Both the position numbers and the translations under genes were made by a program. Source: Muribaculaceae bacterium (GTDB lineage: Bacteria; Bacteroidota; Bacteroidia; Bacteroidales; Muribaculaceae). From it: DNA of 51,256 nt. Where the stretch lies: contig JAGCRW010000020.1 of the NCBI GenBank assembly GCA_017964485.1, forward strand, positions 1 to 51,256, in the 5' to 3' direction. Positions within the stretch are counted from its first letter, which is position 1. The number at the start of each line of letters is the position of its first letter. Of the stretch, positions 1 to 51,256 are shown in pieces. The notes under the pieces were generated by a model. That model made no database searches. It saw only the letters and a program-made list of their open reading frames with translations, and was not told the DNA's origin.

Positions 1-1179
1 AAGGGTTTCCTTGTGCTCTTGATCAAGGAACAAACTGTTCATATCGGAATAAATGGAGCGGAAAATCTCGCCTGCGATGTCGATGAAAGTGACGCGATGC
101 AGCTTGTTTTTCATATCGGTGATGGTAAATACCATCTCCTGAATGACATTGACGATGGTGCTTGGCGGCAAGCTGCAATACTTGTTGCTGGCATCAAATA
201 CGTTGCGCAACTGGGTCATGTAGTGATATCCCTGGCATTTCTGCGGCTCGAGGTTGTAGTTGTTCATCGCTCCGCACAATATTGAGCCGAGAGCGCAGGT
301 CTTGCCCGATGACGGTGTGCCCCAGAAATACACCTCGGTTGACTCTCTGGTCAATACGGTGGGGATGTTGGGGTTAGGCTGGATGTCTCGCTCAACGAAA
401 TTTTGGATGGCCTGTGCCCGCTCAGTGCCATAGGTCGTGACAACGTCGTTCCATGTGATGATGTTGCTTGCGACGGCATTTTGTATTTCGTCGGCATTTT
501 TGAGGTCGTTGTTCATGTCGGCGATAAACGCGTCGTGGCCCGCTGCCGCGTCGATGCGCTCTTGCGCCTGGGTGGCGAACTTGCCTTGCGGATGCGCTTC
601 AATATAGGCTTGGAAAGCTGGGGTGTTGCCTGTGTGCAGCGCGTTTTTCCAATCAATATCGTCGGTGATGGCATCACGCATTTGGGCTATCTCGATGTGG
701 TGCTTGCCAGGGAAAGCCTGCTCGTAAGCCTCAAGATTTACAAGTGTGGGTTGCTTCTTAACTTGCACCCAGTCGGGGTCCTCTACCATCTCCTGGCATT
801 CATATATGTGTGCCCCTCCCAGTGGCTCGTAAAACTCAAGATACTGCTTGAGCAAGGGCACAGAACCACTATCAAGAATTTTTTTCCAAAAGTATTCTTC
901 GCCCGAAATGAGCGCCTGTCTGCATGGCTCGGCAAAGGCTCCTTCAGGATATATTTTTAGATAGTTGAAGAAGTCGGCGGCATCTCCAGTTTGGCATGCT
1001 TTAGTCCACAATCGGTCCTCGTCGGCCTTGAGTTTTTGCTCAATTACCTCAAGTTTCTCGGGCGATAGTTGGATGCGCTTCAACTCATCAAGGGTGATGA
1101 TGCCTCGCTGAATCGCCGTGATGAGACTTGTCACCGGCACGCCATGGGCCATTCTTAATACTTGTTCTTTAGTGGGCAT
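1..1179 (-). CDS. P-loop NTPase with TPR-like repeats (C-terminus outside window)
   Basis: Open frame of 393 codons that starts at the ATG at 1179 and runs off the left edge without a stop. Residues about 50-225 contain four degenerate helical repeats of the type W-x2-A...A-x2-YL-x2-P-G, the clearest being DWKNALHTGNTPAFQAYI followed by HPQGKFA. A Walker A motif GTPSSGKT lies at residues 287-294, and a DIAGE motif at 367-371 looks like the Walker B/G3 region of a TRAFAC-type GTPase. No signal peptide or membrane segment is visible, so it is probably cytoplasmic. It begins 23 bases after the upstream membrane-protein gene and is the fifth gene of the srfBC-like operon. The NTPase call is strong; the GTPase subfamily and the role are inference, because the rest of the domain is missing. 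The scaffold-like repeats suggest it binds a partner protein of the same system. Confidence 0.75.
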   Translation of the reverse strand, partial: MPTKEQVLRMAHGVPVTSLITAIQRGIITLDELKRIQLSPEKLEVIEQKLKADEDRLWTKACQTGDAADFFNYLKIYPEGAFAEPCRQALISGEEYFWKKILDSGSVPLLKQYLEFYEPLGGAHIYECQEMVEDPDWVQVKKQPTLVNLEAYEQAFPGKHHIEIAQMRDAITDDIDWKNALHTGNTPAFQAYIEAHPQGKFATQAQERIDAAAGHDAFIADMNNDLKNADEIQNAVASNIITWNDVVTTYGTERAQAIQNFVERDIQPNPNIPTVLTRESTEVYFWGTPSSGKTCALGSILCGAMNNYNLEPQKCQGYHYMTQLRNVFDASNKYCSLPPSTIVNVIQEMVFTITDMKNKLHRVTFIDIAGEIFRSIYSDMNSLFLDQEHKETL

Positions 1180-1202
1180 ATTATAGTTGAATAGTAGAGT
1201 AG

Positions 1203-2195
1203 TTACTGATTATTACGTTGGTCTCGCTCGGTTAAGCGACTGCGGCGCTGGGTGCCGTTGGGGCGAGTGGTGGGTGGAGTGGCGAGTGGGCTACGCTTGC
1301 CGCTGGTGCCTTGTGCCAGGTCTCGGTCAACGAGGTAGTAGGGCAGTAGCATGAAGGCGAAGCACAGCAGCGCTGCTATAATTGATATTACCGAAGGCAT
1401 CGACATGTGGGTAAGCATCTCCTTGAGCTGCGCGTTTTGGTCGGTGTATTGCTGGTAGGCGAATGGCGGGTAGTTGTTGTCGCCTTTATAGCCATGGGCT
1501 TTCTTGCTCAGATTGCTGAATGTTGCGACATTGGTCCTCACCATTTGGTCGATGCTGTTGATATATTGCGGCAAGGCGATGTTCCACACGCTCATCTTGG
1601 CGCCTGTCTCTAGGTTCTGCAATGCCTCATCGTTGGCGTGTGTCACCGAGTCGGGGAGCAATATCGTGTGGAGGCTGTTGATCATTCGGTCGATTTTCGC
1701 GGTGTTGCTGTCGCTGCCAGGGAGTCCGAATATTTCCTGGTATTCCGATGGGTTGCTCACACCATGGCCCGCATCTACGGCATTGAGGTAGTCGCGGGTC
1801 TTTGCCTCACGCTCTTTCACATAGTTGTTGTAGGCTACCACGCTCTGAGAGCCATATTGGTGAGCCTTCTCAAAAGTTGCTGTGATCTCCTTTTGTTTGA
1901 CCACAAGGTTGATGAAATGAGCAAATGGCATAGTGCTCAGTGCCAGCACAGCAAGCATGATGATGCCACACACAATCTGCACCACGTTGCCTGTAGTTTT
2001 CCATCTGCTGGCTTTTGCCCTGCACATGATGATGATGCATGCGAGAGTCACCGCTATTAGAGCTACCGAGCAGATTATACCTTGCACAATGTCACCGTCC
2101 TTCCAATACACTATTCCCATAAATACGATGTAGGAATATATCAGAAGGATGATGATGGAGATGACAAAGACAAAGTTAAACTTTTTATTGCTCAT
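1203..2195 (-). CDS. four-helix membrane protein of the srfBC-like operon
   Basis: Protein of 330 residues that I do not recognise as a named family. Three hydrophobic segments near residues 8-28, 38-58 and 72-92 are followed by a soluble region of about 170 residues (100-265) and a fourth segment near 268-290. The C-terminal 40 residues are rich in Arg, Thr and Pro and strongly basic, so by the positive-inside rule the tail is cytoplasmic and the soluble region periplasmic. The start lies 7 bases from the stop of the subtilase gene, which implies translational coupling. Its position between a membrane-anchored protease and a P-loop protein suggests it links periplasm and cytoplasm in the same complex; it could also be a substrate of the protease. 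The membrane topology is seen in the sequence; the role is inference. Confidence 0.7.
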   Translation of the reverse strand: MSNKKFNFVFVISIIILLIYSYIVFMGIVYWKDGDIVQGIICSVALIAVTLACIIIMCRAKASRWKTTGNVVQIVCGIIMLAVLALSTMPFAHFINLVVKQKEITATFEKAHQYGSQSVVAYNNYVKEREAKTRDYLNAVDAGHGVSNPSEYQEIFGLPGSDSNTAKIDRMINSLHTILLPDSVTHANDEALQNLETGAKMSVWNIALPQYINSIDQMVRTNVATFSNLSKKAHGYKGDNNYPPFAYQQYTDQNAQLKEMLTHMSMPSVISIIAALLCFAFMLLPYYLVDRDLAQGTSGKRSPLATPPTTRPNGTQRRSRLTERDQRNNQ

Positions 2196-2202
2196 AAGAC
2201 GT

Positions 2203-4755
2203 TTATGTTTCTCTTTTTACCTTACTCACTGCTTTGTCGGCTTGGATTGCAGGGCCGCTCTGGTTGCCGTTGCGAATGCTCACGCCAGTTGAGGTAAATG
2301 CCGAAAGGGCTTGGCTCACGGTGACGTTTTTGTTTACCGATTTCATCAGCGCCACCACACCTGTGACAATTGGCGCTGCCATACTAGTACCGTCTTGTGC
2401 CTGATAGCGGTTGCCGGGCATAGAACTGTAGATGCCCTCGCCAGGCGCCGAGACATAAACGGTGTTGCCGAAGTTGGACCACTCGGTCATGGTGTTGTTC
2501 TTTCCTATGGCGCCAACGTTGATGGTGCTCTTTGACCTCAACTGTGGCTGCATGGCTGCCAGCAGATGGCTGTTGCCAGCGGCAAAGACGATGATGGTGT
2601 TTTTCTTGCCTGCCTGCTCAAATACCCATTTCCACACGTCCTCGGCGGGCTTGAAATAGCTGCGCGCCACCTCTTTCTGCTCCTCGATAGGCACGATGTC
2701 ACCTAGTTCCACAGGGTAGGCGGTGCCAATGGATACGTTCACCACATCGGCATTGTTGCGGACGGCATACATGATGCCGCGAATAACTCCCGAGATGGTG
2801 CACTGCCCGTTGTCAAACACTTGCACGGGCATGATTTTGCAGTTGGGGGCTACTCCTGCCGCGCCTTGGCTCACTTTATTGGTGTTGCCCGCGGCAAGAC
2901 CTGCCACATGGGTGCCGTGTCCTATTCCTGAACTCAGGTGGTCGTCACAGCGAAACACGTTGTAGGGCTTGACAATGCGTCCTGAGAACATCTCGTGGTT
3001 CAGGTCTATGCCATCATCAACCACGGCGACTGTCACGCCAGCATTGCCCTTAGAGATTTGCCACGCTTGCTTGATGCGGGCAGCCTCAAGGTGCCATCCC
3101 TTAGGCAGATTGGAACGCGACCCGCCTGGCTGTTGTCCGCCAGCCATAATTACCTCGTCAACTACTTTAAACTTCATTGACGGTATCTTCGACGGCAACT
3201 CGTCGCGAATCTTAGGGCGTTCCTCAGGCGGGACCTGCACCAATAGCCAACGCGTGTTCTTGTCTTTACCTATAATCTTGTATTGCTCGCCAGGATAATT
3301 GCGCTTGAACTCGGTGGCAAACTTCTGGAAATCGGGGTTGTCATTGTCAAAGAAGATGTTGAGCCTGTCGCTCATCACCTCGGGGCTGTTGGGGTCATCG
3401 GGATTGAGACGGCCTCGGTCAGATATGGGGTCGCCATTGTCGTCAACTAGCGGTGGTGCCACCTCGTCGTCGTTGTCCAAGTCATCGGAGATGTCTCTCA
3501 CGCCCCGACGATTGCCATTGTCGTCAATATACTCACCATCGTCGGTGCGAATGCGCTCAATTACCCGCTCATCGTGTATAATGACGCGTGTGCGCCCTCG
3601 AATAGTGTCGGTTGTGTCGGCACCAACTATATTGTCATGAAGATCACGCACGCAGCCTCCCAATGTACCCGAGCATGAGGTGCAGCGGGTGAGCACTATG
3701 GCGAGGAGCAAGAACAGTAGCAGTGCGAGTAGCGCCATCAGCAGCCAACGTAAGCAGCCATCACCAAACCAGCGTTTCCACCAAGGAATTCTGGAATATT
3801 GTGCCACAAATGTGGTGTTGCCGGTGATGGGTTTATCCACTGGTTTGTCCCAACCCAGGAATGAATATCCCTTGAGCGGTGTTACGAGAGGTATCATAGC
3901 AGGCGTGAGCACGGTGCCTGGAGGCACGGTCAGAGATGGAGATGTGCCGCTCAGTGTTCCGTAGCTGCCGTTCTCAAAGTTCACCTGGCACGTTTGTGGT
4001 CCAGGCACGGGTGGCAGCTCAGGCTGGTAGGGTGGAGGAGTCTCGACCTTCTCGCATTGTGCCACAAAGTGCAGGTCCTCGTTGACCTGTGCATTATTGG
4101 GGTCAAACGGCAACCAGCTCACGAAAACAAAGCCCTCGTCAGGAACAACTTTGGGAACATCGATGCCCGGATGCAGTTTGTAACCGTGACGCCGCATGAA
4201 CGATGTAGTGCCTTGCAGGATGGCGTTGTTGGTCTCAAACGAAACCCTGTGGAGGCGGGTATCATCAACAACGGTAACGACCGAGGTATTCATGCTCTGC
4301 CCAGGCATTGGCATTATGCCCCACACGCCCAGAATCACCTGCGACTGAGTGACAAATGCCATCTCATCGATATCGGTAGAGTCGATATACTTGATGAGGC
4401 AGTTGAAGTAGGGCTTCGCATCGTCACCCACTTGTGTAACGAGGTTGCGGAAGTAGTTGGTGGCTTCGGCAATATATTGCTTGGCGACAAAATATTGCTG
4501 TGTTCCAGCCAGGGAAGAGAGTTTCACGGCATTAGCAAACTCTGGGTCAACATGCCATTCCAGTCCGTGTAGGGCTGGCTCAAAATAAGGCATGGCGAAG
4601 AAATTCTTGTAACGAGGATCGGTGACATACTTGTCGAGCAATCTCTCGAAGTCGTCTCGCCTGTTATAGAACGGTGTGCCGCCCAGGTTCTCCACGATGA
4701 AGATGCTCATGGGAGACGTGGTACACAGTCGCACTTTATTTTTTACGTTTGGCAT
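2203..4755 (-). CDS. membrane-anchored subtilisin-like (S8) serine protease with InlB-type repeats
   Basis: Protein of 850 residues. Residues 1-165 are an unrecognised domain. Two InlB B-repeat-like modules follow (about 168-235 and 256-321, the second with the GYSFLGWDKP signature), then a proline-rich link, a basic stretch WWKRWF and one membrane helix near 337-356. After an acidic linker and a small alpha/beta region (465-535) comes a complete peptidase S8 domain: Asp580 in AVVDDGID, His613 in GHGTHVAG, oxyanion Asn728 in AAGNS and Ser791 in DGTSMAAP. All catalytic residues are present. There is no N-terminal signal peptide. Basic residues before the helix predict N-in/C-out topology, placing the protease in the periplasm and the repeats in the cytoplasm. 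It sits third in the operon, 41 bases after the SrfC-like gene. The protease identity is firm; substrate and trigger are unknown. Confidence 0.9.
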   Translation of the reverse strand: MPNVKNKVRLCTTSPMSIFIVENLGGTPFYNRRDDFERLLDKYVTDPRYKNFFAMPYFEPALHGLEWHVDPEFANAVKLSSLAGTQQYFVAKQYIAEATNYFRNLVTQVGDDAKPYFNCLIKYIDSTDIDEMAFVTQSQVILGVWGIMPMPGQSMNTSVVTVVDDTRLHRVSFETNNAILQGTTSFMRRHGYKLHPGIDVPKVVPDEGFVFVSWLPFDPNNAQVNEDLHFVAQCEKVETPPPYQPELPPVPGPQTCQVNFENGSYGTLSGTSPSLTVPPGTVLTPAMIPLVTPLKGYSFLGWDKPVDKPITGNTTFVAQYSRIPWWKRWFGDGCLRWLLMALLALLLFLLLAIVLTRCTSCSGTLGGCVRDLHDNIVGADTTDTIRGRTRVIIHDERVIERIRTDDGEYIDDNGNRRGVRDISDDLDNDDEVAPPLVDDNGDPISDRGRLNPDDPNSPEVMSDRLNIFFDNDNPDFQKFATEFKRNYPGEQYKIIGKDKNTRWLLVQVPPEERPKIRDELPSKIPSMKFKVVDEVIMAGGQQPGGSRSNLPKGWHLEAARIKQAWQISKGNAGVTVAVVDDGIDLNHEMFSGRIVKPYNVFRCDDHLSSGIGHGTHVAGLAAGNTNKVSQGAAGVAPNCKIMPVQVFDNGQCTISGVIRGIMYAVRNNADVVNVSIGTAYPVELGDIVPIEEQKEVARSYFKPAEDVWKWVFEQAGKKNTIIVFAAGNSHLLAAMQPQLRSKSTINVGAIGKNNTMTEWSNFGNTVYVSAPGEGIYSSMPGNRYQAQDGTSMAAPIVTGVVALMKSVNKNVTVSQALSAFTSTGVSIRNGNQSGPAIQADKAVSKVKRET

Positions 4756-4796
4756 AATAGTTAAGTCTGATATTTATGTAAATAATAAATTCTCAA

Positions 4797-7610
4797 TTAG
4801 TTTGCGTCAATCTCGTTGATGATTTCTCCTAGTCGCTTGTTGGCGGCAATGTCGTAGTCGGGGAGATCGCACGAGAGGATATAGCCCACCTTCAGATACT
4901 CAATCCAGGTCCACTCAAAGCCGTAGCGTGGCAGGCGTGAGAGAGCCTTGCGGTCGTTGGGGTTATAGCCCTTCTCCCGCAGTCTGCGGTTGACTTGGTC
5001 GAGCTCTTCGAGGAGTTTCACTCCAGTGAGTTCGTTGTGCGTTGAGAGCATCTCTTCGCTGATGTTGAGTTTCAGTCGGGCATTCTTCTCAAAGATATTG
5101 TCGAGATGCTTGCTGTCGATGTAGTCAAAGCCGAAAGTGGTGACGAAGTGGTTGAACTCCATCGCGAGATAATCGGCTATGATTGCCACGGCACTGTCTT
5201 TGTCAAAGGTGGTGATAAACTGGTCAATGCGCTTGGTGATGCGGTCGTGCATTCCCAGGAAGCGGTAGAGCCTGATGAGGTTGGTGGTCATATCGCTCAC
5301 GGCGGGGATGTCGTCTTTGCACTTTGGCACAACATATTGGGTGAGATATTCTTCTATCCAATATTTCTCGACAATAGAGGCTACTTGCTCGGCCTGAGAG
5401 TTGACCATACGGCTGGCATTCAGTAGTTTATTGATGTCAATGCCTTCGGCTGATAGCATCTGTGCGCATTCTTCCTCGGTATCTACTCCGAGCTGGTCGC
5501 ACAGTTTCTCGAGGTTCTGGGCACGTGAGGAATCGGTGCTTAGGCCAAAACGCATGAAGAGCGCCTTCTCCGAGTCGGGCTGCGATGTGGTGGTAACCGT
5601 GTTGTTGAGGGCGTTGTGTATTTTCTCATAGAGGTGAGGCTCATCAATCATCATGATGTCGAGCATCTTGCCAAAGGCTGAAGGGTCGGTGCCCTCGATT
5701 TTGCCCAGTTGCAGGTTGGCTTGAGCAGCCTGGCGTTTAGCCTTTCTTATCTCCTCGTCGGCCGAGCCACTGTGGTAGTACTTGGTTAGCAAGCTCTTGA
5801 GTGTGGCAACAAGACGTGTTATCTCGGTGCCGAACATATTGTCACGGGCTTGCTTCACGCGTGGCGCGAGCTGGTTGAGGGCGGCGATGATGGGCTTGGT
5901 GCCGTCATTGTTGAGGGTCGCCGCGCTTTCCCACGCCTGGTTGGCGTCAACAAAGTGCTGCTGCACGAAGTCGTAATTGACAAAAGAGTCCTTGAGGCAC
6001 TGCATGAAGTTGGGGAATGCCGAAGGGATGATTTCCTCTATCTCGGGCGACTTGGTGTTTGGGTTGTAGCCTGTAAACGACTTGGTGGAGTATTTGAAGT
6101 CGCGCAGCATGAAGATGCTGCGGAAGGGGTGCCCGGTAGTCCACTGGTTGAACCAGTGAGTCTGGTCCTCATCGGTATTGGCGCGCAGCACTTCCTTCTC
6201 AAGTACAATCTTGAAACGGTTGTCCCAGCGTCGACGCAGCTCTTCGAGTTTGGCAGGGGAGTCATTGGTCTGGTATTCCAGGTCGAGGTTGAAGAATGTG
6301 CTGATGATGAACAGCGGCGATATTTCGGTGTCGCGCATATAAGTGTCGCGCTGTGCTGCGTTGGCCCCCACGTTGTTATTTACCCATTGCTCAAGGACAA
6401 TACCCATCTTGCTCTCGGCCGACTGCATATTATTGTGGCAGAGCATGAGCGAACTGATGCGCTTGGTGTCGCTGTAGCGGTTGAAGAGGTAGGTCACCTT
6501 GCCTCGTCGTAGCACCACCGAGAGGTTTTTGCCGTTGGTGATTTTCTCGGATGCCATATTCTCGGGGCGTCGCTCGCCAGGGAAGTCGAGAATGTCGAGG
6601 CAGGAAAGGAAATTGCGTGTCTCGCTCTCGAGGTTGGGCAGCGACATATAGAGTTCGGCGACTAGAGCGCTCAACTCGCCCTTGCGCATCTCTATCGACA
6701 TGTTCTGCTGAGTGGTGACGATTGTCGTTGGGCGATAGTCGGGAAGTTCTATCTCACTTTCGTCAAAAATCTCATCTAGGCGCGCAACGTCGAGCAGAGT
6801 GCCATGTTTCTTGAGCACCGCGTCAAATGGCACATACACCGTTGAGTTGAACCTAATGGAGCGGTAGGCAGCGATGAGAGTATCGAAGAGGCGGTTTATA
6901 GAGGAGTTGTCAAACCACAGCAGTTTGATTGCCGAGAGCAGTTGGTCGTCGGTAAGGCGGTTCACGTTGAACAAGAGGAACGAGAACAGTCCCGATTCGG
7001 GGTCGGTTAGATTGGCGACACGCTGCTTCATGGTGGAGTTGCGCAGGTAGTCGTAGATGTCCATCACGTCGTCTTGAGTAAGGATGGGTGATGGGTTGGG
7101 CACCGACGAAACATCCACCGAGTCGCAATATTGGCGTATGTAGTCGATTTTCTTGATTTCGGAGTTATCGTAGTCGGTCTGCGTGTGATAAGCCTCGCAC
7201 AAGACGAGGATGATGTCGGCAACCGACAGCAGTCGTGCTTTGAGATAGCCTTCAGGGACAGCAGGGTCGGTGTTAGATGTGAATCGTGTCACAACGCCAG
7301 TGGCCTCAACTCGCGAGTTGGGGTTGCTGGGATTTATCTCGTCGATGAAGTTGTACTCGCGGCGACCATCGGTAACTGTGAAAGGTTTTCCGGGGTCGCT
7401 CATCAGCGCGCTGACGAGGTAGGACTTACCCATCTGGCTCTCGCCAAAGGCTGCGGTGGAGCAGCGCTCATCGGCGGCAAACTGAATCTTCTTGAATGCA
7501 CGGCGTAGGTTTACCAACTGCTCAAGGTAGTTCTGCCTTTCGCTATCGGGGACATTCGACTGCCAGGAAATGGCTTTCTCTACGATGTGAAGATATTGAT
7601 TGATATTCAT
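4797..7610 (-). CDS. SrfC-like P-loop GTPase (virulence factor SrfC family)
   Basis: Protein of 937 residues. A P-loop GESQMGKS lies at residues 56-63, followed by the conserved INP...EATGVVTRF region (about 92-110) and a G3-like DFPGE at 342-346. This order (G-x-SQ-x-GKSYL, then INP and TG-VTRF) is what I know from the enterobacterial putative virulence factor SrfC family (Pfam Virul_Fac), and the length fits. The long helical C-terminal half has no recognisable motif and no membrane helix, so the protein is probably cytoplasmic. It follows the SrfB-like gene by 79 bases, the same B-then-C order as in enterobacteria. SrfC proteins are thought to be GTPases; the cellular process is unsettled, and the role here must be inferred from the protease and membrane neighbours. 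Confidence 0.82.
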   Translation of the reverse strand: MNINQYLHIVEKAISWQSNVPDSERQNYLEQLVNLRRAFKKIQFAADERCSTAAFGESQMGKSYLVSALMSDPGKPFTVTDGRREYNFIDEINPSNPNSRVEATGVVTRFTSNTDPAVPEGYLKARLLSVADIILVLCEAYHTQTDYDNSEIKKIDYIRQYCDSVDVSSVPNPSPILTQDDVMDIYDYLRNSTMKQRVANLTDPESGLFSFLLFNVNRLTDDQLLSAIKLLWFDNSSINRLFDTLIAAYRSIRFNSTVYVPFDAVLKKHGTLLDVARLDEIFDESEIELPDYRPTTIVTTQQNMSIEMRKGELSALVAELYMSLPNLESETRNFLSCLDILDFPGERRPENMASEKITNGKNLSVVLRRGKVTYLFNRYSDTKRISSLMLCHNNMQSAESKMGIVLEQWVNNNVGANAAQRDTYMRDTEISPLFIISTFFNLDLEYQTNDSPAKLEELRRRWDNRFKIVLEKEVLRANTDEDQTHWFNQWTTGHPFRSIFMLRDFKYSTKSFTGYNPNTKSPEIEEIIPSAFPNFMQCLKDSFVNYDFVQQHFVDANQAWESAATLNNDGTKPIIAALNQLAPRVKQARDNMFGTEITRLVATLKSLLTKYYHSGSADEEIRKAKRQAAQANLQLGKIEGTDPSAFGKMLDIMMIDEPHLYEKIHNALNNTVTTTSQPDSEKALFMRFGLSTDSSRAQNLEKLCDQLGVDTEEECAQMLSAEGIDINKLLNASRMVNSQAEQVASIVEKYWIEEYLTQYVVPKCKDDIPAVSDMTTNLIRLYRFLGMHDRITKRIDQFITTFDKDSAVAIIADYLAMEFNHFVTTFGFDYIDSKHLDNIFEKNARLKLNISEEMLSTHNELTGVKLLEELDQVNRRLREKGYNPNDRKALSRLPRYGFEWTWIEYLKVGYILSCDLPDYDIAANKRLGEIINEIDAN

Positions 7611-7614
7611 AATT

Positions 7615-7685
7615 CAAGTGTTAAGTTTCAAGTGTTAAGTGTTAAATGTCAAAAGTGATTTTCACACTTAACACTTATTACTTAA
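7615..7685. repeat. AAGTGTTAAG-type repeats with 13-bp inverted pair
   Basis: The gap between the srfB-like and srfC-like genes consists of tandem AAGTGTTAAGT-like units. AAGTGTTAAGTGT at 7630-7642 is an exact reverse complement of 7664-7676, so the operon mRNA can form a 13-bp stem with a 21-base loop just before the srfC-like start codon. It lacks a following T run, so it is not a standard terminator; it may set relative expression or mRNA stability. Confidence 0.7.
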
Positions 7686-7689
7686 TATA

Positions 7690-10600
7690 TTATGCATTGT
7701 TTAAATCGGTTGTTGCAATATTCAAGTTAAACTCTCCTGAGTCGAGCCAGTAGCATTGTGGGTCGTTGATGCTTTGCACTTGCAGAACGAAGTCGTCGGC
7801 CTTGAGTTCCTCGCCGTCGCTGCCAGTGACAGCGGCGATTGTGAGTTGCTCCTTGTCCTCGTCATAGGCTTCGCGCTCTATCTCAAATGTGAACGGCCCC
7901 TTCTTGAACAACTCCTCGCGGTATTCGCGCAGCATGCGTTGCTGCTGCTCGGGAGTGAGCATCTTGTTCTTGCTTATGCGCTCCTTGATGCGGCGGTCGT
8001 CAATATCGAGGACATAGAACGGCCTGAGCGGGTAGATGCCCATGTCAAACTGTTTTGCCCCGATGTAGCACGGGAAGGAGTTGATAGTGATGCGTCCGTT
8101 GTTAATGGTGGGAGTGATGATGCACTCCTCTTTGGGGATGCCGCCCATCTTGTAGAAGCTTTCGGTGGTTGGCACGAGCTTGTCGCTCAGGTCGCTCAGG
8201 TCGAGCGAGAACTCGTTGAGGCCTCCAGCCATTGATGCGAGGTAGCCAATCATGGCTCCCACTGGGACGATGCTCTTGGTGTCGTGCATGTAGCCGTTTT
8301 CGTCCTTGAAGGGGTACCAGCGGCCTATGCGGTACTTGCCCAGTACGATGAGTCGGTTGGGGCTCACGGGGAAGTACTTGAGGAAGCAGTCCTTGATGGG
8401 CTTGAGCATGGTGGGGCGTCCTGAGAGCACCACGATGTCGCAGTCGTGGGCGTAGAGCAGGGTGGAGATTGACTCTATGAGTGAGTCGAGCGACTTCTCC
8501 ACATGCTGCGAGAGCAGGTTGTGGTCGTAGGTCCACACCACTTCGCTGAGTTCAAAGCCGAAGCGGTCTTTGAATGCTTCGCACACGATATCGCTGGGCT
8601 TACTGTCGCCAAACATCTCGTCGTAGCCAATCTCGAGGTAACGCTCTCCCTCGCTCAGCAGGTTGAGGAAGCGGTACATGACGGGTACGTTGACCTGCAT
8701 GTTGAAGTCGCGTCGCATGATGCGGTCCTTGAAGGTCATCATGTTATTGTCCTGACCGAAGAAGTGGTACAGAATCTTATAGGCCTCCTGATGGCTCTTG
8801 CCTGCCTTCTCGGTAAGGTGGCGGTATAGGATGCCTTTGTCGCTCTCTATAATCACGTTTTGTACCAGCAGTTGGAGCATGTCGTCGCCTGCAACGTTGA
8901 AACTGTCCCAATAGATTGGGTCGGGCTTGATTTGCGAGGGGTTGCTCTCGTTGAAGCGATATTGGCACACCATTACGTCGGAGGTGCCGGCGCCAATATC
9001 TACCGAGCCCACTTTCAAGGTGTCGCACTCCACGCCGTCGATGTCGCGCTTCTTGCCGTAGAGCTTGAAGAAGAGGTCGCTGCGGTTTTTGTAGCGCTCG
9101 CAGAACTGCGCGTAGAGATAGACAAACTGTGAGCATGTGGCCTCGTCGTAGTACCACTCCTTGTGCTCGTCGTCATCGTAGCGTCGTGGCTTGTTGCCGG
9201 GAATCACCTGCATCTGCAGTGCTATGCTGCCTGGATCAACGATGTGATGATAGGAATTGATGATTTTCACCGCATCGTCAAAGCTGCTGTAAAGGGCTTG
9301 ACGCTCCACTCGCGACATCGCCGTTGGGCAGGTGATAATCACCCGCTCGAGGCGGCGTGGGGTGTTGCGCAGGTCGTGGCGCTCACGCGACTGGAAGCTG
9401 TTGATTTGGGTGATGGCCTGCTCTATAATCTCGATGAAAGCGAGTGTCATGAGCGAGCGGCGCGAGTAGTGCGCTCCAATGCCGTAGCCTTCGGCGTTGT
9501 AGGTGCCGTCGTCGTTGATAAAGCTTGTGAGGCCCTCGATGATGGGTGGCAGCGAGTTGTTCTCATCGCCAATGTTGATGAAGCGCCATTCGTTCTCGGT
9601 GCGCTTTTTATCCCACAGGTAGCGCTTGGGGCTGGAGTTGGTGGAGAGTGTCTCTAGGCCCAGGTTGAGTGCCGTGGCCTCGTGGTTGAGGTAGTTGGCC
9701 TCGCGTCCCAGCCTGATGATACTCGGCCACACGAATTGGTTGCTGCCGGCGATGTTCTTGCCTATTGTGACCTTGCGGAACGCCAGTCGCATGTCGAAGG
9801 TCTCTTCCACTCGGTTTAGGTCGCCGTTAGGGAGTATCACATGTGTGAAATTCTGGAGTCGCAAGGGGTCGACCTTGGTGAAGTCTTGCGTGAACTTATT
9901 GTTCTCGAAGAGCAGTGCCGAGGTGCGAGAGTTGCCAATGTCGATAATCATCTCCACGTTGACAATGTTCACGTCGCGGTCGCGCATGAGCTTCACGGTG
10001 GGGAAGAAGTCGTCGAGGCTGCTCAGGTATTTTATAAGCATCAGGTAGGTGGCTAGGAACTCATATTTGTGCCTGCCGTCCTTGAGCTCGAGCATGTCGA
10101 AGTTCTTGGCGTCGGGGTAGGCGATTTCCATCAGGTAGTCGCGTACCCAGTTTTTGTTCCATGTGCAGTAGTCGATGAGCTGGCGCTCGTTGCCGCACAG
10201 CCCAAAGATTTTCTCGGTCTCGCCATCGCTCATGAATACGGGGAACTCCTTGTAGGCGTCAAGGGTGTTGTAGCGCGCCTGGGTGTCGAAGGCGAGCACC
10301 ACATCGGCGGTGAGGATGCCGACATTGGTCTCGCGCGGCACTATCATGAATTTGCACCAGTTGTAGGGCCCTTTCTTGTAGTCGCCCGTATCGTCTTTCT
10401 CGATATACGGCATTGGGAGCCACACATTGAAGTAGTGGCTCAGGAACTTGTTGTTGGCGGCTAGTTTCGAGAAGAAGATGCCCAGGCTGTCTTCCTCATT
10501 GTCGGCAATGTTAAACTGCTTCACCTCGGGGTTGGCGAGGATTACTGCCTCGCTGGTGGTGAGCTTGTTGTCGTTGTCAAGATAGCCTTTCTCTCGCAGC

Positions 10601-10776
10601 TGCGAGGTGAGCACCACAATCTGGTTGCTCAGGGTATAGGCAAATTCCAGTCTCCACTGAAAGCGCTCGTCGTCAAACGACTCGGCGAAGCGGCACTTGA
10701 ATCCCTCATTGAGGTTGATGTCGATGCGCTTCGACAGCAGTTGAATGCCAGAATTGGCGATTAATGAATAGTCCAT
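7690..10776 (-). CDS. SrfB-like protein, actin/Hsp70-fold ATPase (virulence factor SrfB family)
   Basis: Protein of 1028 residues. It opens with SLIANSGIQLL, the N-terminal signature I associate with SrfB. A phosphate-1 loop of the actin/Hsp70 superfamily, IIDIGNSRTSAL, lies near 277-288; a phosphate-2-like SVDIGAGTSDVMV is at 591-603; an adenosine-type VVLSGRP is at 782-788. These three motifs in this order indicate an ATP-binding actin-like fold. The C-terminal YWLDSGEF motif also fits SrfB. There is no membrane segment. It is the first gene of the minus-strand operon and has a good Bacteroidetes promoter about 100 bases upstream. SrfB proteins are annotated as virulence factors because of their discovery in Salmonella, but the biochemical role is not established. 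The family call is strong, the function open. Confidence 0.85.
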   Translation of the reverse strand: MDYSLIANSGIQLLSKRIDINLNEGFKCRFAESFDDERFQWRLEFAYTLSNQIVVLTSQLREKGYLDNDNKLTTSEAVILANPEVKQFNIADNEEDSLGIFFSKLAANNKFLSHYFNVWLPMPYIEKDDTGDYKKGPYNWCKFMIVPRETNVGILTADVVLAFDTQARYNTLDAYKEFPVFMSDGETEKIFGLCGNERQLIDYCTWNKNWVRDYLMEIAYPDAKNFDMLELKDGRHKYEFLATYLMLIKYLSSLDDFFPTVKLMRDRDVNIVNVEMIIDIGNSRTSALLFENNKFTQDFTKVDPLRLQNFTHVILPNGDLNRVEETFDMRLAFRKVTIGKNIAGSNQFVWPSIIRLGREANYLNHEATALNLGLETLSTNSSPKRYLWDKKRTENEWRFINIGDENNSLPPIIEGLTSFINDDGTYNAEGYGIGAHYSRRSLMTLAFIEIIEQAITQINSFQSRERHDLRNTPRRLERVIITCPTAMSRVERQALYSSFDDAVKIINSYHHIVDPGSIALQMQVIPGNKPRRYDDDEHKEWYYDEATCSQFVYLYAQFCERYKNRSDLFFKLYGKKRDIDGVECDTLKVGSVDIGAGTSDVMVCQYRFNESNPSQIKPDPIYWDSFNVAGDDMLQLLVQNVIIESDKGILYRHLTEKAGKSHQEAYKILYHFFGQDNNMMTFKDRIMRRDFNMQVNVPVMYRFLNLLSEGERYLEIGYDEMFGDSKPSDIVCEAFKDRFGFELSEVVWTYDHNLLSQHVEKSLDSLIESISTLLYAHDCDIVVLSGRPTMLKPIKDCFLKYFPVSPNRLIVLGKYRIGRWYPFKDENGYMHDTKSIVPVGAMIGYLASMAGGLNEFSLDLSDLSDKLVPTTESFYKMGGIPKEECIITPTINNGRITINSFPCYIGAKQFDMGIYPLRPFYVLDIDDRRIKERISKNKMLTPEQQQRMLREYREELFKKGPFTFEIEREAYDEDKEQLTIAAVTGSDGEELKADDFVLQVQSINDPQCYWLDSGEFNLNIATTDLNNA

Positions 10777-10872
10777 CTTTGTTCTATAGCTTTGATATTG
10801 GTTTTCTCGTTAATAATTGGTTGTGAATAATTCTATTACTGACACTTTTGATCAATATTGCAAAATCAATGC

Positions 10873-10901
10873 CAAAGTTAATGTTTTTTTGTTATAGACA
10901 A
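10873..10901 (-). promoter_or_regulatory. promoter of the srfBC-like operon
   Basis: On the minus strand TTG (10899-10901) is followed after 18 bases by TAACTTTG (10873-10880), a full match to the Bacteroidetes -7 element TAnnTTTG. It lies 97 bases before the srfB-like ATG. The 266 bases between 10777 and 11042 hold only this promoter and the terminator of the next operon. Confidence 0.7.
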
Positions 10902-10965
10902 TACAGATTTCTATTTTTTAACTAATGTGTGGCCGTAATGTTTCAAAATAGAGCGAGAGCATTTT

Positions 10966-10998
10966 ATACAAAAAAACATCGGGTTGTGGCCCGATGTT
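10966..10998 (-). terminator. intrinsic terminator of the ECF sigma/DUF4252 operon
   Basis: AACATCGGG (10975-10983) and CCCGATGTT (10990-10998) form a perfect 9-bp stem with a 6-base loop. Read on the minus strand the stem is followed by a run of eight T. It lies 45 bases after the stop of the DUF4252 gene at 11043. Confidence 0.85.
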
Positions 10999-11042
10999 TC
11001 AAGGTTGTTGTTTACGTTTTTTTAAAAAGCCTGAAGCAATAA

Positions 11043-11522
11043 TTACTGCTTTCCTCCTGTGAATCCCTGCAAGTCTTCGAGAGTCATGGAGCCGTAGATG
11101 ATTATCACCGAAGTCTCTTTGTCTTGCGCCAGCAGCAAGAAAACGTTGTTGCCGCCGCTGTCGGTCTTGGCATAGATTGACGCTTGGTTGCCCTGCTCGT
11201 TGACGTCGATTACGCTTTCGAAATTGTCGCTCTCAATCCAATTCATGCATTCACGTGCGAGTTCCTCGGCCGCCTGTGACGTGCTTGCCGAGATGATTTC
11301 GAGTCGGTCCATCTTGTCGGCAAAATTGCCAATGTTGAGTTTGCCACTAAACCCTTCACGGCCGAGCGTGCCCTTATTTGACATCATCTTCATGGCCGCC
11401 TTGCCAATGGTAACGCAGGAATAGCCTTCTTTACCCTTAAATTGCTTGGTAAGCGATTGCTGTGCGCTTGCCGCCATGCCCACTGCGAGCATAATAACGA
11501 GTATAAAAAATGTCTTTTTCAT
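11043..11522 (-). CDS. DUF4252 domain exported protein
   Basis: Protein of 159 residues with a signal peptide (basic MKKT, hydrophobic core, cut near ASAQQ). The body has the DUF4252 layout: a serine-rich start, LEIISAST in the middle and a C-terminal strand set ending in DLQGFTGG. DUF4252 proteins are small exported Bacteroidetes proteins of unknown function, usually near ECF sigma factors. It is the last gene of a four-gene operon, 2 bases after the anti-sigma-like gene, and is followed by a terminator. It is a diverged paralogue of the first gene of the same operon (12772-13227). Family call good, function unknown. Confidence 0.75.
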   Translation of the reverse strand: MKKTFFILVIMLAVGMAASAQQSLTKQFKGKEGYSCVTIGKAAMKMMSNKGTLGREGFSGKLNIGNFADKMDRLEIISASTSQAAEELARECMNWIESDNFESVIDVNEQGNQASIYAKTDSGGNNVFLLLAQDKETSVIIIYGSMTLEDLQGFTGGKQ

Positions 11523-11524
11523 GA

Positions 11525-12256
11525 CTATATTAAATGTTGCTGAATAGTGTTGTTGATATCGTTGATTTTCTCACCAGCGTCATTAAGCTGGTCCATACCC
11601 TTGTTGAGGACAGTGGAGAATTTCTCGAGTGCCGCGATGGCAATCTCCTCGTCGCTACTGCTGAGTCCCGCGTCTTGTCCCTGAGTGCTATTGGTTGCCT
11701 GCGCCAGATGCTCCACATTGCCCTTATACGAACTTGCATGCCTGGCGCGTGGCTGAATTTCGTGATCGTGATTATGAACGTGGTCGGTTTCCTCTATTTT
11801 AGCCGAAGGGGCTTGTGCGGGTTCTTCAATTTTAGCTGAGGGAGCTTGTGCAGGTTCATCGATAGTTTTGGCTATAGTTTTGTGCTGTTTCGGTGCAGGC
11901 ACCTGCATCTGTGGCGTTCCGCCGCGCATCATCCACAACCCGACTGCCGCTATCACAGCCACCGATGCTGCTGCAGCCCAGGCAGTCCGTTTCCTGAACA
12001 ATGGCGCTACCTTTGCCTTGCGAATCTTCTTCGCCTGGTGGTTCTCTTGTGCCTCCCACTCGTCGATCTTGCTGCTGAGCGATGCCTCCAAATCGGCAGG
12101 AACTTCCACTTCGTCCTCCATCTGGTCCAATGCCTGCATGAGCAAGGCATCGGCATCATCACCACCAAGCGCTCCACGCAACTGATGCTCCTCGTCGAGA
12201 GTGGTCTCGCCGCGATAGTACTTGTTGAGCAATATGTCTAAATCGTTCTTGTTCAT
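11525..12256 (-). CDS. probable membrane partner (anti-sigma-like) of the ECF sigma factor
   Basis: Protein of 243 residues. The N-terminal half is cytoplasmic, opening with DILLNKYYRGETTLDEE, the start typical of Bacteroidetes regulators encoded after ECF sigma genes. One membrane helix lies near residues 93-110. The outer part contains two copies of an EPAQAPSAKIEE unit, a His-rich HVHNHDHE stretch and a C-terminal coiled coil (LNKGMDQLNDAGEKINDI). It overlaps the sigma gene by 4 bases (ATGA), so the two are translationally coupled, as expected for a sigma/anti-sigma pair. The FecR sensor domain is absent. The His-rich patch could bind metal. The role is inferred from context. Confidence 0.65.
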   Translation of the reverse strand: MNKNDLDILLNKYYRGETTLDEEHQLRGALGGDDADALLMQALDQMEDEVEVPADLEASLSSKIDEWEAQENHQAKKIRKAKVAPLFRKRTAWAAAASVAVIAAVGLWMMRGGTPQMQVPAPKQHKTIAKTIDEPAQAPSAKIEEPAQAPSAKIEETDHVHNHDHEIQPRARHASSYKGNVEHLAQATNSTQGQDAGLSSSDEEIAIAALEKFSTVLNKGMDQLNDAGEKINDINNTIQQHLI

Positions 12257-12759
12257 GATGATAAAACGTTTTGGAATTGAGTTCTCAGTGTTTTTCTCGC
12301 TCGGCTTAGTAGCACTCTAGCGTTGATGGCAGTGAGTCCTGTAGCCTTTTCTATCTCCTGCATCGAGCATCCATTAATGTCGCGCAGTCGCACCACTTGT
12401 TGTTGCTGTGCCGGCAGTCGTGCCAGGCATTGGTCGAGCAGATGTGCCGCCTGCTGGCGCTCGATGTGCTGTGAGGCATCTTCATTGCCAGCGATGGGCA
12501 GTTCCTCGGGTGGCTTGTCAACGATGTCGATGCTTGCCGCTCGATGACGGTCAAGACACAGGTTGCGCACCAGCGTAACGCAGTAGGCTTGAGAGTTGTC
12601 GATATCGGCCAGCGAGTCGCGTCGGTTCCACATCTTCATATAGGCATCCTGCACGGCGTCTTTGGCGTCGTCCTCGTTGCCAAGCAAGAGGTAGGCCACC
12701 TTGTAGAGTTTGGCGTTAAGAGGCAGGAACCGCTGTTTAAACTCGTCGGCGTTCATCAA
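12253..12759 (-). CDS. ECF-type RNA polymerase sigma factor
   Basis: Protein of 168 residues with both ECF domains. Region 2 contains LLGNEDDAKDAVQDAYMKMW and then YCVTLVRNLCLDRHR; region 4 contains LARLPAQQQQVVRLRDING and a helix-turn-helix ending in INARVLLSRARKTLR. Length fits the family. It is the second gene of the operon, 12 bases after the first DUF4252 gene, and overlaps the anti-sigma-like gene by 4 bases. It directs RNA polymerase to a small regulon, likely for an envelope signal and perhaps including its own operon. Two start codons (12759, 12756) are possible and differ by one residue. Confidence 0.9.
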   Translation of the reverse strand: MMNADEFKQRFLPLNAKLYKVAYLLLGNEDDAKDAVQDAYMKMWNRRDSLADIDNSQAYCVTLVRNLCLDRHRAASIDIVDKPPEELPIAGNEDASQHIERQQAAHLLDQCLARLPAQQQQVVRLRDINGCSMQEIEKATGLTAINARVLLSRARKTLRTQFQNVLSS

Positions 12760-12771
12760 CTCGCTGCAAAA

Positions 12772-13227
12772 CTACTTGCCGAAGTTCACGTATTTATTGG
12801 CATAATCAGGATTGATGTTTCCTTCCATCAAGACGATTGCCACGTCGTCGTCCTCAACAGCAATAATGAGCATTTTGTTTATCAACTTGTCATTGCCCTG
12901 AGTGAGTATTAATGCGCTCTCGCCTTCATCACTGGCGTCAACCATCACGTCAAAGTCATCGACACCTTCTTGCATAATAGATTTGGCGGTTGCAAGCTGC
13001 TCGCTTGAGGGATTCTCGATGGTAAGAATCCTCATCGACGTGATGTCTTTAAGCGCCCCCGACTGGTCGGCGCCCATGCTCATGGCCATGTTGATCATGT
13101 TCTCGTCAATCACCATGTCCTGCATATTGTCGGCCTTTGGGAAAGCGTTAAACACCTCGTCGATTGTCTTGCTGAAAGCTGTGGCACCAATCATTGCCAC
13201 CAGCGCTAAAACTAATAATTTCTTCAT
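12772..13227 (-). CDS. DUF4252 domain exported protein
   Basis: Protein of 151 residues with a signal peptide (MKKLLVLALVAMIGATAFS). The remainder matches the DUF4252 pattern: helix with INMAMSMG, strand MRILTIENPS, and an acidic VEDDDVAIVLMEGNI C-terminal part. It is the first gene of the ECF operon and probably exported to the periplasm. A second DUF4252 protein closes the same operon. Function unknown. The region upstream has only a near match to the -7 element (TACCTTTA near 13275). Confidence 0.75.
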   Translation of the reverse strand: MKKLLVLALVAMIGATAFSKTIDEVFNAFPKADNMQDMVIDENMINMAMSMGADQSGALKDITSMRILTIENPSSEQLATAKSIMQEGVDDFDVMVDASDEGESALILTQGNDKLINKMLIIAVEDDDVAIVLMEGNINPDYANKYVNFGK

Positions 13228-13362
13228 GATTAAAAATGTTATTTTTGGTGTGAATTAAAATGGTCTCTTAAATCAAGACGTAAAGGTAATAGAAAATGTT
13301 ACAACAATTATTAGTTTTTTCAAAAAAAATGATGAAGTGGGGAAATATTGCGGTAAAAATAT

Positions 13363-13370
13363 TATCTTTG
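13363..13370 (+). promoter_or_regulatory. -7 promoter element of dnaX
   Basis: TATCTTTG is an exact TAnnTTTG match, 26 bases before the dnaX ATG. No convincing -33 TTTG is seen at the usual distance. Confidence 0.55.
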
Positions 13371-13396
13371 TGGACTGATATCAAAATGTGCATGTC

Positions 13397-15166
13397 ATGA
13401 GCGAGAATTATATAGTATCGGCGAGGAAATATCGTCCTGCGAGTTTTTCTACTGTAGTGGGGCAGAAGGCATTGACTCACACCCTTAAGACCGCCATCAA
13501 GAACGAGCAGTTGGCTCACGCCTATCTGTTTTGCGGGCCTCGCGGTGTGGGCAAGACCACCTGCGCGCGCATTTTTGCCAAGGCCATCAACTGCGAGCAT
13601 CTGGGTCCTGACGGTGAGCCGTGCAACGAGTGCGAGTCGTGTCAGGCGTTCAACGAGCAGCGCTCCTACAACATCCTGGAGCTCGATGCCGCGAGCAACA
13701 ACTCGGTTGACGACATCCGAAACCTCACCGACCAGGTGCTGGTTCCTCCCCAGATAGGCCGTTACCGCGTGTTTATCATCGATGAGGTTCACATGCTGTC
13801 GCAGGCGGCGTTTAACGCGTTCCTGAAGACCCTCGAGGAGCCTCCCCACTATGCTATCTTCATTCTCGCCACCACCGAGAAGCAGAAGATTATTCCCACA
13901 ATCCTGTCGCGTTGCCAGATTTATGACTTTGCGCGCATCACAGTGCCCGACATCGTGGAGCAGCTGCAGCACATCTGCCAGGACAAGGGTGTGACTGCCG
14001 AGACTTCGGCGCTTAATGTGATAGCGCAGAAGGCCGATGGCGCAATGCGCGACGCCCTGTCGATTTTTGACCAAGTGCTCGCCTCCAGCGAGGGCAATAT
14101 CACCTATCAGGCCGCTATCGAGAACCTCAATGTTCTCGACTATGACTACTACTTCCGCCTTGATGAAGCATTCCTCACTGGCGACGTGCCTCAAGCGCTA
14201 CTCATTTATAAGGAAATCAGAGACAAAGGCTTTGACTCGCTGTTCTTTGTCAATGGTCTTGCCCAGCACCTGCGCGATCTGATGGTTGCCAGCACACCAC
14301 AGACTGTGGGCTTGCTCGAGATGAACAACGACATCGCGCAGCGTCATGTGACACAGGCGGCACGGTTCAATACCCGCTTCTTCTATATGGCAATGGACCT
14401 GTGCAACACCTGCGACTTGCAGTACCGCGAGACCAGCAACAAGCAGTTTGTGGTTGAGTTAACGCTCATCAAACTGTGCCAACTCATGAGCGGCACGCCA
14501 TTGCAACAGCCTCCACAACCCCGAGTGCAGAAGATAGCTGCTGCTCCAGCACAAGCTCCCGCGCAACCTGCAGCACAACCTGCAGCATCTCAGCCATCGG
14601 CACCCGCTCAGCCTGCGCCAGTGGCCCAATCGGCACCTGCAGCAGCGCCAACCCCCGCTCCCCAGCAACCTAAGTCACAGTTTTCGGTTTCATCTCCACC
14701 CGCGGTAGCCAAGCCCATCGCCACCGCTCCGCGCATACTCATCAACAAGCAACCGACGACAGCTGCCAGCGAGGCTGCTCCTAAACCTGCTGCACCCACT
14801 CACACAACCCAATTCACGCCTGAGCAACTTGTAGGGGCTTGGAAACACTATATGGAACAAAATCCAGGCGAGATAATCCTGCTCAGCGCTATGCGCAACT
14901 CCATGCCTCAAAAGGTGAATGACACCACCTATCTGATTGAGGTAGAGAATACTGCACAGGTAGAGGCAATCAACAGCAGTATGACTAAGTTGCTGCAATT
15001 CTTGCGCAACGAGGTTGGCAACGACATGGTTGCTCTCGAAATCAAGATTTCGCCAAAGGGTGTCTCTACGATAGCAAAGACCGACCGCGAGATTGTCGCC
15101 GACATGCGCCAGCGCAACCCCGAGTTCAACAAGATGGTGAATGACTTTCAGCTAACGCTTAATTAA
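13397..15166 (+). CDS. dnaX: DNA polymerase III subunit gamma/tau
   Basis: Protein of 589 residues. The N-terminal AAA+ clamp-loader module contains Walker A GPRGVGKT (47-54), the zinc module Cys66/Cys76/Cys79/Cys82, IDEVHMLS with the TLEEPP box, and a sensor-1 ATTE. A Pro/Ala/Gln-rich linker (about 375-475) leads to a C-terminal region corresponding to the tau part. The start is the ATG at 13397, which gives the conserved SENYIVSARKYRP opening; an in-frame GTG three codons upstream is unlikely. It loads the sliding clamp and couples the replicase. It stands alone, convergent with dapF. No slippery A-run for a programmed gamma frameshift was noticed. Confidence 0.97.
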   Translation: MSENYIVSARKYRPASFSTVVGQKALTHTLKTAIKNEQLAHAYLFCGPRGVGKTTCARIFAKAINCEHLGPDGEPCNECESCQAFNEQRSYNILELDAASNNSVDDIRNLTDQVLVPPQIGRYRVFIIDEVHMLSQAAFNAFLKTLEEPPHYAIFILATTEKQKIIPTILSRCQIYDFARITVPDIVEQLQHICQDKGVTAETSALNVIAQKADGAMRDALSIFDQVLASSEGNITYQAAIENLNVLDYDYYFRLDEAFLTGDVPQALLIYKEIRDKGFDSLFFVNGLAQHLRDLMVASTPQTVGLLEMNNDIAQRHVTQAARFNTRFFYMAMDLCNTCDLQYRETSNKQFVVELTLIKLCQLMSGTPLQQPPQPRVQKIAAAPAQAPAQPAAQPAASQPSAPAQPAPVAQSAPAAAPTPAPQQPKSQFSVSSPPAVAKPIATAPRILINKQPTTAASEAAPKPAAPTHTTQFTPEQLVGAWKHYMEQNPGEIILLSAMRNSMPQKVNDTTYLIEVENTAQVEAINSSMTKLLQFLRNEVGNDMVALEIKISPKGVSTIAKTDREIVADMRQRNPEFNKMVNDFQLTLN

Positions 15167-15275
15167 TGCATAATTCATAATGCACAATGCACAATGCATA
15201 ATTGGGCGAACGCACCTTTATACAAAAACGTCGTCACAAGTTCGGTGACGACGTTAATTATACATTATGCATTCT
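15164..15275. terminator. dnaX/dapF convergent terminator region with TGCATAAT repeats
   Basis: AACGTCGTCAC (15227-15237) and GTGACGACGTT (15245-15255) form a perfect 11-bp stem with a 7-base loop between the convergent genes. On the minus strand it is followed by TTTTTGTATA, so it serves dapF best. The gap also contains repeated short units of the type ATAATGCACAATGCA (15168-15205), echoed in reverse at 15258-15273. Confidence 0.75.
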
Positions 15276-15276
15276 C

Positions 15277-16104
15277 TTAAATAGGCAATTCTATGTCGCC
15301 TTCAAAGACCTCGGTGGCGGGGCCTCGCATGTAGATGTGGTTGTCGCTCTCGCGCCACTCTATCTCGAGTGAGCCGCCATCCATTATTATCGTCGCACGG
15401 CGGGCGGTGCGTCCCGTGAATGCCGCCGCCACGAGCGTGGCACTGGCTCCTGTGCCGCACGCCATAGTGATGCCGCTGCCTCGTTCCCACACGCGCAAGC
15501 GGATGTTGCCATCGGGCAATATTTGGGCAAATTCAATGTTGCACCGCTGTGGGAAGCGCGAGTGGAACTCTAATTCTGGACCTACCTTTGCAAGGTCGAT
15601 ACTTTCAACATCATCTACAAAAATCACATAATTAGGATTTCCTATCGATACAAACACCCCATTGGGCAGCGGTTCGCCCTCAGTCAAGAACTGAGAGGGA
15701 TCGTTGAGCACCGGCTCCATAAGGTCAACCGAAACGCTCTGCACCTTGTTGTTATTGTCAACATCGAGATATAGCATCTTGATGCCAGCGCGCGTGAGCA
15801 GGCTTATGGTGGTTTTGGTGGTGAGGCCGTGTTCATAGACATACTTTGCGACGCATCGGCTAGCGTTACCGCACATCTGCCCCTCGAGGCCGTCGGCATT
15901 GATAATGCGCATGGTGAAGTCGGCCTTGGGCGAGCGGCCAATCAGTATCAGTCCGTCGCTGCCAATGCCTGTGTGTGGCTTGCTCCATGCTATTGAGGCC
16001 TTGCTAGGGTCGGGAATGGTGTTGTACTCGGTATCGACATAGATATAGTCGTTGCCCAGCCCATGCATTTTTACAAAGTGTATCTTTTTAGGTTTGCTGT
16101 CCAT
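15277..16104 (-). CDS. dapF: diaminopimelate epimerase
   Basis: Protein of 275 residues, the usual length. It interconverts LL- and meso-diaminopimelate for lysine and peptidoglycan synthesis in the cytoplasm. Both catalytic cysteines are present: Cys78 in GQMCGNASRC and Cys216 in MACGTGAS. The N-terminal MHGLGNDY and the repeat of the two-fold pseudo-symmetric fold (SIGNPNYV in the second half) fit the family. A perfect promoter lies just upstream, so the gene is transcribed alone. In many Bacteroidales dapF is followed by an LL-DAP aminotransferase gene; that is not the case here. Confidence 0.96.
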   Translation of the reverse strand: MDSKPKKIHFVKMHGLGNDYIYVDTEYNTIPDPSKASIAWSKPHTGIGSDGLILIGRSPKADFTMRIINADGLEGQMCGNASRCVAKYVYEHGLTTKTTISLLTRAGIKMLYLDVDNNNKVQSVSVDLMEPVLNDPSQFLTEGEPLPNGVFVSIGNPNYVIFVDDVESIDLAKVGPELEFHSRFPQRCNIEFAQILPDGNIRLRVWERGSGITMACGTGASATLVAAAFTGRTARRATIIMDGGSLEIEWRESDNHIYMRGPATEVFEGDIELPI

Positions 16105-16129
16105 AATGCGATGATTAGAGTTTTGCCCA

Positions 16130-16160
16130 CAAAATTAGGCATTTAGTTTGACTTGTCAAA
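16130..16160 (-). promoter_or_regulatory. dapF promoter
   Basis: On the minus strand TTTG (16157-16160), 19 bases, then TAATTTTG (16130-16137): a perfect Bacteroidetes promoter. Predicted 5' UTR of about 20 bases. Confidence 0.8.
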
Positions 16161-16271
16161 TATTAGGAGCTTGATTTCCTGTTTTTAAACCAAAAACTCT
16201 CATTAGCGAGTATATAGGGATTTATAATATTCTTGTGGAGATTTTCGTTTTTATATAAAAGTTTTGATGAT

Positions 16272-17474
16272 ATGAATATGATTAAGAGATTTCAATACCT
16301 GTTGGTGCTTGCTGCGTTATGTGCGCTGCCAGCTATTGCTAACGATAATGATGATATCAAGCTGTGGAGCGACGGACCGCTCACTTGGAGCGACTTCCAC
16401 CAGTTGCTACCACCCATTTCGAGCGAATCATCGCAGCTAGAGGTGGAACTAAGCGCTACACCTATCGAGAACGGAGTTAACGCCAACTCTACCGTCCGCC
16501 TCGAGGCACGCGCGATGATGCACCGCAATGCCTCAAAGACAAGCGCCGCACAAAGCACTCCCGAGCGCCTGCGCTACCACCAGCTGCAGTTTGACTTGCT
16601 TGAGCTCATGCGCCGCAACTTGCAGGAGGAAATCAATAGTGGCATTGACGGCGCCACGGTGGAGCGACGCCTGAAATACTACCAGGACCTGTACCGCCAG
16701 CGCTTGCGCCAAATTGCCCAGGAGACCAAAAGCGGCTCCCTCGAGGCAGCAGTGGCGAGCTGGGAAGACAATATCGAGAGCCAACTCACCGCCGTTGGCA
16801 CACCACAGGTGCCGCAGGTTACTGCCATGCAGGGCTGCTATGGTGTGTATGCTGGTGTGGGCTACGAGTCGCCCACTGGCAAGCTGCGTGATAACTTTGG
16901 TGGTAGTGTTATGTTTCATGTGGGCCTTACGGGAGGTTATAAGCGCTTGAGGCTCAAAGCCGACGTGGCATTTGGTCAGCCTTCTTACCGTAACGACAAC
17001 ATCTTCAACATCGCCCCCGATGCCGAAGGCCGTCCGCTGCAGGGCAACAACTCTAGCAGCGCCACACACATCATGGCGAGCGTGCAGCTAGGTTACACCA
17101 TAGTCAATGCTGGTCGCCTGAGCATCACGCCCAATGTGGGTGGCTTTTATAACCACTATGGCTGGGACATCGCCAACTACAGCTGGGACAAGGACGATGA
17201 AGGGCGCGACGTGCGCACCATCACCAGCGTGGAGAAGCGCAGCCTCAACAATTTCAGCTTCATAGCATCTATCGATTTTGACATCAATCTCAACAGTGGC
17301 GTTACCAACACGTCGCTCACAGGCGCTAGTCATCGTGAGCGCTGGACCTCGTCGCTGCGCATCACCCCCTGGTTTGCCCACAGCAAGTTCAACAAGTGCG
17401 ACCCCATTGTAAGCGGTATGCACATTGGCATCAATGTGAGTTACTTGGGCTTAGCACGTCTTTTGAGACTGTAA
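16272..17474 (+). CDS. secreted DUF922-like protein with degenerate protease motif and beta-barrel-like C-terminus
   Basis: Protein of 400 residues from the ATG at 16272 (a GTG 13 codons upstream would put extra residues before the signal peptide and is rejected). Signal peptide at 1-23. Residues 37-43 read LTWSDFH, as at the start of DUF922 domains, and residues 102-112 read YHQLQFDLLEL where DUF922 proteases have HEQxHFDIxEL. The HExxH zinc site is therefore replaced by YHQLQ and the domain is probably not a protease. From about residue 185 the chain becomes Gly- and aromatic-rich with alternating strands (GVYAGVGYESPTG, HVGLTGGYKRLRL), like an outer-membrane barrel or porin-like domain. 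No close neighbour suggests a partner. The DUF922 link is my reading and needs a profile search. Confidence 0.55.
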   Translation: MNMIKRFQYLLVLAALCALPAIANDNDDIKLWSDGPLTWSDFHQLLPPISSESSQLEVELSATPIENGVNANSTVRLEARAMMHRNASKTSAAQSTPERLRYHQLQFDLLELMRRNLQEEINSGIDGATVERRLKYYQDLYRQRLRQIAQETKSGSLEAAVASWEDNIESQLTAVGTPQVPQVTAMQGCYGVYAGVGYESPTGKLRDNFGGSVMFHVGLTGGYKRLRLKADVAFGQPSYRNDNIFNIAPDAEGRPLQGNNSSSATHIMASVQLGYTIVNAGRLSITPNVGGFYNHYGWDIANYSWDKDDEGRDVRTITSVEKRSLNNFSFIASIDFDINLNSGVTNTSLTGASHRERWTSSLRITPWFAHSKFNKCDPIVSGMHIGINVSYLGLARLLRL

Positions 17475-17540
17475 TCCGTGAACGTGAACCTTCTTTCCCC
17501 TCTTCCCTCTCCCCTTAATTATTTTTAAACATTATTTTTC

Positions 17541-17570
17541 TTGCAGTTATCAATCTTTGTTATACTTTTG
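17541..17570 (+). promoter_or_regulatory. promoter of the DUF4294 gene
   Basis: TTG (17541-17543), 19 bases, TACTTTTG (17563-17570), 31 bases before the ATG at 17602. Confidence 0.7.
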
Positions 17571-17601
17571 CAGCCACAAATGATGTGTTACCCAATTTGC
17601 A

Positions 17602-18234
17602 ATGAAGAAATTTTTTAAAATATTGCTGCTGTTGATGTTACTGGCACCATTCGCCAATGTGGCACGTGCGCAAGACGGAGTTATTGAACTGCCGTCGGTG
17701 CTCAAGCGCGCTGTCGCCAAGTGGGGATATGTCGTTGACGAAAAGGGAGACACCATCTACAAGGTCATCATGAACACTATTATAGTGTATCCTCCCGAAA
17801 AGTTCAAGAACAAAGATGAGGAAGAGCTGTACTGGCGCACTGTGAGAGACGTGCGCAAGACGCTTCCCTACGCCAAGCTCATCAACCGCACCCTGCAGGA
17901 AACCTATGAATACATCGAGACCTTCCCCACACAAAAGGAGAAAGAAGACTACTTGAAACGCTTTGAGAAAGAAGTCTTTAACCAATATAAACCCGAGATG
18001 AAGAAGCTCACCAAGAATCAGGGAAAGACACTAATCAAGCTTGTCAACCGCGAGACGAACCAAAAGAGCTACTACATCATCAAGGCCTTTATGGGCACTT
18101 TCAGGGCGGGATTCTGGCAAACCTTCGGGCGATTCTTCGGTGTGAACATGCGTGATGGCTACTCCCCAAGCAGCAACCGCAAAGACGCTATGCTTGAGAG
18201 AATATGCGTAAGAATCGAGCAGGGAATACTGTGA
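17602..18234 (+). CDS. DUF4294 domain exported protein
   Basis: Protein of 210 residues with a signal peptide (KILLLLMLLAPFANVARA). The body has the DUF4294 features: GDTIYKVIMNTIIVYPP, YWRTVRDVRKTLPYAKL and LTKNQGKTLIKLVNRETN, ending in YYIIKAFMGTFRAGFWQTF. DUF4294 proteins are widespread exported Bacteroidetes proteins of unknown function. It has its own promoter and its own terminator, so it is a single-gene unit. Confidence 0.85.
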   Translation: MKKFFKILLLLMLLAPFANVARAQDGVIELPSVLKRAVAKWGYVVDEKGDTIYKVIMNTIIVYPPEKFKNKDEEELYWRTVRDVRKTLPYAKLINRTLQETYEYIETFPTQKEKEDYLKRFEKEVFNQYKPEMKKLTKNQGKTLIKLVNRETNQKSYYIIKAFMGTFRAGFWQTFGRFFGVNMRDGYSPSSNRKDAMLERICVRIEQGIL

Positions 18235-18267
18235 CGCCCTACCACTAATAGTCAAAGAATCAATAAT

Positions 18268-18303
18268 CCCCATTGGGCAATTTGCTCAAAGGGGTTTATT
18301 TTT
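18268..18303 (+). terminator. terminator of the DUF4294 gene
   Basis: CCCC (18268-18271) and GGGG (18291-18294) close a stem continued by TTGGGC/GCTCAA, with one A-A mismatch, followed by TTTATTTTT on the plus strand. The T run overlaps the last codons of the convergent rimO gene. Confidence 0.75.
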
Positions 18304-19594
18304 CCACTGTAGCCATGAGTTCAAATGGCAGGGCGCTGGTGATTTTTGCGTTGTAGAAGTTGCCGGGGGTGAGGGGAGAGGTTTTGGCAATAAGGACTTC
18401 GGGATCCACCTCAGGGGAGTCGTACTGGGTGCGGCCCACGAAATATTCCTCTTCCTCGCGGTCGATGATGACTCGCTGAGTAGTGCCAATCTTGCTCTCT
18501 TGAATCTCCATTGAAATTTCTTCTTGCAGAGACATAAGGGCTTCAAGGCGAGCCTGTTTAACGTCTTGCGGGATGCTATCTTCAAGATTTTGTGCTGCCC
18601 AAGTGCCAGTTTCCTCGCTGTAGGCAAAGGCTCCCATGCGCTCAAAACGCGCCTGGCGCACGAAATCCATCAATTCGTCAAATTCCTTGTCGCCTTCGCC
18701 TGGAAATCCCACCATTAACGTGGTGCGCAGGTGCAATCCAGGTACCTCTAGGCGCATACGCTCGATGAGCTGCAACGTCTCGTCGCGGGTGATGTGCCGG
18801 CGCATATTGGTCAATACCTTGTCGCTGATGTGCTGGAGGGCGATGTCGAGATAGTTGCACACATTGTCGTGCTGTGCCATCACTGGCAGGATGTCCCACG
18901 GGAACTGCGTGGGGTAGGCATAGTGTAGCCTTATCCACTCCACGCCTGGCATAGCCGCCATCTGCTCAACAAGCGTGGGCAGCATCATCTTGCCGTAGAG
19001 GTCTAGGCCATAGCTTGATAAGTCTTGAGCTATCACGTTAAACTCCTTCACGCCACGACTAACTAGGTTGCGTGTCTCGTCAAGCAGCTGCTCCATAGGC
19101 ACGCTCTTGTGGCGCCCCGTGATTAGCGGTATGGCGCAGAAGGCGCAGAAACGGTTGCAGCCCTCCGAGATTTTCATGTATGCGTAATGGGGTGGGGTGG
19201 TAAGGATGCGGTCGCTGGCAAGGTCATCACGGTAGCTCTTGCCGAAGTCGTTAAGCATCTGCTTCCAGTTGAACTTTCCATAGAAGCGGTCCACCTCGGG
19301 CAGTTCTTCGGTCAACTCGGCGAGGAATCGTTCGCTTAGGCATCCCATCACCATGAGTTTGCGTATCTTGCCCTGCTTTTTGGCCTCTCCCAGCTCGAGG
19401 ATGGTGTTGATTGACTCCTCCTGCGCGTCGGCAATGAAGCCGCAGGTGTTGACCACCACAATCTCGCCATCGATGTGGCTGGGATTATGTTCTACCGTGT
19501 AGCCAGCGGCATGGAGCTGACGAATCAGGTGCTCCGAATCCACGAGATTCTTAGAGCACCCGAGCGATATTATGTCAATCTTGTTGCGACGCAT
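18296..19594 (-). CDS. rimO: ribosomal protein uS12 methylthiotransferase RimO
   Basis: Protein of 432 residues. The N-terminal UPF0004 domain carries SLGCSKNLVDSE and VVNTCGFI with its iron-sulfur cysteines; the radical SAM triad is CNRFCAFC; a short TRAM domain closes the protein (about 370-432). SLGCSKN rather than the tRNA-type motif, and the length, point to RimO rather than MiaB. It methylthiolates the conserved aspartate of ribosomal protein S12. It is followed by the cassette that separates it from ftsY; in many Bacteroidales ftsY and rimO are adjacent, so the two may once have been directly linked. Confidence 0.95.
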   Translation of the reverse strand: MRRNKIDIISLGCSKNLVDSEHLIRQLHAAGYTVEHNPSHIDGEIVVVNTCGFIADAQEESINTILELGEAKKQGKIRKLMVMGCLSERFLAELTEELPEVDRFYGKFNWKQMLNDFGKSYRDDLASDRILTTPPHYAYMKISEGCNRFCAFCAIPLITGRHKSVPMEQLLDETRNLVSRGVKEFNVIAQDLSSYGLDLYGKMMLPTLVEQMAAMPGVEWIRLHYAYPTQFPWDILPVMAQHDNVCNYLDIALQHISDKVLTNMRRHITRDETLQLIERMRLEVPGLHLRTTLMVGFPGEGDKEFDELMDFVRQARFERMGAFAYSEETGTWAAQNLEDSIPQDVKQARLEALMSLQEEISMEIQESKIGTTQRVIIDREEEEYFVGRTQYDSPEVDPEVLIAKTSPLTPGNFYNAKITSALPFELMATVEK

Positions 19595-19605
19595 TTATCT
19601 CTTGT

Positions 19606-20218
19606 TTAGTCGCCTACGGCGAGAAATCTTACAAATAGAATCAAATCTTACAAATATTTTATAATTAATCTACAAGATAGATAATTAATTACATTAGTTT
19701 AATTTTTTCTATATCTCCTGTTTGTTCATCGCGATGATACCATTCGGAATAAAGACCACTAGGACTGAAATTTATAATCATCCCATAAGGTAGATGTGTA
19801 AGATTCATGTAATTCCATAACTGACGACGATGTGGTGTATCAATATGATTAATGGCTTTTAATTCAACTATAATATTACCATTAATCACTAGATCCATAC
19901 GATAATCTTGATCAAGACGCACATCATCCCAATATATTGGCAGGAATACTTGTCTTTCAACAGTATATCCTTTTTTGCCCAGTAGATACTGCAGTGCAGC
20001 CTCATAGGCAGACTCCAATAATCCTCCGCGAAACTTGCTATGAACGCGCATTGCTTCACCTGTTATTTCACGGAAGAATTCGTATCGTTTATTATACTCT
20101 TGAACCAAGTTCACAATTGATTAATACTATCTTGTCAAGTCACGAGAAATCTTACAAATAAAACTATTTGTTTGATTTGTTTTAGATTTGATAGATTTCT
20201 GCCCGTAGGGCACTAATT
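19606..20218. mobile_element. candidate GxxExxY cassette with hairpin-bearing inverted repeats
   Basis: The left end (19606-19637, plus strand) reads TTAGT, hairpin CGCC-TAC-GGCG, AGAAATCTTACAAATA. The right end (20218 downwards, minus strand) reads TTAGT, hairpin GCCC-TAC-GGGC, AGAAATCTATCAAATC. The arms of the two hairpins differ at two positions but both still pair, which is compensatory change. Inside both ends lie degenerate AAATCTTACAAAT units (19643-19656, 20143-20160), and an 18-base copy CGAGAAATCTTACAAATA occurs at both 19620-19637 and 20143-20160. ACAAGATAG (19672-19680) is also inverted at 20127-20135. The enclosed gene is much more AT-rich than rimO and ftsY. The element starts at the ftsY stop codon and ends 12 bases before the rimO start. 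Confidence 0.6.
19689..20114 (-). CDS. GxxExxY family protein (PD-(D/E)XK nuclease-like)
   Basis: Protein of 141 residues. The family motif is exact: Gly31, Glu34, Tyr37 in GLLESAY. A PD-(D/E)XK-type core follows: Asp74 in YRMDLVI, then Glu84-Leu-Lys86 in IIVELKAI. A late Gln in HRRQLWNYM is also typical. The function of this family is not established; the fold suggests DNA cleavage. Codon use and base composition are clearly more AT-rich than in rimO and ftsY on either side. It lies alone between inverted repeats, consistent with a cassette. The family call is firm; any role in its own movement is inference. Confidence 0.88.
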   Translation of the reverse strand: MNLVQEYNKRYEFFREITGEAMRVHSKFRGGLLESAYEAALQYLLGKKGYTVERQVFLPIYWDDVRLDQDYRMDLVINGNIIVELKAINHIDTPHRRQLWNYMNLTHLPYGMIINFSPSGLYSEWYHRDEQTGDIEKIKLM

Positions 20219-21170
20219 ATTTTCCGAAGAGTGATTTCACAAATTCTTCTTTGCGGAAGATTTGGAGGTCTTCCATGCGCTCGCCTAGGCCGATGTATTT
20301 CACAGGAATCTGGAACTGGTCGCTGATGCCGATCACCACGCCACCCTTGGCGGTACCGTCGAGTTTGGTGATTGCCAGGGCATTGACCTCGGTGGCGGCA
20401 ACAAACTGCTTCGCCTGCTCAAAGGCGTTTTGGCCAGTAGAGCCGTCAAGGACGAGGAGCACCTCGTTGGGCGCATCGGGCAGCACCTTCTTCATGGTGT
20501 TCTTGATTTTTGTGAGCTGATTCATCAGGCCCACATTGTTGTGCAAGCGACCTGCGGTGTCGATAATCACCACATCGGCATTCTGCGCTTTTGCGCTCGC
20601 CACGGTGTCGTAGGCTACCGAAGCGGGGTCAGTGCCCATCTTATGTTTGATTACAGGCACTCCCACGCGTTCGCCCCAAATCTCGAGTTGCTCGTCGGCA
20701 GCGGCGCGATAGGTGTCGGCAGCGCCAAGCACCACTTTGTTGCCAGCCTGGGTAAACTGGTAGGCGAGTTTGCCAATAGTCGTGGTCTTCCCCACACCAT
20801 TCACGCCCACCACCATGATGACGTAAGGTTTTTTGTCGTCATCAATGGTGAAGTCCTCGCGGTTTGCGTTGTCGTTATCGGCAAGCAGCTGTGTGATTTC
20901 CTCGCACAGCATGTCGTTGAGTTCGTCGGTTGAGGCATATTTGTCGCGTGCCACGCGCTCTTGTATGCGGTCGAGGATTTTCAATGTGGTGTTTACACCC
21001 ACATCGCTGGTAATGAACACCTCCTCAAGGTTGTCGAGCACGTCATCGTCAATCGTCGATTTGCCCGCCACCGCTTTCTTGAGTTTTGAGAATAATCCTT
21101 CCTTGGTCTTGTTCAGGCCACTGTCGAGAGTCTCTTTCTTTTCTTTGCTGAAAAATTTAAAAAAGGCCAT
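20217..21170 (-). CDS. ftsY: signal recognition particle receptor FtsY
   Basis: Protein of 317 residues with the short N-terminal region common in Bacteroidetes. SRP54-type N domain at about 20-110, then the G domain: G1 GVNGVGKTT (122-130), DTYRAAA, DTAGR, TKLDGTAKGG and the closing GLGERMEDL. It is a cytoplasmic GTPase at the inner membrane and receives SRP-ribosome complexes. It begins 63 bases after the luxS stop and may be the last gene of mtnN-luxS-ftsY. Its stop codon touches the right end of the GxxExxY cassette. Confidence 0.97.
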   Translation of the reverse strand: MAFFKFFSKEKKETLDSGLNKTKEGLFSKLKKAVAGKSTIDDDVLDNLEEVFITSDVGVNTTLKILDRIQERVARDKYASTDELNDMLCEEITQLLADNDNANREDFTIDDDKKPYVIMVVGVNGVGKTTTIGKLAYQFTQAGNKVVLGAADTYRAAADEQLEIWGERVGVPVIKHKMGTDPASVAYDTVASAKAQNADVVIIDTAGRLHNNVGLMNQLTKIKNTMKKVLPDAPNEVLLVLDGSTGQNAFEQAKQFVAATEVNALAITKLDGTAKGGVVIGISDQFQIPVKYIGLGERMEDLQIFRKEEFVKSLFGK

Positions 21171-21173
21171 TTA

Positions 21174-21206
21174 TAAGTGTGAAGTGTTAAGTTTTAAGTG
21201 TTAGTG
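21174..21206. repeat. AAGTGTTAAG-type repeat cluster
   Basis: Three degenerate copies of AAGTGTTAAGT immediately upstream of the ftsY start codon. Confidence 0.7.
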
Positions 21207-21233
21207 AATTTGTAGCTTCTCTGGTTTTGTTTA

Positions 21234-21719
21234 TTACTTTGGATATACCAGATTTTGTGGTTGGATGTTATTGAGAATTTCAACCAGGAATTTGCGTGCT
21301 TCCCATTTTGCCATGGGGAGGTTGTTGAGCATGTAGTTACCGCATTCCTGAGCGCTGCTGCCAGGAATCTCACTCTCGTCGTAGTTGGCGATAAAGGTGA
21401 ATGTCTCTTTGATGAGCGGCACGATGTCGCTCGATTCAAGGTCGCCTTGCATTAACAGGTAGTTGCCTGTGCAGCATCCCATAGGCCCCCAGTACACAAC
21501 CTTGCTTCCCCACACGGGATGGTTGCGCAGGAAGGTTGCAGCCAGATGCTCAATGGTGTGCAGAGCGCTCTGGCTTACTGCCGGCTCGCGGTTAGGGAGT
21601 TTCATGCGAATGTCGAAGGTTGTAATAGTGCCTCCGCCTTCTATCTTGTCTTTGCGAGAGACATAAATGCCTCGCAATAGCTTAGTGTGGTCGATAGTAA
21701 AACTTGCTATTTTTTCCAT
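21234..21719 (-). CDS. luxS: S-ribosylhomocysteine lyase LuxS
   Basis: Protein of 161 residues. It cleaves S-ribosylhomocysteine to homocysteine and DPD, the precursor of autoinducer 2. Metal ligands His54 and His58 with catalytic Glu57 lie in LHTIEHLAA; the catalytic cysteine is in MGCCTGNY (Cys82); the third metal ligand is Cys126 in ECGNY. It follows mtnN by 15 bases. Since MtnN makes the LuxS substrate, the pair covers both steps of S-adenosylhomocysteine detoxification. Confidence 0.97.
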   Translation of the reverse strand: MEKIASFTIDHTKLLRGIYVSRKDKIEGGGTITTFDIRMKLPNREPAVSQSALHTIEHLAATFLRNHPVWGSKVVYWGPMGCCTGNYLLMQGDLESSDIVPLIKETFTFIANYDESEIPGSSAQECGNYMLNNLPMAKWEARKFLVEILNNIQPQNLVYPK

Positions 21720-21734
21720 AGACGTTGGGTATTG

Positions 21735-22424
21735 TTAATCTAACTTTTGCAGCAGTTCTTTCACGATGGCGAGGGTGTGGGCTGGTGCATCGGCCCAGAA
21801 GTCGCTGTATTGCTGACTGTTGTCATGACTTGCTCCTGGCGAGTCGCTGATGATGCGCATGCTCACAAAGGGGGTATTCCTCACGTGGCAGGTGTGTGCG
21901 ATGGCACCGCTCTCCATATCCACGGCGAGGGCTTGCGGGAAGTGCTCCTTAATCTTGTTGAGGTCGTCGATATTGTCGATAAATTGGTCGCCGCTTACAA
22001 TGAGTCCGCAGTGCACGTGCGGGTCATCGTGGATTTTCTCTATCACACTTGTGGCGCCGTCGAAATATAATGGCAGACCTTGCACCTGGCCGTAGCTCAC
22101 GGTGTCGTCAAAGCCACCGCACCACACATCGTGGTAGCACACTTGGTTACCCACCACGAGGTCCATGATGCTCACATTATTGTTGGCCCCACCAGCCACG
22201 CCGGTGTTGATGATGAGTTGTGGGTTATAGTTGTCTATCATGGTTACAGCGCCAATGGCGGCGTTGACTTTACCCACGCCGCATTGCATAGCAGCAATCC
22301 TGTGGTTTCCAATATTGCCACAATAGAATGTGATGCCGTTTTTTTCAACAATTCTCAACTTTTCAAGCTGTGGCTTGAGCAGTTCGAGCTCCTTGCTTAA
22401 TGCTACAATTATTCCGATTCTCAT
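21735..22424 (-). CDS. mtnN: 5'-methylthioadenosine/S-adenosylhomocysteine nucleosidase
   Basis: Protein of 229 residues. It removes adenine from methylthioadenosine and S-adenosylhomocysteine. The MTAN pattern is visible: MRIGIIVALSKE at the start, MQCGVGKVNAA, INTGVAGG, VDMESGAIAHTC with the substrate-binding Met-Glu, and ISDSPGA with the catalytic Asp. It is the first gene of the mtnN-luxS(-ftsY) unit and has a perfect promoter. Confidence 0.95.
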   Translation of the reverse strand: MRIGIIVALSKELELLKPQLEKLRIVEKNGITFYCGNIGNHRIAAMQCGVGKVNAAIGAVTMIDNYNPQLIINTGVAGGANNNVSIMDLVVGNQVCYHDVWCGGFDDTVSYGQVQGLPLYFDGATSVIEKIHDDPHVHCGLIVSGDQFIDNIDDLNKIKEHFPQALAVDMESGAIAHTCHVRNTPFVSMRIISDSPGASHDNSQQYSDFWADAPAHTLAIVKELLQKLD

Positions 22425-22445
22425 AACTTTATGCTTTTAAATGCA

Positions 22446-22476
22446 CAAAGTTAAGACAAAAAATGATAATGGCAAA
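22446..22476 (-). promoter_or_regulatory. mtnN-luxS promoter
   Basis: On the minus strand TTTG (22473-22476), 19 bases, TAACTTTG (22446-22453), 22 bases before the mtnN ATG. Confidence 0.8.
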
Positions 22477-22480
22477 AAAA

Positions 22481-22510
22481 AGTTTAGAGTTTAGTGTTTA
22501 GAGTTTAGTG
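22481..22510. repeat. TTTAGAG heptamer repeats
   Basis: Four tandem copies of a seven-base unit (AGTTTAG/AGTTTAGTG) between the LytTR regulator gene and the mtnN promoter, similar in style to the AAGTGTTAAG repeats. Confidence 0.65.
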
Positions 22511-22564
22511 AAGATGAGCTTTGCGCATTTTGGAACTCTCTCCTCTCAACTCTCCCCCTATCAA

Positions 22565-23290
22565 CTATTTTGTGAGGAACTTGCTGTTGATGTAGGCGTT
22601 GAACTGGTCACGGTAGCTGTCGCCAATGGGGATTTCGATGTCCTCATCGAGGAGGATGCGGTTCTTGCTCACTTCTCTTATCAGGCTCAGGTTGATGATA
22701 TAGGAGCGGTGAACACGCAAGAATTTGCGGCTGGGGAGGCGTTCTTCCATCTTCTTCATGCTCAGTAGCATAATGATGGGTCGTGCATAGTCAACGAGAT
22801 AGATGCGCAGATATTCGCTCATGGCCTCGACATAGCGGATGTGACTGATGTTGATGCGCACAATCTTATACTCTGTCTTGAGGAAGATGGCATCGTCCTC
22901 GTCGATTTGGCTCACTTCCTGTAAAGTGCGAATGGCATCATAGCGTTTCTTAATCTTATCGGCGGCTCGTTTCATATCGTCAAAGCCGAAAGGCTTGAGG
23001 AGATAGTCTATCGCCTCGAGCTGGAAACCCTCGACGGCATACTCGCTATAGGCAGTAGTAAACACTACCATGGGAGGATTCTCAAGAGACCTAACAAAGT
23101 CAAGACCATTGAGCTCAGGCAGGTTGATGTCGCAAAACATGGCGTCAACTTTCTCTGTCTCAAGAATCTTGTGGGCATCAATAGCACTCTGGCATGACGC
23201 CACAAGTTCCAGAAAAGGAATCTTTTTCACGTAGGCCTCCATCTGCTGCAGCGCAAGAGGCTCATCGTCGATAATTATGCACCGTACCAT
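22565..23290 (-). CDS. LytTR-family response regulator
   Basis: Protein of 241 residues. Receiver domain with the acidic pair in IIIDDEP, phospho-acceptor Asp54 in MFCDINLPELNG and Lys in YLLKPFGFD. The C-terminal LytTR DNA-binding domain (about 140-240) contains IRYVEAMSEYLRI, LRVHRSYIIN and PIGDSYRDQF. It is the partner of the sensor kinase encoded 33 bases upstream. In Bacteroidetes such pairs often sense envelope or sugar signals; the target genes are not evident. Confidence 0.95.
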   Translation of the reverse strand: MVRCIIIDDEPLALQQMEAYVKKIPFLELVASCQSAIDAHKILETEKVDAMFCDINLPELNGLDFVRSLENPPMVVFTTAYSEYAVEGFQLEAIDYLLKPFGFDDMKRAADKIKKRYDAIRTLQEVSQIDEDDAIFLKTEYKIVRINISHIRYVEAMSEYLRIYLVDYARPIIMLLSMKKMEERLPSRKFLRVHRSYIINLSLIREVSKNRILLDEDIEIPIGDSYRDQFNAYINSKFLTK

Positions 23291-23295
23291 AAATA

Positions 23296-23335
23296 TTAAG
23301 TGTTAAGTTTTAAGTGTCAAGTTTTAAGTTTTGTC
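23296..23335. repeat. AAGTGTTAAG-type repeat cluster
   Basis: Three to four degenerate AAGTGTTAAGTTTT units directly upstream of the response regulator start, partly overlapping the end of the kinase gene. Confidence 0.65.
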
Positions 23336-24541
23336 GCTTGTTAATTGTGCATTATAAGTTGATAAAGGGTCTTTGGTCTTAACAGGGATGTCTAATGTCA
23401 CCTTAAACTCTTTTTCACCGTCTTCGATATCAAGGGTGTAGTTGTCTCCAAACATCAGGTCAAGGCGGCTTTTGATATTGGAAAGTCCCACACCACTCGC
23501 CTCATTGACTTTCTTGTTACTATTCTTGGACTTTTCCTTCTTACTGTTGCGGCATGTGTAGTGCAGTCGAGGCTCTCCGCTGTTGCTGGTATAGCGATTG
23601 GCTTCAACATGAATATATGACTCTTTATTGTAGCTCACACCATGCTTGAAAGCGTTTTCAACAAACGAGATAAAAATAAGTGGCGGAATCCAGATGCCCT
23701 TGCCGTCGTCGGAATTATGGGCGCTAAATTTCAGCTTGTCGTTGTGGCGAATGCTCATCAACCTCACATAGTTTGCCATAAATTCTACCTCTCGTTCGGC
23801 ACTCACATACTCGTGGTTGCACTCATAGAGAATATATCGCATGAGTTTTGACAAGTCGATGATGCACTTCTGTGCCTTAGCTGGATCGATATCCACAAGC
23901 GCATGAATGTTATTGAGCGTGTTCATGAAGAAATGAGGGTGAAGCTGATAGCGCAACTGCACCAGATTCTGCTGCAAGTTCTCTTTCTCCAGTTCCTCCA
24001 TCTTCTTGCGCTCTACAAGAGCGATGAAGTAGAACTTTATGCCAATGTTGGTGCCTATACCAAACAAAAACAGGATAAACGAGATTAGGTCACGGCGCTG
24101 CATGGGTGGCGGCGGTAATGGCTTATTGTTTTTGTTATTAAGTGATACAGGCGCTTTTATGGTATCAATGATCTCAATATTTTTTGGTTGAGTTGTTACT
24201 GAGTTATCAATTGGAATCGCTATTATTGGTGGGTCGTTAGGACGAGTTGAGCATTGATATAGCTGGAACACTCCCGCAAGAGCCACGACACCAAGTACAT
24301 AATAGTACATTTTGTGCTTATACACCAACAGTGGTGCCAGCAGTTGGTCATGGATGATAAACGCTATAACGTAGATTATTACCACCTTCCAGCTGTTGAG
24401 CATGTCGCTCCAAATGAAGTCGGTCTCTTTTAGGCTATGGCCATGGAACAGCGTGCTCACAGTAGGTGCTATGAGAATAACAAGCAGTATTATGCCGTAG
24501 ATGGTATATTCAATCCGTTTTAAGCGTTTTTGGGATTCCAT
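23324..24541 (-). CDS. LytS-type sensor histidine kinase
   Basis: Protein of 405 residues from the ATG at 24541 (MESQKRLKR). A longer frame to 24727 contains the promoter and is rejected. Membrane helices near 13-33, 52-70, 80-97 and 151-175; a proline-rich periplasmic stretch (PPPPM) sits before the last helix. The HisKA_7TM-like/His_kinase core follows: QLHPHFFMNTLNNI with His203, then a HATPase_c with FVENAFKHGV and GVGLSNIKSRL. It autophosphorylates and passes phosphate to the downstream LytTR regulator. A long coiled linker (MEELEKENLQQNL) precedes the histidine. Confidence 0.93.
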   Translation of the reverse strand: MESQKRLKRIEYTIYGIILLVILIAPTVSTLFHGHSLKETDFIWSDMLNSWKVVIIYVIAFIIHDQLLAPLLVYKHKMYYYVLGVVALAGVFQLYQCSTRPNDPPIIAIPIDNSVTTQPKNIEIIDTIKAPVSLNNKNNKPLPPPPMQRRDLISFILFLFGIGTNIGIKFYFIALVERKKMEELEKENLQQNLVQLRYQLHPHFFMNTLNNIHALVDIDPAKAQKCIIDLSKLMRYILYECNHEYVSAEREVEFMANYVRLMSIRHNDKLKFSAHNSDDGKGIWIPPLIFISFVENAFKHGVSYNKESYIHVEANRYTSNSGEPRLHYTCRNSKKEKSKNSNKKVNEASGVGLSNIKSRLDLMFGDNYTLDIEDGEKEFKVTLDIPVKTKDPLSTYNAQLTSDKT

Positions 24542-24577
24542 AAATAGTGGCGTATTAACTGAATAATTTATAAGGCG

Positions 24578-24608
24578 CAAAAATAGATGTTTTATTAGTC
24601 TCTTGCAA
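24578..24608 (-). promoter_or_regulatory. promoter of the kinase/regulator operon
   Basis: On the minus strand TTG (24606-24608), 20 bases, TATTTTTG (24578-24585), 37 bases before the kinase ATG. The region 24542-24836 holds only this and the divergent promoter. Confidence 0.6.
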
Positions 24609-24778
24609 TGATTTTCAGTAAAAATGCAAAAAAAGTCAATGAATACACTAACTATATACACTAATGCGGGTTTGTAATTATCATCTCGTTTTTTATGCAC
24701 TATATGCCATTGATGGGTAAAAAACACCTTTTTTATAAGATTTTTCCCAAATTGTTTTTATATTAGGCAAATATCTAT

Positions 24779-24786
24779 TACTTTTG
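24779..24786 (+). promoter_or_regulatory. -7 element of the TPR gene
   Basis: TACTTTTG, exact TAnnTTTG match, followed by CACCGC, 50 bases before the ATG at 24837. A TTG at 24752-24754 is a little too far (24 bases) to be a normal -33. Confidence 0.55.
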
Positions 24787-24836
24787 CACCGCAAAATTTA
24801 AAAACACGATTTTTACACACATTTTCACATAATATT

Positions 24837-25775
24837 ATGGCAAAGAAAAAAAATCAACAAACCCGCACCAAGCTAGAAGAAGTCAATGATTCGCTGTCGG
24901 GTATCGAACAGAAATTTGAGCAACACAAGAACCTGATTTATATTATTGTGGCTGCTATTTTAGTTATTGCTTTTTTCCTTTTCGCATACGTCAATTCTAG
25001 GTTCTTTGGCGATATTAATTGGGGACATAAATATGAAGTAGAGAAAGCACAAACCGAGATAGCCAAAGCCGACGACCTGCTCCTTAAGAGCGCTTTCTCA
25101 CAAGGCGCAGTAACCGCTCAGGATTCTACAAATGCTCTGCAGGTGTATGAGACTGTAGCAAAAAAATATGGTCACAATCTGATATTCAAGAACGACGTTG
25201 GCAACCGTGCCAAGTTGATGGCCGCTCAGATTCTTTATGCAAGAGACAAGTTTGCCGATGCACAAAAGTATCTTGAGGACTATTCTCCCAAAGGCAAGAT
25301 TGTAGGTCCTACCTCACAAATCCTGCTTGGTGACAGTTATGTTAACCAGAAGATGTATGACAAGGCAGTTAAGGCCTACGACAACGCTGTTGATTTGTCG
25401 AAAGATTCGTTCTGGGACACCCTCACTTGGAAAGAGATAGCACTCTTCGTTCTGGCATTGTTTGCTCTTATTGTTCTTGTGGTTTACGCAACAAGGAAGA
25501 ACGACTCCAACCGTAAATTGGCAATGATTATCTCTGCAATAATCTTCCTTCTCGCTGCAGGTTTCCTTGCATATCTGATAAGCAGCAACAAAGATATCCA
25601 CGAGAACCGCTCACTTATTCCTTACGCTTTGCAGAAGAAGGCTAATGTCCTCGACGCACAGCAGAAGTATGACGAGGAGATTAAGATCTACGAAGAGCTT
25701 GAGACTAAATATACTGGTCCTGGCAGCATGACAATGCAGATTGAGCGTGCTACAGCAAAGAAGGGTGGCAAATAA
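24837..25775 (+). CDS. TPR membrane protein with an inserted two-helix membrane hairpin
   Basis: Protein of 312 residues. One helix at about 33-52 anchors the N-terminus, as in a common Bacteroidales TPR protein of about 225-240 residues. TPR units are visible at 97-110, 128-148 and 161-185, and again at 262-290 (YALQKKANVLDAQQKYDEEI). Between the last two lies an extra segment of about 65 residues (191-256) with two strong membrane helices (199-218 and 228-249). Removing it would join two consecutive TPR helices. Related proteins act as YfgM-like periplasmic chaperone partners, but that is a guess here. Own promoter and terminator. It precedes pyrH. Confidence 0.75.
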   Translation: MAKKKNQQTRTKLEEVNDSLSGIEQKFEQHKNLIYIIVAAILVIAFFLFAYVNSRFFGDINWGHKYEVEKAQTEIAKADDLLLKSAFSQGAVTAQDSTNALQVYETVAKKYGHNLIFKNDVGNRAKLMAAQILYARDKFADAQKYLEDYSPKGKIVGPTSQILLGDSYVNQKMYDKAVKAYDNAVDLSKDSFWDTLTWKEIALFVLALFALIVLVVYATRKNDSNRKLAMIISAIIFLLAAGFLAYLISSNKDIHENRSLIPYALQKKANVLDAQQKYDEEIKIYEELETKYTGPGSMTMQIERATAKKGGK

Positions 25776-25805
25776 TCACTATTGTGACACATTGATATTA
25801 TAATG

Positions 25806-25848
25806 AAAAGTTGGACATGGCGACTAGTCGCTTAGTCCAACTTTTTCC
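25806..25848 (+). terminator. terminator of the TPR gene
   Basis: AAAAGTTGGAC (25806-25816) pairs exactly with GTCCAACTTTT (25835-25845); an inner GCGACTAGTCGC palindrome extends the hairpin. T run at the end. Confidence 0.88.
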
Positions 25849-25883
25849 TTTAAATCCTTTATATACTTTAACACCATTCAAAA

Positions 25884-26597
25884 ATGGAAACAAGATACAA
25901 ACGCATTTTACTTAAGCTCAGCGGTGAGTCGCTGATGGGCAAGCAGGGTTACGGCATCGACCGTGAACGTGTTGATGACTATGCCGAGCAAATCAAGGAA
26001 CTGGTGGATGCCGGCGTGCAGGTGGCAATCGTGATAGGTGGCGGAAATATCTTCCGTGGTCTTTCGGGCGCTGCCAGCGGCTTCGACCGTGTGAAGGGCG
26101 ACCAGATGGGAATGCTCGCTACAGTAATCAACTCTCTGGCGCTGTCGTCGGCTCTTGAGGCCAAAGGTCAGCCAGCACAGGTGTTTACTGCCATCGCAAT
26201 GACTCCTGTTGGCGAGCACTACACCAAGTGGCGCGCCATCGACGCCATGAATAAAGGTAAAGTCGCTATCATGTCGTGCGGCACAGGTAACCCATTCTTC
26301 ACCACCGACACCGGCAGCACGCTGCGCGGCATTGAGGTGGAGGCCGACGTGATGCTCAAGGGCACACGTGTTGACGGCATCTATACCGCCGACCCCGAGA
26401 AGGACCCATCGGCCACCAAATTTGACACCATCACCTACGATGAGATTATCAAGCGTGGCCTCAAAGTCATGGATATGACCGCAACGGTGATGGCAAAGGA
26501 GAACAACCTCCCCATCCACGTCTTCAACATGGACGTGAAAGGCAACCTGCGCAAAGTAATCGCAGGTGAGAATATTGGAACGGTGGTGACTCCATAA
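25884..26597 (+). CDS. pyrH: UMP kinase
   Basis: Protein of 237 residues. It phosphorylates UMP to UDP in pyrimidine synthesis. Amino-acid kinase fold: YKRILLKLSGESLMG at the start, VAIVIGGGNIFRG, GDQMGMLATVINSLAL, GTGNPFFTTDT and LKGTRVDGIYTADP. Length fits the family. A hairpin terminator follows. In many bacteria frr follows pyrH; here it does not. Confidence 0.97.
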   Translation: METRYKRILLKLSGESLMGKQGYGIDRERVDDYAEQIKELVDAGVQVAIVIGGGNIFRGLSGAASGFDRVKGDQMGMLATVINSLALSSALEAKGQPAQVFTAIAMTPVGEHYTKWRAIDAMNKGKVAIMSCGTGNPFFTTDTGSTLRGIEVEADVMLKGTRVDGIYTADPEKDPSATKFDTITYDEIIKRGLKVMDMTATVMAKENNLPIHVFNMDVKGNLRKVIAGENIGTVVTP

Positions 26598-26616
26598 AAA
26601 TCCATTGAAAATATAC

Positions 26617-26660
26617 AAAAGGCGGGGTTAGTGTCTATCACTTTATCCCCACCTTTTTTA
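26617..26660 (+). terminator. pyrH terminator
   Basis: AAAGGCGGGG (26618-26627) pairs with CCCCACCTTT (26647-26656) with one C-A mismatch, inner AGTG/CACT, then a T run. It shares GGCGGGGTTAGTG with the terminator at 27824. Confidence 0.8.
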
Positions 26661-26754
26661 TAGAATTAATAGGAAAAACAGTAAAAATGTGGTGATGTTA
26701 TTGTTTTTTTTAAAAAAATATCAGAAAAAGTTTTTAGATAAATAAAATAACTAT

Positions 26755-26762
26755 TATATTTG
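26755..26762 (+). promoter_or_regulatory. -7 element before the structured RNA
   Basis: TATATTTG, exact TAnnTTTG match; the outer stem of the RNA starts two bases later. The -33 region is only T-rich. Confidence 0.55.
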
Positions 26763-26763
26763 C

Positions 26764-26958
26764 GACTGAATTGCAGAGGCAATCTTTTATATATTAAATT
26801 ATAAGGCGTTTTGTTTATCACTCATAATTGGAAACTTAGGAACTTTTCAATAAGAAGTGAGGGATGCAAAATGGCTTACGTGTATAGCGTGAGCTGTTAT
26901 TCCCATCTTCTTCTTAAGGTTTCCTAAGACCTCCAATTAAAGGTGCGGCAATTCAGTC
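26764..26958 (+). ncRNA. candidate structured RNA, about 195 nt
   Basis: No gene lies between 26598 and 27020. GACTGAATTGC (26764-26774) is the exact complement of GCAATTCAGTC (26948-26958). Nested inside, on one axis, are AATTGG/CCAATT (26826-26831 with 26933-26938), CTTAGGAA/TTCCTAAG (26835-26842 with 26921-26928), AAGAAG/CTTCTT, GGGA/TCCC and GCTTACG/CGTGAGC around a short apical loop near 26881. This makes a long rod with internal loops and one large 5' bulge. It begins just after a promoter. It may be a 5' leader element of the gene at 27021 or an independent RNA; the rod shape and size recall 6S RNA, but no family was identified. A further small hairpin GTCATCA/TGATGAC (26984-27006) sits before the start codon. 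Confidence 0.5.
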
Positions 26959-27020
26959 CACGCTTTTATGTTAAACTATTAAAGTCATCATTGGATTGTT
27001 GATGACAATCATTATGTGTT

Positions 27021-27797
27021 ATGAAAAAGATTTTTGCACTTTTTGCTGTGTCATTGGTATATCTTTTCTCTTATGCTGATGCAACTTGCCCCTCAACCTT
27101 AAATTTCTCTTTGGTTAATGGGGATGATCCTTCACAGGTTGAAATTGAGCTCCAACTCGTTAATACTAGTTCGTATCTCTTTGGTTTTCACATTTATATT
27201 AAAAAAGCTGAGGGTAGTGAGAGCATTCAATGGAAGCAAATCGGCCAGTATTGGAATTATTTAGATTTTGAAGATTATCTTGATGTTATCCTCGCCAATT
27301 TGGAAGTTCCTGCTGGCCAGAATATTAATGACATAGATTTCTTTTCGGATTATTTAGATGTTAAAGCTAATATTCAGAACGACCGATTACTGCTTAAGGA
27401 GGAGCTTTGGGTTCCCTCTGGCATTTTTTACCCAGTTCTTGAAGAGCCAACAGCTGTTGGCAGGATTTGCCTTGACATGTCGGCTTGTGAGGATGGTGAG
27501 TATGAGCTACGTGCTGATAATACCCAAGGGGATTGTGCGATGAGTTACATTTTCCCCCAAGGTTATCACATTTGGATTATGGATGAGTCATTGGTTTTCA
27601 CTCTAGTGAAACAAGGTAATTCTATTACTGAGTTGCGTAGTATTCCTGCTACTTTTGCGCCACCAGCAGTAACCGGCATCAGCACTGTCGCTGCCGACAA
27701 GGCCGATAACCGCATCTTCGACCTCCAGGGCCGTGAGCTCCAGGGCGCTCCCGAGCACGGCATCTATATCCAAAACGGCAAGAAATATCTTAAGTAA
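27021..27797 (+). CDS. secreted protein with C-terminal sorting-tag-like tail
   Basis: Protein of 258 residues with a signal peptide (MKKIFALFAVSLVYLFSYADA). The middle (25-205) is a beta-rich domain resembling cohesin/dockerin-type or lipoprotein-like beta sandwiches (VEIELQLVNTSSYLFGFHIYI) but I cannot name it. The tail IFDLQGRELQGAPEHGIYIQ NGKKYLK (two stretches joined) is the short C-terminal tag common on exported Prevotella/Muribaculaceae-type proteins, possibly a type IX secretion signal. The coding sequence for the domain is AT-rich, while the last 140 bases encoding the linker and tag are clearly GC-rich, suggesting the tag was joined to a foreign domain. Preceded by a structured leader, followed by a strong terminator. 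Confidence 0.75.
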   Translation: MKKIFALFAVSLVYLFSYADATCPSTLNFSLVNGDDPSQVEIELQLVNTSSYLFGFHIYIKKAEGSESIQWKQIGQYWNYLDFEDYLDVILANLEVPAGQNINDIDFFSDYLDVKANIQNDRLLLKEELWVPSGIFYPVLEEPTAVGRICLDMSACEDGEYELRADNTQGDCAMSYIFPQGYHIWIMDESLVFTLVKQGNSITELRSIPATFAPPAVTGISTVAADKADNRIFDLQGRELQGAPEHGIYIQNGKKYLK

Positions 27798-27823
27798 TTA
27801 ACTTGGTTTGCTGTTATAAGCGA

Positions 27824-27866
27824 GGCGGGGTTAGTGCTACAGCGCACTAACCCCGCTTAGTTTTTG
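27824..27866 (+). terminator. terminator of the tagged secreted protein gene
   Basis: GCGGGGTTAGTGC (27825-27837) pairs exactly with GCACTAACCCCGC (27844-27856), 6-base loop, then TTAGTTTTT. Confidence 0.9.
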
Positions 27867-27887
27867 TTGTTATGCCACCTCAGCGGC

Positions 27888-27925
27888 ACCACTTAACACT
27901 TAATACTTTATACTTAACACTTACT
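27888..27925. repeat. AAGTGTTAAG-type repeat cluster
   Basis: Inverse-orientation copies (ACTTAACACTTAATACTTTA and ACTTAACACTTA) just after the stop of the aminopeptidase gene. Confidence 0.65.
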
Positions 27926-27928
27926 TTG

Positions 27929-29338
27929 TTATCTGTCCTCCTGGAACAATGGGTCTTCGGGCATGACCATAATGGGTTTTTGCTCGTAGGCCTTGAGGAT
28001 GTTGGCTGGGACGTATTTTTTGTCAACCACGAGACGGAAGGCGTACTCGTTGAACCAGTCGTTGGTCATGATTATGTAGCCTTTGTGCCCACTGTCGGCG
28101 CCCCATGAGTTCTCCACTTTCCACTTTATGGGTTTACCATTCTCGTCGAGATCCACTGCGGTGAGCGTCATGGCGTGGGTAGAGCCGCTGTCGAAGGTGG
28201 CGATGCGGTCGGCCTTGTTCATGCCAAATGAGGTACCAAAGAGGGTGCCGTAGTCAAAGTTGTCGAGAGCCAGGTAGCCATTGGTGCGGTTTAACTGCTT
28301 ACCCACATCGTAGCTGGAATAAAGCTTAGTGGAGTCTTTGAGCGAGGCAATCGCCATTTGCGCGATGTCCTCCATAGGCAGGTTGATGTATCGCCAGTTG
28401 TGACCGTCGTAGGTGTGCCGATCCCACTCCACCTCGTAGGTCTTGTAGTATTCGCGCCTGGGGTCGTTCATCGCCATAATGAATGTGCCGTTGATGGGGC
28501 CGCCCTGTGTCTCGCGGTAGAACTCGAGCGGGGTGTAGGTGCGCGCGGGTGTCACTGCTTTGCCGTCTTTGTTCTTGAAGGCGTAAGTGAATGACTTGAT
28601 GGGGTCGCCAAGTGTGAGCGATAGCATATTGTAGATTTCTCCCAGCATCTCGGTCTTGCGCTGCTTAATAGCGCTCTTTGACTTGCCGTCGGTAACCATC
28701 TTGCGCAGCTCCAGACCCTGCTCACGCAGTTTTGATGAGACGAGCTGGCTCATGCGTGAGGTGCGCTCGGCGCTGTAGGTCTCGGGTTGTGCTTCAACTG
28801 GCACGAGGCCATATTTTTCGGCAAGGTCGGCAGCACCGCAGAATGTGCCGCCATCGTTGATGGGATGGCTGAAGAAGAACTGCACGCGCTGGTCGTCGAT
28901 GGGCTTGTTGGCACAGTCTATAACTCCTTGCAGCATGAGGTTGGCCTTCTCGAGCTGGTCATAGAAGAAGAGGTAGTCGTGAGAATACTCCACGCGCAGC
29001 GTGTCGTTGTGACGGCGTGCGAAGTTGGCGCGCATCACGTTGAAGCTGGAGTACATCCAGCATCGTCCGCTGGAGCGCTGGTTGTGGATGCTCTGCTTGG
29101 GAGTCTCGATGCTGAAATGGGTGTCGGTGATAGTGGCGTTGCGGTAATTTTTCGCCAAGTCGTCGATAGAGTTAGATGCCATAGCATTGCTCAGCGCGGC
29201 ATTGCTCTTGCCGGCTGCCGCCTGGGTGATTTGTCGCATCATGTCGGCGTCGATACCGCCTTGCGCACTGTTCTGCGCCATCACAGGCAGCGTGAGCGCA
29301 ATGCCTGCGATAAGTGCTAATGTCTTGATTGATTTCAT
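27929..29338 (-). CDS. C1-family (bleomycin hydrolase/aminopeptidase C type) exported peptidase
   Basis: Protein of 469 residues starting at the ATG at 29338, which gives a signal peptide (MKSIKTLALIAGIALTLPVMA). A longer frame to 29785 is only antisense noise from the next gene. Papain-type catalytic residues in the PF03051 arrangement: Gln87 and Cys93 in NQRSSGRCWMYS, the histidine in DSGSTHAMTLTAVD and the asparagine in WKVENSWG. Unlike cytoplasmic PepC it carries a signal peptide, so it probably works in the periplasm, removing N-terminal residues from peptides. Monocistronic or following the membrane protein gene upstream. Confidence 0.92.
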   Translation of the reverse strand: MKSIKTLALIAGIALTLPVMAQNSAQGGIDADMMRQITQAAAGKSNAALSNAMASNSIDDLAKNYRNATITDTHFSIETPKQSIHNQRSSGRCWMYSSFNVMRANFARRHNDTLRVEYSHDYLFFYDQLEKANLMLQGVIDCANKPIDDQRVQFFFSHPINDGGTFCGAADLAEKYGLVPVEAQPETYSAERTSRMSQLVSSKLREQGLELRKMVTDGKSKSAIKQRKTEMLGEIYNMLSLTLGDPIKSFTYAFKNKDGKAVTPARTYTPLEFYRETQGGPINGTFIMAMNDPRREYYKTYEVEWDRHTYDGHNWRYINLPMEDIAQMAIASLKDSTKLYSSYDVGKQLNRTNGYLALDNFDYGTLFGTSFGMNKADRIATFDSGSTHAMTLTAVDLDENGKPIKWKVENSWGADSGHKGYIIMTNDWFNEYAFRLVVDKKYVPANILKAYEQKPIMVMPEDPLFQEDR

Positions 29339-29421
29339 GTTGTAATGATATTTTAATATTTTGTTGAGTAGTTGTTCAGTAGAATAGTTGAATATTAAAT
29401 GTCTAATCGGCGCAAAGCGCT

Positions 29422-30948
29422 CTACTGTAAAGCAGCTGCCGCTTTTTGGCGGTAGAATTCGTTGAGGTTGTTGAGGTACTCGCTTTGAGCGTTGTAGCAC
29501 ACCACAAGCACTGCCACCAGCACAAAGACGTAGATTATCATCCAGATGGTGAACGAGCGGCGGTAGTTGCCTTGCTTCACGTTGAGCAGCACATAGAGGG
29601 CGATAACCACAAAGAGCGGCTGCAACGGCAAGGCATATCGGCTTACCGAGCCACCCGTGATGAAAGCAATAATCATAAAGAGCACCAGTGGCCACCATGC
29701 CCAGATGCCCAGGTTGCTGTTCTTGTGGTGGAGGATTGTAATGTAGAGGAAGTAGTGGAGGCATGCTCCGCCCACAAAGTACCACATTACCCTGAATCGT
29801 GGCAGTAGGTTGAGAATGCTGGCGTGAGAGTAGTCATATAGCCACGGGAAGGGAATAACATATTGCACTCCTGCGGTTACAGGCAAGAGCAGCAAGCGTT
29901 TCCACTCGGGGTAGTGGTAGTAGTCGCCAATGATGGCGAAATAGGGTTGCTGCACTACGCCCACCTTGAAGGCGAGCGCCATAGCGTCGCCACCATCAAC
30001 AGTGCGGTATTGCTGCCCGAAGGAATAGGAGAAAATGATGCTGAACGCTACGGTTATCACTGCCGCTATCAAGGTAAGAACAGCGCCATATTTCCAATGG
30101 GCACGATGATTGGAGAACGCCATCATCGCGGCTCCCACTATGGCAAAATAGCAGACATTAGTGCGCACCAGAGCCATCAGCAGGCAGCCAGTGACAAAGA
30201 TTGCTATGTCGCGGTTGCGTTCATGCTTCGTAAGAGTCTCGCCGTTAGCAATTCCTGCCAAGGTGTAGCCCACGAGCAAGAGTCCTAAGGAGCAACCTGC
30301 CTCCTTCTGGATTCTAAGTCCTTGCGAGACGAGGAATCCCATCAGTGCCACCATTAACATTGCTAATGTTGAGATGGTCGAGGGTTTGAAGTCATCAAAC
30401 TTGTGGCACAGCATTCGGCATGCCACTTTGCCGGTCATCACTATAGTCAGCAGCGTGAACATATAGTTCAGTGCCATTGGCCACGCGATGCTTACACCTA
30501 AAATTTTCCACTGCCATAACATGATAAGCGGCAGACCTTTGATAGTAACTGTTGGCGATGGGCAGCGACCGTCGTAGTGCGACAGAGCCCAGGCGTAATA
30601 GTTGCCATCATCGGAGTGAAGGTTGGGTTCCTCAAGCGTATAGGCCACATCTATTGTGCAGACCTTGATGCTCAGCACAACATACAGCGCTAGCAGGAAA
30701 CCAATAGTCAGCAGTAACCAATGCCCCCACTTGCACCAGTAGCGGCTGCGGGAATAAATAAAGCGCGGGATAAGATAGGCGACTGTTAGAGAGAGAATTA
30801 TGTTGATGGCATCAGAGAACTCAAACACCCTAACAGCAAATGCCGCCAGCAGCGCTAGCGCCAGCACTTCGCCCAGCAGAAGCAACTTGCTGCCCGCCGA
30901 GAAAGTGTGTTTAATCTTCTGTGTCACACTATTCTCTCTATTGGTCAT
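29422..30948 (-). CDS. polytopic membrane protein, glycosyltransferase-C-like
   Basis: Protein of 508 residues from the ATG at 30948 (an upstream TTG is less likely). About 11-12 hydrophobic helices are visible. A loop after the second helix pair contains LEEPNLHSDDGNYYAWALSHYDG, with the acidic DD-type loop typical of GT-C/ArnT-like and O-antigen-related glycosyltransferases. The C-terminus has another helix pair (LNVKQGNYRRSFTIWMI). The family is not certain. It would transfer a lipid-linked sugar on the outer face of the inner membrane if the GT-C reading is right. Neighbours do not help. The gene overlaps nothing and ends 83 bases before the peptidase start. Confidence 0.6.
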   Translation of the reverse strand: MTNRENSVTQKIKHTFSAGSKLLLLGEVLALALLAAFAVRVFEFSDAINIILSLTVAYLIPRFIYSRSRYWCKWGHWLLLTIGFLLALYVVLSIKVCTIDVAYTLEEPNLHSDDGNYYAWALSHYDGRCPSPTVTIKGLPLIMLWQWKILGVSIAWPMALNYMFTLLTIVMTGKVACRMLCHKFDDFKPSTISTLAMLMVALMGFLVSQGLRIQKEAGCSLGLLLVGYTLAGIANGETLTKHERNRDIAIFVTGCLLMALVRTNVCYFAIVGAAMMAFSNHRAHWKYGAVLTLIAAVITVAFSIIFSYSFGQQYRTVDGGDAMALAFKVGVVQQPYFAIIGDYYHYPEWKRLLLLPVTAGVQYVIPFPWLYDYSHASILNLLPRFRVMWYFVGGACLHYFLYITILHHKNSNLGIWAWWPLVLFMIIAFITGGSVSRYALPLQPLFVVIALYVLLNVKQGNYRRSFTIWMIIYVFVLVAVLVVCYNAQSEYLNNLNEFYRQKAAAALQ

Positions 30949-31118
30949 TAGTCTATGTTTGGAATTAACTCGCAAATTTACGCTTTTATTCAGTAGAATG
31001 CAATTAATTATTAATAAAAAAACGCAGCACCACTAATTAGTTGTGTGTCTTGCGATATCATCGCGACTAAAAACTAAAAAAACTCACGCCCAAAAACTGA
31101 TAACTAAAAACTATTTCG

Positions 31119-31126
31119 TAACTTTG
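31119..31126 (+). promoter_or_regulatory. recF promoter, predicted leaderless
   Basis: TAACTTTG, exact -7 element, ends only 7 bases before the recF ATG at 31134, so the transcript should start at or within a few bases of the start codon. Confidence 0.65.
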
Positions 31127-31133
31127 CACTGGC

Positions 31134-32258
31134 ATGATACTGGAGCAGATTTCCATATTGAACTATAAGAACATCGCCGAGGCGCAGTTGCAGTTCTCGG
31201 GGAAGGTTAACTGCTTGATAGGCAATAATGGTATGGGCAAGACTAATGTGCTCGACGCCATCTATTACCTGAGCTATTGCCGCAGCTTCACCAGTAGCAA
31301 TGAGCATAGCGCAGCCATCAACCACGACGCGCAGTTCCTGATGCTTCAAGGTCGTTACAGCCGCAAAGGGGCGCCCGAGGAGATATCGCTCAGCGTGCAG
31401 CGCGGCAAGCGCAAGACGGTGAAGCGCAACGGTAAGGACTACAAGCGGCTGAGCGAGCACATAGGGCTTTTACCGCTGGTGATGATATCGCCGCTCGACG
31501 CTGACCTGATACGTGGCAGTGGTGAAGAGCGCCGACGCCTTATGGACCAGATTATCTCGCAAGGCAATCGCCAGTATCTTGATGCCCTCATCCGTTACAA
31601 CAAGGCACTGGAGCAGCGCAACTCGATGATTAAGAATGACTACCGCGACCCATTACTCTATGAAACTGTGGAGCAGGCGATGGCGACAACCGCGACAGTG
31701 CTGCACCAGGCACGCCAGCGGTGGCTCGAGGAGTTTGCGCCAATCTTTATGCGCTACTATCAGGCTATTGCAGGCGATGGCGAGAAAGTGCGGTTGAGTT
31801 ATAAGAGCCACTTGGGCGAACTCACGATGCAACAGCTACTCAATGCCAACCGCGACCGCGACATGATAATGGGTTATACCACTCGCGGCGTGCATCGCGA
31901 CGACATAGAGCTGTGGTTAAGTGACCACTCTATGCGCAAGACGGGCTCGCAGGGCCAATGCAAGACCTATACCATCGCGCTCCGTATGGCGCAGTTTGAG
32001 TTCCTTAAGAAATACACAGGCACCATACCCATCCTGCTTCTCGATGATATCTTTGACAAACTTGATGAGCAGCGCGTGGTGAGCATCATCAACGTGGTGA
32101 GCAACAGCCAGGACTTTGGCCAGATTTTCATCACCGACACCAACCGCACCCACCTTGATGAGATAATCTCGATGATGAGTGGCGACTATGCCATGTTTGT
32201 GGTTGAGAATGGCGCCATCACTCCCATCGCCAGCCGCCAGGAGGAGGCAAAACCATGA
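31134..32258 (+). CDS. recF: DNA replication and repair protein RecF
   Basis: Protein of 374 residues. SMC-like ATPase that loads RecA at single-strand gaps. Walker A GNNGMGKT (30-37) within the conserved opening LEQISILNYKNI; signature GSQGQCKTYTIALRMAQ; Walker B ILLLDDIFDKLDEQR. The start is fixed by the conserved N-terminus, which is why the very close promoter is notable. It overlaps the next gene by 4 bases (ATGA). In Bacteroidetes recF is usually followed by a DUF721 gene, as here. Confidence 0.97.
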   Translation: MILEQISILNYKNIAEAQLQFSGKVNCLIGNNGMGKTNVLDAIYYLSYCRSFTSSNEHSAAINHDAQFLMLQGRYSRKGAPEEISLSVQRGKRKTVKRNGKDYKRLSEHIGLLPLVMISPLDADLIRGSGEERRRLMDQIISQGNRQYLDALIRYNKALEQRNSMIKNDYRDPLLYETVEQAMATTATVLHQARQRWLEEFAPIFMRYYQAIAGDGEKVRLSYKSHLGELTMQQLLNANRDRDMIMGYTTRGVHRDDIELWLSDHSMRKTGSQGQCKTYTIALRMAQFEFLKKYTGTIPILLLDDIFDKLDEQRVVSIINVVSNSQDFGQIFITDTNRTHLDEIISMMSGDYAMFVVENGAITPIASRQEEAKP

Positions 32259-32545
32259 AACGCACCGAGGCGAAGTCGATAGCCGAAATAATTGGCGATT
32301 TCATGCAGCAGGAAGACATTGAGACCGCTGTGCTCGAGCAGAAGGCGTTGAGGCTGTGGCACCAAGTGGTGGGGCCTGGCGTGAACCGCATGACCACCGA
32401 GCGGTTTATCGACAACGGCGTGATAACGGTGAAAATCTCCTCAGCCGCCCTGCGCAACGACCTGATGCTTTCCCGCACAGCAATCATCACCCAGCTCAAC
32501 CAACTGGTGGGCAAGCAAGTGATTAAGGAGATTGTGTTCAGGTAA
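32255..32545 (+). CDS. DUF721 (DciA-like) protein
   Basis: Protein of 96 residues. KH-like DUF721 domain: LRLWHQVVGPGVNRMT and then ITVKISSAALRNDLMLSRTAIITQLNQLVG. DciA proteins recruit or load the replicative helicase DnaB in bacteria lacking DnaC; the Bacteroidetes versions are short. Translationally coupled to recF by an ATGA overlap and followed by a terminator, so the pair forms a two-gene operon linking replication and repair. Confidence 0.85.
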   Translation: MKRTEAKSIAEIIGDFMQQEDIETAVLEQKALRLWHQVVGPGVNRMTTERFIDNGVITVKISSAALRNDLMLSRTAIITQLNQLVGKQVIKEIVFR

Positions 32546-32604
32546 TTTGCCCCACTCTGAGCCCTAAAGAAGTTTTTTAAGGAGCCGTTTGGGTTTTTAA
32601 TAAA

Positions 32605-32645
32605 AAGAAAGTGAGACTTGGTAAATCCCGAGTCTCACTTTTTGA
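32605..32645. terminator. bidirectional terminator
   Basis: AAAGTGAGACT (32608-32618) pairs exactly with AGTCTCACTTT (32631-32641), 12-base loop. T-rich on both strands, between the convergent DUF721 and lipoprotein genes. Confidence 0.88.
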
Positions 32646-32658
32646 TTATTGATGCAGT

Positions 32659-33402
32659 TTATTGCTCCATATTCTCGAAGGAGTCAATAATCTTTTGCCA
32701 CTCTTTTGGGAGGTCTTTGAGGTTGTTGGTTCTCACCTCTACGCAGCCAACGGAAGCTGGGCCGTAGTAGTCATCGCCTTTGAAGAGAGTGTATTTTGTG
32801 GATACGCCATAGTCGGCATATTCGCTTGGATCGCTGAATTCCATCATTGACTCGGCTACTTCTATTTTTTTGCCGTTCCAGGTGAACTTTTGGTAGAAGG
32901 TTGAGCTGGCGCCGCCGCTACCCAAGCTCACGAAATGTTTTTTATTCTCGTTTAAGAGGAAATACCCGTTGAGTACTGCAGCGTCAAAAGCTGGTTCAAA
33001 ACAGTCTTTTTTCTTGTTATAAAGGTAGATATTGTTATAAGTGCGCGATGCTGCTGGACCTACAAAGAGGTCAACATGTCCGTCGAAGTTCATGTCGATA
33101 AAGCGCACTTCGCCCGAAGTCGCCTCGTGATTGAAGGTTTGCAGCAACTTCTTGCCTTTATAGATTTTTGTGGTGTAAGAGCCGTCTTCGTTCTCTTCAG
33201 ATTCAGCTTTAAATTTGCTGTTGGTTTGTGGTGCATTTAGCACGTTGAAATATCCGTTTTTGTCTACTGGAGATAGCTCTGTTACTTCTTTCTCGGTAGA
33301 TGCAGAGTGCTTTTTGTGATGTGATTTTTTAGTTTGAGCGCAGCTGGTGAGTGTCACAAGCACCATTAAAACAAGTAATAAGCTTTTAATTAAAGTTTTC
33401 AT
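32659..33402 (-). CDS. lipoprotein with FG-GAP/VCBS-like repeat region
   Basis: Protein of 247 residues. Lipoprotein signal ending in VTLTSC (lipid-modified Cys at about 21), then a Lys/His-rich linker KKSHHKKHS. The body has FG-GAP-like strands such as VRFIDMNFDGHVDLFVG and NNIYLYNKKKDCFE, as in XAC2610-type proteins. It is expected to be anchored in the outer membrane. Function unknown. Single gene, terminated by the shared hairpin. Confidence 0.7.
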   Translation of the reverse strand: MKTLIKSLLLVLMVLVTLTSCAQTKKSHHKKHSASTEKEVTELSPVDKNGYFNVLNAPQTNSKFKAESEENEDGSYTTKIYKGKKLLQTFNHEATSGEVRFIDMNFDGHVDLFVGPAASRTYNNIYLYNKKKDCFEPAFDAAVLNGYFLLNENKKHFVSLGSGGASSTFYQKFTWNGKKIEVAESMMEFSDPSEYADYGVSTKYTLFKGDDYYGPASVGCVEVRTNNLKDLPKEWQKIIDSFENMEQ

Positions 33403-33440
33403 AATTAAGACGTTATTTAGATGGTTAATAATATCATTGT

Positions 33441-33875
33441 TTACATCTCGCGTCCCTCAAAGGCGGCGAAGCAGTCGCGCCAGTGCTGGGGGAGGGGGGC
33501 AGGCAGGCGAGTCTCTGGATCGAGATATACCATAACCTGCGAGCACACGCATTTTATTTCTTCGGTGGCAGTATTTTGCAGGATTTGGAGCACTGTGAAG
33601 CTCTTGTTGCCCACGTGGTCGATTTGCGTCTTCACTACTAGAGGCTCATCAAAGAGCGTCTCGTAAAGGAAGTTGCAGTTGATGTTGGCAATCACAACGT
33701 TCACGTTGTTCCAGTCCTGCCGCTCTCCAGCTGCACGCTCGAAATATATGCTCTTGCCGAGGTCAAAGAGGTTGAGATACACCGAGTTGTTGACATGCCC
33801 CAGCGTGTCGAGGTCGCTGAACCGCAGCTGCACCGGCAGCTCGCAGTGGAAGGGATTTTTGATGCTGAAATCCAT
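33441..33875 (-). CDS. acyl-CoA thioesterase, 4HBT (YbgC) family
   Basis: Protein of 144 residues with a hotdog fold. The catalytic-site pattern LRFSDLDTLGHVNNSVYLNLFD has the Asp and the HVNN signature of the 4-hydroxybenzoyl-CoA thioesterase family. It hydrolyses acyl-CoA thioesters in the cytoplasm; the substrate cannot be told. Single gene with a promoter about 100 bases upstream and repeat clusters in its 5' UTR. Confidence 0.88.
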   Translation of the reverse strand: MDFSIKNPFHCELPVQLRFSDLDTLGHVNNSVYLNLFDLGKSIYFERAAGERQDWNNVNVVIANINCNFLYETLFDEPLVVKTQIDHVGNKSFTVLQILQNTATEEIKCVCSQVMVYLDPETRLPAPLPQHWRDCFAAFEGREM

Positions 33876-33886
33876 ATAATATATCT

Positions 33887-33928
33887 AAGTGTTAAGTTTT
33901 AAGTTTTAAGTGTGAAGTGTTAAGTTTC
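33887..33928. repeat. AAGTGTTAAG-type repeat cluster
   Basis: Four to five degenerate units of AAGTTTTAAGTGT directly upstream of the thioesterase start codon, within its predicted 5' UTR. Confidence 0.7.
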
Positions 33929-33972
33929 TCGTTGCAATGGCGTCGCAACATACCGAACTTGTTTATTTTGTG

Positions 33973-34004
33973 CAAAGATAAAAGGTAAAGATTAAAAGAG
34001 CAAA
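33973..34004 (-). promoter_or_regulatory. thioesterase gene promoter
   Basis: On the minus strand TTTG (34001-34004), 20 bases, TATCTTTG (33973-33980). Confidence 0.7.
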
Positions 34005-34023
34005 TTTTTGACAATATCATTTG

Positions 34024-34054
34024 CAAAAAAGCACCGCAGGAATTTTTGCGGTGC
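34024..34054 (-). terminator. terminator of the amylase gene
   Basis: GCACCGCA (34031-34038) pairs exactly with TGCGGTGC (34047-34054); on the minus strand a T run follows (AAAAAA at 34025-34030 on plus). Confidence 0.85.
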
Positions 34055-34101
34055 TTAGTTTATGTGCCCTAAAAGGTTGAGATTAGATTATGACTATTTT
34101 A

Positions 34102-35520
34102 TCACTTGCTCAGGATGTAGGCGGTCATGGGAGCGAGTGTGGCAGTGAGCACACCTTTCTTTACCTGCAGGACTTTTTTGGTGACTGAGTCACGGTATTT
34201 GCCATTCTCAACAGTTACAGGAATGGCCACTGTGGCTGCCTGCTCATCGAGATTGATTATAACGGCCGCTTTCTTTCCACGCTCCACAATAATTTGCTTG
34301 CCATTGTCGCTGATAATAATGTTTTCGGGCTGCACGGCGTTGATGTGGCGGAACTCGTTGATTGCGCGCACCACGGGGTGCTTAAACTCATCGTTGCCAA
34401 CTTTGCCAATCTCGTTGTCGCCCCAGTAGTTCTCACGAGTGCTTCCGTGCGGACGGGAGTAGAAAAGGGGTGTTCCATACTGGCGTGCAGTGAGAAATAC
34501 CCATCCCAGACGCACCAGTTCGTCGCTCATGCCTGCCGATTCATGGGCATTGCAATAGGTGTCGTGCGATTCCACCCAAGTTATCAAGTGAGCGGGATCC
34601 ACACTGTGATGCCAGTTGAGCAGATCGCCCTCTTTAGCATTATGCTTGTTGAGAATGTTGCGGAGCACCCAGCCATAGTTGCTTGCAGTTAGGTCCATAT
34701 ACTCGGCGTAGCCTTGCTCTGGAACATTCCTGTCTTGCAGCACTTCGCCATAAATGAACAGCTGGTCGCGAGGAATGGATAGCCACAATCCTTTCACCGC
34801 TTTGCGTCCCATAGCAACATCCCAGAAGTCGTTTTGTGGCGATTTTGGGTCGCGTGGCTCGTCGGGCAGTCCTATGTGCTTAGCGGTGTCGTAGCGGAAT
34901 CCTCGAGCTCCACATGCCAACACATCGTTTACATATTGCATGTAGTAATATTGGAAATCGGGGTTCTCGGTATTCACGTCGGGCAATTTTCCCATCTCGC
35001 CGGTAGTACACTGGTATCGGTCGCTATAGTCGGCGATGGGCCAAAGTCCGTTGGCATGAAACAGATTCTCACGTCCGTTCACAGCACTGTCGAGCCGCGC
35101 ATTGATGTGGGTGCGGTCAATTACGGTGTGGTTTGGAAGAACATCGACTATCACCCTCAAACCTAGGCTGTTGGCCTTGTCACACATACGCTTGAACTCA
35201 TCGCGACTTCCCAACTGGTAGTTGCCAATAGTCCAGTCGGTGGGCTGATAGTGATAGTACCATTTCCCATTGCCAAAGAGTTGTCGTCCGCCGTTTTCAC
35301 CCATGAAGCATTCGTTGATGGGAGAGGTTTGCACGATGGTGAATCCAGCGTCTTTGATTTCTTGCAGGTGCTGGGAGATGGTATTGAACGACCATGACCA
35401 AGCATGGAGAATAATCTCATCATTGCCCACGGCATTAGAGTTTTGTGCATCTACATTAATGGCCGTCGAGAGGCACATGAGAATAGATGCAAGGGCTAAG
35501 TGTTTAATTTTTGTTGACAT
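34102..35520 (-). CDS. secreted alpha-amylase (GH13)
   Basis: Protein of 472 residues with a signal peptide (cut near VDAQN). GH13 (beta/alpha)8 barrel: region I DVLPNHT (126-132), region II GFRYDTAKH with nucleophile Asp211, region III IYGEV with acid/base Glu259, region IV ESHDT with Asp320. All catalytic residues are present. A small beta domain C ends the protein. It hydrolyses alpha-1,4-glucans in the periplasm or outside. It lies 68 bases after another exported protein gene and may share its transcript; no susC/susD genes are nearby, so this is not a typical starch locus. Confidence 0.93.
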   Translation of the reverse strand: MSTKIKHLALASILMCLSTAINVDAQNSNAVGNDEIILHAWSWSFNTISQHLQEIKDAGFTIVQTSPINECFMGENGGRQLFGNGKWYYHYQPTDWTIGNYQLGSRDEFKRMCDKANSLGLRVIVDVLPNHTVIDRTHINARLDSAVNGRENLFHANGLWPIADYSDRYQCTTGEMGKLPDVNTENPDFQYYYMQYVNDVLACGARGFRYDTAKHIGLPDEPRDPKSPQNDFWDVAMGRKAVKGLWLSIPRDQLFIYGEVLQDRNVPEQGYAEYMDLTASNYGWVLRNILNKHNAKEGDLLNWHHSVDPAHLITWVESHDTYCNAHESAGMSDELVRLGWVFLTARQYGTPLFYSRPHGSTRENYWGDNEIGKVGNDEFKHPVVRAINEFRHINAVQPENIIISDNGKQIIVERGKKAAVIINLDEQAATVAIPVTVENGKYRDSVTKKVLQVKKGVLTATLAPMTAYILSK

Positions 35521-35588
35521 AGATGATATCTATTATTTTTTCAGCTATCATAAATTGGATTACACCTCTGAGCTCTAATCTCTTATAT

Positions 35589-36779
35589 CTACTTGATGAC
35601 CTTTGTTGTCGAGGTGGTGCCGTCGCTATAGGTGGTTACCTTTATGGCGATGCCTGTTGGATTTGTTATCTCCTGTCCTGCCACGTTGAAGTAACGTTCG
35701 GCCACTACGTTCTTTCCTGCCTGAACGCCATCGATGGCCGATGGGAACACCTCGAGATAGACAATGTCCGACGAGTTGCGCACATCGTCAACAGTGTAAT
35801 GTGTCTGTATGCCTATGCGCCAACTGAGCAGTGGATTGTCACCATTGTTGGTGCGATAGAAGTAAACACGGCGCAGATAGAAGTCTTCACCACTAAAACC
35901 ATAAGGAATATCGGTCATGTCCTCTTCGAAGCCATTGGCAGCGCCATAGGTGGCAGCGTCAAATGTGAACAACTGGTCTTCGTCGGTATAGATGCTGTAA
36001 GTCACCTTGTCGGCATGCAGTTCATTTCCATCAACATCTTTCAAGTTGATGTTGAAATCAAAACGTGTGTATCCACTCTCATCGCCACAGTCGTAGAAGT
36101 CCAGAGCTTCGGGATTGGCGGGAACGGCGGGAACGGCCTCGTTAAGTGGAGTAAAGGTTGTTCCCCATTCCATGGTTGCAATCGACTCGTCATCGCTCCA
36201 AATGCCTGCCAGTCCGTGTGCCAGGAGATTGTTGGGATAGTCAGCCGAGGCATCACCTTCAGATCCAACCAGGGTAATGGTGCCATTATTGGGATCTACA
36301 GCATAGGTCACTGCTTCAACACCCTCTTCTGGAACAAACATTAGCCAATAGAAATCATCGCCCAAGTCAATCAAGGTGGTTTCTCCCCATGCCAGAATCA
36401 GGCCATAGTTGTACTCTTCGTTGAAGGCCACATATTGTCCAAGGGGCATCGTAATGGTTGTGCCGTCGTCCGACAGTTCGCCCTGTACCCATACTCCAGT
36501 TCCCTCGCCGTAAGCAAGAGGATCGAGAAGATAGACAGTCTTGTTGTCGTCGGCATAGGTAATCTTCATCTGTCCAGTCTGCTGAGTGGCATCATATCCA
36601 TAGAGGCTTACAGTCAAGTACTCACCCGAACGAGTGTAGGACACTACGTTACCCTCGGGTTGCTCGGTGATAATCTCCACACCGGCTTTGCCAGTGGGTT
36701 TGACCATGGTGTGAACTTTTTGTGCCCCTGCACAAATTGCCATAGACACTAAAATAGTCAGGAGTAATAATTTTTTCAT
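35589..36779 (-). CDS. secreted protein with C-terminal sorting-tag-like tail
   Basis: Protein of 396 residues from the ATG at 36779, which gives the signal peptide MKKLLLLTILVSMAICAGA; an upstream extension is rejected. The middle is beta-rich and acidic with repeated short strands (VSYTRSGEYLTVSLYGYDA, GLILAWGETTLIDLGDDFY) and no motif I recognise. The last 50 residues include ERYFNVAGQEITNPTGIAIKV and a Thr-rich VIK end, which matches the exported-protein tag common in these bacteria (AxRYFNxxGQ...P.GI). It precedes the amylase gene and may be co-transcribed with it, so a role in starch binding is possible but unsupported. Confidence 0.7.
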   Translation of the reverse strand: MKKLLLLTILVSMAICAGAQKVHTMVKPTGKAGVEIITEQPEGNVVSYTRSGEYLTVSLYGYDATQQTGQMKITYADDNKTVYLLDPLAYGEGTGVWVQGELSDDGTTITMPLGQYVAFNEEYNYGLILAWGETTLIDLGDDFYWLMFVPEEGVEAVTYAVDPNNGTITLVGSEGDASADYPNNLLAHGLAGIWSDDESIATMEWGTTFTPLNEAVPAVPANPEALDFYDCGDESGYTRFDFNINLKDVDGNELHADKVTYSIYTDEDQLFTFDAATYGAANGFEEDMTDIPYGFSGEDFYLRRVYFYRTNNGDNPLLSWRIGIQTHYTVDDVRNSSDIVYLEVFPSAIDGVQAGKNVVAERYFNVAGQEITNPTGIAIKVTTYSDGTTSTTKVIK

Positions 36780-36926
36780 AATATTCTTAACGCAGCACTT
36801 TGGTTTGACATTAATGGGAAGGTTATTATGTTCAACAAGAAGTTGTCCAGAATTATGCCATGATAGACTTTCACTTTTCTCAGTGCTGCATTTCAAGAAA
36901 AGAAAATCATTAATGGCATTAATTTG

Positions 36927-36934
36927 CAAATATA
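36927..36934 (-). promoter_or_regulatory. -7 element upstream of the secreted protein gene
   Basis: TATATTTG on the minus strand, exact TAnnTTTG; implies a 5' UTR of about 145 bases. No clear -33. Nothing else was seen in 36780-37015. Confidence 0.45.
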
Positions 36935-37015
36935 AATATAAAAATTGAGAAAATCACTCCATTTGGCAGTTTTGAATCAATGATATACAAAAAAATCGTT
37001 TTTTTCGACAAATCA

Positions 37016-37046
37016 TTTGCCATTTAAAAAAAATGCACTACCTTTG
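37016..37046 (+). promoter_or_regulatory. tRNA-Leu promoter
   Basis: TTTG (37016-37019), 19 bases, TACCTTTG (37039-37046): perfect Bacteroidetes promoter 13 bases before the tRNA. Confidence 0.85.
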
Positions 37047-37059
37047 CACCGCTTTTCGA

Positions 37060-37143
37060 GCCCAGATGGCGGAATCGGTAGACGCGCTGGTCTCAAACAC
37101 CAGTGGGGTAACACCCGTGCCGGTTCGACCCCGGCTCTGGGTA
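37060..37143 (+). tRNA. tRNA-Leu (anticodon CAA)
   Basis: 84 nt class II tRNA. Acceptor GCCCAGA pairs with TCTGGGT (one G-U); anticodon stem CTGGT/ACCAG with loop CTCAAAC, giving anticodon CAA that reads UUG; long variable arm TGGGGTAACACCCGT; T arm GCCGG TTCGACC CCGGC. Discriminator A. CCA is not encoded. Confidence 0.97.
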
Positions 37144-37158
37144 CTGCTTAAAAAGCGC

Positions 37159-37200
37159 AAGGTGCTGAATCTCAATATGATTCGGCACCTTGTTTTATTT
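37159..37200 (+). terminator. tRNA-Leu terminator
   Basis: AAGGTGCTGAATC (37159-37171) pairs with GATTCGGCACCTT (37179-37191) with one G-U, followed by GTTTTATTT. Confidence 0.9.
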
Positions 37201-37366
37201 CTGCTGGAATATTGCTGGAAAATTTTGTTTTCCTTTCATGAGAAGTTGATTCTTTTTGAGGTTCACAATCTGACTGATTAAGGTTCGTGGCGAGAAAGAG
37301 AAGATATTAACGATGTTACACAACATAATAGATTAGTATTAAATATTTAAATTATCTTGTGCATTG

Positions 37367-37396
37367 AACAAGCCCATGAAATGGGTTTGTTTTTTC
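37367..37396 (+). terminator. terminator-like hairpin overlapping a promoter
   Basis: AACAAGCCCAT (37367-37377), loop GAA, ATGGGTTTGTT (37381-37391), then a T run: a good intrinsic terminator form. Its 3' arm contains the -33 element of the next promoter. No gene was found in 37201-37366 that would need it. Confidence 0.65.
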
Positions 37397-37416
37397 CCGG
37401 AAATTGAGTATCTTTG
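37386..37416 (+). promoter_or_regulatory. promoter of the second ECF sigma operon
   Basis: TTTG (37386-37389), 19 bases, TATCTTTG (37409-37416): perfect. Predicted 5' UTR of about 115 bases. Confidence 0.8.
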
Positions 37417-37537
37417 TGCATTCAATAATCGACATTTTAATGCTCTCCAGCATAATTTCCATTTTTTTCTATTTTTGTGTGATTTTTTTGAGAGTTGTGC
37501 GTCTAATGGACAAACAGTTTTAAAACACAAAAAAACA

Positions 37538-38014
37538 ATGAACGAACTAGAAAGCAAATTTGCTCAAACCATCAAGCAGAACAAGAGCACCATATATACT
37601 GTGTGCTACATGTTCTCAAAAGATGCCGACGAGGTGAACGACCTCTTCCAGGAGGCGGTCATCAACATGTGGCGAGGCTTTGAGGGTTTTGAGAACCGCA
37701 GCGACGTGAAGACGTGGATCTACCGCGTCACGCTCAACACCTGCATCTCGCTTGACCGCAAGAAACGGCGCAACGCCACCGAGCCTCTGCCAATGAACAT
37801 CAACCTATTTGAGGACCGCGACGACGACACCCGCCAGGTTGACCTGCTGCACAAGCGCATCAGCCGCCTGCAGCCATTCGACCGCGCTATCGTGCTGCTT
37901 TGGCTCGAGAACATGCCCTACGAGGAGATAGGGCAGGTGGTGGGTATCTCCACAAGCGCCGTGAGCACCCGTCTATACCGCATCAAAGAACAACTTAAAA
38001 AAATGAACGACTAA
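37538..38014 (+). CDS. ECF-type RNA polymerase sigma factor
   Basis: Protein of 158 residues from the ATG at 37538; an upstream in-frame TTG would start inside the promoter. Region 2: YMFSKDADEVNDLFQEAVINM and WIYRVTLNTCISLDRK; region 4: RLQPFDRAIVLLWLENMPYEEI and an HTH ending in VSTRLYRIKEQLKK. It is followed 20 bases later by a membrane protein gene that is probably its regulator. Not closely similar to the ECF factor at 12253. Confidence 0.93.
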   Translation: MNELESKFAQTIKQNKSTIYTVCYMFSKDADEVNDLFQEAVINMWRGFEGFENRSDVKTWIYRVTLNTCISLDRKKRRNATEPLPMNINLFEDRDDDTRQVDLLHKRISRLQPFDRAIVLLWLENMPYEEIGQVVGISTSAVSTRLYRIKEQLKKMND

Positions 38015-38034
38015 CCAAAAAACCTCTCAAAATT

Positions 38035-38622
38035 ATGGATTACGAACTTGACGAAATGCGCCAGCAGATGGCGATATTGAAAGATAAACTCGAGAAGCAG
38101 ACGATAGTTGACGACCGCATAATTCGCCGCGCCATCAAGCATAGCGTGAGCACCATCAACAAGCGTTACCTTGTCATCTCAATCCTCGCGCTGGCGATGA
38201 TACCTTACGGCTACTGGGCCTTCGTGAAATTGAACGGGCTGTCGATGCCCCTGTGGATTGCCTCCTGCGTGATGATGCTTATGGTAGTGGCATTCTGCTT
38301 CTTCAACGGACGCTCCATGCGCGACCCACGACTTGTTGACGGCAACCTCCACGACACTATGCACCGAGTGGCAGCCGCTAAGCGCCGCGACGCTAACTGG
38401 CTGTGGATAGGAATTCCTATGGTTATCGCCTGGGCTGGATGGGTAGGCTGGGAAATGGCGCAGAAGATGGGCGCCGAGCACTTTAAATTCTTCATGCCAT
38501 TCTTCATCATCTGCCTTGTGGCAGGAGTTCTCATAGGTCTGGCAGTGCACTTCAAGACCCAGCGCCACTACCGCGACATCCTCGAGCAGATAGAAGACGC
38601 CGAGCAAAATGAAAAGTGTTAA
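38035..38622 (+). CDS. membrane protein, probable regulator of the adjacent sigma factor
   Basis: Protein of 195 residues. N-terminal 40 residues are charged and helical (DEMRQQMAILKDKLEKQ), then about four membrane helices near 46-64, 73-90, 120-137 and 148-170. This layout is common for Bacteroidetes proteins encoded directly after ECF sigma genes: a cytoplasmic helix that could hold the sigma factor and a membrane anchor. No zinc-binding anti-sigma motif is visible. Ends before a shared terminator. Confidence 0.7.
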   Translation: MDYELDEMRQQMAILKDKLEKQTIVDDRIIRRAIKHSVSTINKRYLVISILALAMIPYGYWAFVKLNGLSMPLWIASCVMMLMVVAFCFFNGRSMRDPRLVDGNLHDTMHRVAAAKRRDANWLWIGIPMVIAWAGWVGWEMAQKMGAEHFKFFMPFFIICLVAGVLIGLAVHFKTQRHYRDILEQIEDAEQNEKC

Positions 38623-38668
38623 GGAGCTACTTCTCCTCTCCCCACCTCAACACTCCTCTCTCAACAGA

Positions 38669-38705
38669 AAAGCCCCAACCCAATTACGGGTTGAGGCTTT
38701 GTTTT
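38669..38705. terminator. bidirectional terminator
   Basis: AAGCCCCAACCC (38669-38681) pairs with GGGTTGAGGCTT (38688-38699) with one mismatch; T run GTTTTGG follows on plus. It also lies just after the tRNA-Tyr 3' end on the minus strand. Confidence 0.78.
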
Positions 38706-38710
38706 GGTAG

Positions 38711-38793
38711 TGGGTAGAGATGGATTCGAACCACCGAAGCGATGACGCAGCAGATTTACAGTCTGCCCCATTTGGCCACTCTGGAATCTACCC
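38711..38793 (-). tRNA. tRNA-Tyr (anticodon GTA)
   Basis: 83 nt class II tRNA on the minus strand. Acceptor GGGTAGA/TCTACCC; anticodon stem GCAGA/TCTGC with loop CTGTAAA, anticodon GTA; long variable arm; T loop TTCGAAT. Discriminator A, no encoded CCA. Confidence 0.97.
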
Positions 38794-38811
38794 ATTTTCC
38801 AAATGCGCTTG

Positions 38812-38842
38812 CAAAGTTAAGCAATTTTTTCCAATCACCAAA
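38812..38842 (-). promoter_or_regulatory. tRNA-Tyr promoter
   Basis: On the minus strand TTTG (38839-38842), 19 bases, TAACTTTG (38812-38819): perfect. Confidence 0.85.
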
Positions 38843-38957
38843 TTTTATGGCGATATTTTGAGAAAAACTCTCGCAAATGTCGCAAAAAACGCGAAAACTT
38901 TATAAAACGATAACTATCTGAAAAACAGGGCTTTTGTCCTGGTGTCTTCTGTGTTTT

Positions 38958-39230
38958 TCAGTCTTTGTCATTAAGTTTGTCGTCGTTTTCTTTTTCCTCT
39001 TTCTCGTAGGTGCCGTATTGCTCTTCTTCGCGTTGCTGCTGGAGTTTCTCTTTTTTACGGAGGGAGAGGTAGAGTAGTAGGATGATGATGAGTCCCACTC
39101 CAATTATGCCAAAATAGTAGAGGTACTCGCCACGGTCGAGGCGGTCACGGCCTACCCAAGCCATAACAGCGAGGTAGGCGAGCATGATAATGGGAAAAAT
39201 CACCGATCGTTTAATCTTTTTGCTGCTCAT
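38958..39230 (-). CDS. small membrane protein
   Basis: Protein of 90 residues. Two helices (about 10-27 and 37-57) and a charged tail KKEKLQQQREEEQYG. It overlaps the end of the exonuclease gene by 20 bases, so it is co-transcribed. Function unknown; similar small two-helix proteins are common in this phylum. Confidence 0.7.
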   Translation of the reverse strand: MSSKKIKRSVIFPIIMLAYLAVMAWVGRDRLDRGEYLYYFGIIGVGLIIILLLYLSLRKKEKLQQQREEEQYGTYEKEEKENDDKLNDKD

Positions 39231-39840
39231 CTTCGTTAATTATATATGGTGATAGATTGGGGTCGAAAAGTCCGTCTTTCAGGTAGTTATAGATTTTGAG
39301 GCAAGCCCAGGCGTCAACGGCGCCATAGTTTTGCTGCGCTGGCGTGAGTTCAGGCGCTTCCCAGTTGGTGAGTTGCTGGCCCTTGGCGATTTTCCCGCCG
39401 AAGAGGATGGCATAAATCTTCTGCAGGCTGATGTCGGTAATGCAGAATTTTCCTACAATCTCCTGAAGGTCAATGAATCCCTGTGGCTCATGGCAGTTGT
39501 CAAACTTGCTCATTATCTTGAAGTCGTCGTGGAGCGAGAGTCCCACCTTCTTGAAACGAGAGTCAGCGAAATACTGCGCTAGGTCTTGCGGCACGCCAAT
39601 CTTGCAGGTGCGGAAGAGGAAACACTCGTCAGGAGTAGAGATTTGTATGAGGGCGGTTTTGTGCACCACGCCTTTGCGGAATGAGGGCCTGGTTTCGGTG
39701 TCGAAGCCCACTATCTCGTGGTTCATCAGCACCCTTACCGCCTCTTTGACGTGAAACATTGAGTCGATGACATGAATGTCGCCAGGAAACATCACCTGCG
39801 GCATACTTTGAATGATGGTTTTGTCAATCGAGATTTTCAC
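39211..39840 (-). CDS. 3'-5' exonuclease, RNase D-like
   Basis: Protein of 209 residues. DEDD-family motifs: Exo I VGFDTETRPSF, Exo II LSLHDDFKIM (the HD-F-K form) and a late YGAVDAWACLKIY (Exo III YxxxD). No HRDC domain, so it is shorter than RNase D. It could trim tRNA or other RNA 3' ends or act on DNA. It has a promoter about 30 bases upstream and co-transcribes the small membrane protein. Confidence 0.88.
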   Translation of the reverse strand: MKISIDKTIIQSMPQVMFPGDIHVIDSMFHVKEAVRVLMNHEIVGFDTETRPSFRKGVVHKTALIQISTPDECFLFRTCKIGVPQDLAQYFADSRFKKVGLSLHDDFKIMSKFDNCHEPQGFIDLQEIVGKFCITDISLQKIYAILFGGKIAKGQQLTNWEAPELTPAQQNYGAVDAWACLKIYNYLKDGLFDPNLSPYIINEDEQQKD

Positions 39841-39870
39841 TTTTTTGCCTTACAACCTATTTTAGTAGTG

Positions 39871-39900
39871 CAAAAGTAATAAATATATTTTTATGAGCAA
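39871..39900 (-). promoter_or_regulatory. exonuclease gene promoter
   Basis: On the minus strand TTG (39898-39900), 19 bases, TACTTTTG (39871-39878). Confidence 0.7.
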
Positions 39901-39927
39901 TGAAATGCGATGTTTTTAACACAAATA

Positions 39928-40812
39928 TCAATCATCGACACCATTCATGTTGTCATCTTCCTCGCTGTCGTCTTGGGGTTCCACTACGCTTGGATTCTTT
40001 ATTGATGATACTTTGGTGATGGTGCCTTTGGAGCTGAGGCCTTTGTAGGCGTTTGACATCACGTTAAGGTTGATGGTGATGTCGCGGTTCACCTGGCGAG
40101 GGCTGTCGCTTAAGGTGTGGGAAAAGAGCCACTGATAGGTCTCCTCAAGGTAGAAGATGCGCGCCAACTGGCCGTGGTTAGCGCCTGGTAGCCATTCATA
40201 TCGCAGCAGTTTGTCATTGCCCTGCTCTTTTAATGCGTTGACCACCTTTTTGGACTGCCCCACTGTCACCGCTCTGTCGGCAGTGCCGTGGAAAATCCAG
40301 AATGGCAGTGTGCCCAATCCCTGCACATCTTTAAGTGTGCATCCGCCGCACAGCGCCATCGCTGCCGCAATCTTGTGAGGATAGGTGCCCACGAAGTCCA
40401 TCGCGCCATATCCTCCCAGACTCATACCCACGACATAGATGCGAGTGGTGTCGACGTTGTAGTTCTTTACCACCCATTCCAGGATGTTGTTCAGGCGCTC
40501 GGGTTTCCATCCTCCGCCTGAGTTCTGTGGGGCTATCACCATCGTCTCGATGTTGCGTCCTTTAGCGATAGCGTCGAGGGTGAGGTATTTATGGAACGAT
40601 CGCAGTCCCCTGCCGCACAGCCTCGCGCCATGCAGGTATATCACTACTGGGAATTTCTCGTTAGGTTGGTCAAAATAGGTCTGCGGCGCATATAGCCAGA
40701 AGTCGTATCCGTTGCTCACCTTGTTGGTCATCGCCGCCATCTTGCCAGGCTGGGCATTGGCCGTCAACAACGTGGTGAAGGTGAGAATGACTATTGTGAT
40801 TAATTTATTCAT
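39928..40812 (-). CDS. secreted alpha/beta-hydrolase (esterase/depolymerase-like)
   Basis: Protein of 294 residues with a signal peptide (ITIVILTFTTLLTANAQ). Alpha/beta-hydrolase motifs: VVIYLHGARLCG oxyanion loop, nucleophile Ser in GMSLGGYGA, Asp in FHGTADRAV and His in GANHGQL. The layout resembles phospholipase/feruloyl-esterase-like and PHB-depolymerase-like hydrolases. The last 50 residues are an acidic, disordered tail (DDSEEDD). It follows queG by 16 bases in an operon, although the functions look unrelated. Confidence 0.85.
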   Translation of the reverse strand: MNKLITIVILTFTTLLTANAQPGKMAAMTNKVSNGYDFWLYAPQTYFDQPNEKFPVVIYLHGARLCGRGLRSFHKYLTLDAIAKGRNIETMVIAPQNSGGGWKPERLNNILEWVVKNYNVDTTRIYVVGMSLGGYGAMDFVGTYPHKIAAAMALCGGCTLKDVQGLGTLPFWIFHGTADRAVTVGQSKKVVNALKEQGNDKLLRYEWLPGANHGQLARIFYLEETYQWLFSHTLSDSPRQVNRDITINLNVMSNAYKGLSSKGTITKVSSIKNPSVVEPQDDSEEDDNMNGVDD

Positions 40813-40828
40813 TTATTTAGATTTAGCG

Positions 40829-41740
40829 TTATGAATTATGTATAATTGAAGCGTTTCTCTGCAGCCCAGCGAGTTTTGCTCGTTTTACTGCGCTGTGAGA
40901 AAAGATGTTGCTGAACTGTTCCTGAGTCATTGAGAGGATGTCGTCGCGGGTGAGTGCCAGCAGTTCGGGCTTGGGTTGGAACTCGGGGGTGGTGTTGCCC
41001 ACGGCGTCACGATTGTGGGGGCAGCACTTTTGGCATTCATCGCAGCCATACACGCGGTTGCCAATCACATCCTTAACCCATTCGGGCAAGTCGCCTTTGT
41101 GCTCTATGGTTAGGCACGAGAGGCAACGGCGGGCATCTACCGTCTCACCGCATCGGAGGGCTCCGCTAGGGCATGTCTTCTCACAGGCGCGACACTGGAG
41201 GCAGTGGTCTAGGCAAGGTTCGTCTGGTTCCAGTTCGAGATTTGTAACCAGTACACCCAGAAAGAAATACGACCCCTTGCCGGGGATGATGAGTTGGTTG
41301 TTCCACCCGATGAACCCCACTCCTGCGCGTTGTGCCCAGTATCGTTCCCGCAATGGTGCTGAGTCGACGCACGCCCTTGACGCGTGGCCTGTTTCCCGCT
41401 CGATGGCTTCGCCAAGTTTCCACAGCCGCTGCTTCATCACCTCGTGATAATCGCGGCCATAGGCGTAGTAGGCAAACTGTGGCGCGCTATCGGGCTGGAA
41501 AACATGCGGATAGTAATTCATTGCCACCACTATCACACTCCTTGCGCCCTCAAGGAGCAGCTCAGGATTCTCCCTAATCGCCTGATGGTTCTGCGCCCAG
41601 TCCATGCACCCATTCTTGCCGCTGGCAAGCCACTCGTGATAGCGTTTCATCGCCTCATCATTCACGCGGTCTACTCGCGCGATGCCACAAGCGTCAAAGC
41701 CCAACTGTTGAGCAATCTGTTTTATGAGTGCGCTATCCAT
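40829..41740 (-). CDS. queG: epoxyqueuosine reductase
   Basis: Protein of 303 residues. It reduces epoxyqueuosine to queuosine in tRNA using a cobalamin cofactor and two [4Fe-4S] clusters. The ferredoxin motifs are CLQCRACEKTCP and CDECQKCCPHNRD, with the QueG-type VVAMNYYPH and GNRVYGC. The C-terminal HEAT-like domain is absent, as in the shorter family members; the protein ends soon after FSHSAVKRAKLAGLQRNA. It starts 3 bases from the stop of the upstream deacetylase gene, so both are translated from one transcript. Confidence 0.94.
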   Translation of the reverse strand: MDSALIKQIAQQLGFDACGIARVDRVNDEAMKRYHEWLASGKNGCMDWAQNHQAIRENPELLLEGARSVIVVAMNYYPHVFQPDSAPQFAYYAYGRDYHEVMKQRLWKLGEAIERETGHASRACVDSAPLRERYWAQRAGVGFIGWNNQLIIPGKGSYFFLGVLVTNLELEPDEPCLDHCLQCRACEKTCPSGALRCGETVDARRCLSCLTIEHKGDLPEWVKDVIGNRVYGCDECQKCCPHNRDAVGNTTPEFQPKPELLALTRDDILSMTQEQFSNIFSHSAVKRAKLAGLQRNASIIHNS

Positions 41741-41743
41741 TAT

Positions 41744-42367
41744 TTATGATTGTTTTGGGCCTATTGTGTCAAACTGGTAACCTTTTTCTTGTAGCCACTT
41801 GATAGTGCGCGGAAGTGCCCATTTCATGTTTTTCTCGGCTTTGAGGGAGTCGTGGAAGACGATGATTGAGCCGTTGCGGGCAAAGCGCTTCACATTGGCA
41901 AACACTTGCTCAGGACGTAGCTTCTTGCTATAGTCGCGGGTGACTAGGTCATACGTGATAATGGTGAACCGTCCTCTCAACACCTTGCTCTGCGCCCATC
42001 GAAGCAGACCGTGTGGAGGTCGGAACAGTGGCGATTGGATAAGGTCGTGGGCGCGGAAAACGTTGTGCAGGTAGGTACGTGTTGTGGTGTGTGAGCCTTG
42101 GAGATGGCTCATAGTGTGGTTGCCAACGCTGTGTCCGCGTCGCTTCACCTCCTCAAAGAGCTCGGGGTTGCGCTCCACATTCTCGCCCACCATGAAGAAA
42201 GTGGCCTTCACGCCATAAAGGTCAAGGGTATCAAGCACCCATGGCGTGACCTCGGGGATGGGTCCGTCGTCAAAGGTGAGATAAACTGTCTTCTGCTTCT
42301 TCTGGATGCGCCAGATGGTCTCGGGAAACAGCATCCGGTAAAGCAGTGGCGGGCGTTCTATAAGCAT
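41744..42367 (-). CDS. polysaccharide deacetylase family protein
   Basis: Protein of 207 residues. NodB domain motifs: MT1 TFDDGP with Asp33/Asp34, MT2 HSVGNHTMSH with His84 and His88, MT3 FRPPHG. There is no signal peptide or membrane helix visible, so it may act in the cytoplasm or be exported by another path. It removes acetyl groups from sugar polymers or peptidoglycan. First gene of the operon deacetylase-queG-esterase. Confidence 0.9.
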   Translation of the reverse strand: MLIERPPLLYRMLFPETIWRIQKKQKTVYLTFDDGPIPEVTPWVLDTLDLYGVKATFFMVGENVERNPELFEEVKRRGHSVGNHTMSHLQGSHTTTRTYLHNVFRAHDLIQSPLFRPPHGLLRWAQSKVLRGRFTIITYDLVTRDYSKKLRPEQVFANVKRFARNGSIIVFHDSLKAEKNMKWALPRTIKWLQEKGYQFDTIGPKQS

Positions 42368-42374
42368 AAAATGC

Positions 42375-42434
42375 TAAGTGTTAAGTGTTATGTCTGTAAC
42401 CTCAGTCTCTAATCCCTAATCTTTAATCCCTAAT
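42375..42434. repeat. AAGTGTTAAG-type and TAATCCC repeats
   Basis: AAGTGTTAAGTGTTA (42376-42390) followed by CTAATCCCTAATC units (42409-42434) between the large membrane protein gene and the deacetylase operon. Confidence 0.65.
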
Positions 42435-42457
42435 CAGCGCGAAGCGCTCTTATTAAA

Positions 42458-42500
42458 CACCACCAAAAGAAGATATTGGTGTTTTCTCCCTTTGGTGGTG
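42458..42500 (-). terminator. possible terminator of the DUF2723 gene
   Basis: CACCACCAAA (42458-42467) pairs exactly with TTTGGTGGTG (42491-42500). The T run on the minus strand is weak (TTTAATAAG). Confidence 0.5.
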
Positions 42501-42522
42501 TGTTGTTAGTGGGAATTATCTG

Positions 42523-45500
42523 TTAATTCTCGTCTTCGAAGTTTATGCCTTCGGGCTCAGTGGCCATTCCAGGGTCGCCGAATGACATTGCCTGGTCTTG
42601 GTCTTGATCAACCATCTGAGCTTGAACATCGGCTTCACGCATTGCTTGCTCTTTGGCAACCTGCTGCTCATAAATAGCATCGCGCTCATTCTTAGGCATT
42701 GAAAGCGTTTTAACCATCTCCTTAGTGGGTTTTCTTCCAGCCTTTTCGACGTTAGAGAACTTTTCGATAAACTTGTCAATTCCCTCGGGGTTGATTTCGC
42801 GGTAAATGTCAAACATCATGGTAGATGCCTGCACCATACTACGGTCTTGGTCGGTAAGGTTGCCGTTGGCGACGTCTTCCACGTCCATACTTTCATAGAA
42901 GATGCAGTATTGAGCCATGCGCTCCACTTCACGCTCGAGCACTGCAACAGCCTTCTTGCGTGCTGTCTCGCTGTGTCCATACTTGTAGATGTCGGCATAG
43001 AATTGAGCCAATCTCAGTGCCATCACGTTTTGGTAAGGAGCAGTCTCGGCAGGCATCTTTTCCTCCATCAAGTCGAGGATATGCTCGGCCTTCTTGAAGC
43101 GGTCACCCGAACGTGCCAGTAGATCTTTACCCTCTACTGAAGTGCTGTCTGTAATTTGGTCACCGGCTTCTATACCCTCGATGGCAAGTGAGCGTGAGAG
43201 CGACATCATTGAGAGACGCATAGTAGAAACCATGCGCATCACAGTCTCATCAAGGTAGAGGCTGCCCTTAGGCGCCGTGTCGAGTCCGCCCCACTTATAC
43301 TTGGTGGTAACAATCTCGTACATCTTGTCGGTGTTGCACTCTATCTCATTCTCCTCGTCGTTGAGCAGAGCAGGCGTTACTTGATAGCACAATCCTGTGC
43401 TGAGCATGTAAGGCCTTAGACCCATATAGAGGCTTTCGGGCACTGTGCTGGCGAAATATACAGGACGTTTCCAGCCTTGGGCGATGCTGCTTGCAACCAG
43501 GTCGAGGGTCATGGTTTGACTAGCAGTCAAGCCACCACCTGTAGCCTCGATAAGGTTGATGTCGATAGTGTTGTTGGCATATTTACGCATCGACTCAGGA
43601 ATTACACCAGCCTTAATGGCAGCATCAACATTAGTGGGAATGTACACATTGTAATTGCTGAACAAGGGCTCGCCGTATTCGTTGTTTTTATAAGTCTCGT
43701 CGTTGTAGAAGTTTTTCAATAACTCTTCTACTGAAACAGGAGCTTCACTTATGTTATTGGTGAGATATCCCATCTGTCGCTTGTCATAAGCATAGGTCAG
43801 AGGGCCAGCCTGCATAGGTAGCGGCTTGCTGTCATAGGCGGCACGCTGCATCTGAGCTATGTACCAGTCGGTGGCGAGGTAGCTGAGGTTCACAGCACGC
43901 ACGTCGGTGCGCACGCCCTCCACCTCTTGCAGATACCACAATGGGAAGGTGTCGTTGTCACCGTTGCAGAACACGATGGCGTCCTTGTCAAGACTCTGGA
44001 AATAGTTCTCTCCAAAGTCGCGGGCGCAGTATCGTCCGGAGCGGTCGTGGTCATCCCACGTTTGGCTTACCATCTGCAATGGCACGGCAAGACCGATGAT
44101 TGCTGCAATCGCTGCCATTGCCAAAGCTGGTTTCTGATGACCGAAATCTGGCTCTGCGTTGCTTGTTGAAGTCTCTTTCTTCTTATTAATCAGCGACATG
44201 GCGATTTTCCAAAGACCCGCTACGCCCATGCCAATCCATATGGCGTAGGCATAGAACGAGCCCGCATAGGCATAGTCACGTTCTCGAGGCTGACTTGGTG
44301 TTTGGTTCAGGTACATCACGATGGCAATACCTGTCATAAAGAACAGGAAGAAGATTACCCAGAACTGCTCTATGCCCTTCTTGCCCGAGAAGGCTTGCCA
44401 AAGCAGACCAATAAGACCCAATAGCAGCGGTAACATGTAGAACACGTTGTGCCCCTTGTTGTCCTTGCCAAACTCGTCGGGTACATATTCGAGATTTTTG
44501 AGTCGAGCATTGTCAAGGAAAGGAATACCACTGAGCCAGTTGCCGCGAGCCACATCGCCAGGACCCATACTTGCTATATCGTTCTGACGGCCAGCAAAGT
44601 TCCACATGAAATAGCGCCAGTACATGTGATGCAGCTGGTAACCGAAGAAGAACGACAGGTTGTCAATTAAGGAGGGCTTGTTGACTGTTTCGCTATGGAG
44701 TGAGTTGCCATTCTCATCAGAAAATTGGGTGGCTTCAACAGGAACGCCAATAGGAGATGCCCCTAGAATACTTTCATAATCCCTAATGTGAGCAGAACTA
44801 TGAATGCGCGGGAACAACATGTTGGTCTCGGGAGCATAAACAGGAGTCTCTTCAGGACCTAAGTCAATATACTCGGGTTGGTTGTTAGCAGTCTTTACTA
44901 CACGGGTGTATTTGTGATTGCCCTTAGAAGTCATCATTCTGCCATCGGCAGTGCGGACTACTGGAGAATAGAGCGTGTTGCCATAAACGAGTGGTGATTT
45001 GCCATACTGGTCGCGGCTGAGATAGCTGGTCAGCGCGAAGGGACTGTTAGGAGAGTTCTCGTCGAGGGGGAGATTGGCGTTGCTTCGAATCAGCACAAGA
45101 GCATAGCACGAGAAGCCAATGAAAATCATCATCATACTCAGGATGATGTTGCCCCAGATGCGTGGCGAGATGCGCTTGCTGAAATTGAAGAAGTAGACTA
45201 TTAAACCTATAATTAGCAGGGCGGCCACGATGATTCCTGTTGTTCCGTTGCCAATCATGAACATACCCGATAGCAGAACGCTCAGAATGATGCTCAATCG
45301 CTTCAATGTCTCGCTCTTGTCGCGGTGAAGCTCAAAGAGTGTCCAGACAAAGGATGCCATCAACAGCAGGGCATAGAAAATCACGCCGCTGTTGTAGCCC
45401 ATGTGCATATTGTTGACGAAGTTTCTCTCAAAGAATCCGCTCATCTTCACGAATCCTGGCTCCAGGCCGTAGAGAATCAACACTATCAGCGCAAACGACA

Positions 45501-46179
45501 CAAGCAGTGTAATGAGTGAGCCTTTAACGGTACTTTTCTTGGTCTTGCGATAGTAGAAAATCAAGGCGATGGCTGGGATAGCAAGCAAGTTGAGCAGATG
45601 CACTCCCAGCGAGATGCCAAAGATGAAGGCAATTAAAATCAGGTAGCGGTCGCTGCTGGGATGATCGGCACGGTTCTCCCACTTGAGGATGAGCCAGAAC
45701 ACGAGAGCAGTGCAGAATGACGAGAAGGCATAAACCTCGGCTTCTTCTGCCGAGAACCAGAAGGTGTCGCTCCAAGCGTAGGCGAGAGCACCACACACAC
45801 CGCTGCCCATAACTACCAGGTACTGTGCCAGCGACATGTTTGCTTCTTCATCCTTCTTGACAACAAGTTTCTTAACCAAGTGGGTGATAGTCCAGAACAG
45901 CAGCAGGATAGTAGCTGCGCTGAGCAATGCCGACATGGCATTGACGCACTTGGCAACTGCTGTCACGTCGCCTCCGGCAAAGTTGGCGGCAAAACGCGCC
46001 GCGAGGATGAACATGGGGTTGCCTGGCGGGTGGCCAATTTCGAGTTTGTAACCTTGTGCGATAAACTCTGGGCAATCCCAGAAGCTTGCTGTGGGCTCTA
46101 AGGTCAACATATAGGTGACAGCAGCCACCAGGAATATCAACCAGCCAATTGCGTTGTTGATTAGATTATATTTCTTCAT
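42523..46179 (-). CDS. DUF2723 protein, protein O-mannosyltransferase-like
   Basis: Protein of 1218 residues from the ATG at 46179. The conserved N-terminal loop is clear: FWDCPEFIAQGYKLEIGHPPGNP, split at residue limits, the DUF2723 signature with Asp and HPPG. About 10-12 membrane helices fill the first 700 residues; the C-terminal half is soluble and includes a helical, TPR-like end (LEREVERMAQY...). DUF2723 proteins are GT-C-fold enzymes; in Bacteroides a role in general O-glycosylation is suspected. Single gene, promoter upstream. Confidence 0.85.
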   Translation of the reverse strand: MKKYNLINNAIGWLIFLVAAVTYMLTLEPTASFWDCPEFIAQGYKLEIGHPPGNPMFILAARFAANFAGGDVTAVAKCVNAMSALLSAATILLLFWTITHLVKKLVVKKDEEANMSLAQYLVVMGSGVCGALAYAWSDTFWFSAEEAEVYAFSSFCTALVFWLILKWENRADHPSSDRYLILIAFIFGISLGVHLLNLLAIPAIALIFYYRKTKKSTVKGSLITLLVSFALIVLILYGLEPGFVKMSGFFERNFVNNMHMGYNSGVIFYALLLMASFVWTLFELHRDKSETLKRLSIILSVLLSGMFMIGNGTTGIIVAALLIIGLIVYFFNFSKRISPRIWGNIILSMMMIFIGFSCYALVLIRSNANLPLDENSPNSPFALTSYLSRDQYGKSPLVYGNTLYSPVVRTADGRMMTSKGNHKYTRVVKTANNQPEYIDLGPEETPVYAPETNMLFPRIHSSAHIRDYESILGASPIGVPVEATQFSDENGNSLHSETVNKPSLIDNLSFFFGYQLHHMYWRYFMWNFAGRQNDIASMGPGDVARGNWLSGIPFLDNARLKNLEYVPDEFGKDNKGHNVFYMLPLLLGLIGLLWQAFSGKKGIEQFWVIFFLFFMTGIAIVMYLNQTPSQPRERDYAYAGSFYAYAIWIGMGVAGLWKIAMSLINKKKETSTSNAEPDFGHQKPALAMAAIAAIIGLAVPLQMVSQTWDDHDRSGRYCARDFGENYFQSLDKDAIVFCNGDNDTFPLWYLQEVEGVRTDVRAVNLSYLATDWYIAQMQRAAYDSKPLPMQAGPLTYAYDKRQMGYLTNNISEAPVSVEELLKNFYNDETYKNNEYGEPLFSNYNVYIPTNVDAAIKAGVIPESMRKYANNTIDINLIEATGGGLTASQTMTLDLVASSIAQGWKRPVYFASTVPESLYMGLRPYMLSTGLCYQVTPALLNDEENEIECNTDKMYEIVTTKYKWGGLDTAPKGSLYLDETVMRMVSTMRLSMMSLSRSLAIEGIEAGDQITDSTSVEGKDLLARSGDRFKKAEHILDLMEEKMPAETAPYQNVMALRLAQFYADIYKYGHSETARKKAVAVLEREVERMAQYCIFYESMDVEDVANGNLTDQDRSMVQASTMMFDIYREINPEGIDKFIEKFSNVEKAGRKPTKEMVKTLSMPKNERDAIYEQQVAKEQAMREADVQAQMVDQDQDQAMSFGDPGMATEPEGINFEDEN

Positions 46180-46212
46180 CTCTTGATATATTATTTTCGC
46201 AATAAAAACCTG

Positions 46213-46220
46213 CAAAGATA
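46213..46220 (-). promoter_or_regulatory. -7 element of the DUF2723 gene
   Basis: TATCTTTG on the minus strand, 34 bases before the ATG. The -33 element is not clear. Confidence 0.5.
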
Positions 46221-46316
46221 AGGATTATTTTCCAATCTCACCCCATTACCTCAATAATAACACTTTACCTTAATTAAAATTAACGGAAAAATAGTTATTG
46301 TCTTTTTGGATGTACT

Positions 46317-46346
46317 AGATTGTCTAGAAGTCAAGATTGTCTAGAA
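46317..46346. repeat. direct repeat AGATTGTCTAGAA
   Basis: Two exact 13-base copies (46317-46329, 46334-46346) with a 17-base period, each containing the palindrome TCTAGA, about 90-120 bases before the M15 peptidase gene. Possible operator for a phage-type regulator. Confidence 0.6.
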
Positions 46347-46436
46347 CATACTTGAAATATGATTTTTTAATCTTGCCGCCTTTTTGCTTCATTCTTTACT
46401 TTGCGGCGAGTTTTTAACCATTAAATCAATATTGCC

Positions 46437-46835
46437 ATGAAACATTTCACTATCGCGGAGCTCACTCGCTCCACCACTGCCCAGCTGCGGGGCATTGACA
46501 ACACTCCATCGCAGCAAGTAATCAAGAATCTCACAGCCCTAGTGGATAATGTCCTTGACCCTCTGCGAGAGGCGTGGGGCGCACCCATCCATGTGAATAG
46601 CGGCTATCGTTGCCCTGCTCTCAACAAGGCGGTGGGTGGCGTGCCAGCAAGTCAGCACATGCTTGGCGAGGCTGCCGACATCACTGCTGGCTCAAAGGTC
46701 AATAACCAGCGTCTCTACCGTCTGCTTCGCCAGCTTGACCTGCCAGTTGACCAAGCCATTAACGAGCACGATTTCAGTTGGATCCATGTGAGCCACGGTC
46801 CCCGCCACCGCCGCAGTTATTTTGCAGCTCGTTGA
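46437..46835 (+). CDS. M15A D-Ala-D-Ala carboxypeptidase (phage endolysin-like)
   Basis: Protein of 132 residues, a single M15A (VanY-like/peptidase_M15_3) domain without signal peptide. Zinc site: NSGYRCPALNKAVGG, SQHMLGEAADI with His and Asp ligands, and WIHVSHG with the last His. Small M15 proteins of this size are common as phage or prophage lysis enzymes in Bacteroides. The next gene encodes a phage portal protein, which supports a prophage origin. No holin gene is adjacent. Confidence 0.88.
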   Translation: MKHFTIAELTRSTTAQLRGIDNTPSQQVIKNLTALVDNVLDPLREAWGAPIHVNSGYRCPALNKAVGGVPASQHMLGEAADITAGSKVNNQRLYRLLRQLDLPVDQAINEHDFSWIHVSHGPRHRRSYFAAR

Positions 46836-46880
46836 ACTAATGGAGTAGTAGAAAAAAACAGTTAACTTATTTATATCATT

Positions 46881-48278
46881 ATGAACACAATTAACCCAAA
46901 TCAAGAGATTCTGCTTGATGCCTATAAGGCATGGTGCCAGGGTAGCCATCTACGTAGCCGGCGACTGCGAAACAAGCGTTTCACCTATGGAGACCAGTGG
47001 AGCGACACGTTCACAACCGCTGGCGGTGCCACGTGCTCAGAGTATGAGTTGTACCTAGAGGGCGGCACAAGACCCATCACAAATAACCTTATCCGCCAGA
47101 TGGTAAAGACCATCGTTGGGCGTTACCGCTCGGAATTTATCAATGATAAGCACGTTGAAGACACGAATGTGAAGAATGTACACCAAGTCAACCAGCTCGA
47201 TGAGCTCGACAGTCGTGCCCTCGAGGAGTTCCTTATCTCAGGCACAGCGGTGCAGCGCATCGACATAGTCCACGACTTGTGGCAACAGCAGGTGGCGGTA
47301 AGCAATGTGAACATCAACAACTTCTTTGTCAACCAGTTTAATGACCCGCTGGCTCGCGACTGCGAGATGGTGGGACAGCTCCACGACATGACCATGGCGC
47401 AGTTGCTGAAACGAGTGGCTGGCGGTTCGCGCAGCAAGGCCAATTGGGTGCGGCGACTCTACACTAACGATTGTCGAGGTCGCACCATCGACTTTACCCA
47501 CGCCATAGGCGCCGACTCGCATCAAGGAGCATCGTTCTGGATGCCTAGCGATGCCGGTAAATGCCGTGCCATTGAGGTGTGGACGCGAGAAAGCCGCGAG
47601 GTGATGCTGTGCCATGACAAGGCTACGGCGCAGGTGTGGCTCTTACCGCCAAATGCCAAAGTAAAGACAGGTGCCAACCTTAGTACTCGATGGGATATCG
47701 CCACCGTTTGGCATTGCCGCTGGTTCTCACCAATAGGTGACCTGCTGGCCGAGTGGGACTCGCCCTGGGCGCACGGCTCGCACCCCTTTGTGATGAAGTT
47801 TTATCCGCTTACCGATGGCGAGGTGCATTCCTTTGTTGAGGATATTATTGACCAGCAGAAGTCAGTAAATCAGATTATTACCCTCATCAACAACATTATG
47901 ATGGCAAGCGCCAAGGGCGTGCTCGTCTTTCCTGAGACGGCATTGCCCGATGGTTTCACGTGGGAAGACGTGAGGAACGTGTGGCGTAATTGCAACGGTA
48001 TCTTACCCTATAATCCTAACTACGGTGACAACAAACCTGAGCAGATTTCGGTGAATAACACCAACATCGGAGCCTACGAGATGGTAAAACTGCAAATGCA
48101 GCTGCTTGAGGAAATCTCGGGCGTGACTGGCGCTCTGCAAGGCAAGACCACGGTGACAGGCAATAGCGCTACGCTTTATCAGAATGAAACCGCCAATGCC
48201 GTAATAGCCTTGAGCGACATCTTCGGCACCTTCACCAACTGGCGACAAAACCGCGACAAGAAAATAGCCCAACTTTAA
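46881..48278 (+). CDS. phage portal protein, shortened
   Basis: Protein of 465 residues. Portal features: TRPITNNLIRQMVKTIVGRYR near the start, NINNFFVNQFNDPLARDCEM, and near the end GVTGALQGKTTVTGNSATLYQNETANAVI. The portal is the DNA gate of the phage head. Known portals of this kind are longer (600 residues or more) and continue after the last helix; here the frame ends at KKIAQL, so the C-terminal part is missing. There are no terminase, capsid or tail genes next to it. It is probably a decayed or domesticated prophage piece. Confidence 0.8.
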   Translation: MNTINPNQEILLDAYKAWCQGSHLRSRRLRNKRFTYGDQWSDTFTTAGGATCSEYELYLEGGTRPITNNLIRQMVKTIVGRYRSEFINDKHVEDTNVKNVHQVNQLDELDSRALEEFLISGTAVQRIDIVHDLWQQQVAVSNVNINNFFVNQFNDPLARDCEMVGQLHDMTMAQLLKRVAGGSRSKANWVRRLYTNDCRGRTIDFTHAIGADSHQGASFWMPSDAGKCRAIEVWTRESREVMLCHDKATAQVWLLPPNAKVKTGANLSTRWDIATVWHCRWFSPIGDLLAEWDSPWAHGSHPFVMKFYPLTDGEVHSFVEDIIDQQKSVNQIITLINNIMMASAKGVLVFPETALPDGFTWEDVRNVWRNCNGILPYNPNYGDNKPEQISVNNTNIGAYEMVKLQMQLLEEISGVTGALQGKTTVTGNSATLYQNETANAVIALSDIFGTFTNWRQNRDKKIAQL

Positions 48279-48348
48279 TAGTTTAGAAGTGAGAGGTGAA
48301 AGCCGTTATTGTTCACAATCTTCGTTCCCCTCCGAAAAATGATAAAAA

Positions 48349-48381
48349 ATTTGCTGATTTCAGAAAAAAACGTTACTTTTG
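48349..48381 (+). promoter_or_regulatory. promoter of the TM2 gene
   Basis: TTTG (48349-48352), 21 bases, TACTTTTG (48374-48381); predicted 5' UTR about 100 bases. Confidence 0.65.
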
Positions 48382-48488
48382 TGCAATTAAAAAACAAAAA
48401 TGCGATTAAGCCAACATTGCTTGATGCCTTGCAAGCGTGACAATTTTATTAAAAAACATAATATTTATCACTTAATAACCTAACAATT

Positions 48489-49097
48489 ATGGCTCAGTAT
48501 TATTTAGCAGTGAATGGCCAGCAACTTGGCCCTTTTGAGATTAATCAGCTTATTCCCAATGGACTGACTCAAAATTCTTATGTATGGACCGAAGGCATGC
48601 CTAATTGGGCGCCCGCTGGCAGTGTCCCCGAACTTGCACCTCTGTTTGCAGCACCTGCAGCCCCCGCCTATCCTCCAACGCCAGGCCCAGCACCCGCTTA
48701 TGGCGGCTATCAGCAACAAGCCTATGGCGCTTATCAACAGCCTAATGCAGCTGGTCCTGCAGTAGATAAGCAGAAAGTTGACTTTTTTATTATGACAAAC
48801 AAAGACAACTTCCCTGTAGATAAGATGCCAGTAATCCAACAGGCTCTGGGACATATGGATGAGAACACCTTCAACAATCTCTCGATGTTGCAGTTCAAGA
48901 GCCCGATGACAGCGCTGCTGCTTTCTATCTTCTGCGGCTCTTTGGGTGTTGACCGATTCTATCTCGGTGATACTGGCTTGGGTATTGGCAAGCTGCTCAC
49001 TGCTGGTGGTTGTGGTATTTGGGCTATCATCGACTGGTTCAAGATTCAAGACGCCACTCGCGAAAAGAACTTTGAGCAAATTAGCAAGTATCTCTAA
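48489..49097 (+). CDS. GYF_2 and TM2 domain membrane protein
   Basis: Protein of 202 residues. An N-terminal GYF_2-like domain ([19 protein letters not shown] ... [13 protein letters not shown]) is followed by a Pro/Ala/Tyr-rich linker (55-90), a short helical region and a TM2 domain: [24 protein letters not shown], then [18 protein letters not shown]. The TM2 DRFYLGD turn is exact. GYF_2 domains bind proline-rich peptides; the combination is common in bacteria, but its function is not known. Single gene with its own promoter. Confidence 0.9.
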
Positions 49098-49122
49098 ATA
49101 GATACTAACATTTATGGTTTTT

Positions 49123-49170
49123 ACAGTACTCAAGTTCCAGTCTCTGAAACTTGAGTACTGTTGTGCTATT
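49123..49170 (+). terminator. terminator of the TM2 gene
   Basis: ACAGTACTCAAGTT (49123-49136) pairs with AACTTGAGTACTGT (49148-49161), stem 14 bp. The T run is poor (GTGCTATTAT). Confidence 0.7.
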
Positions 49171-49190
49171 ATAACTTTATATTAATGCTA

Positions 49191-49817
49191 ATGAGAAAGA
49201 TTTCTCTTTTCATATTTGTTATAATGACATCAATGGTTGTTGGTGCCCAAGGAATTTGCAAAACTGAGTTGCAGCAGGCTATTGAGAACCAGTTGAGGGC
49301 TTATCCCGCCTCTACGCTGCAAGACGTGTACAAGGCATTCTATCAGGAGCATTTTGGTCCCGAACACATGATTACCGATACGGTGGCGGCGCGCAACTAC
49401 CTCAACTACGAACTAGACCACTGTGACGACCAGGTGATACCCTTATACTACGAGTTTATGGGCGTTAAAGGCGACTATGTGAGAGTGTATCTCAAAGCAA
49501 TTAAAGACGATCTCATCACCTCCGAACAACTCCTTTGGGCATTCCTCGATAGCGCCCAACCTGCTCAACAAATAGCTAACGATTGGGCAACAAAATGGGA
49601 AGCGATTGTAGATGTGATAGACGAGATAATACCCGACTTTGGCGCCGAAGATCGCGAACTGCTGCACCAAGCAAGCGTAGAGAATAAAGCCGTCCACCAC
49701 AGCCGAGCCTACAACGCCGCATACCACCCCCACTACCGCATCGTCAACCGCCACATCTTCGATACACAACTTAAACCCGCAATAGCACCTCACAAAAACA
49801 CCAAAAAATCTCAATAA
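49191..49817 (+). CDS. exported protein of unknown function
   Basis: Protein of 208 residues from the ATG at 49191 (49185 is also possible). Signal peptide MRKISLFIFVIMTSMVVGAQ. The body is helical, with ASTLQDVYKAFYQEHFGPEHM at the front and no catalytic motif that I can name; the C-terminus is rich in His, Asn and Tyr (NAAYHPHYRIVNRHIF). I recognise similar unannotated proteins in other gut Bacteroidales but not a function. It starts soon after a hairpin of the upstream gene, and a bidirectional terminator follows. Confidence 0.65.
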   Translation: MRKISLFIFVIMTSMVVGAQGICKTELQQAIENQLRAYPASTLQDVYKAFYQEHFGPEHMITDTVAARNYLNYELDHCDDQVIPLYYEFMGVKGDYVRVYLKAIKDDLITSEQLLWAFLDSAQPAQQIANDWATKWEAIVDVIDEIIPDFGAEDRELLHQASVENKAVHHSRAYNAAYHPHYRIVNRHIFDTQLKPAIAPHKNTKKSQ

Positions 49818-49839
49818 AAATCACTCGCTTAATACTGTA

Positions 49840-49885
49840 ATCAAAAGAGATCAGCCATTTATAAATGGCTGATCTTTACTTATAA
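49840..49885. terminator. bidirectional terminator
   Basis: AGATCAGCCATTT (49848-49860) and AAATGGCTGATCT (49863-49875) form a perfect 13-bp stem between the convergent exported-protein and panB genes; short T runs on both sides. Confidence 0.8.
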
Positions 49886-49971
49886 ATTATGTCGTTCTTC
49901 TTCACATTAACTCATCATCAAGTCGTGATTGTGTTCTCAATGCGATAAAGAGAGAAAGACTTTGTACTTTT

Positions 49972-50790
49972 CTAGTAGCTCTCGGCCTCATTTGGGAAGA
50001 GTCCATTCTTCACTTCTTCCACATAGTGGTTAACTGAATCGATGATTTGTTCACCCAAGTTGTTGTAGTGGCGCAGGAATTTAGGTTTGAATCCCATGTT
50101 CATACCCAGCATATCCTGGATTACCAGCACCTGGCCGTCGCAGTCCACGCCGGCGCCGATGCCTATGGTGGGGATGCCCACCGCCTCGGTCACGCGCTTA
50201 GCAAGGGCTGCTGGAATCTTCTCCAGCACAAGGGCGTAGCAGCCTATCTCTTCCAGCATTTTGGCGTCGTCGATAAGTTTCTGCGCTTCGGCCTCTTCTT
50301 GCGCGCGTAGGGCGTAGCTGCCAAATTGATAAATCGACTGCGGTGTCAAACCCAGATGGCCGCAGATGGGGATTCCGGCACGGATTATTAGTTCTAGTGC
50401 TTCACGAATCTCGCTGCCGCCCTCACACTTCACCGAGTCGATGCCGGTGCTCTGAATGAGTCGCACGGCATTCTCTTGAGCTTTATAGGGGTCGCCCTGA
50501 TAGGTGCCAAAGGGCATGTCGATGCAAGTGATGGCGCGTTTGCAGGCCCGTGCCACTGTACGGCCATACACTATCATATCGTCGAGAGTGATGGGTACCG
50601 TAGTGGCGTTGCCCTGCATCACGTTCGACGCACTGTCGCCCACATGAATCATGTCTATGCCTCCCTGCTCCACCAACGATGCTATGGTGTAGTCGTAGGA
50701 TGTCAAAACTGCTATTTTCTCGCCAGTACGCTTCATCTCACGGATGCGCTTGGTGGTAATCTTCTTGTTGTCGGTGATTAGATATCCCAT
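49972..50790 (-). CDS. panB: 3-methyl-2-oxobutanoate hydroxymethyltransferase
   Basis: Protein of 272 residues. It makes ketopantoate for pantothenate and CoA synthesis, in the cytoplasm. Motifs: AVLTSYDYTIASLVE, the metal site in MIHVGDSASNVM, DMPFGTYQ, VKCEGG, the catalytic Glu in YALVLEKIP, and GIGAGVDCDGQVLVI. A perfect promoter lies upstream. panC is not adjacent. Confidence 0.97.
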   Translation of the reverse strand: MGYLITDNKKITTKRIREMKRTGEKIAVLTSYDYTIASLVEQGGIDMIHVGDSASNVMQGNATTVPITLDDMIVYGRTVARACKRAITCIDMPFGTYQGDPYKAQENAVRLIQSTGIDSVKCEGGSEIREALELIIRAGIPICGHLGLTPQSIYQFGSYALRAQEEAEAQKLIDDAKMLEEIGCYALVLEKIPAALAKRVTEAVGIPTIGIGAGVDCDGQVLVIQDMLGMNMGFKPKFLRHYNNLGEQIIDSVNHYVEEVKNGLFPNEAESY

Positions 50791-50813
50791 ATTCTTAATT
50801 AATTAAAGTGCCA

Positions 50814-50844
50814 CAAAGGTAGCGTTTTATTTTAATAATGCAAA
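50814..50844 (-). promoter_or_regulatory. panB promoter
   Basis: On the minus strand TTTG (50841-50844), 19 bases, TACCTTTG (50814-50821): perfect. Confidence 0.82.
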
Positions 50845-50930
50845 GACTGTGCCAATATTGTTTGTGATAATCAAAAAAATCCCATCATCGCCCCCTTATA
50901 TATAATATAATTAATGTGTATCTAGCATGC

Positions 50931-51060
50931 TTAGCTTGCTTCTTGCCTGCGGTGCTCTGCTGGTGCCGCGCTGCTGCGGGCCCGGGCCCCGCGTGATGCG
51001 CCCTCCTGAGGGCCGCGGGACGCCCCTGAGGCGCCCGAAACCGCCCCAAAACGGCGCTTT
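50931..51060. other. GC-rich island before the rRNA-type promoter
   Basis: About 130 bases of 75-80 percent GC in an AT-rich setting, with inverted pieces such as GGGCCCGGGCCC and CCCTCCTGAGGG and GGCGC-rich arms. No gene is supported. It may fold strongly, act as a terminator for read-through into panB, or be an upstream element of the rRNA promoter. Confidence 0.5.
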
Positions 51061-51115
51061 TTCTGCAAAAAAATGTTAAATCCTCTATTTTTCCCGTTTT
51101 TTTTCGTGAAAAAGT

Positions 51116-51146
51116 TTTGCCGTTCCGAAAAACGGTTGTAATTTTG
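51116..51146 (+). promoter_or_regulatory. probable rRNA operon promoter
   Basis: TTTG (51116-51119), 19 bases, TAATTTTG (51139-51146): perfect, preceded by an A/T-rich stretch that could be an UP element. The strength and the leader behind it fit an rRNA operon. Confidence 0.72.
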
Positions 51147-51256
51147 CATCGCTTTTCGGCTCACGAGGACCTGGTTCCGAGTTGAGCGGTTTTTTTGACG
51201 CCTTTCTGGAAAGGGCGTCTTCCGCGGGCCGGGGAGCTTGATCGAGATCATTGACA
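51147..51256 (+). other. probable rRNA leader (16S gene beyond the window)
   Basis: Leader with hairpin GACGCC/GGCGTC (51197-51219) and GAGATCATTGACA at the end, a sequence I associate with the antitermination region ahead of Bacteroidales 16S genes. No 16S sequence is yet visible. Confidence 0.5.

What the first reader, a model, noticed from the sequence alone, without database searches (positions are those of the whole stretch)
1..10901. srfBC-like operon coupled to a membrane-anchored subtilase and a second P-loop protein
Seen: one minus-strand transcript unit with a SrfB-like actin/Hsp70-fold protein, a SrfC-like P-loop GTPase, a tethered S8 protease, a four-helix membrane protein and a P-loop protein with TPR-like repeats; gaps 79, 41, 7 and 23 bases; one promoter. 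Known: SrfB and SrfC are paired in enterobacteria, where the third gene is srfA. Inference: here an ATPase/GTPase switch in the cytoplasm may control a periplasmic protease through membrane partners, as in signal-gated conflict or envelope-surveillance systems. I know of no description of this five-part set.
Basis: partly seen in the sequence, partly recalled or inferred. Interest (0 to 1): 0.85.

Follow-up and report, generated by a model that had tools for sequence, protein, structure and literature searches.

The report
Srf NTPases coupled to periplasmic subtilase
A bacterium of the Bacteroidota carries a conserved operon of about nine genes in which cytoplasmic nucleotide-driven switch proteins, labelled virulence factors elsewhere, appear to be wired through the inner membrane to a protease on the other side; it may be an envelope-guarding machine, but its function is untested.

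Summary
The five genes are real and their families check out: SrfB, SrfC (Virul_Fac), a tethered subtilase with an intact triad, a four-helix membrane protein (TM4), and a P-loop protein with TPR-like repeats related to DO-GTPases. The window ends at a contig edge. The operon continues on another contig of the same genome (21-base overlap) with X6, X7, an SrfA-C-like protein and a zinc-ribbon/BACON protein: about nine genes. SrfB-SrfC-S8 keep order and strand in 43 of 43 Bacteroidota loci; TM4 and the GTPase occur in 41 each. srfA is not missing but split: the protease's N-domain is the SrfA N-domain (32 of 43 loci), and a separate membrane protein carries the SrfA C-domain. In Proteobacteria the same N-domain precedes trypsin-like or vWA domains, so it looks like a docking module for swappable periplasmic outputs. 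A membrane-protein/DO-GTPase pair also occurs without srf genes. Best reading: an NTPase-gated protease machine spanning the inner membrane. An anti-phage role is not excluded but has little support: no phage or viral SrfB, no defence family recurring in more than 2 of 133 flanking proteins (top 25 of 63 shown), one BREX neighbour. Function is untested.

The parts
7690..10776 (-). SrfB, 1028 aa, taken as an actin/Hsp70-fold ATPase; phosphate motifs near invariant
   Evidence: Pfam PF07520 9.6e-178; glycines of DIGNSRT and DIGAGT invariant in 36 of 36 relatives; motif meaning is recalled
4797..7610 (-). SrfC, 937 aa, P-loop GTPase-like; Walker A GESQMGKS, DFPG motif
   Evidence: Pfam PF10139 1.3e-98; GxSQxGKS and DFPG invariant in 36 of 36 relatives; weak guanylate-binding-protein matches, best E 0.024
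2203..4755 (-). Membrane-tethered S8 subtilase, 850 aa: SrfA-N domain, one TM helix, protease domain
   Evidence: Pfam PF00082 8.3e-47; D/H/S triad in 36 of 36 relatives
4306..4755 (-). SrfA-N domain (about aa 1-150 of the S8 protein), cytoplasmic by inference
   Evidence: Profile hits to proteobacterial SrfA, i-E down to 2.8e-11; hhalign probability 99.0%
3688..3744 (-). Single TM helix of the S8 protein (aa 338-356)
   Evidence: Kyte-Doolittle scan
2308..3042 (-). Subtilase catalytic domain (aa 572-816), periplasmic by inference
   Evidence: Pfam match; PDB sequence matches, best AK.1 protease and thermitase
1203..2195 (-). TM4, 330 aa: four TM helices, large loop between helices 3 and 4
   Evidence: Kyte-Doolittle scan; present in 41 of 43 loci
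1..1179 (-). GT5, 393 aa, cut by contig edge: TPR-like repeats plus start of a DO-GTPase-related domain; last 157 aa on G000:C8:15401-15874
   Evidence: hhalign of the family to DO-GTPase1 97.5%
10873..10902 (-). Probable operon promoter (Bacteroidota -7 TAACTTTG, imperfect -33 ATTG)
   Evidence: Sequence read; consensus recalled; not listed by the strict search
10966..10997 (-). Probable terminator of the upstream ECF-sigma operon (hairpin plus T-run)
   Evidence: Sequence read

Best explanation
A protein machine at the inner membrane in which NTPase switches gate a periplasmic subtilase. SrfB (actin/Hsp70-fold ATPase) and SrfC (P-loop GTPase-like) assemble on the cytoplasmic SrfA-N domain of the S8 protein. 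The TM4/DO-GTPase/X6/X7 set, with fast-evolving membrane-bound parts, reports an envelope disturbance and drives the NTPases. Their change of state clusters or unlocks the tethered protease, which then cuts envelope targets. Shown here: families, gene order, conserved motifs, homology of the S8 N-domain to SrfA-N, homology of GT5 to DO-GTPases. Inferred: topology, physical assembly (reported in print for the Xenorhabdus SrfABC proteins only), the signal, the gating and the targets.
For: SrfB-SrfC-S8 in the same order and strand in 43 of 43 loci, TM4 41, GT5 41, X6 39, X7 33; 12 of these 18 misses lie at the end of a contig or of the stretch fetched (36 of the loci supplied the profiles, 7 did not). 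Protease triad, SrfC P-loop, SrfB motifs and GT5 G-E pair conserved. The S8 N-domain profile, run against 1490 six-frame ORFs in 18 non-Bacteroidota srf loci, hit 28 ORFs at E 10 or better, all on the srfA side of srfB, in 16 of 18 loci (13 at i-E 1e-4 or better). hhalign 99.0% for S8N versus SrfA (16 SrfA rows, themselves found by that profile), 0.2% versus GAP1 as control. The same domain precedes trypsin in three proteins and vWA in two. Components co-diverge in the 26 loci with all seven (r with SrfB 0.89 to 0.99), X6, X7 and TM4 changing fastest. Print: SrfA, SrfB and SrfC bind each other (PMC6950479 abstract); srfB and srfC beside TagQRST/PpkA genes, a transmembrane signalling path (PMC3608642 passages); DO-GTPases predicted to act in membrane-related stress (PMC11237479, one passage). 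vWA, ABC and FGE genes follow srfC in L082 and L088.
Against: 11 of 43 loci lack a detectable SrfA-N domain; in 10 of them the protease keeps only a tail of about 30 residues before the helix, so the domain is not indispensable. X6 and X7 match nothing known (X7 was not searched against PDB). L024 lacks TM4 and X7; L092 lacks TM4, GT5, X6 and X7. Topology is from hydropathy only. The r values do not correct for shared ancestry.
Confidence: 0.43

Rival explanations
1. An anti-phage or other conflict system: GTPase/ATPase sensors detect invasion and unleash a protease that kills or arrests the cell.
For: DO-GTPases are core parts of predicted conflict systems with variable effectors, peptidases among them (PMC7159879, sections 27-28 read). 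Patchy presence: 17 of 101 genus genomes, 31 of 247 in the family draw. The Runella plasmid copy lies next to a BREX operon. Some flanking proteins match PADLOC candidates strongly, one each for PDC-S01 (1.8e-166), PDC-S02 (8.6e-55) and mad3 (1.1e-30). Fast-evolving parts.
Against: No SrfB match in 50,697 phage records; none confirmed in viral contigs. Among 133 flanking proteins no PADLOC family of the 25 shown (63 matched) hits more than 2; no background set was scanned, so enrichment is neither shown nor excluded. GAP1 and GASH not found. PADLOC matches of the S8 protein are to a subtilase model and partial IetS models.
Confidence: 0.22
2. An envelope assembly, maturation or export apparatus: the tethered subtilase processes surface or exported proteins, as mycosin does in type VII secretion, with the NTPases as motor.
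For: Best NCBIfam match of the protease is T7SS mycosin, 133.2 bits. NTPases, membrane parts and a protease together are a layout seen in export machines (recalled).
Against: Far below the mycosin cut-off of 278.75 bits. No secretion family recognised among the operon proteins scanned. Patchy presence argues against housekeeping.
Confidence: 0.2
3. A host-directed toxin or virulence factor, as the names SrfB and Virul_Fac say.
For: Xenorhabdus SrfABC reported as cytotoxic to cultured cells (PMC6950479, abstract and introduction). SrfB relatives also in Salmonella, Yersinia and 114 Klebsiella plasmid records.
Against: No hydrophobic helix on SrfB or SrfC of the window. Also present in rhizobia, Methylococcus, Terasakiella and freshwater Runella. 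Membrane anchors on other parts fit a cell-bound machine (inference).
Confidence: 0.07

Closest known systems
srfABC operon of Proteobacteria
   Same: SrfB and SrfC homologues adjacent; SrfA-N and SrfA-C domains both encoded in the operon
   Different: SrfA is split: N-domain fused to a subtilase, C-domain on a separate membrane protein; TM4, DO-GTPase-related GT5, X6 and X7 added; no TagRST-type genes recognised
DO-GTPase (GTPase-centric) conflict systems of PMC7159879
   Same: DO-GTPase-related G domain with the conserved glutamate after the Walker B glycine; membrane parts; HSP70 partners occur in some of those systems, as an actin/Hsp70-fold protein does here
   Different: No GAP1 or GASH detected; one GTPase with a TPR-like N-half; profile score below the Pfam cut-off
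SrfA-N plus trypsin-like protease proteins of Alphaproteobacteria (L082, L085, L087)
   Same: Same layout: SrfA-N domain, TM helix, serine protease
   Different: Trypsin fold instead of subtilase; gene lies upstream of srfA and srfB
Type VII secretion mycosin
   Same: Tethered subtilase working beside NTPases (mycosin biology recalled)
   Different: Below the equivalog cut-off; no T7SS genes recognised

Membership tests
SrfB (PF07520) | Profile match above curated cut-off over full length | tested here: met
   593.7 bits against 27.1, profile 12-991 of 992
SrfC / Virul_Fac (PF10139) | Profile match above cut-off; intact P-loop | tested here: met
   331.8 bits against 28.1; GxSQxGKS invariant in 36 of 36
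srfABC operon | srfA gene directly upstream of srfB | tested here: not met
   The three genes upstream are DUF4252, an unmatched protein and an ECF sigma factor
srfABC operon | SrfA domains encoded in the operon | tested here: met
   SrfA-N on the S8 protein; SrfA-C-like protein on contig C8
Peptidase S8 | Profile match and Asp-His-Ser triad | tested here: met
   160.3 bits against 21.8; triad 36 of 36 relatives; activity not testable
DO-GTPase (PF19975/PF19993) | Profile match above Pfam cut-off | tested here: not met
   15.0 bits against 27 for the window fragment; full-length relative L025 14.5 bits; best E among 35 relatives 0.0005
DO-GTPase (PF19975/PF19993) | Homology of G domain and conserved Walker B glutamate | tested here: met
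   hhalign 97.5% to DO-GTPase1, 96.5% to DO-GTPase2, 0.4% to GASH control; other P-loop families not used as control. [DEN]x[AS]GE in 35 of 35; similar motif in 6 of 6 DO1, 5 of 6 DO2, 4 of 5 stand-alone GTPases
GTPase-centric conflict system (PMC7159879) | GAP1 partner next to the GTPase | tested here: not met
   X6 versus GAP1 hhalign 0.1%; no GAP1 Pfam hit in 33 X6 proteins
GTPase-centric conflict system (PMC7159879) | GASH or FNIII component | tested here: inconclusive
   X6, X7, TM4 and GT5 do not match GASH; no FNIII hit by Pfam in X6, not tested by fold
T7SS mycosin (TIGR03921) | Equivalog cut-off | tested here: not met
   133.2 bits against 278.75
Known anti-phage systems (PADLOC) | Full set of system proteins | tested here: not met
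   Only subtilase and partial IetS matches on the S8 protein and one weak hit (0.0054) on SrfB, five proteins scanned
SrfABC secreted toxin | Export and action on other cells | not testable with these tools
   No experimental data for these proteins

The most novel reading that the evidence does not exclude
SrfA-N is a general cytoplasmic docking domain that lets one SrfB-SrfC NTPase engine drive swappable periplasmic outputs (subtilase in Bacteroidota; trypsin, vWA or a beta-domain in Proteobacteria), and in Bacteroidota this engine is merged with an independent TM4/DO-GTPase sensor module. That would make srf operons a widespread class of output-swapping machines spanning the inner membrane, misnamed as virulence factors.
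Probability: 0.35. Interest if true: 0.85.

Novelty: new variant of a known kind. Interest (0 to 1): 0.62.

Why it matters
SrfB and SrfC are widespread and named as virulence factors, yet a 2013 paper (PMC3608642, passage) says their function is still unclear. Finding the SrfA N-domain fused to proteases of two unrelated folds gives a concrete, testable hint of an output: regulated proteolysis in the envelope. It also ties the srf genes to DO-GTPase relatives and warns that the virulence label on commensal and soil bacteria may mislead.

Tried and rejected
X6 as a GAP1 relative: rejected, hhalign 0.1% and no Pfam hit. X6 as homologue of the gene after srfC in Proteobacteria: the matches centre on the TM helix. 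X6 versus the third gene of the stand-alone modules: not detectable (0.9%), so only the GTPase (99.2%) and, weakly, TM4 (94.4%, mainly one helix pair) link the two. An S8-TM4 fusion in L067: rejected, the joint frame seems to run through the normal gap and the usual TM4 start, in a stretch that begins at a contig end. Phage or plasmid carriage: no phage hit and no confirmed viral-contig hit; 142 plasmid records, all under 60% identity. Defence-island test: left open. Insertion-site test: in G031, G050 and G070 the operon's 3' end lies near the same leuS/rdgB genes (names from letters and memory) as on C8, upstream flanks differ, and in four genomes without SrfB other genes follow leuS-rdgB; suggestive of a variable site, not pursued. 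SrfC as a dynamin/GBP relative: PDB matches too weak to claim (E 0.024); SrfB had no significant PDB match (FtsA E 0.34). A mean identity of 63.9% printed for the S8 N-domain did not look right (some rows lack the domain) and is not used.
Full report
WHAT IS THERE. The window is contig C79 of the genome held as G000. Minus-strand genes at 7690-10776, 4797-7610, 2203-4755, 1203-2195 and 1-1179 are separated by 79, 41, 7 and 23 bases. Pfam names the first three SrfB, Virul_Fac (SrfC) and Peptidase_S8, all far above their cut-offs; the other two have no match above cut-off. Gene 5 is cut by the contig end. A profile of full-length relatives found its last part on contig C8 of the same genome, whose last 21 bases equal the first 21 of the window. 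Reading away from that end on C8 (locus L140): rest of GT5 (15401-15874), X6 (13784-15361, 525 aa, one TM helix), X7 (12980-13768, 262 aa, N-terminal helix), an SrfA-C-like protein (12206-12940, 244 aa, one TM helix) and a zinc-ribbon/TM/BACON protein (10883-12175). That C8 follows C79 is an inference from the overlap and from relatives L025 (G031) and L026 (G070), where all nine lie in this order on one contig.

CONSERVATION. SrfB occurs in 17 of 101 genus genomes, 31 of 247 in an even draw from the family and 2 of 395 in a draw from the phylum, one of them the window's own. I fetched neighbourhoods for the 16 other genus genomes and for 20 of the 25 family genomes outside the genus, plus G479, a Runella plasmid and four named Bacteroidota contigs L089-L092 (taxonomy of L091 and L092). 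L093, a fifth such contig (8.9 kb), was left out. With the window that is 43 loci: SrfB, SrfC and S8 in 43 of 43, always in that order and strand; TM4 41, GT5 41, X6 39, X7 33, SrfA-C-like 10 (many stretches end before it). Of the 18 misses of TM4, GT5, X6 and X7, 12 lie at the end of a contig or of the fetched stretch; the rest are L024 (no TM4, X7) and L092 (none of the four). The profiles were built from 36 of these loci, so only seven are independent; five of the six non-window ones have SrfB-SrfC-S8-TM4-GT5-X6 (one extra frame in between in L090, two in L091).

ACTIVE SITES. The Asp-His-Ser triad is intact in 36 of 36 relatives. SrfC keeps GxSQxGKS and DFPG in 36 of 36. SrfB keeps the glycines of DIGNSRT and DIGAGT in 36 of 36. 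GT5 keeps the P-loop glycines and lysine and the G-E pair in 35 of 35. Reading these as actin-like, Walker A and Walker B motifs is recalled knowledge. SrfB and SrfC have no significant match to a solved structure.

SRFA IS HERE, IN TWO PIECES. A profile of the full S8 proteins matched non-protease genes upstream of srfB in Proteobacteria, chiefly in the N-terminal 150 residues. A profile of that region alone (26 of 36 rows carry it) was run against 1490 six-frame ORFs of at least 80 aa from 18 non-Bacteroidota srf loci. At E 10 or better it listed 28 ORFs, all on the srfA side of srfB (in L103, and one frame of L099, on the other strand), in 16 of 18 loci; best i-E 2.8e-11, 13 loci at 1e-4 or better. 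No hit came from L105, cut near srfB, or from L109, a Phycisphaerae. The annotated SrfA-position gene of L082 scored only i-E 0.033 and would not stand alone. Profile against profile: 99.0% for S8N against 16 SrfA proteins (15 of them clear finds of that search), 0.2% against GAP1. The aligned family shares an A-x-P motif and a terminal W-G. Several of these proteins carry a second domain beyond the TM helix: trypsin in L082, L085 and L087, vWA in L086 and L099 (the L082 frame starts upstream of the annotated gene that Pfam saw). The small protein on C8 matches the C-terminal part of proteobacterial SrfA (L107, i-E 2.8e-7; hhalign 96.5%) and the C-terminus of the S8 protein of L090. Against this: 11 of 43 loci lack a detectable SrfA-N domain; in ten (L069-L078) the protease keeps only a short tail before the helix.

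THE SECOND P-LOOP PROTEIN. GT5 is a TPR-like half (YfiO, TPR and BamD matches) plus a G domain. Of 35 relatives 8 match DO-GTPase1 and 5 DO-GTPase2 at E 0.1 or better (best 0.0011 and 0.0005), weaker than the Pfam cut-offs would require (inference for members whose bits were not shown). hhalign gives 97.5% and 96.5% to DO-GTPases from six loci (GAP1-N1 confirmed by Pfam in L116 and L117, GASH annotated in the four plasmid loci), 0.4% to GASH. Five other Bacteroidota genomes (L118, L119, L141, L142, L143) have a GT5-like GTPase between a membrane protein and a third gene, with no srf or S8 match in the stretches fetched (5.5 to 18 kb); in both that were scanned (L118, L119) the GTPase passes the DO-GTPase1 cut-off. 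So the operon looks like two modules put together. The link for the membrane protein is modest (94.4%, mainly one helix pair; only L118 by direct profile) and for the third gene is not shown (0.9%).

HOW IT MAY WORK. In print, Xenorhabdus SrfA, SrfB and SrfC bind one another (PMC6950479; I saw the abstract, introduction and first results). In host-associated Deltaproteobacteria srfB and srfC sit beside TagQRST and PpkA genes, a transmembrane signalling path (PMC3608642; passages seen). L082 and L088 have vWA, ABC and FGE genes after srfC. DO-GTPases are predicted to act in membrane-related stress (PMC11237479; one passage seen). Putting these together, SrfB and SrfC probably act on the cytoplasmic SrfA-N domain and change the state of whatever lies beyond the helix; here that is a subtilase. 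The fast-changing X6, X7 and TM4 (21, 23 and 29% identity over the 50 locus pairs where SrfB averages 51%) are the best candidates for sensing. Signal and target are unknown.

RIVALS. A conflict role remains possible: DO-GTPase kinship, patchy presence, a BREX operon next to the Runella copy, and single flanking proteins with strong PADLOC matches (PDC-S01, PDC-S02, mad3). Against it: no SrfB in phage records, none confirmed in viral contigs, no PADLOC family among the 25 shown recurs in more than 2 of 133 flanking proteins, and GAP1/GASH are not found. Without a background set the flank test decides nothing. An export or maturation role like that of mycosin is about as likely. A host-directed toxin is least likely.

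NOVELTY. Searches combining SrfB/SrfC/srfABC with operon, GTPase, conflict, DO-GTPase, Tag, Prevotella, phage-defence and subtilisin terms showed, in the titles and abstract starts listed (lists were capped), no paper on this operon; the library lacks most subscription papers and no supplement was read. The DO-GTPase paper PMC7159879 has zero occurrences of SrfB and of SrfABC; I read passages and its sections 27 and 28. I file it as a new variant: both parent kinds are known, while the combination and the split SrfA are not described in what I could search.

Noticed in passing
window 11043-12759: An ECF sigma factor, an unmatched (perhaps anti-sigma) protein and a DUF4252 protein lie directly upstream on the same strand, ended by a hairpin before the srf promoter; a possible envelope-stress neighbour.
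   Followed up: partly
window, whole: The Bacteroidota promoter pattern TTTG-N19-22-TAnnTTTG occurs 9 times against 0.51 expected in shuffles.
   Followed up: no
L118 (G530) and L143 (G482): A large gene (1781 and 1778 aa) precedes the stand-alone GTPase module; the one in L118 has RHS repeats, the one in L143 was not scanned.
   Followed up: partly
L081 (Runella plasmid pSP2_1): The srf operon lies about 1.3 kb downstream of a BREX operon.
   Followed up: no
L140:10883-12175 (contig C8): Last gene of the run: zinc ribbons (below cut-off), TM helix, BACON domain and DnaJ-like CxxCxGxG repeats (read from the letters, not from a profile).
   Followed up: partly
L144 (G000:C10): A second protein matching parts of the S8 profile and a TPR protein similar to GT5's N-half lie a few genes apart in the same genome.
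   Followed up: no
L086, L094, L095, L099, L103, L106: Gene sizes and helices after srfC look like the vWA, ABC ATPase, permease and FGE genes annotated in L082 and L088; not confirmed by profile.
   Followed up: partly
plasmids collection: 114 of 142 plasmid records with a SrfB relative are Klebsiella.
   Followed up: no
flanks of the Bacteroidota srf loci: Single flanking proteins match PADLOC models PDC-S01, PDC-S02 and mad3 strongly; which loci they come from was not shown.
   Followed up: no
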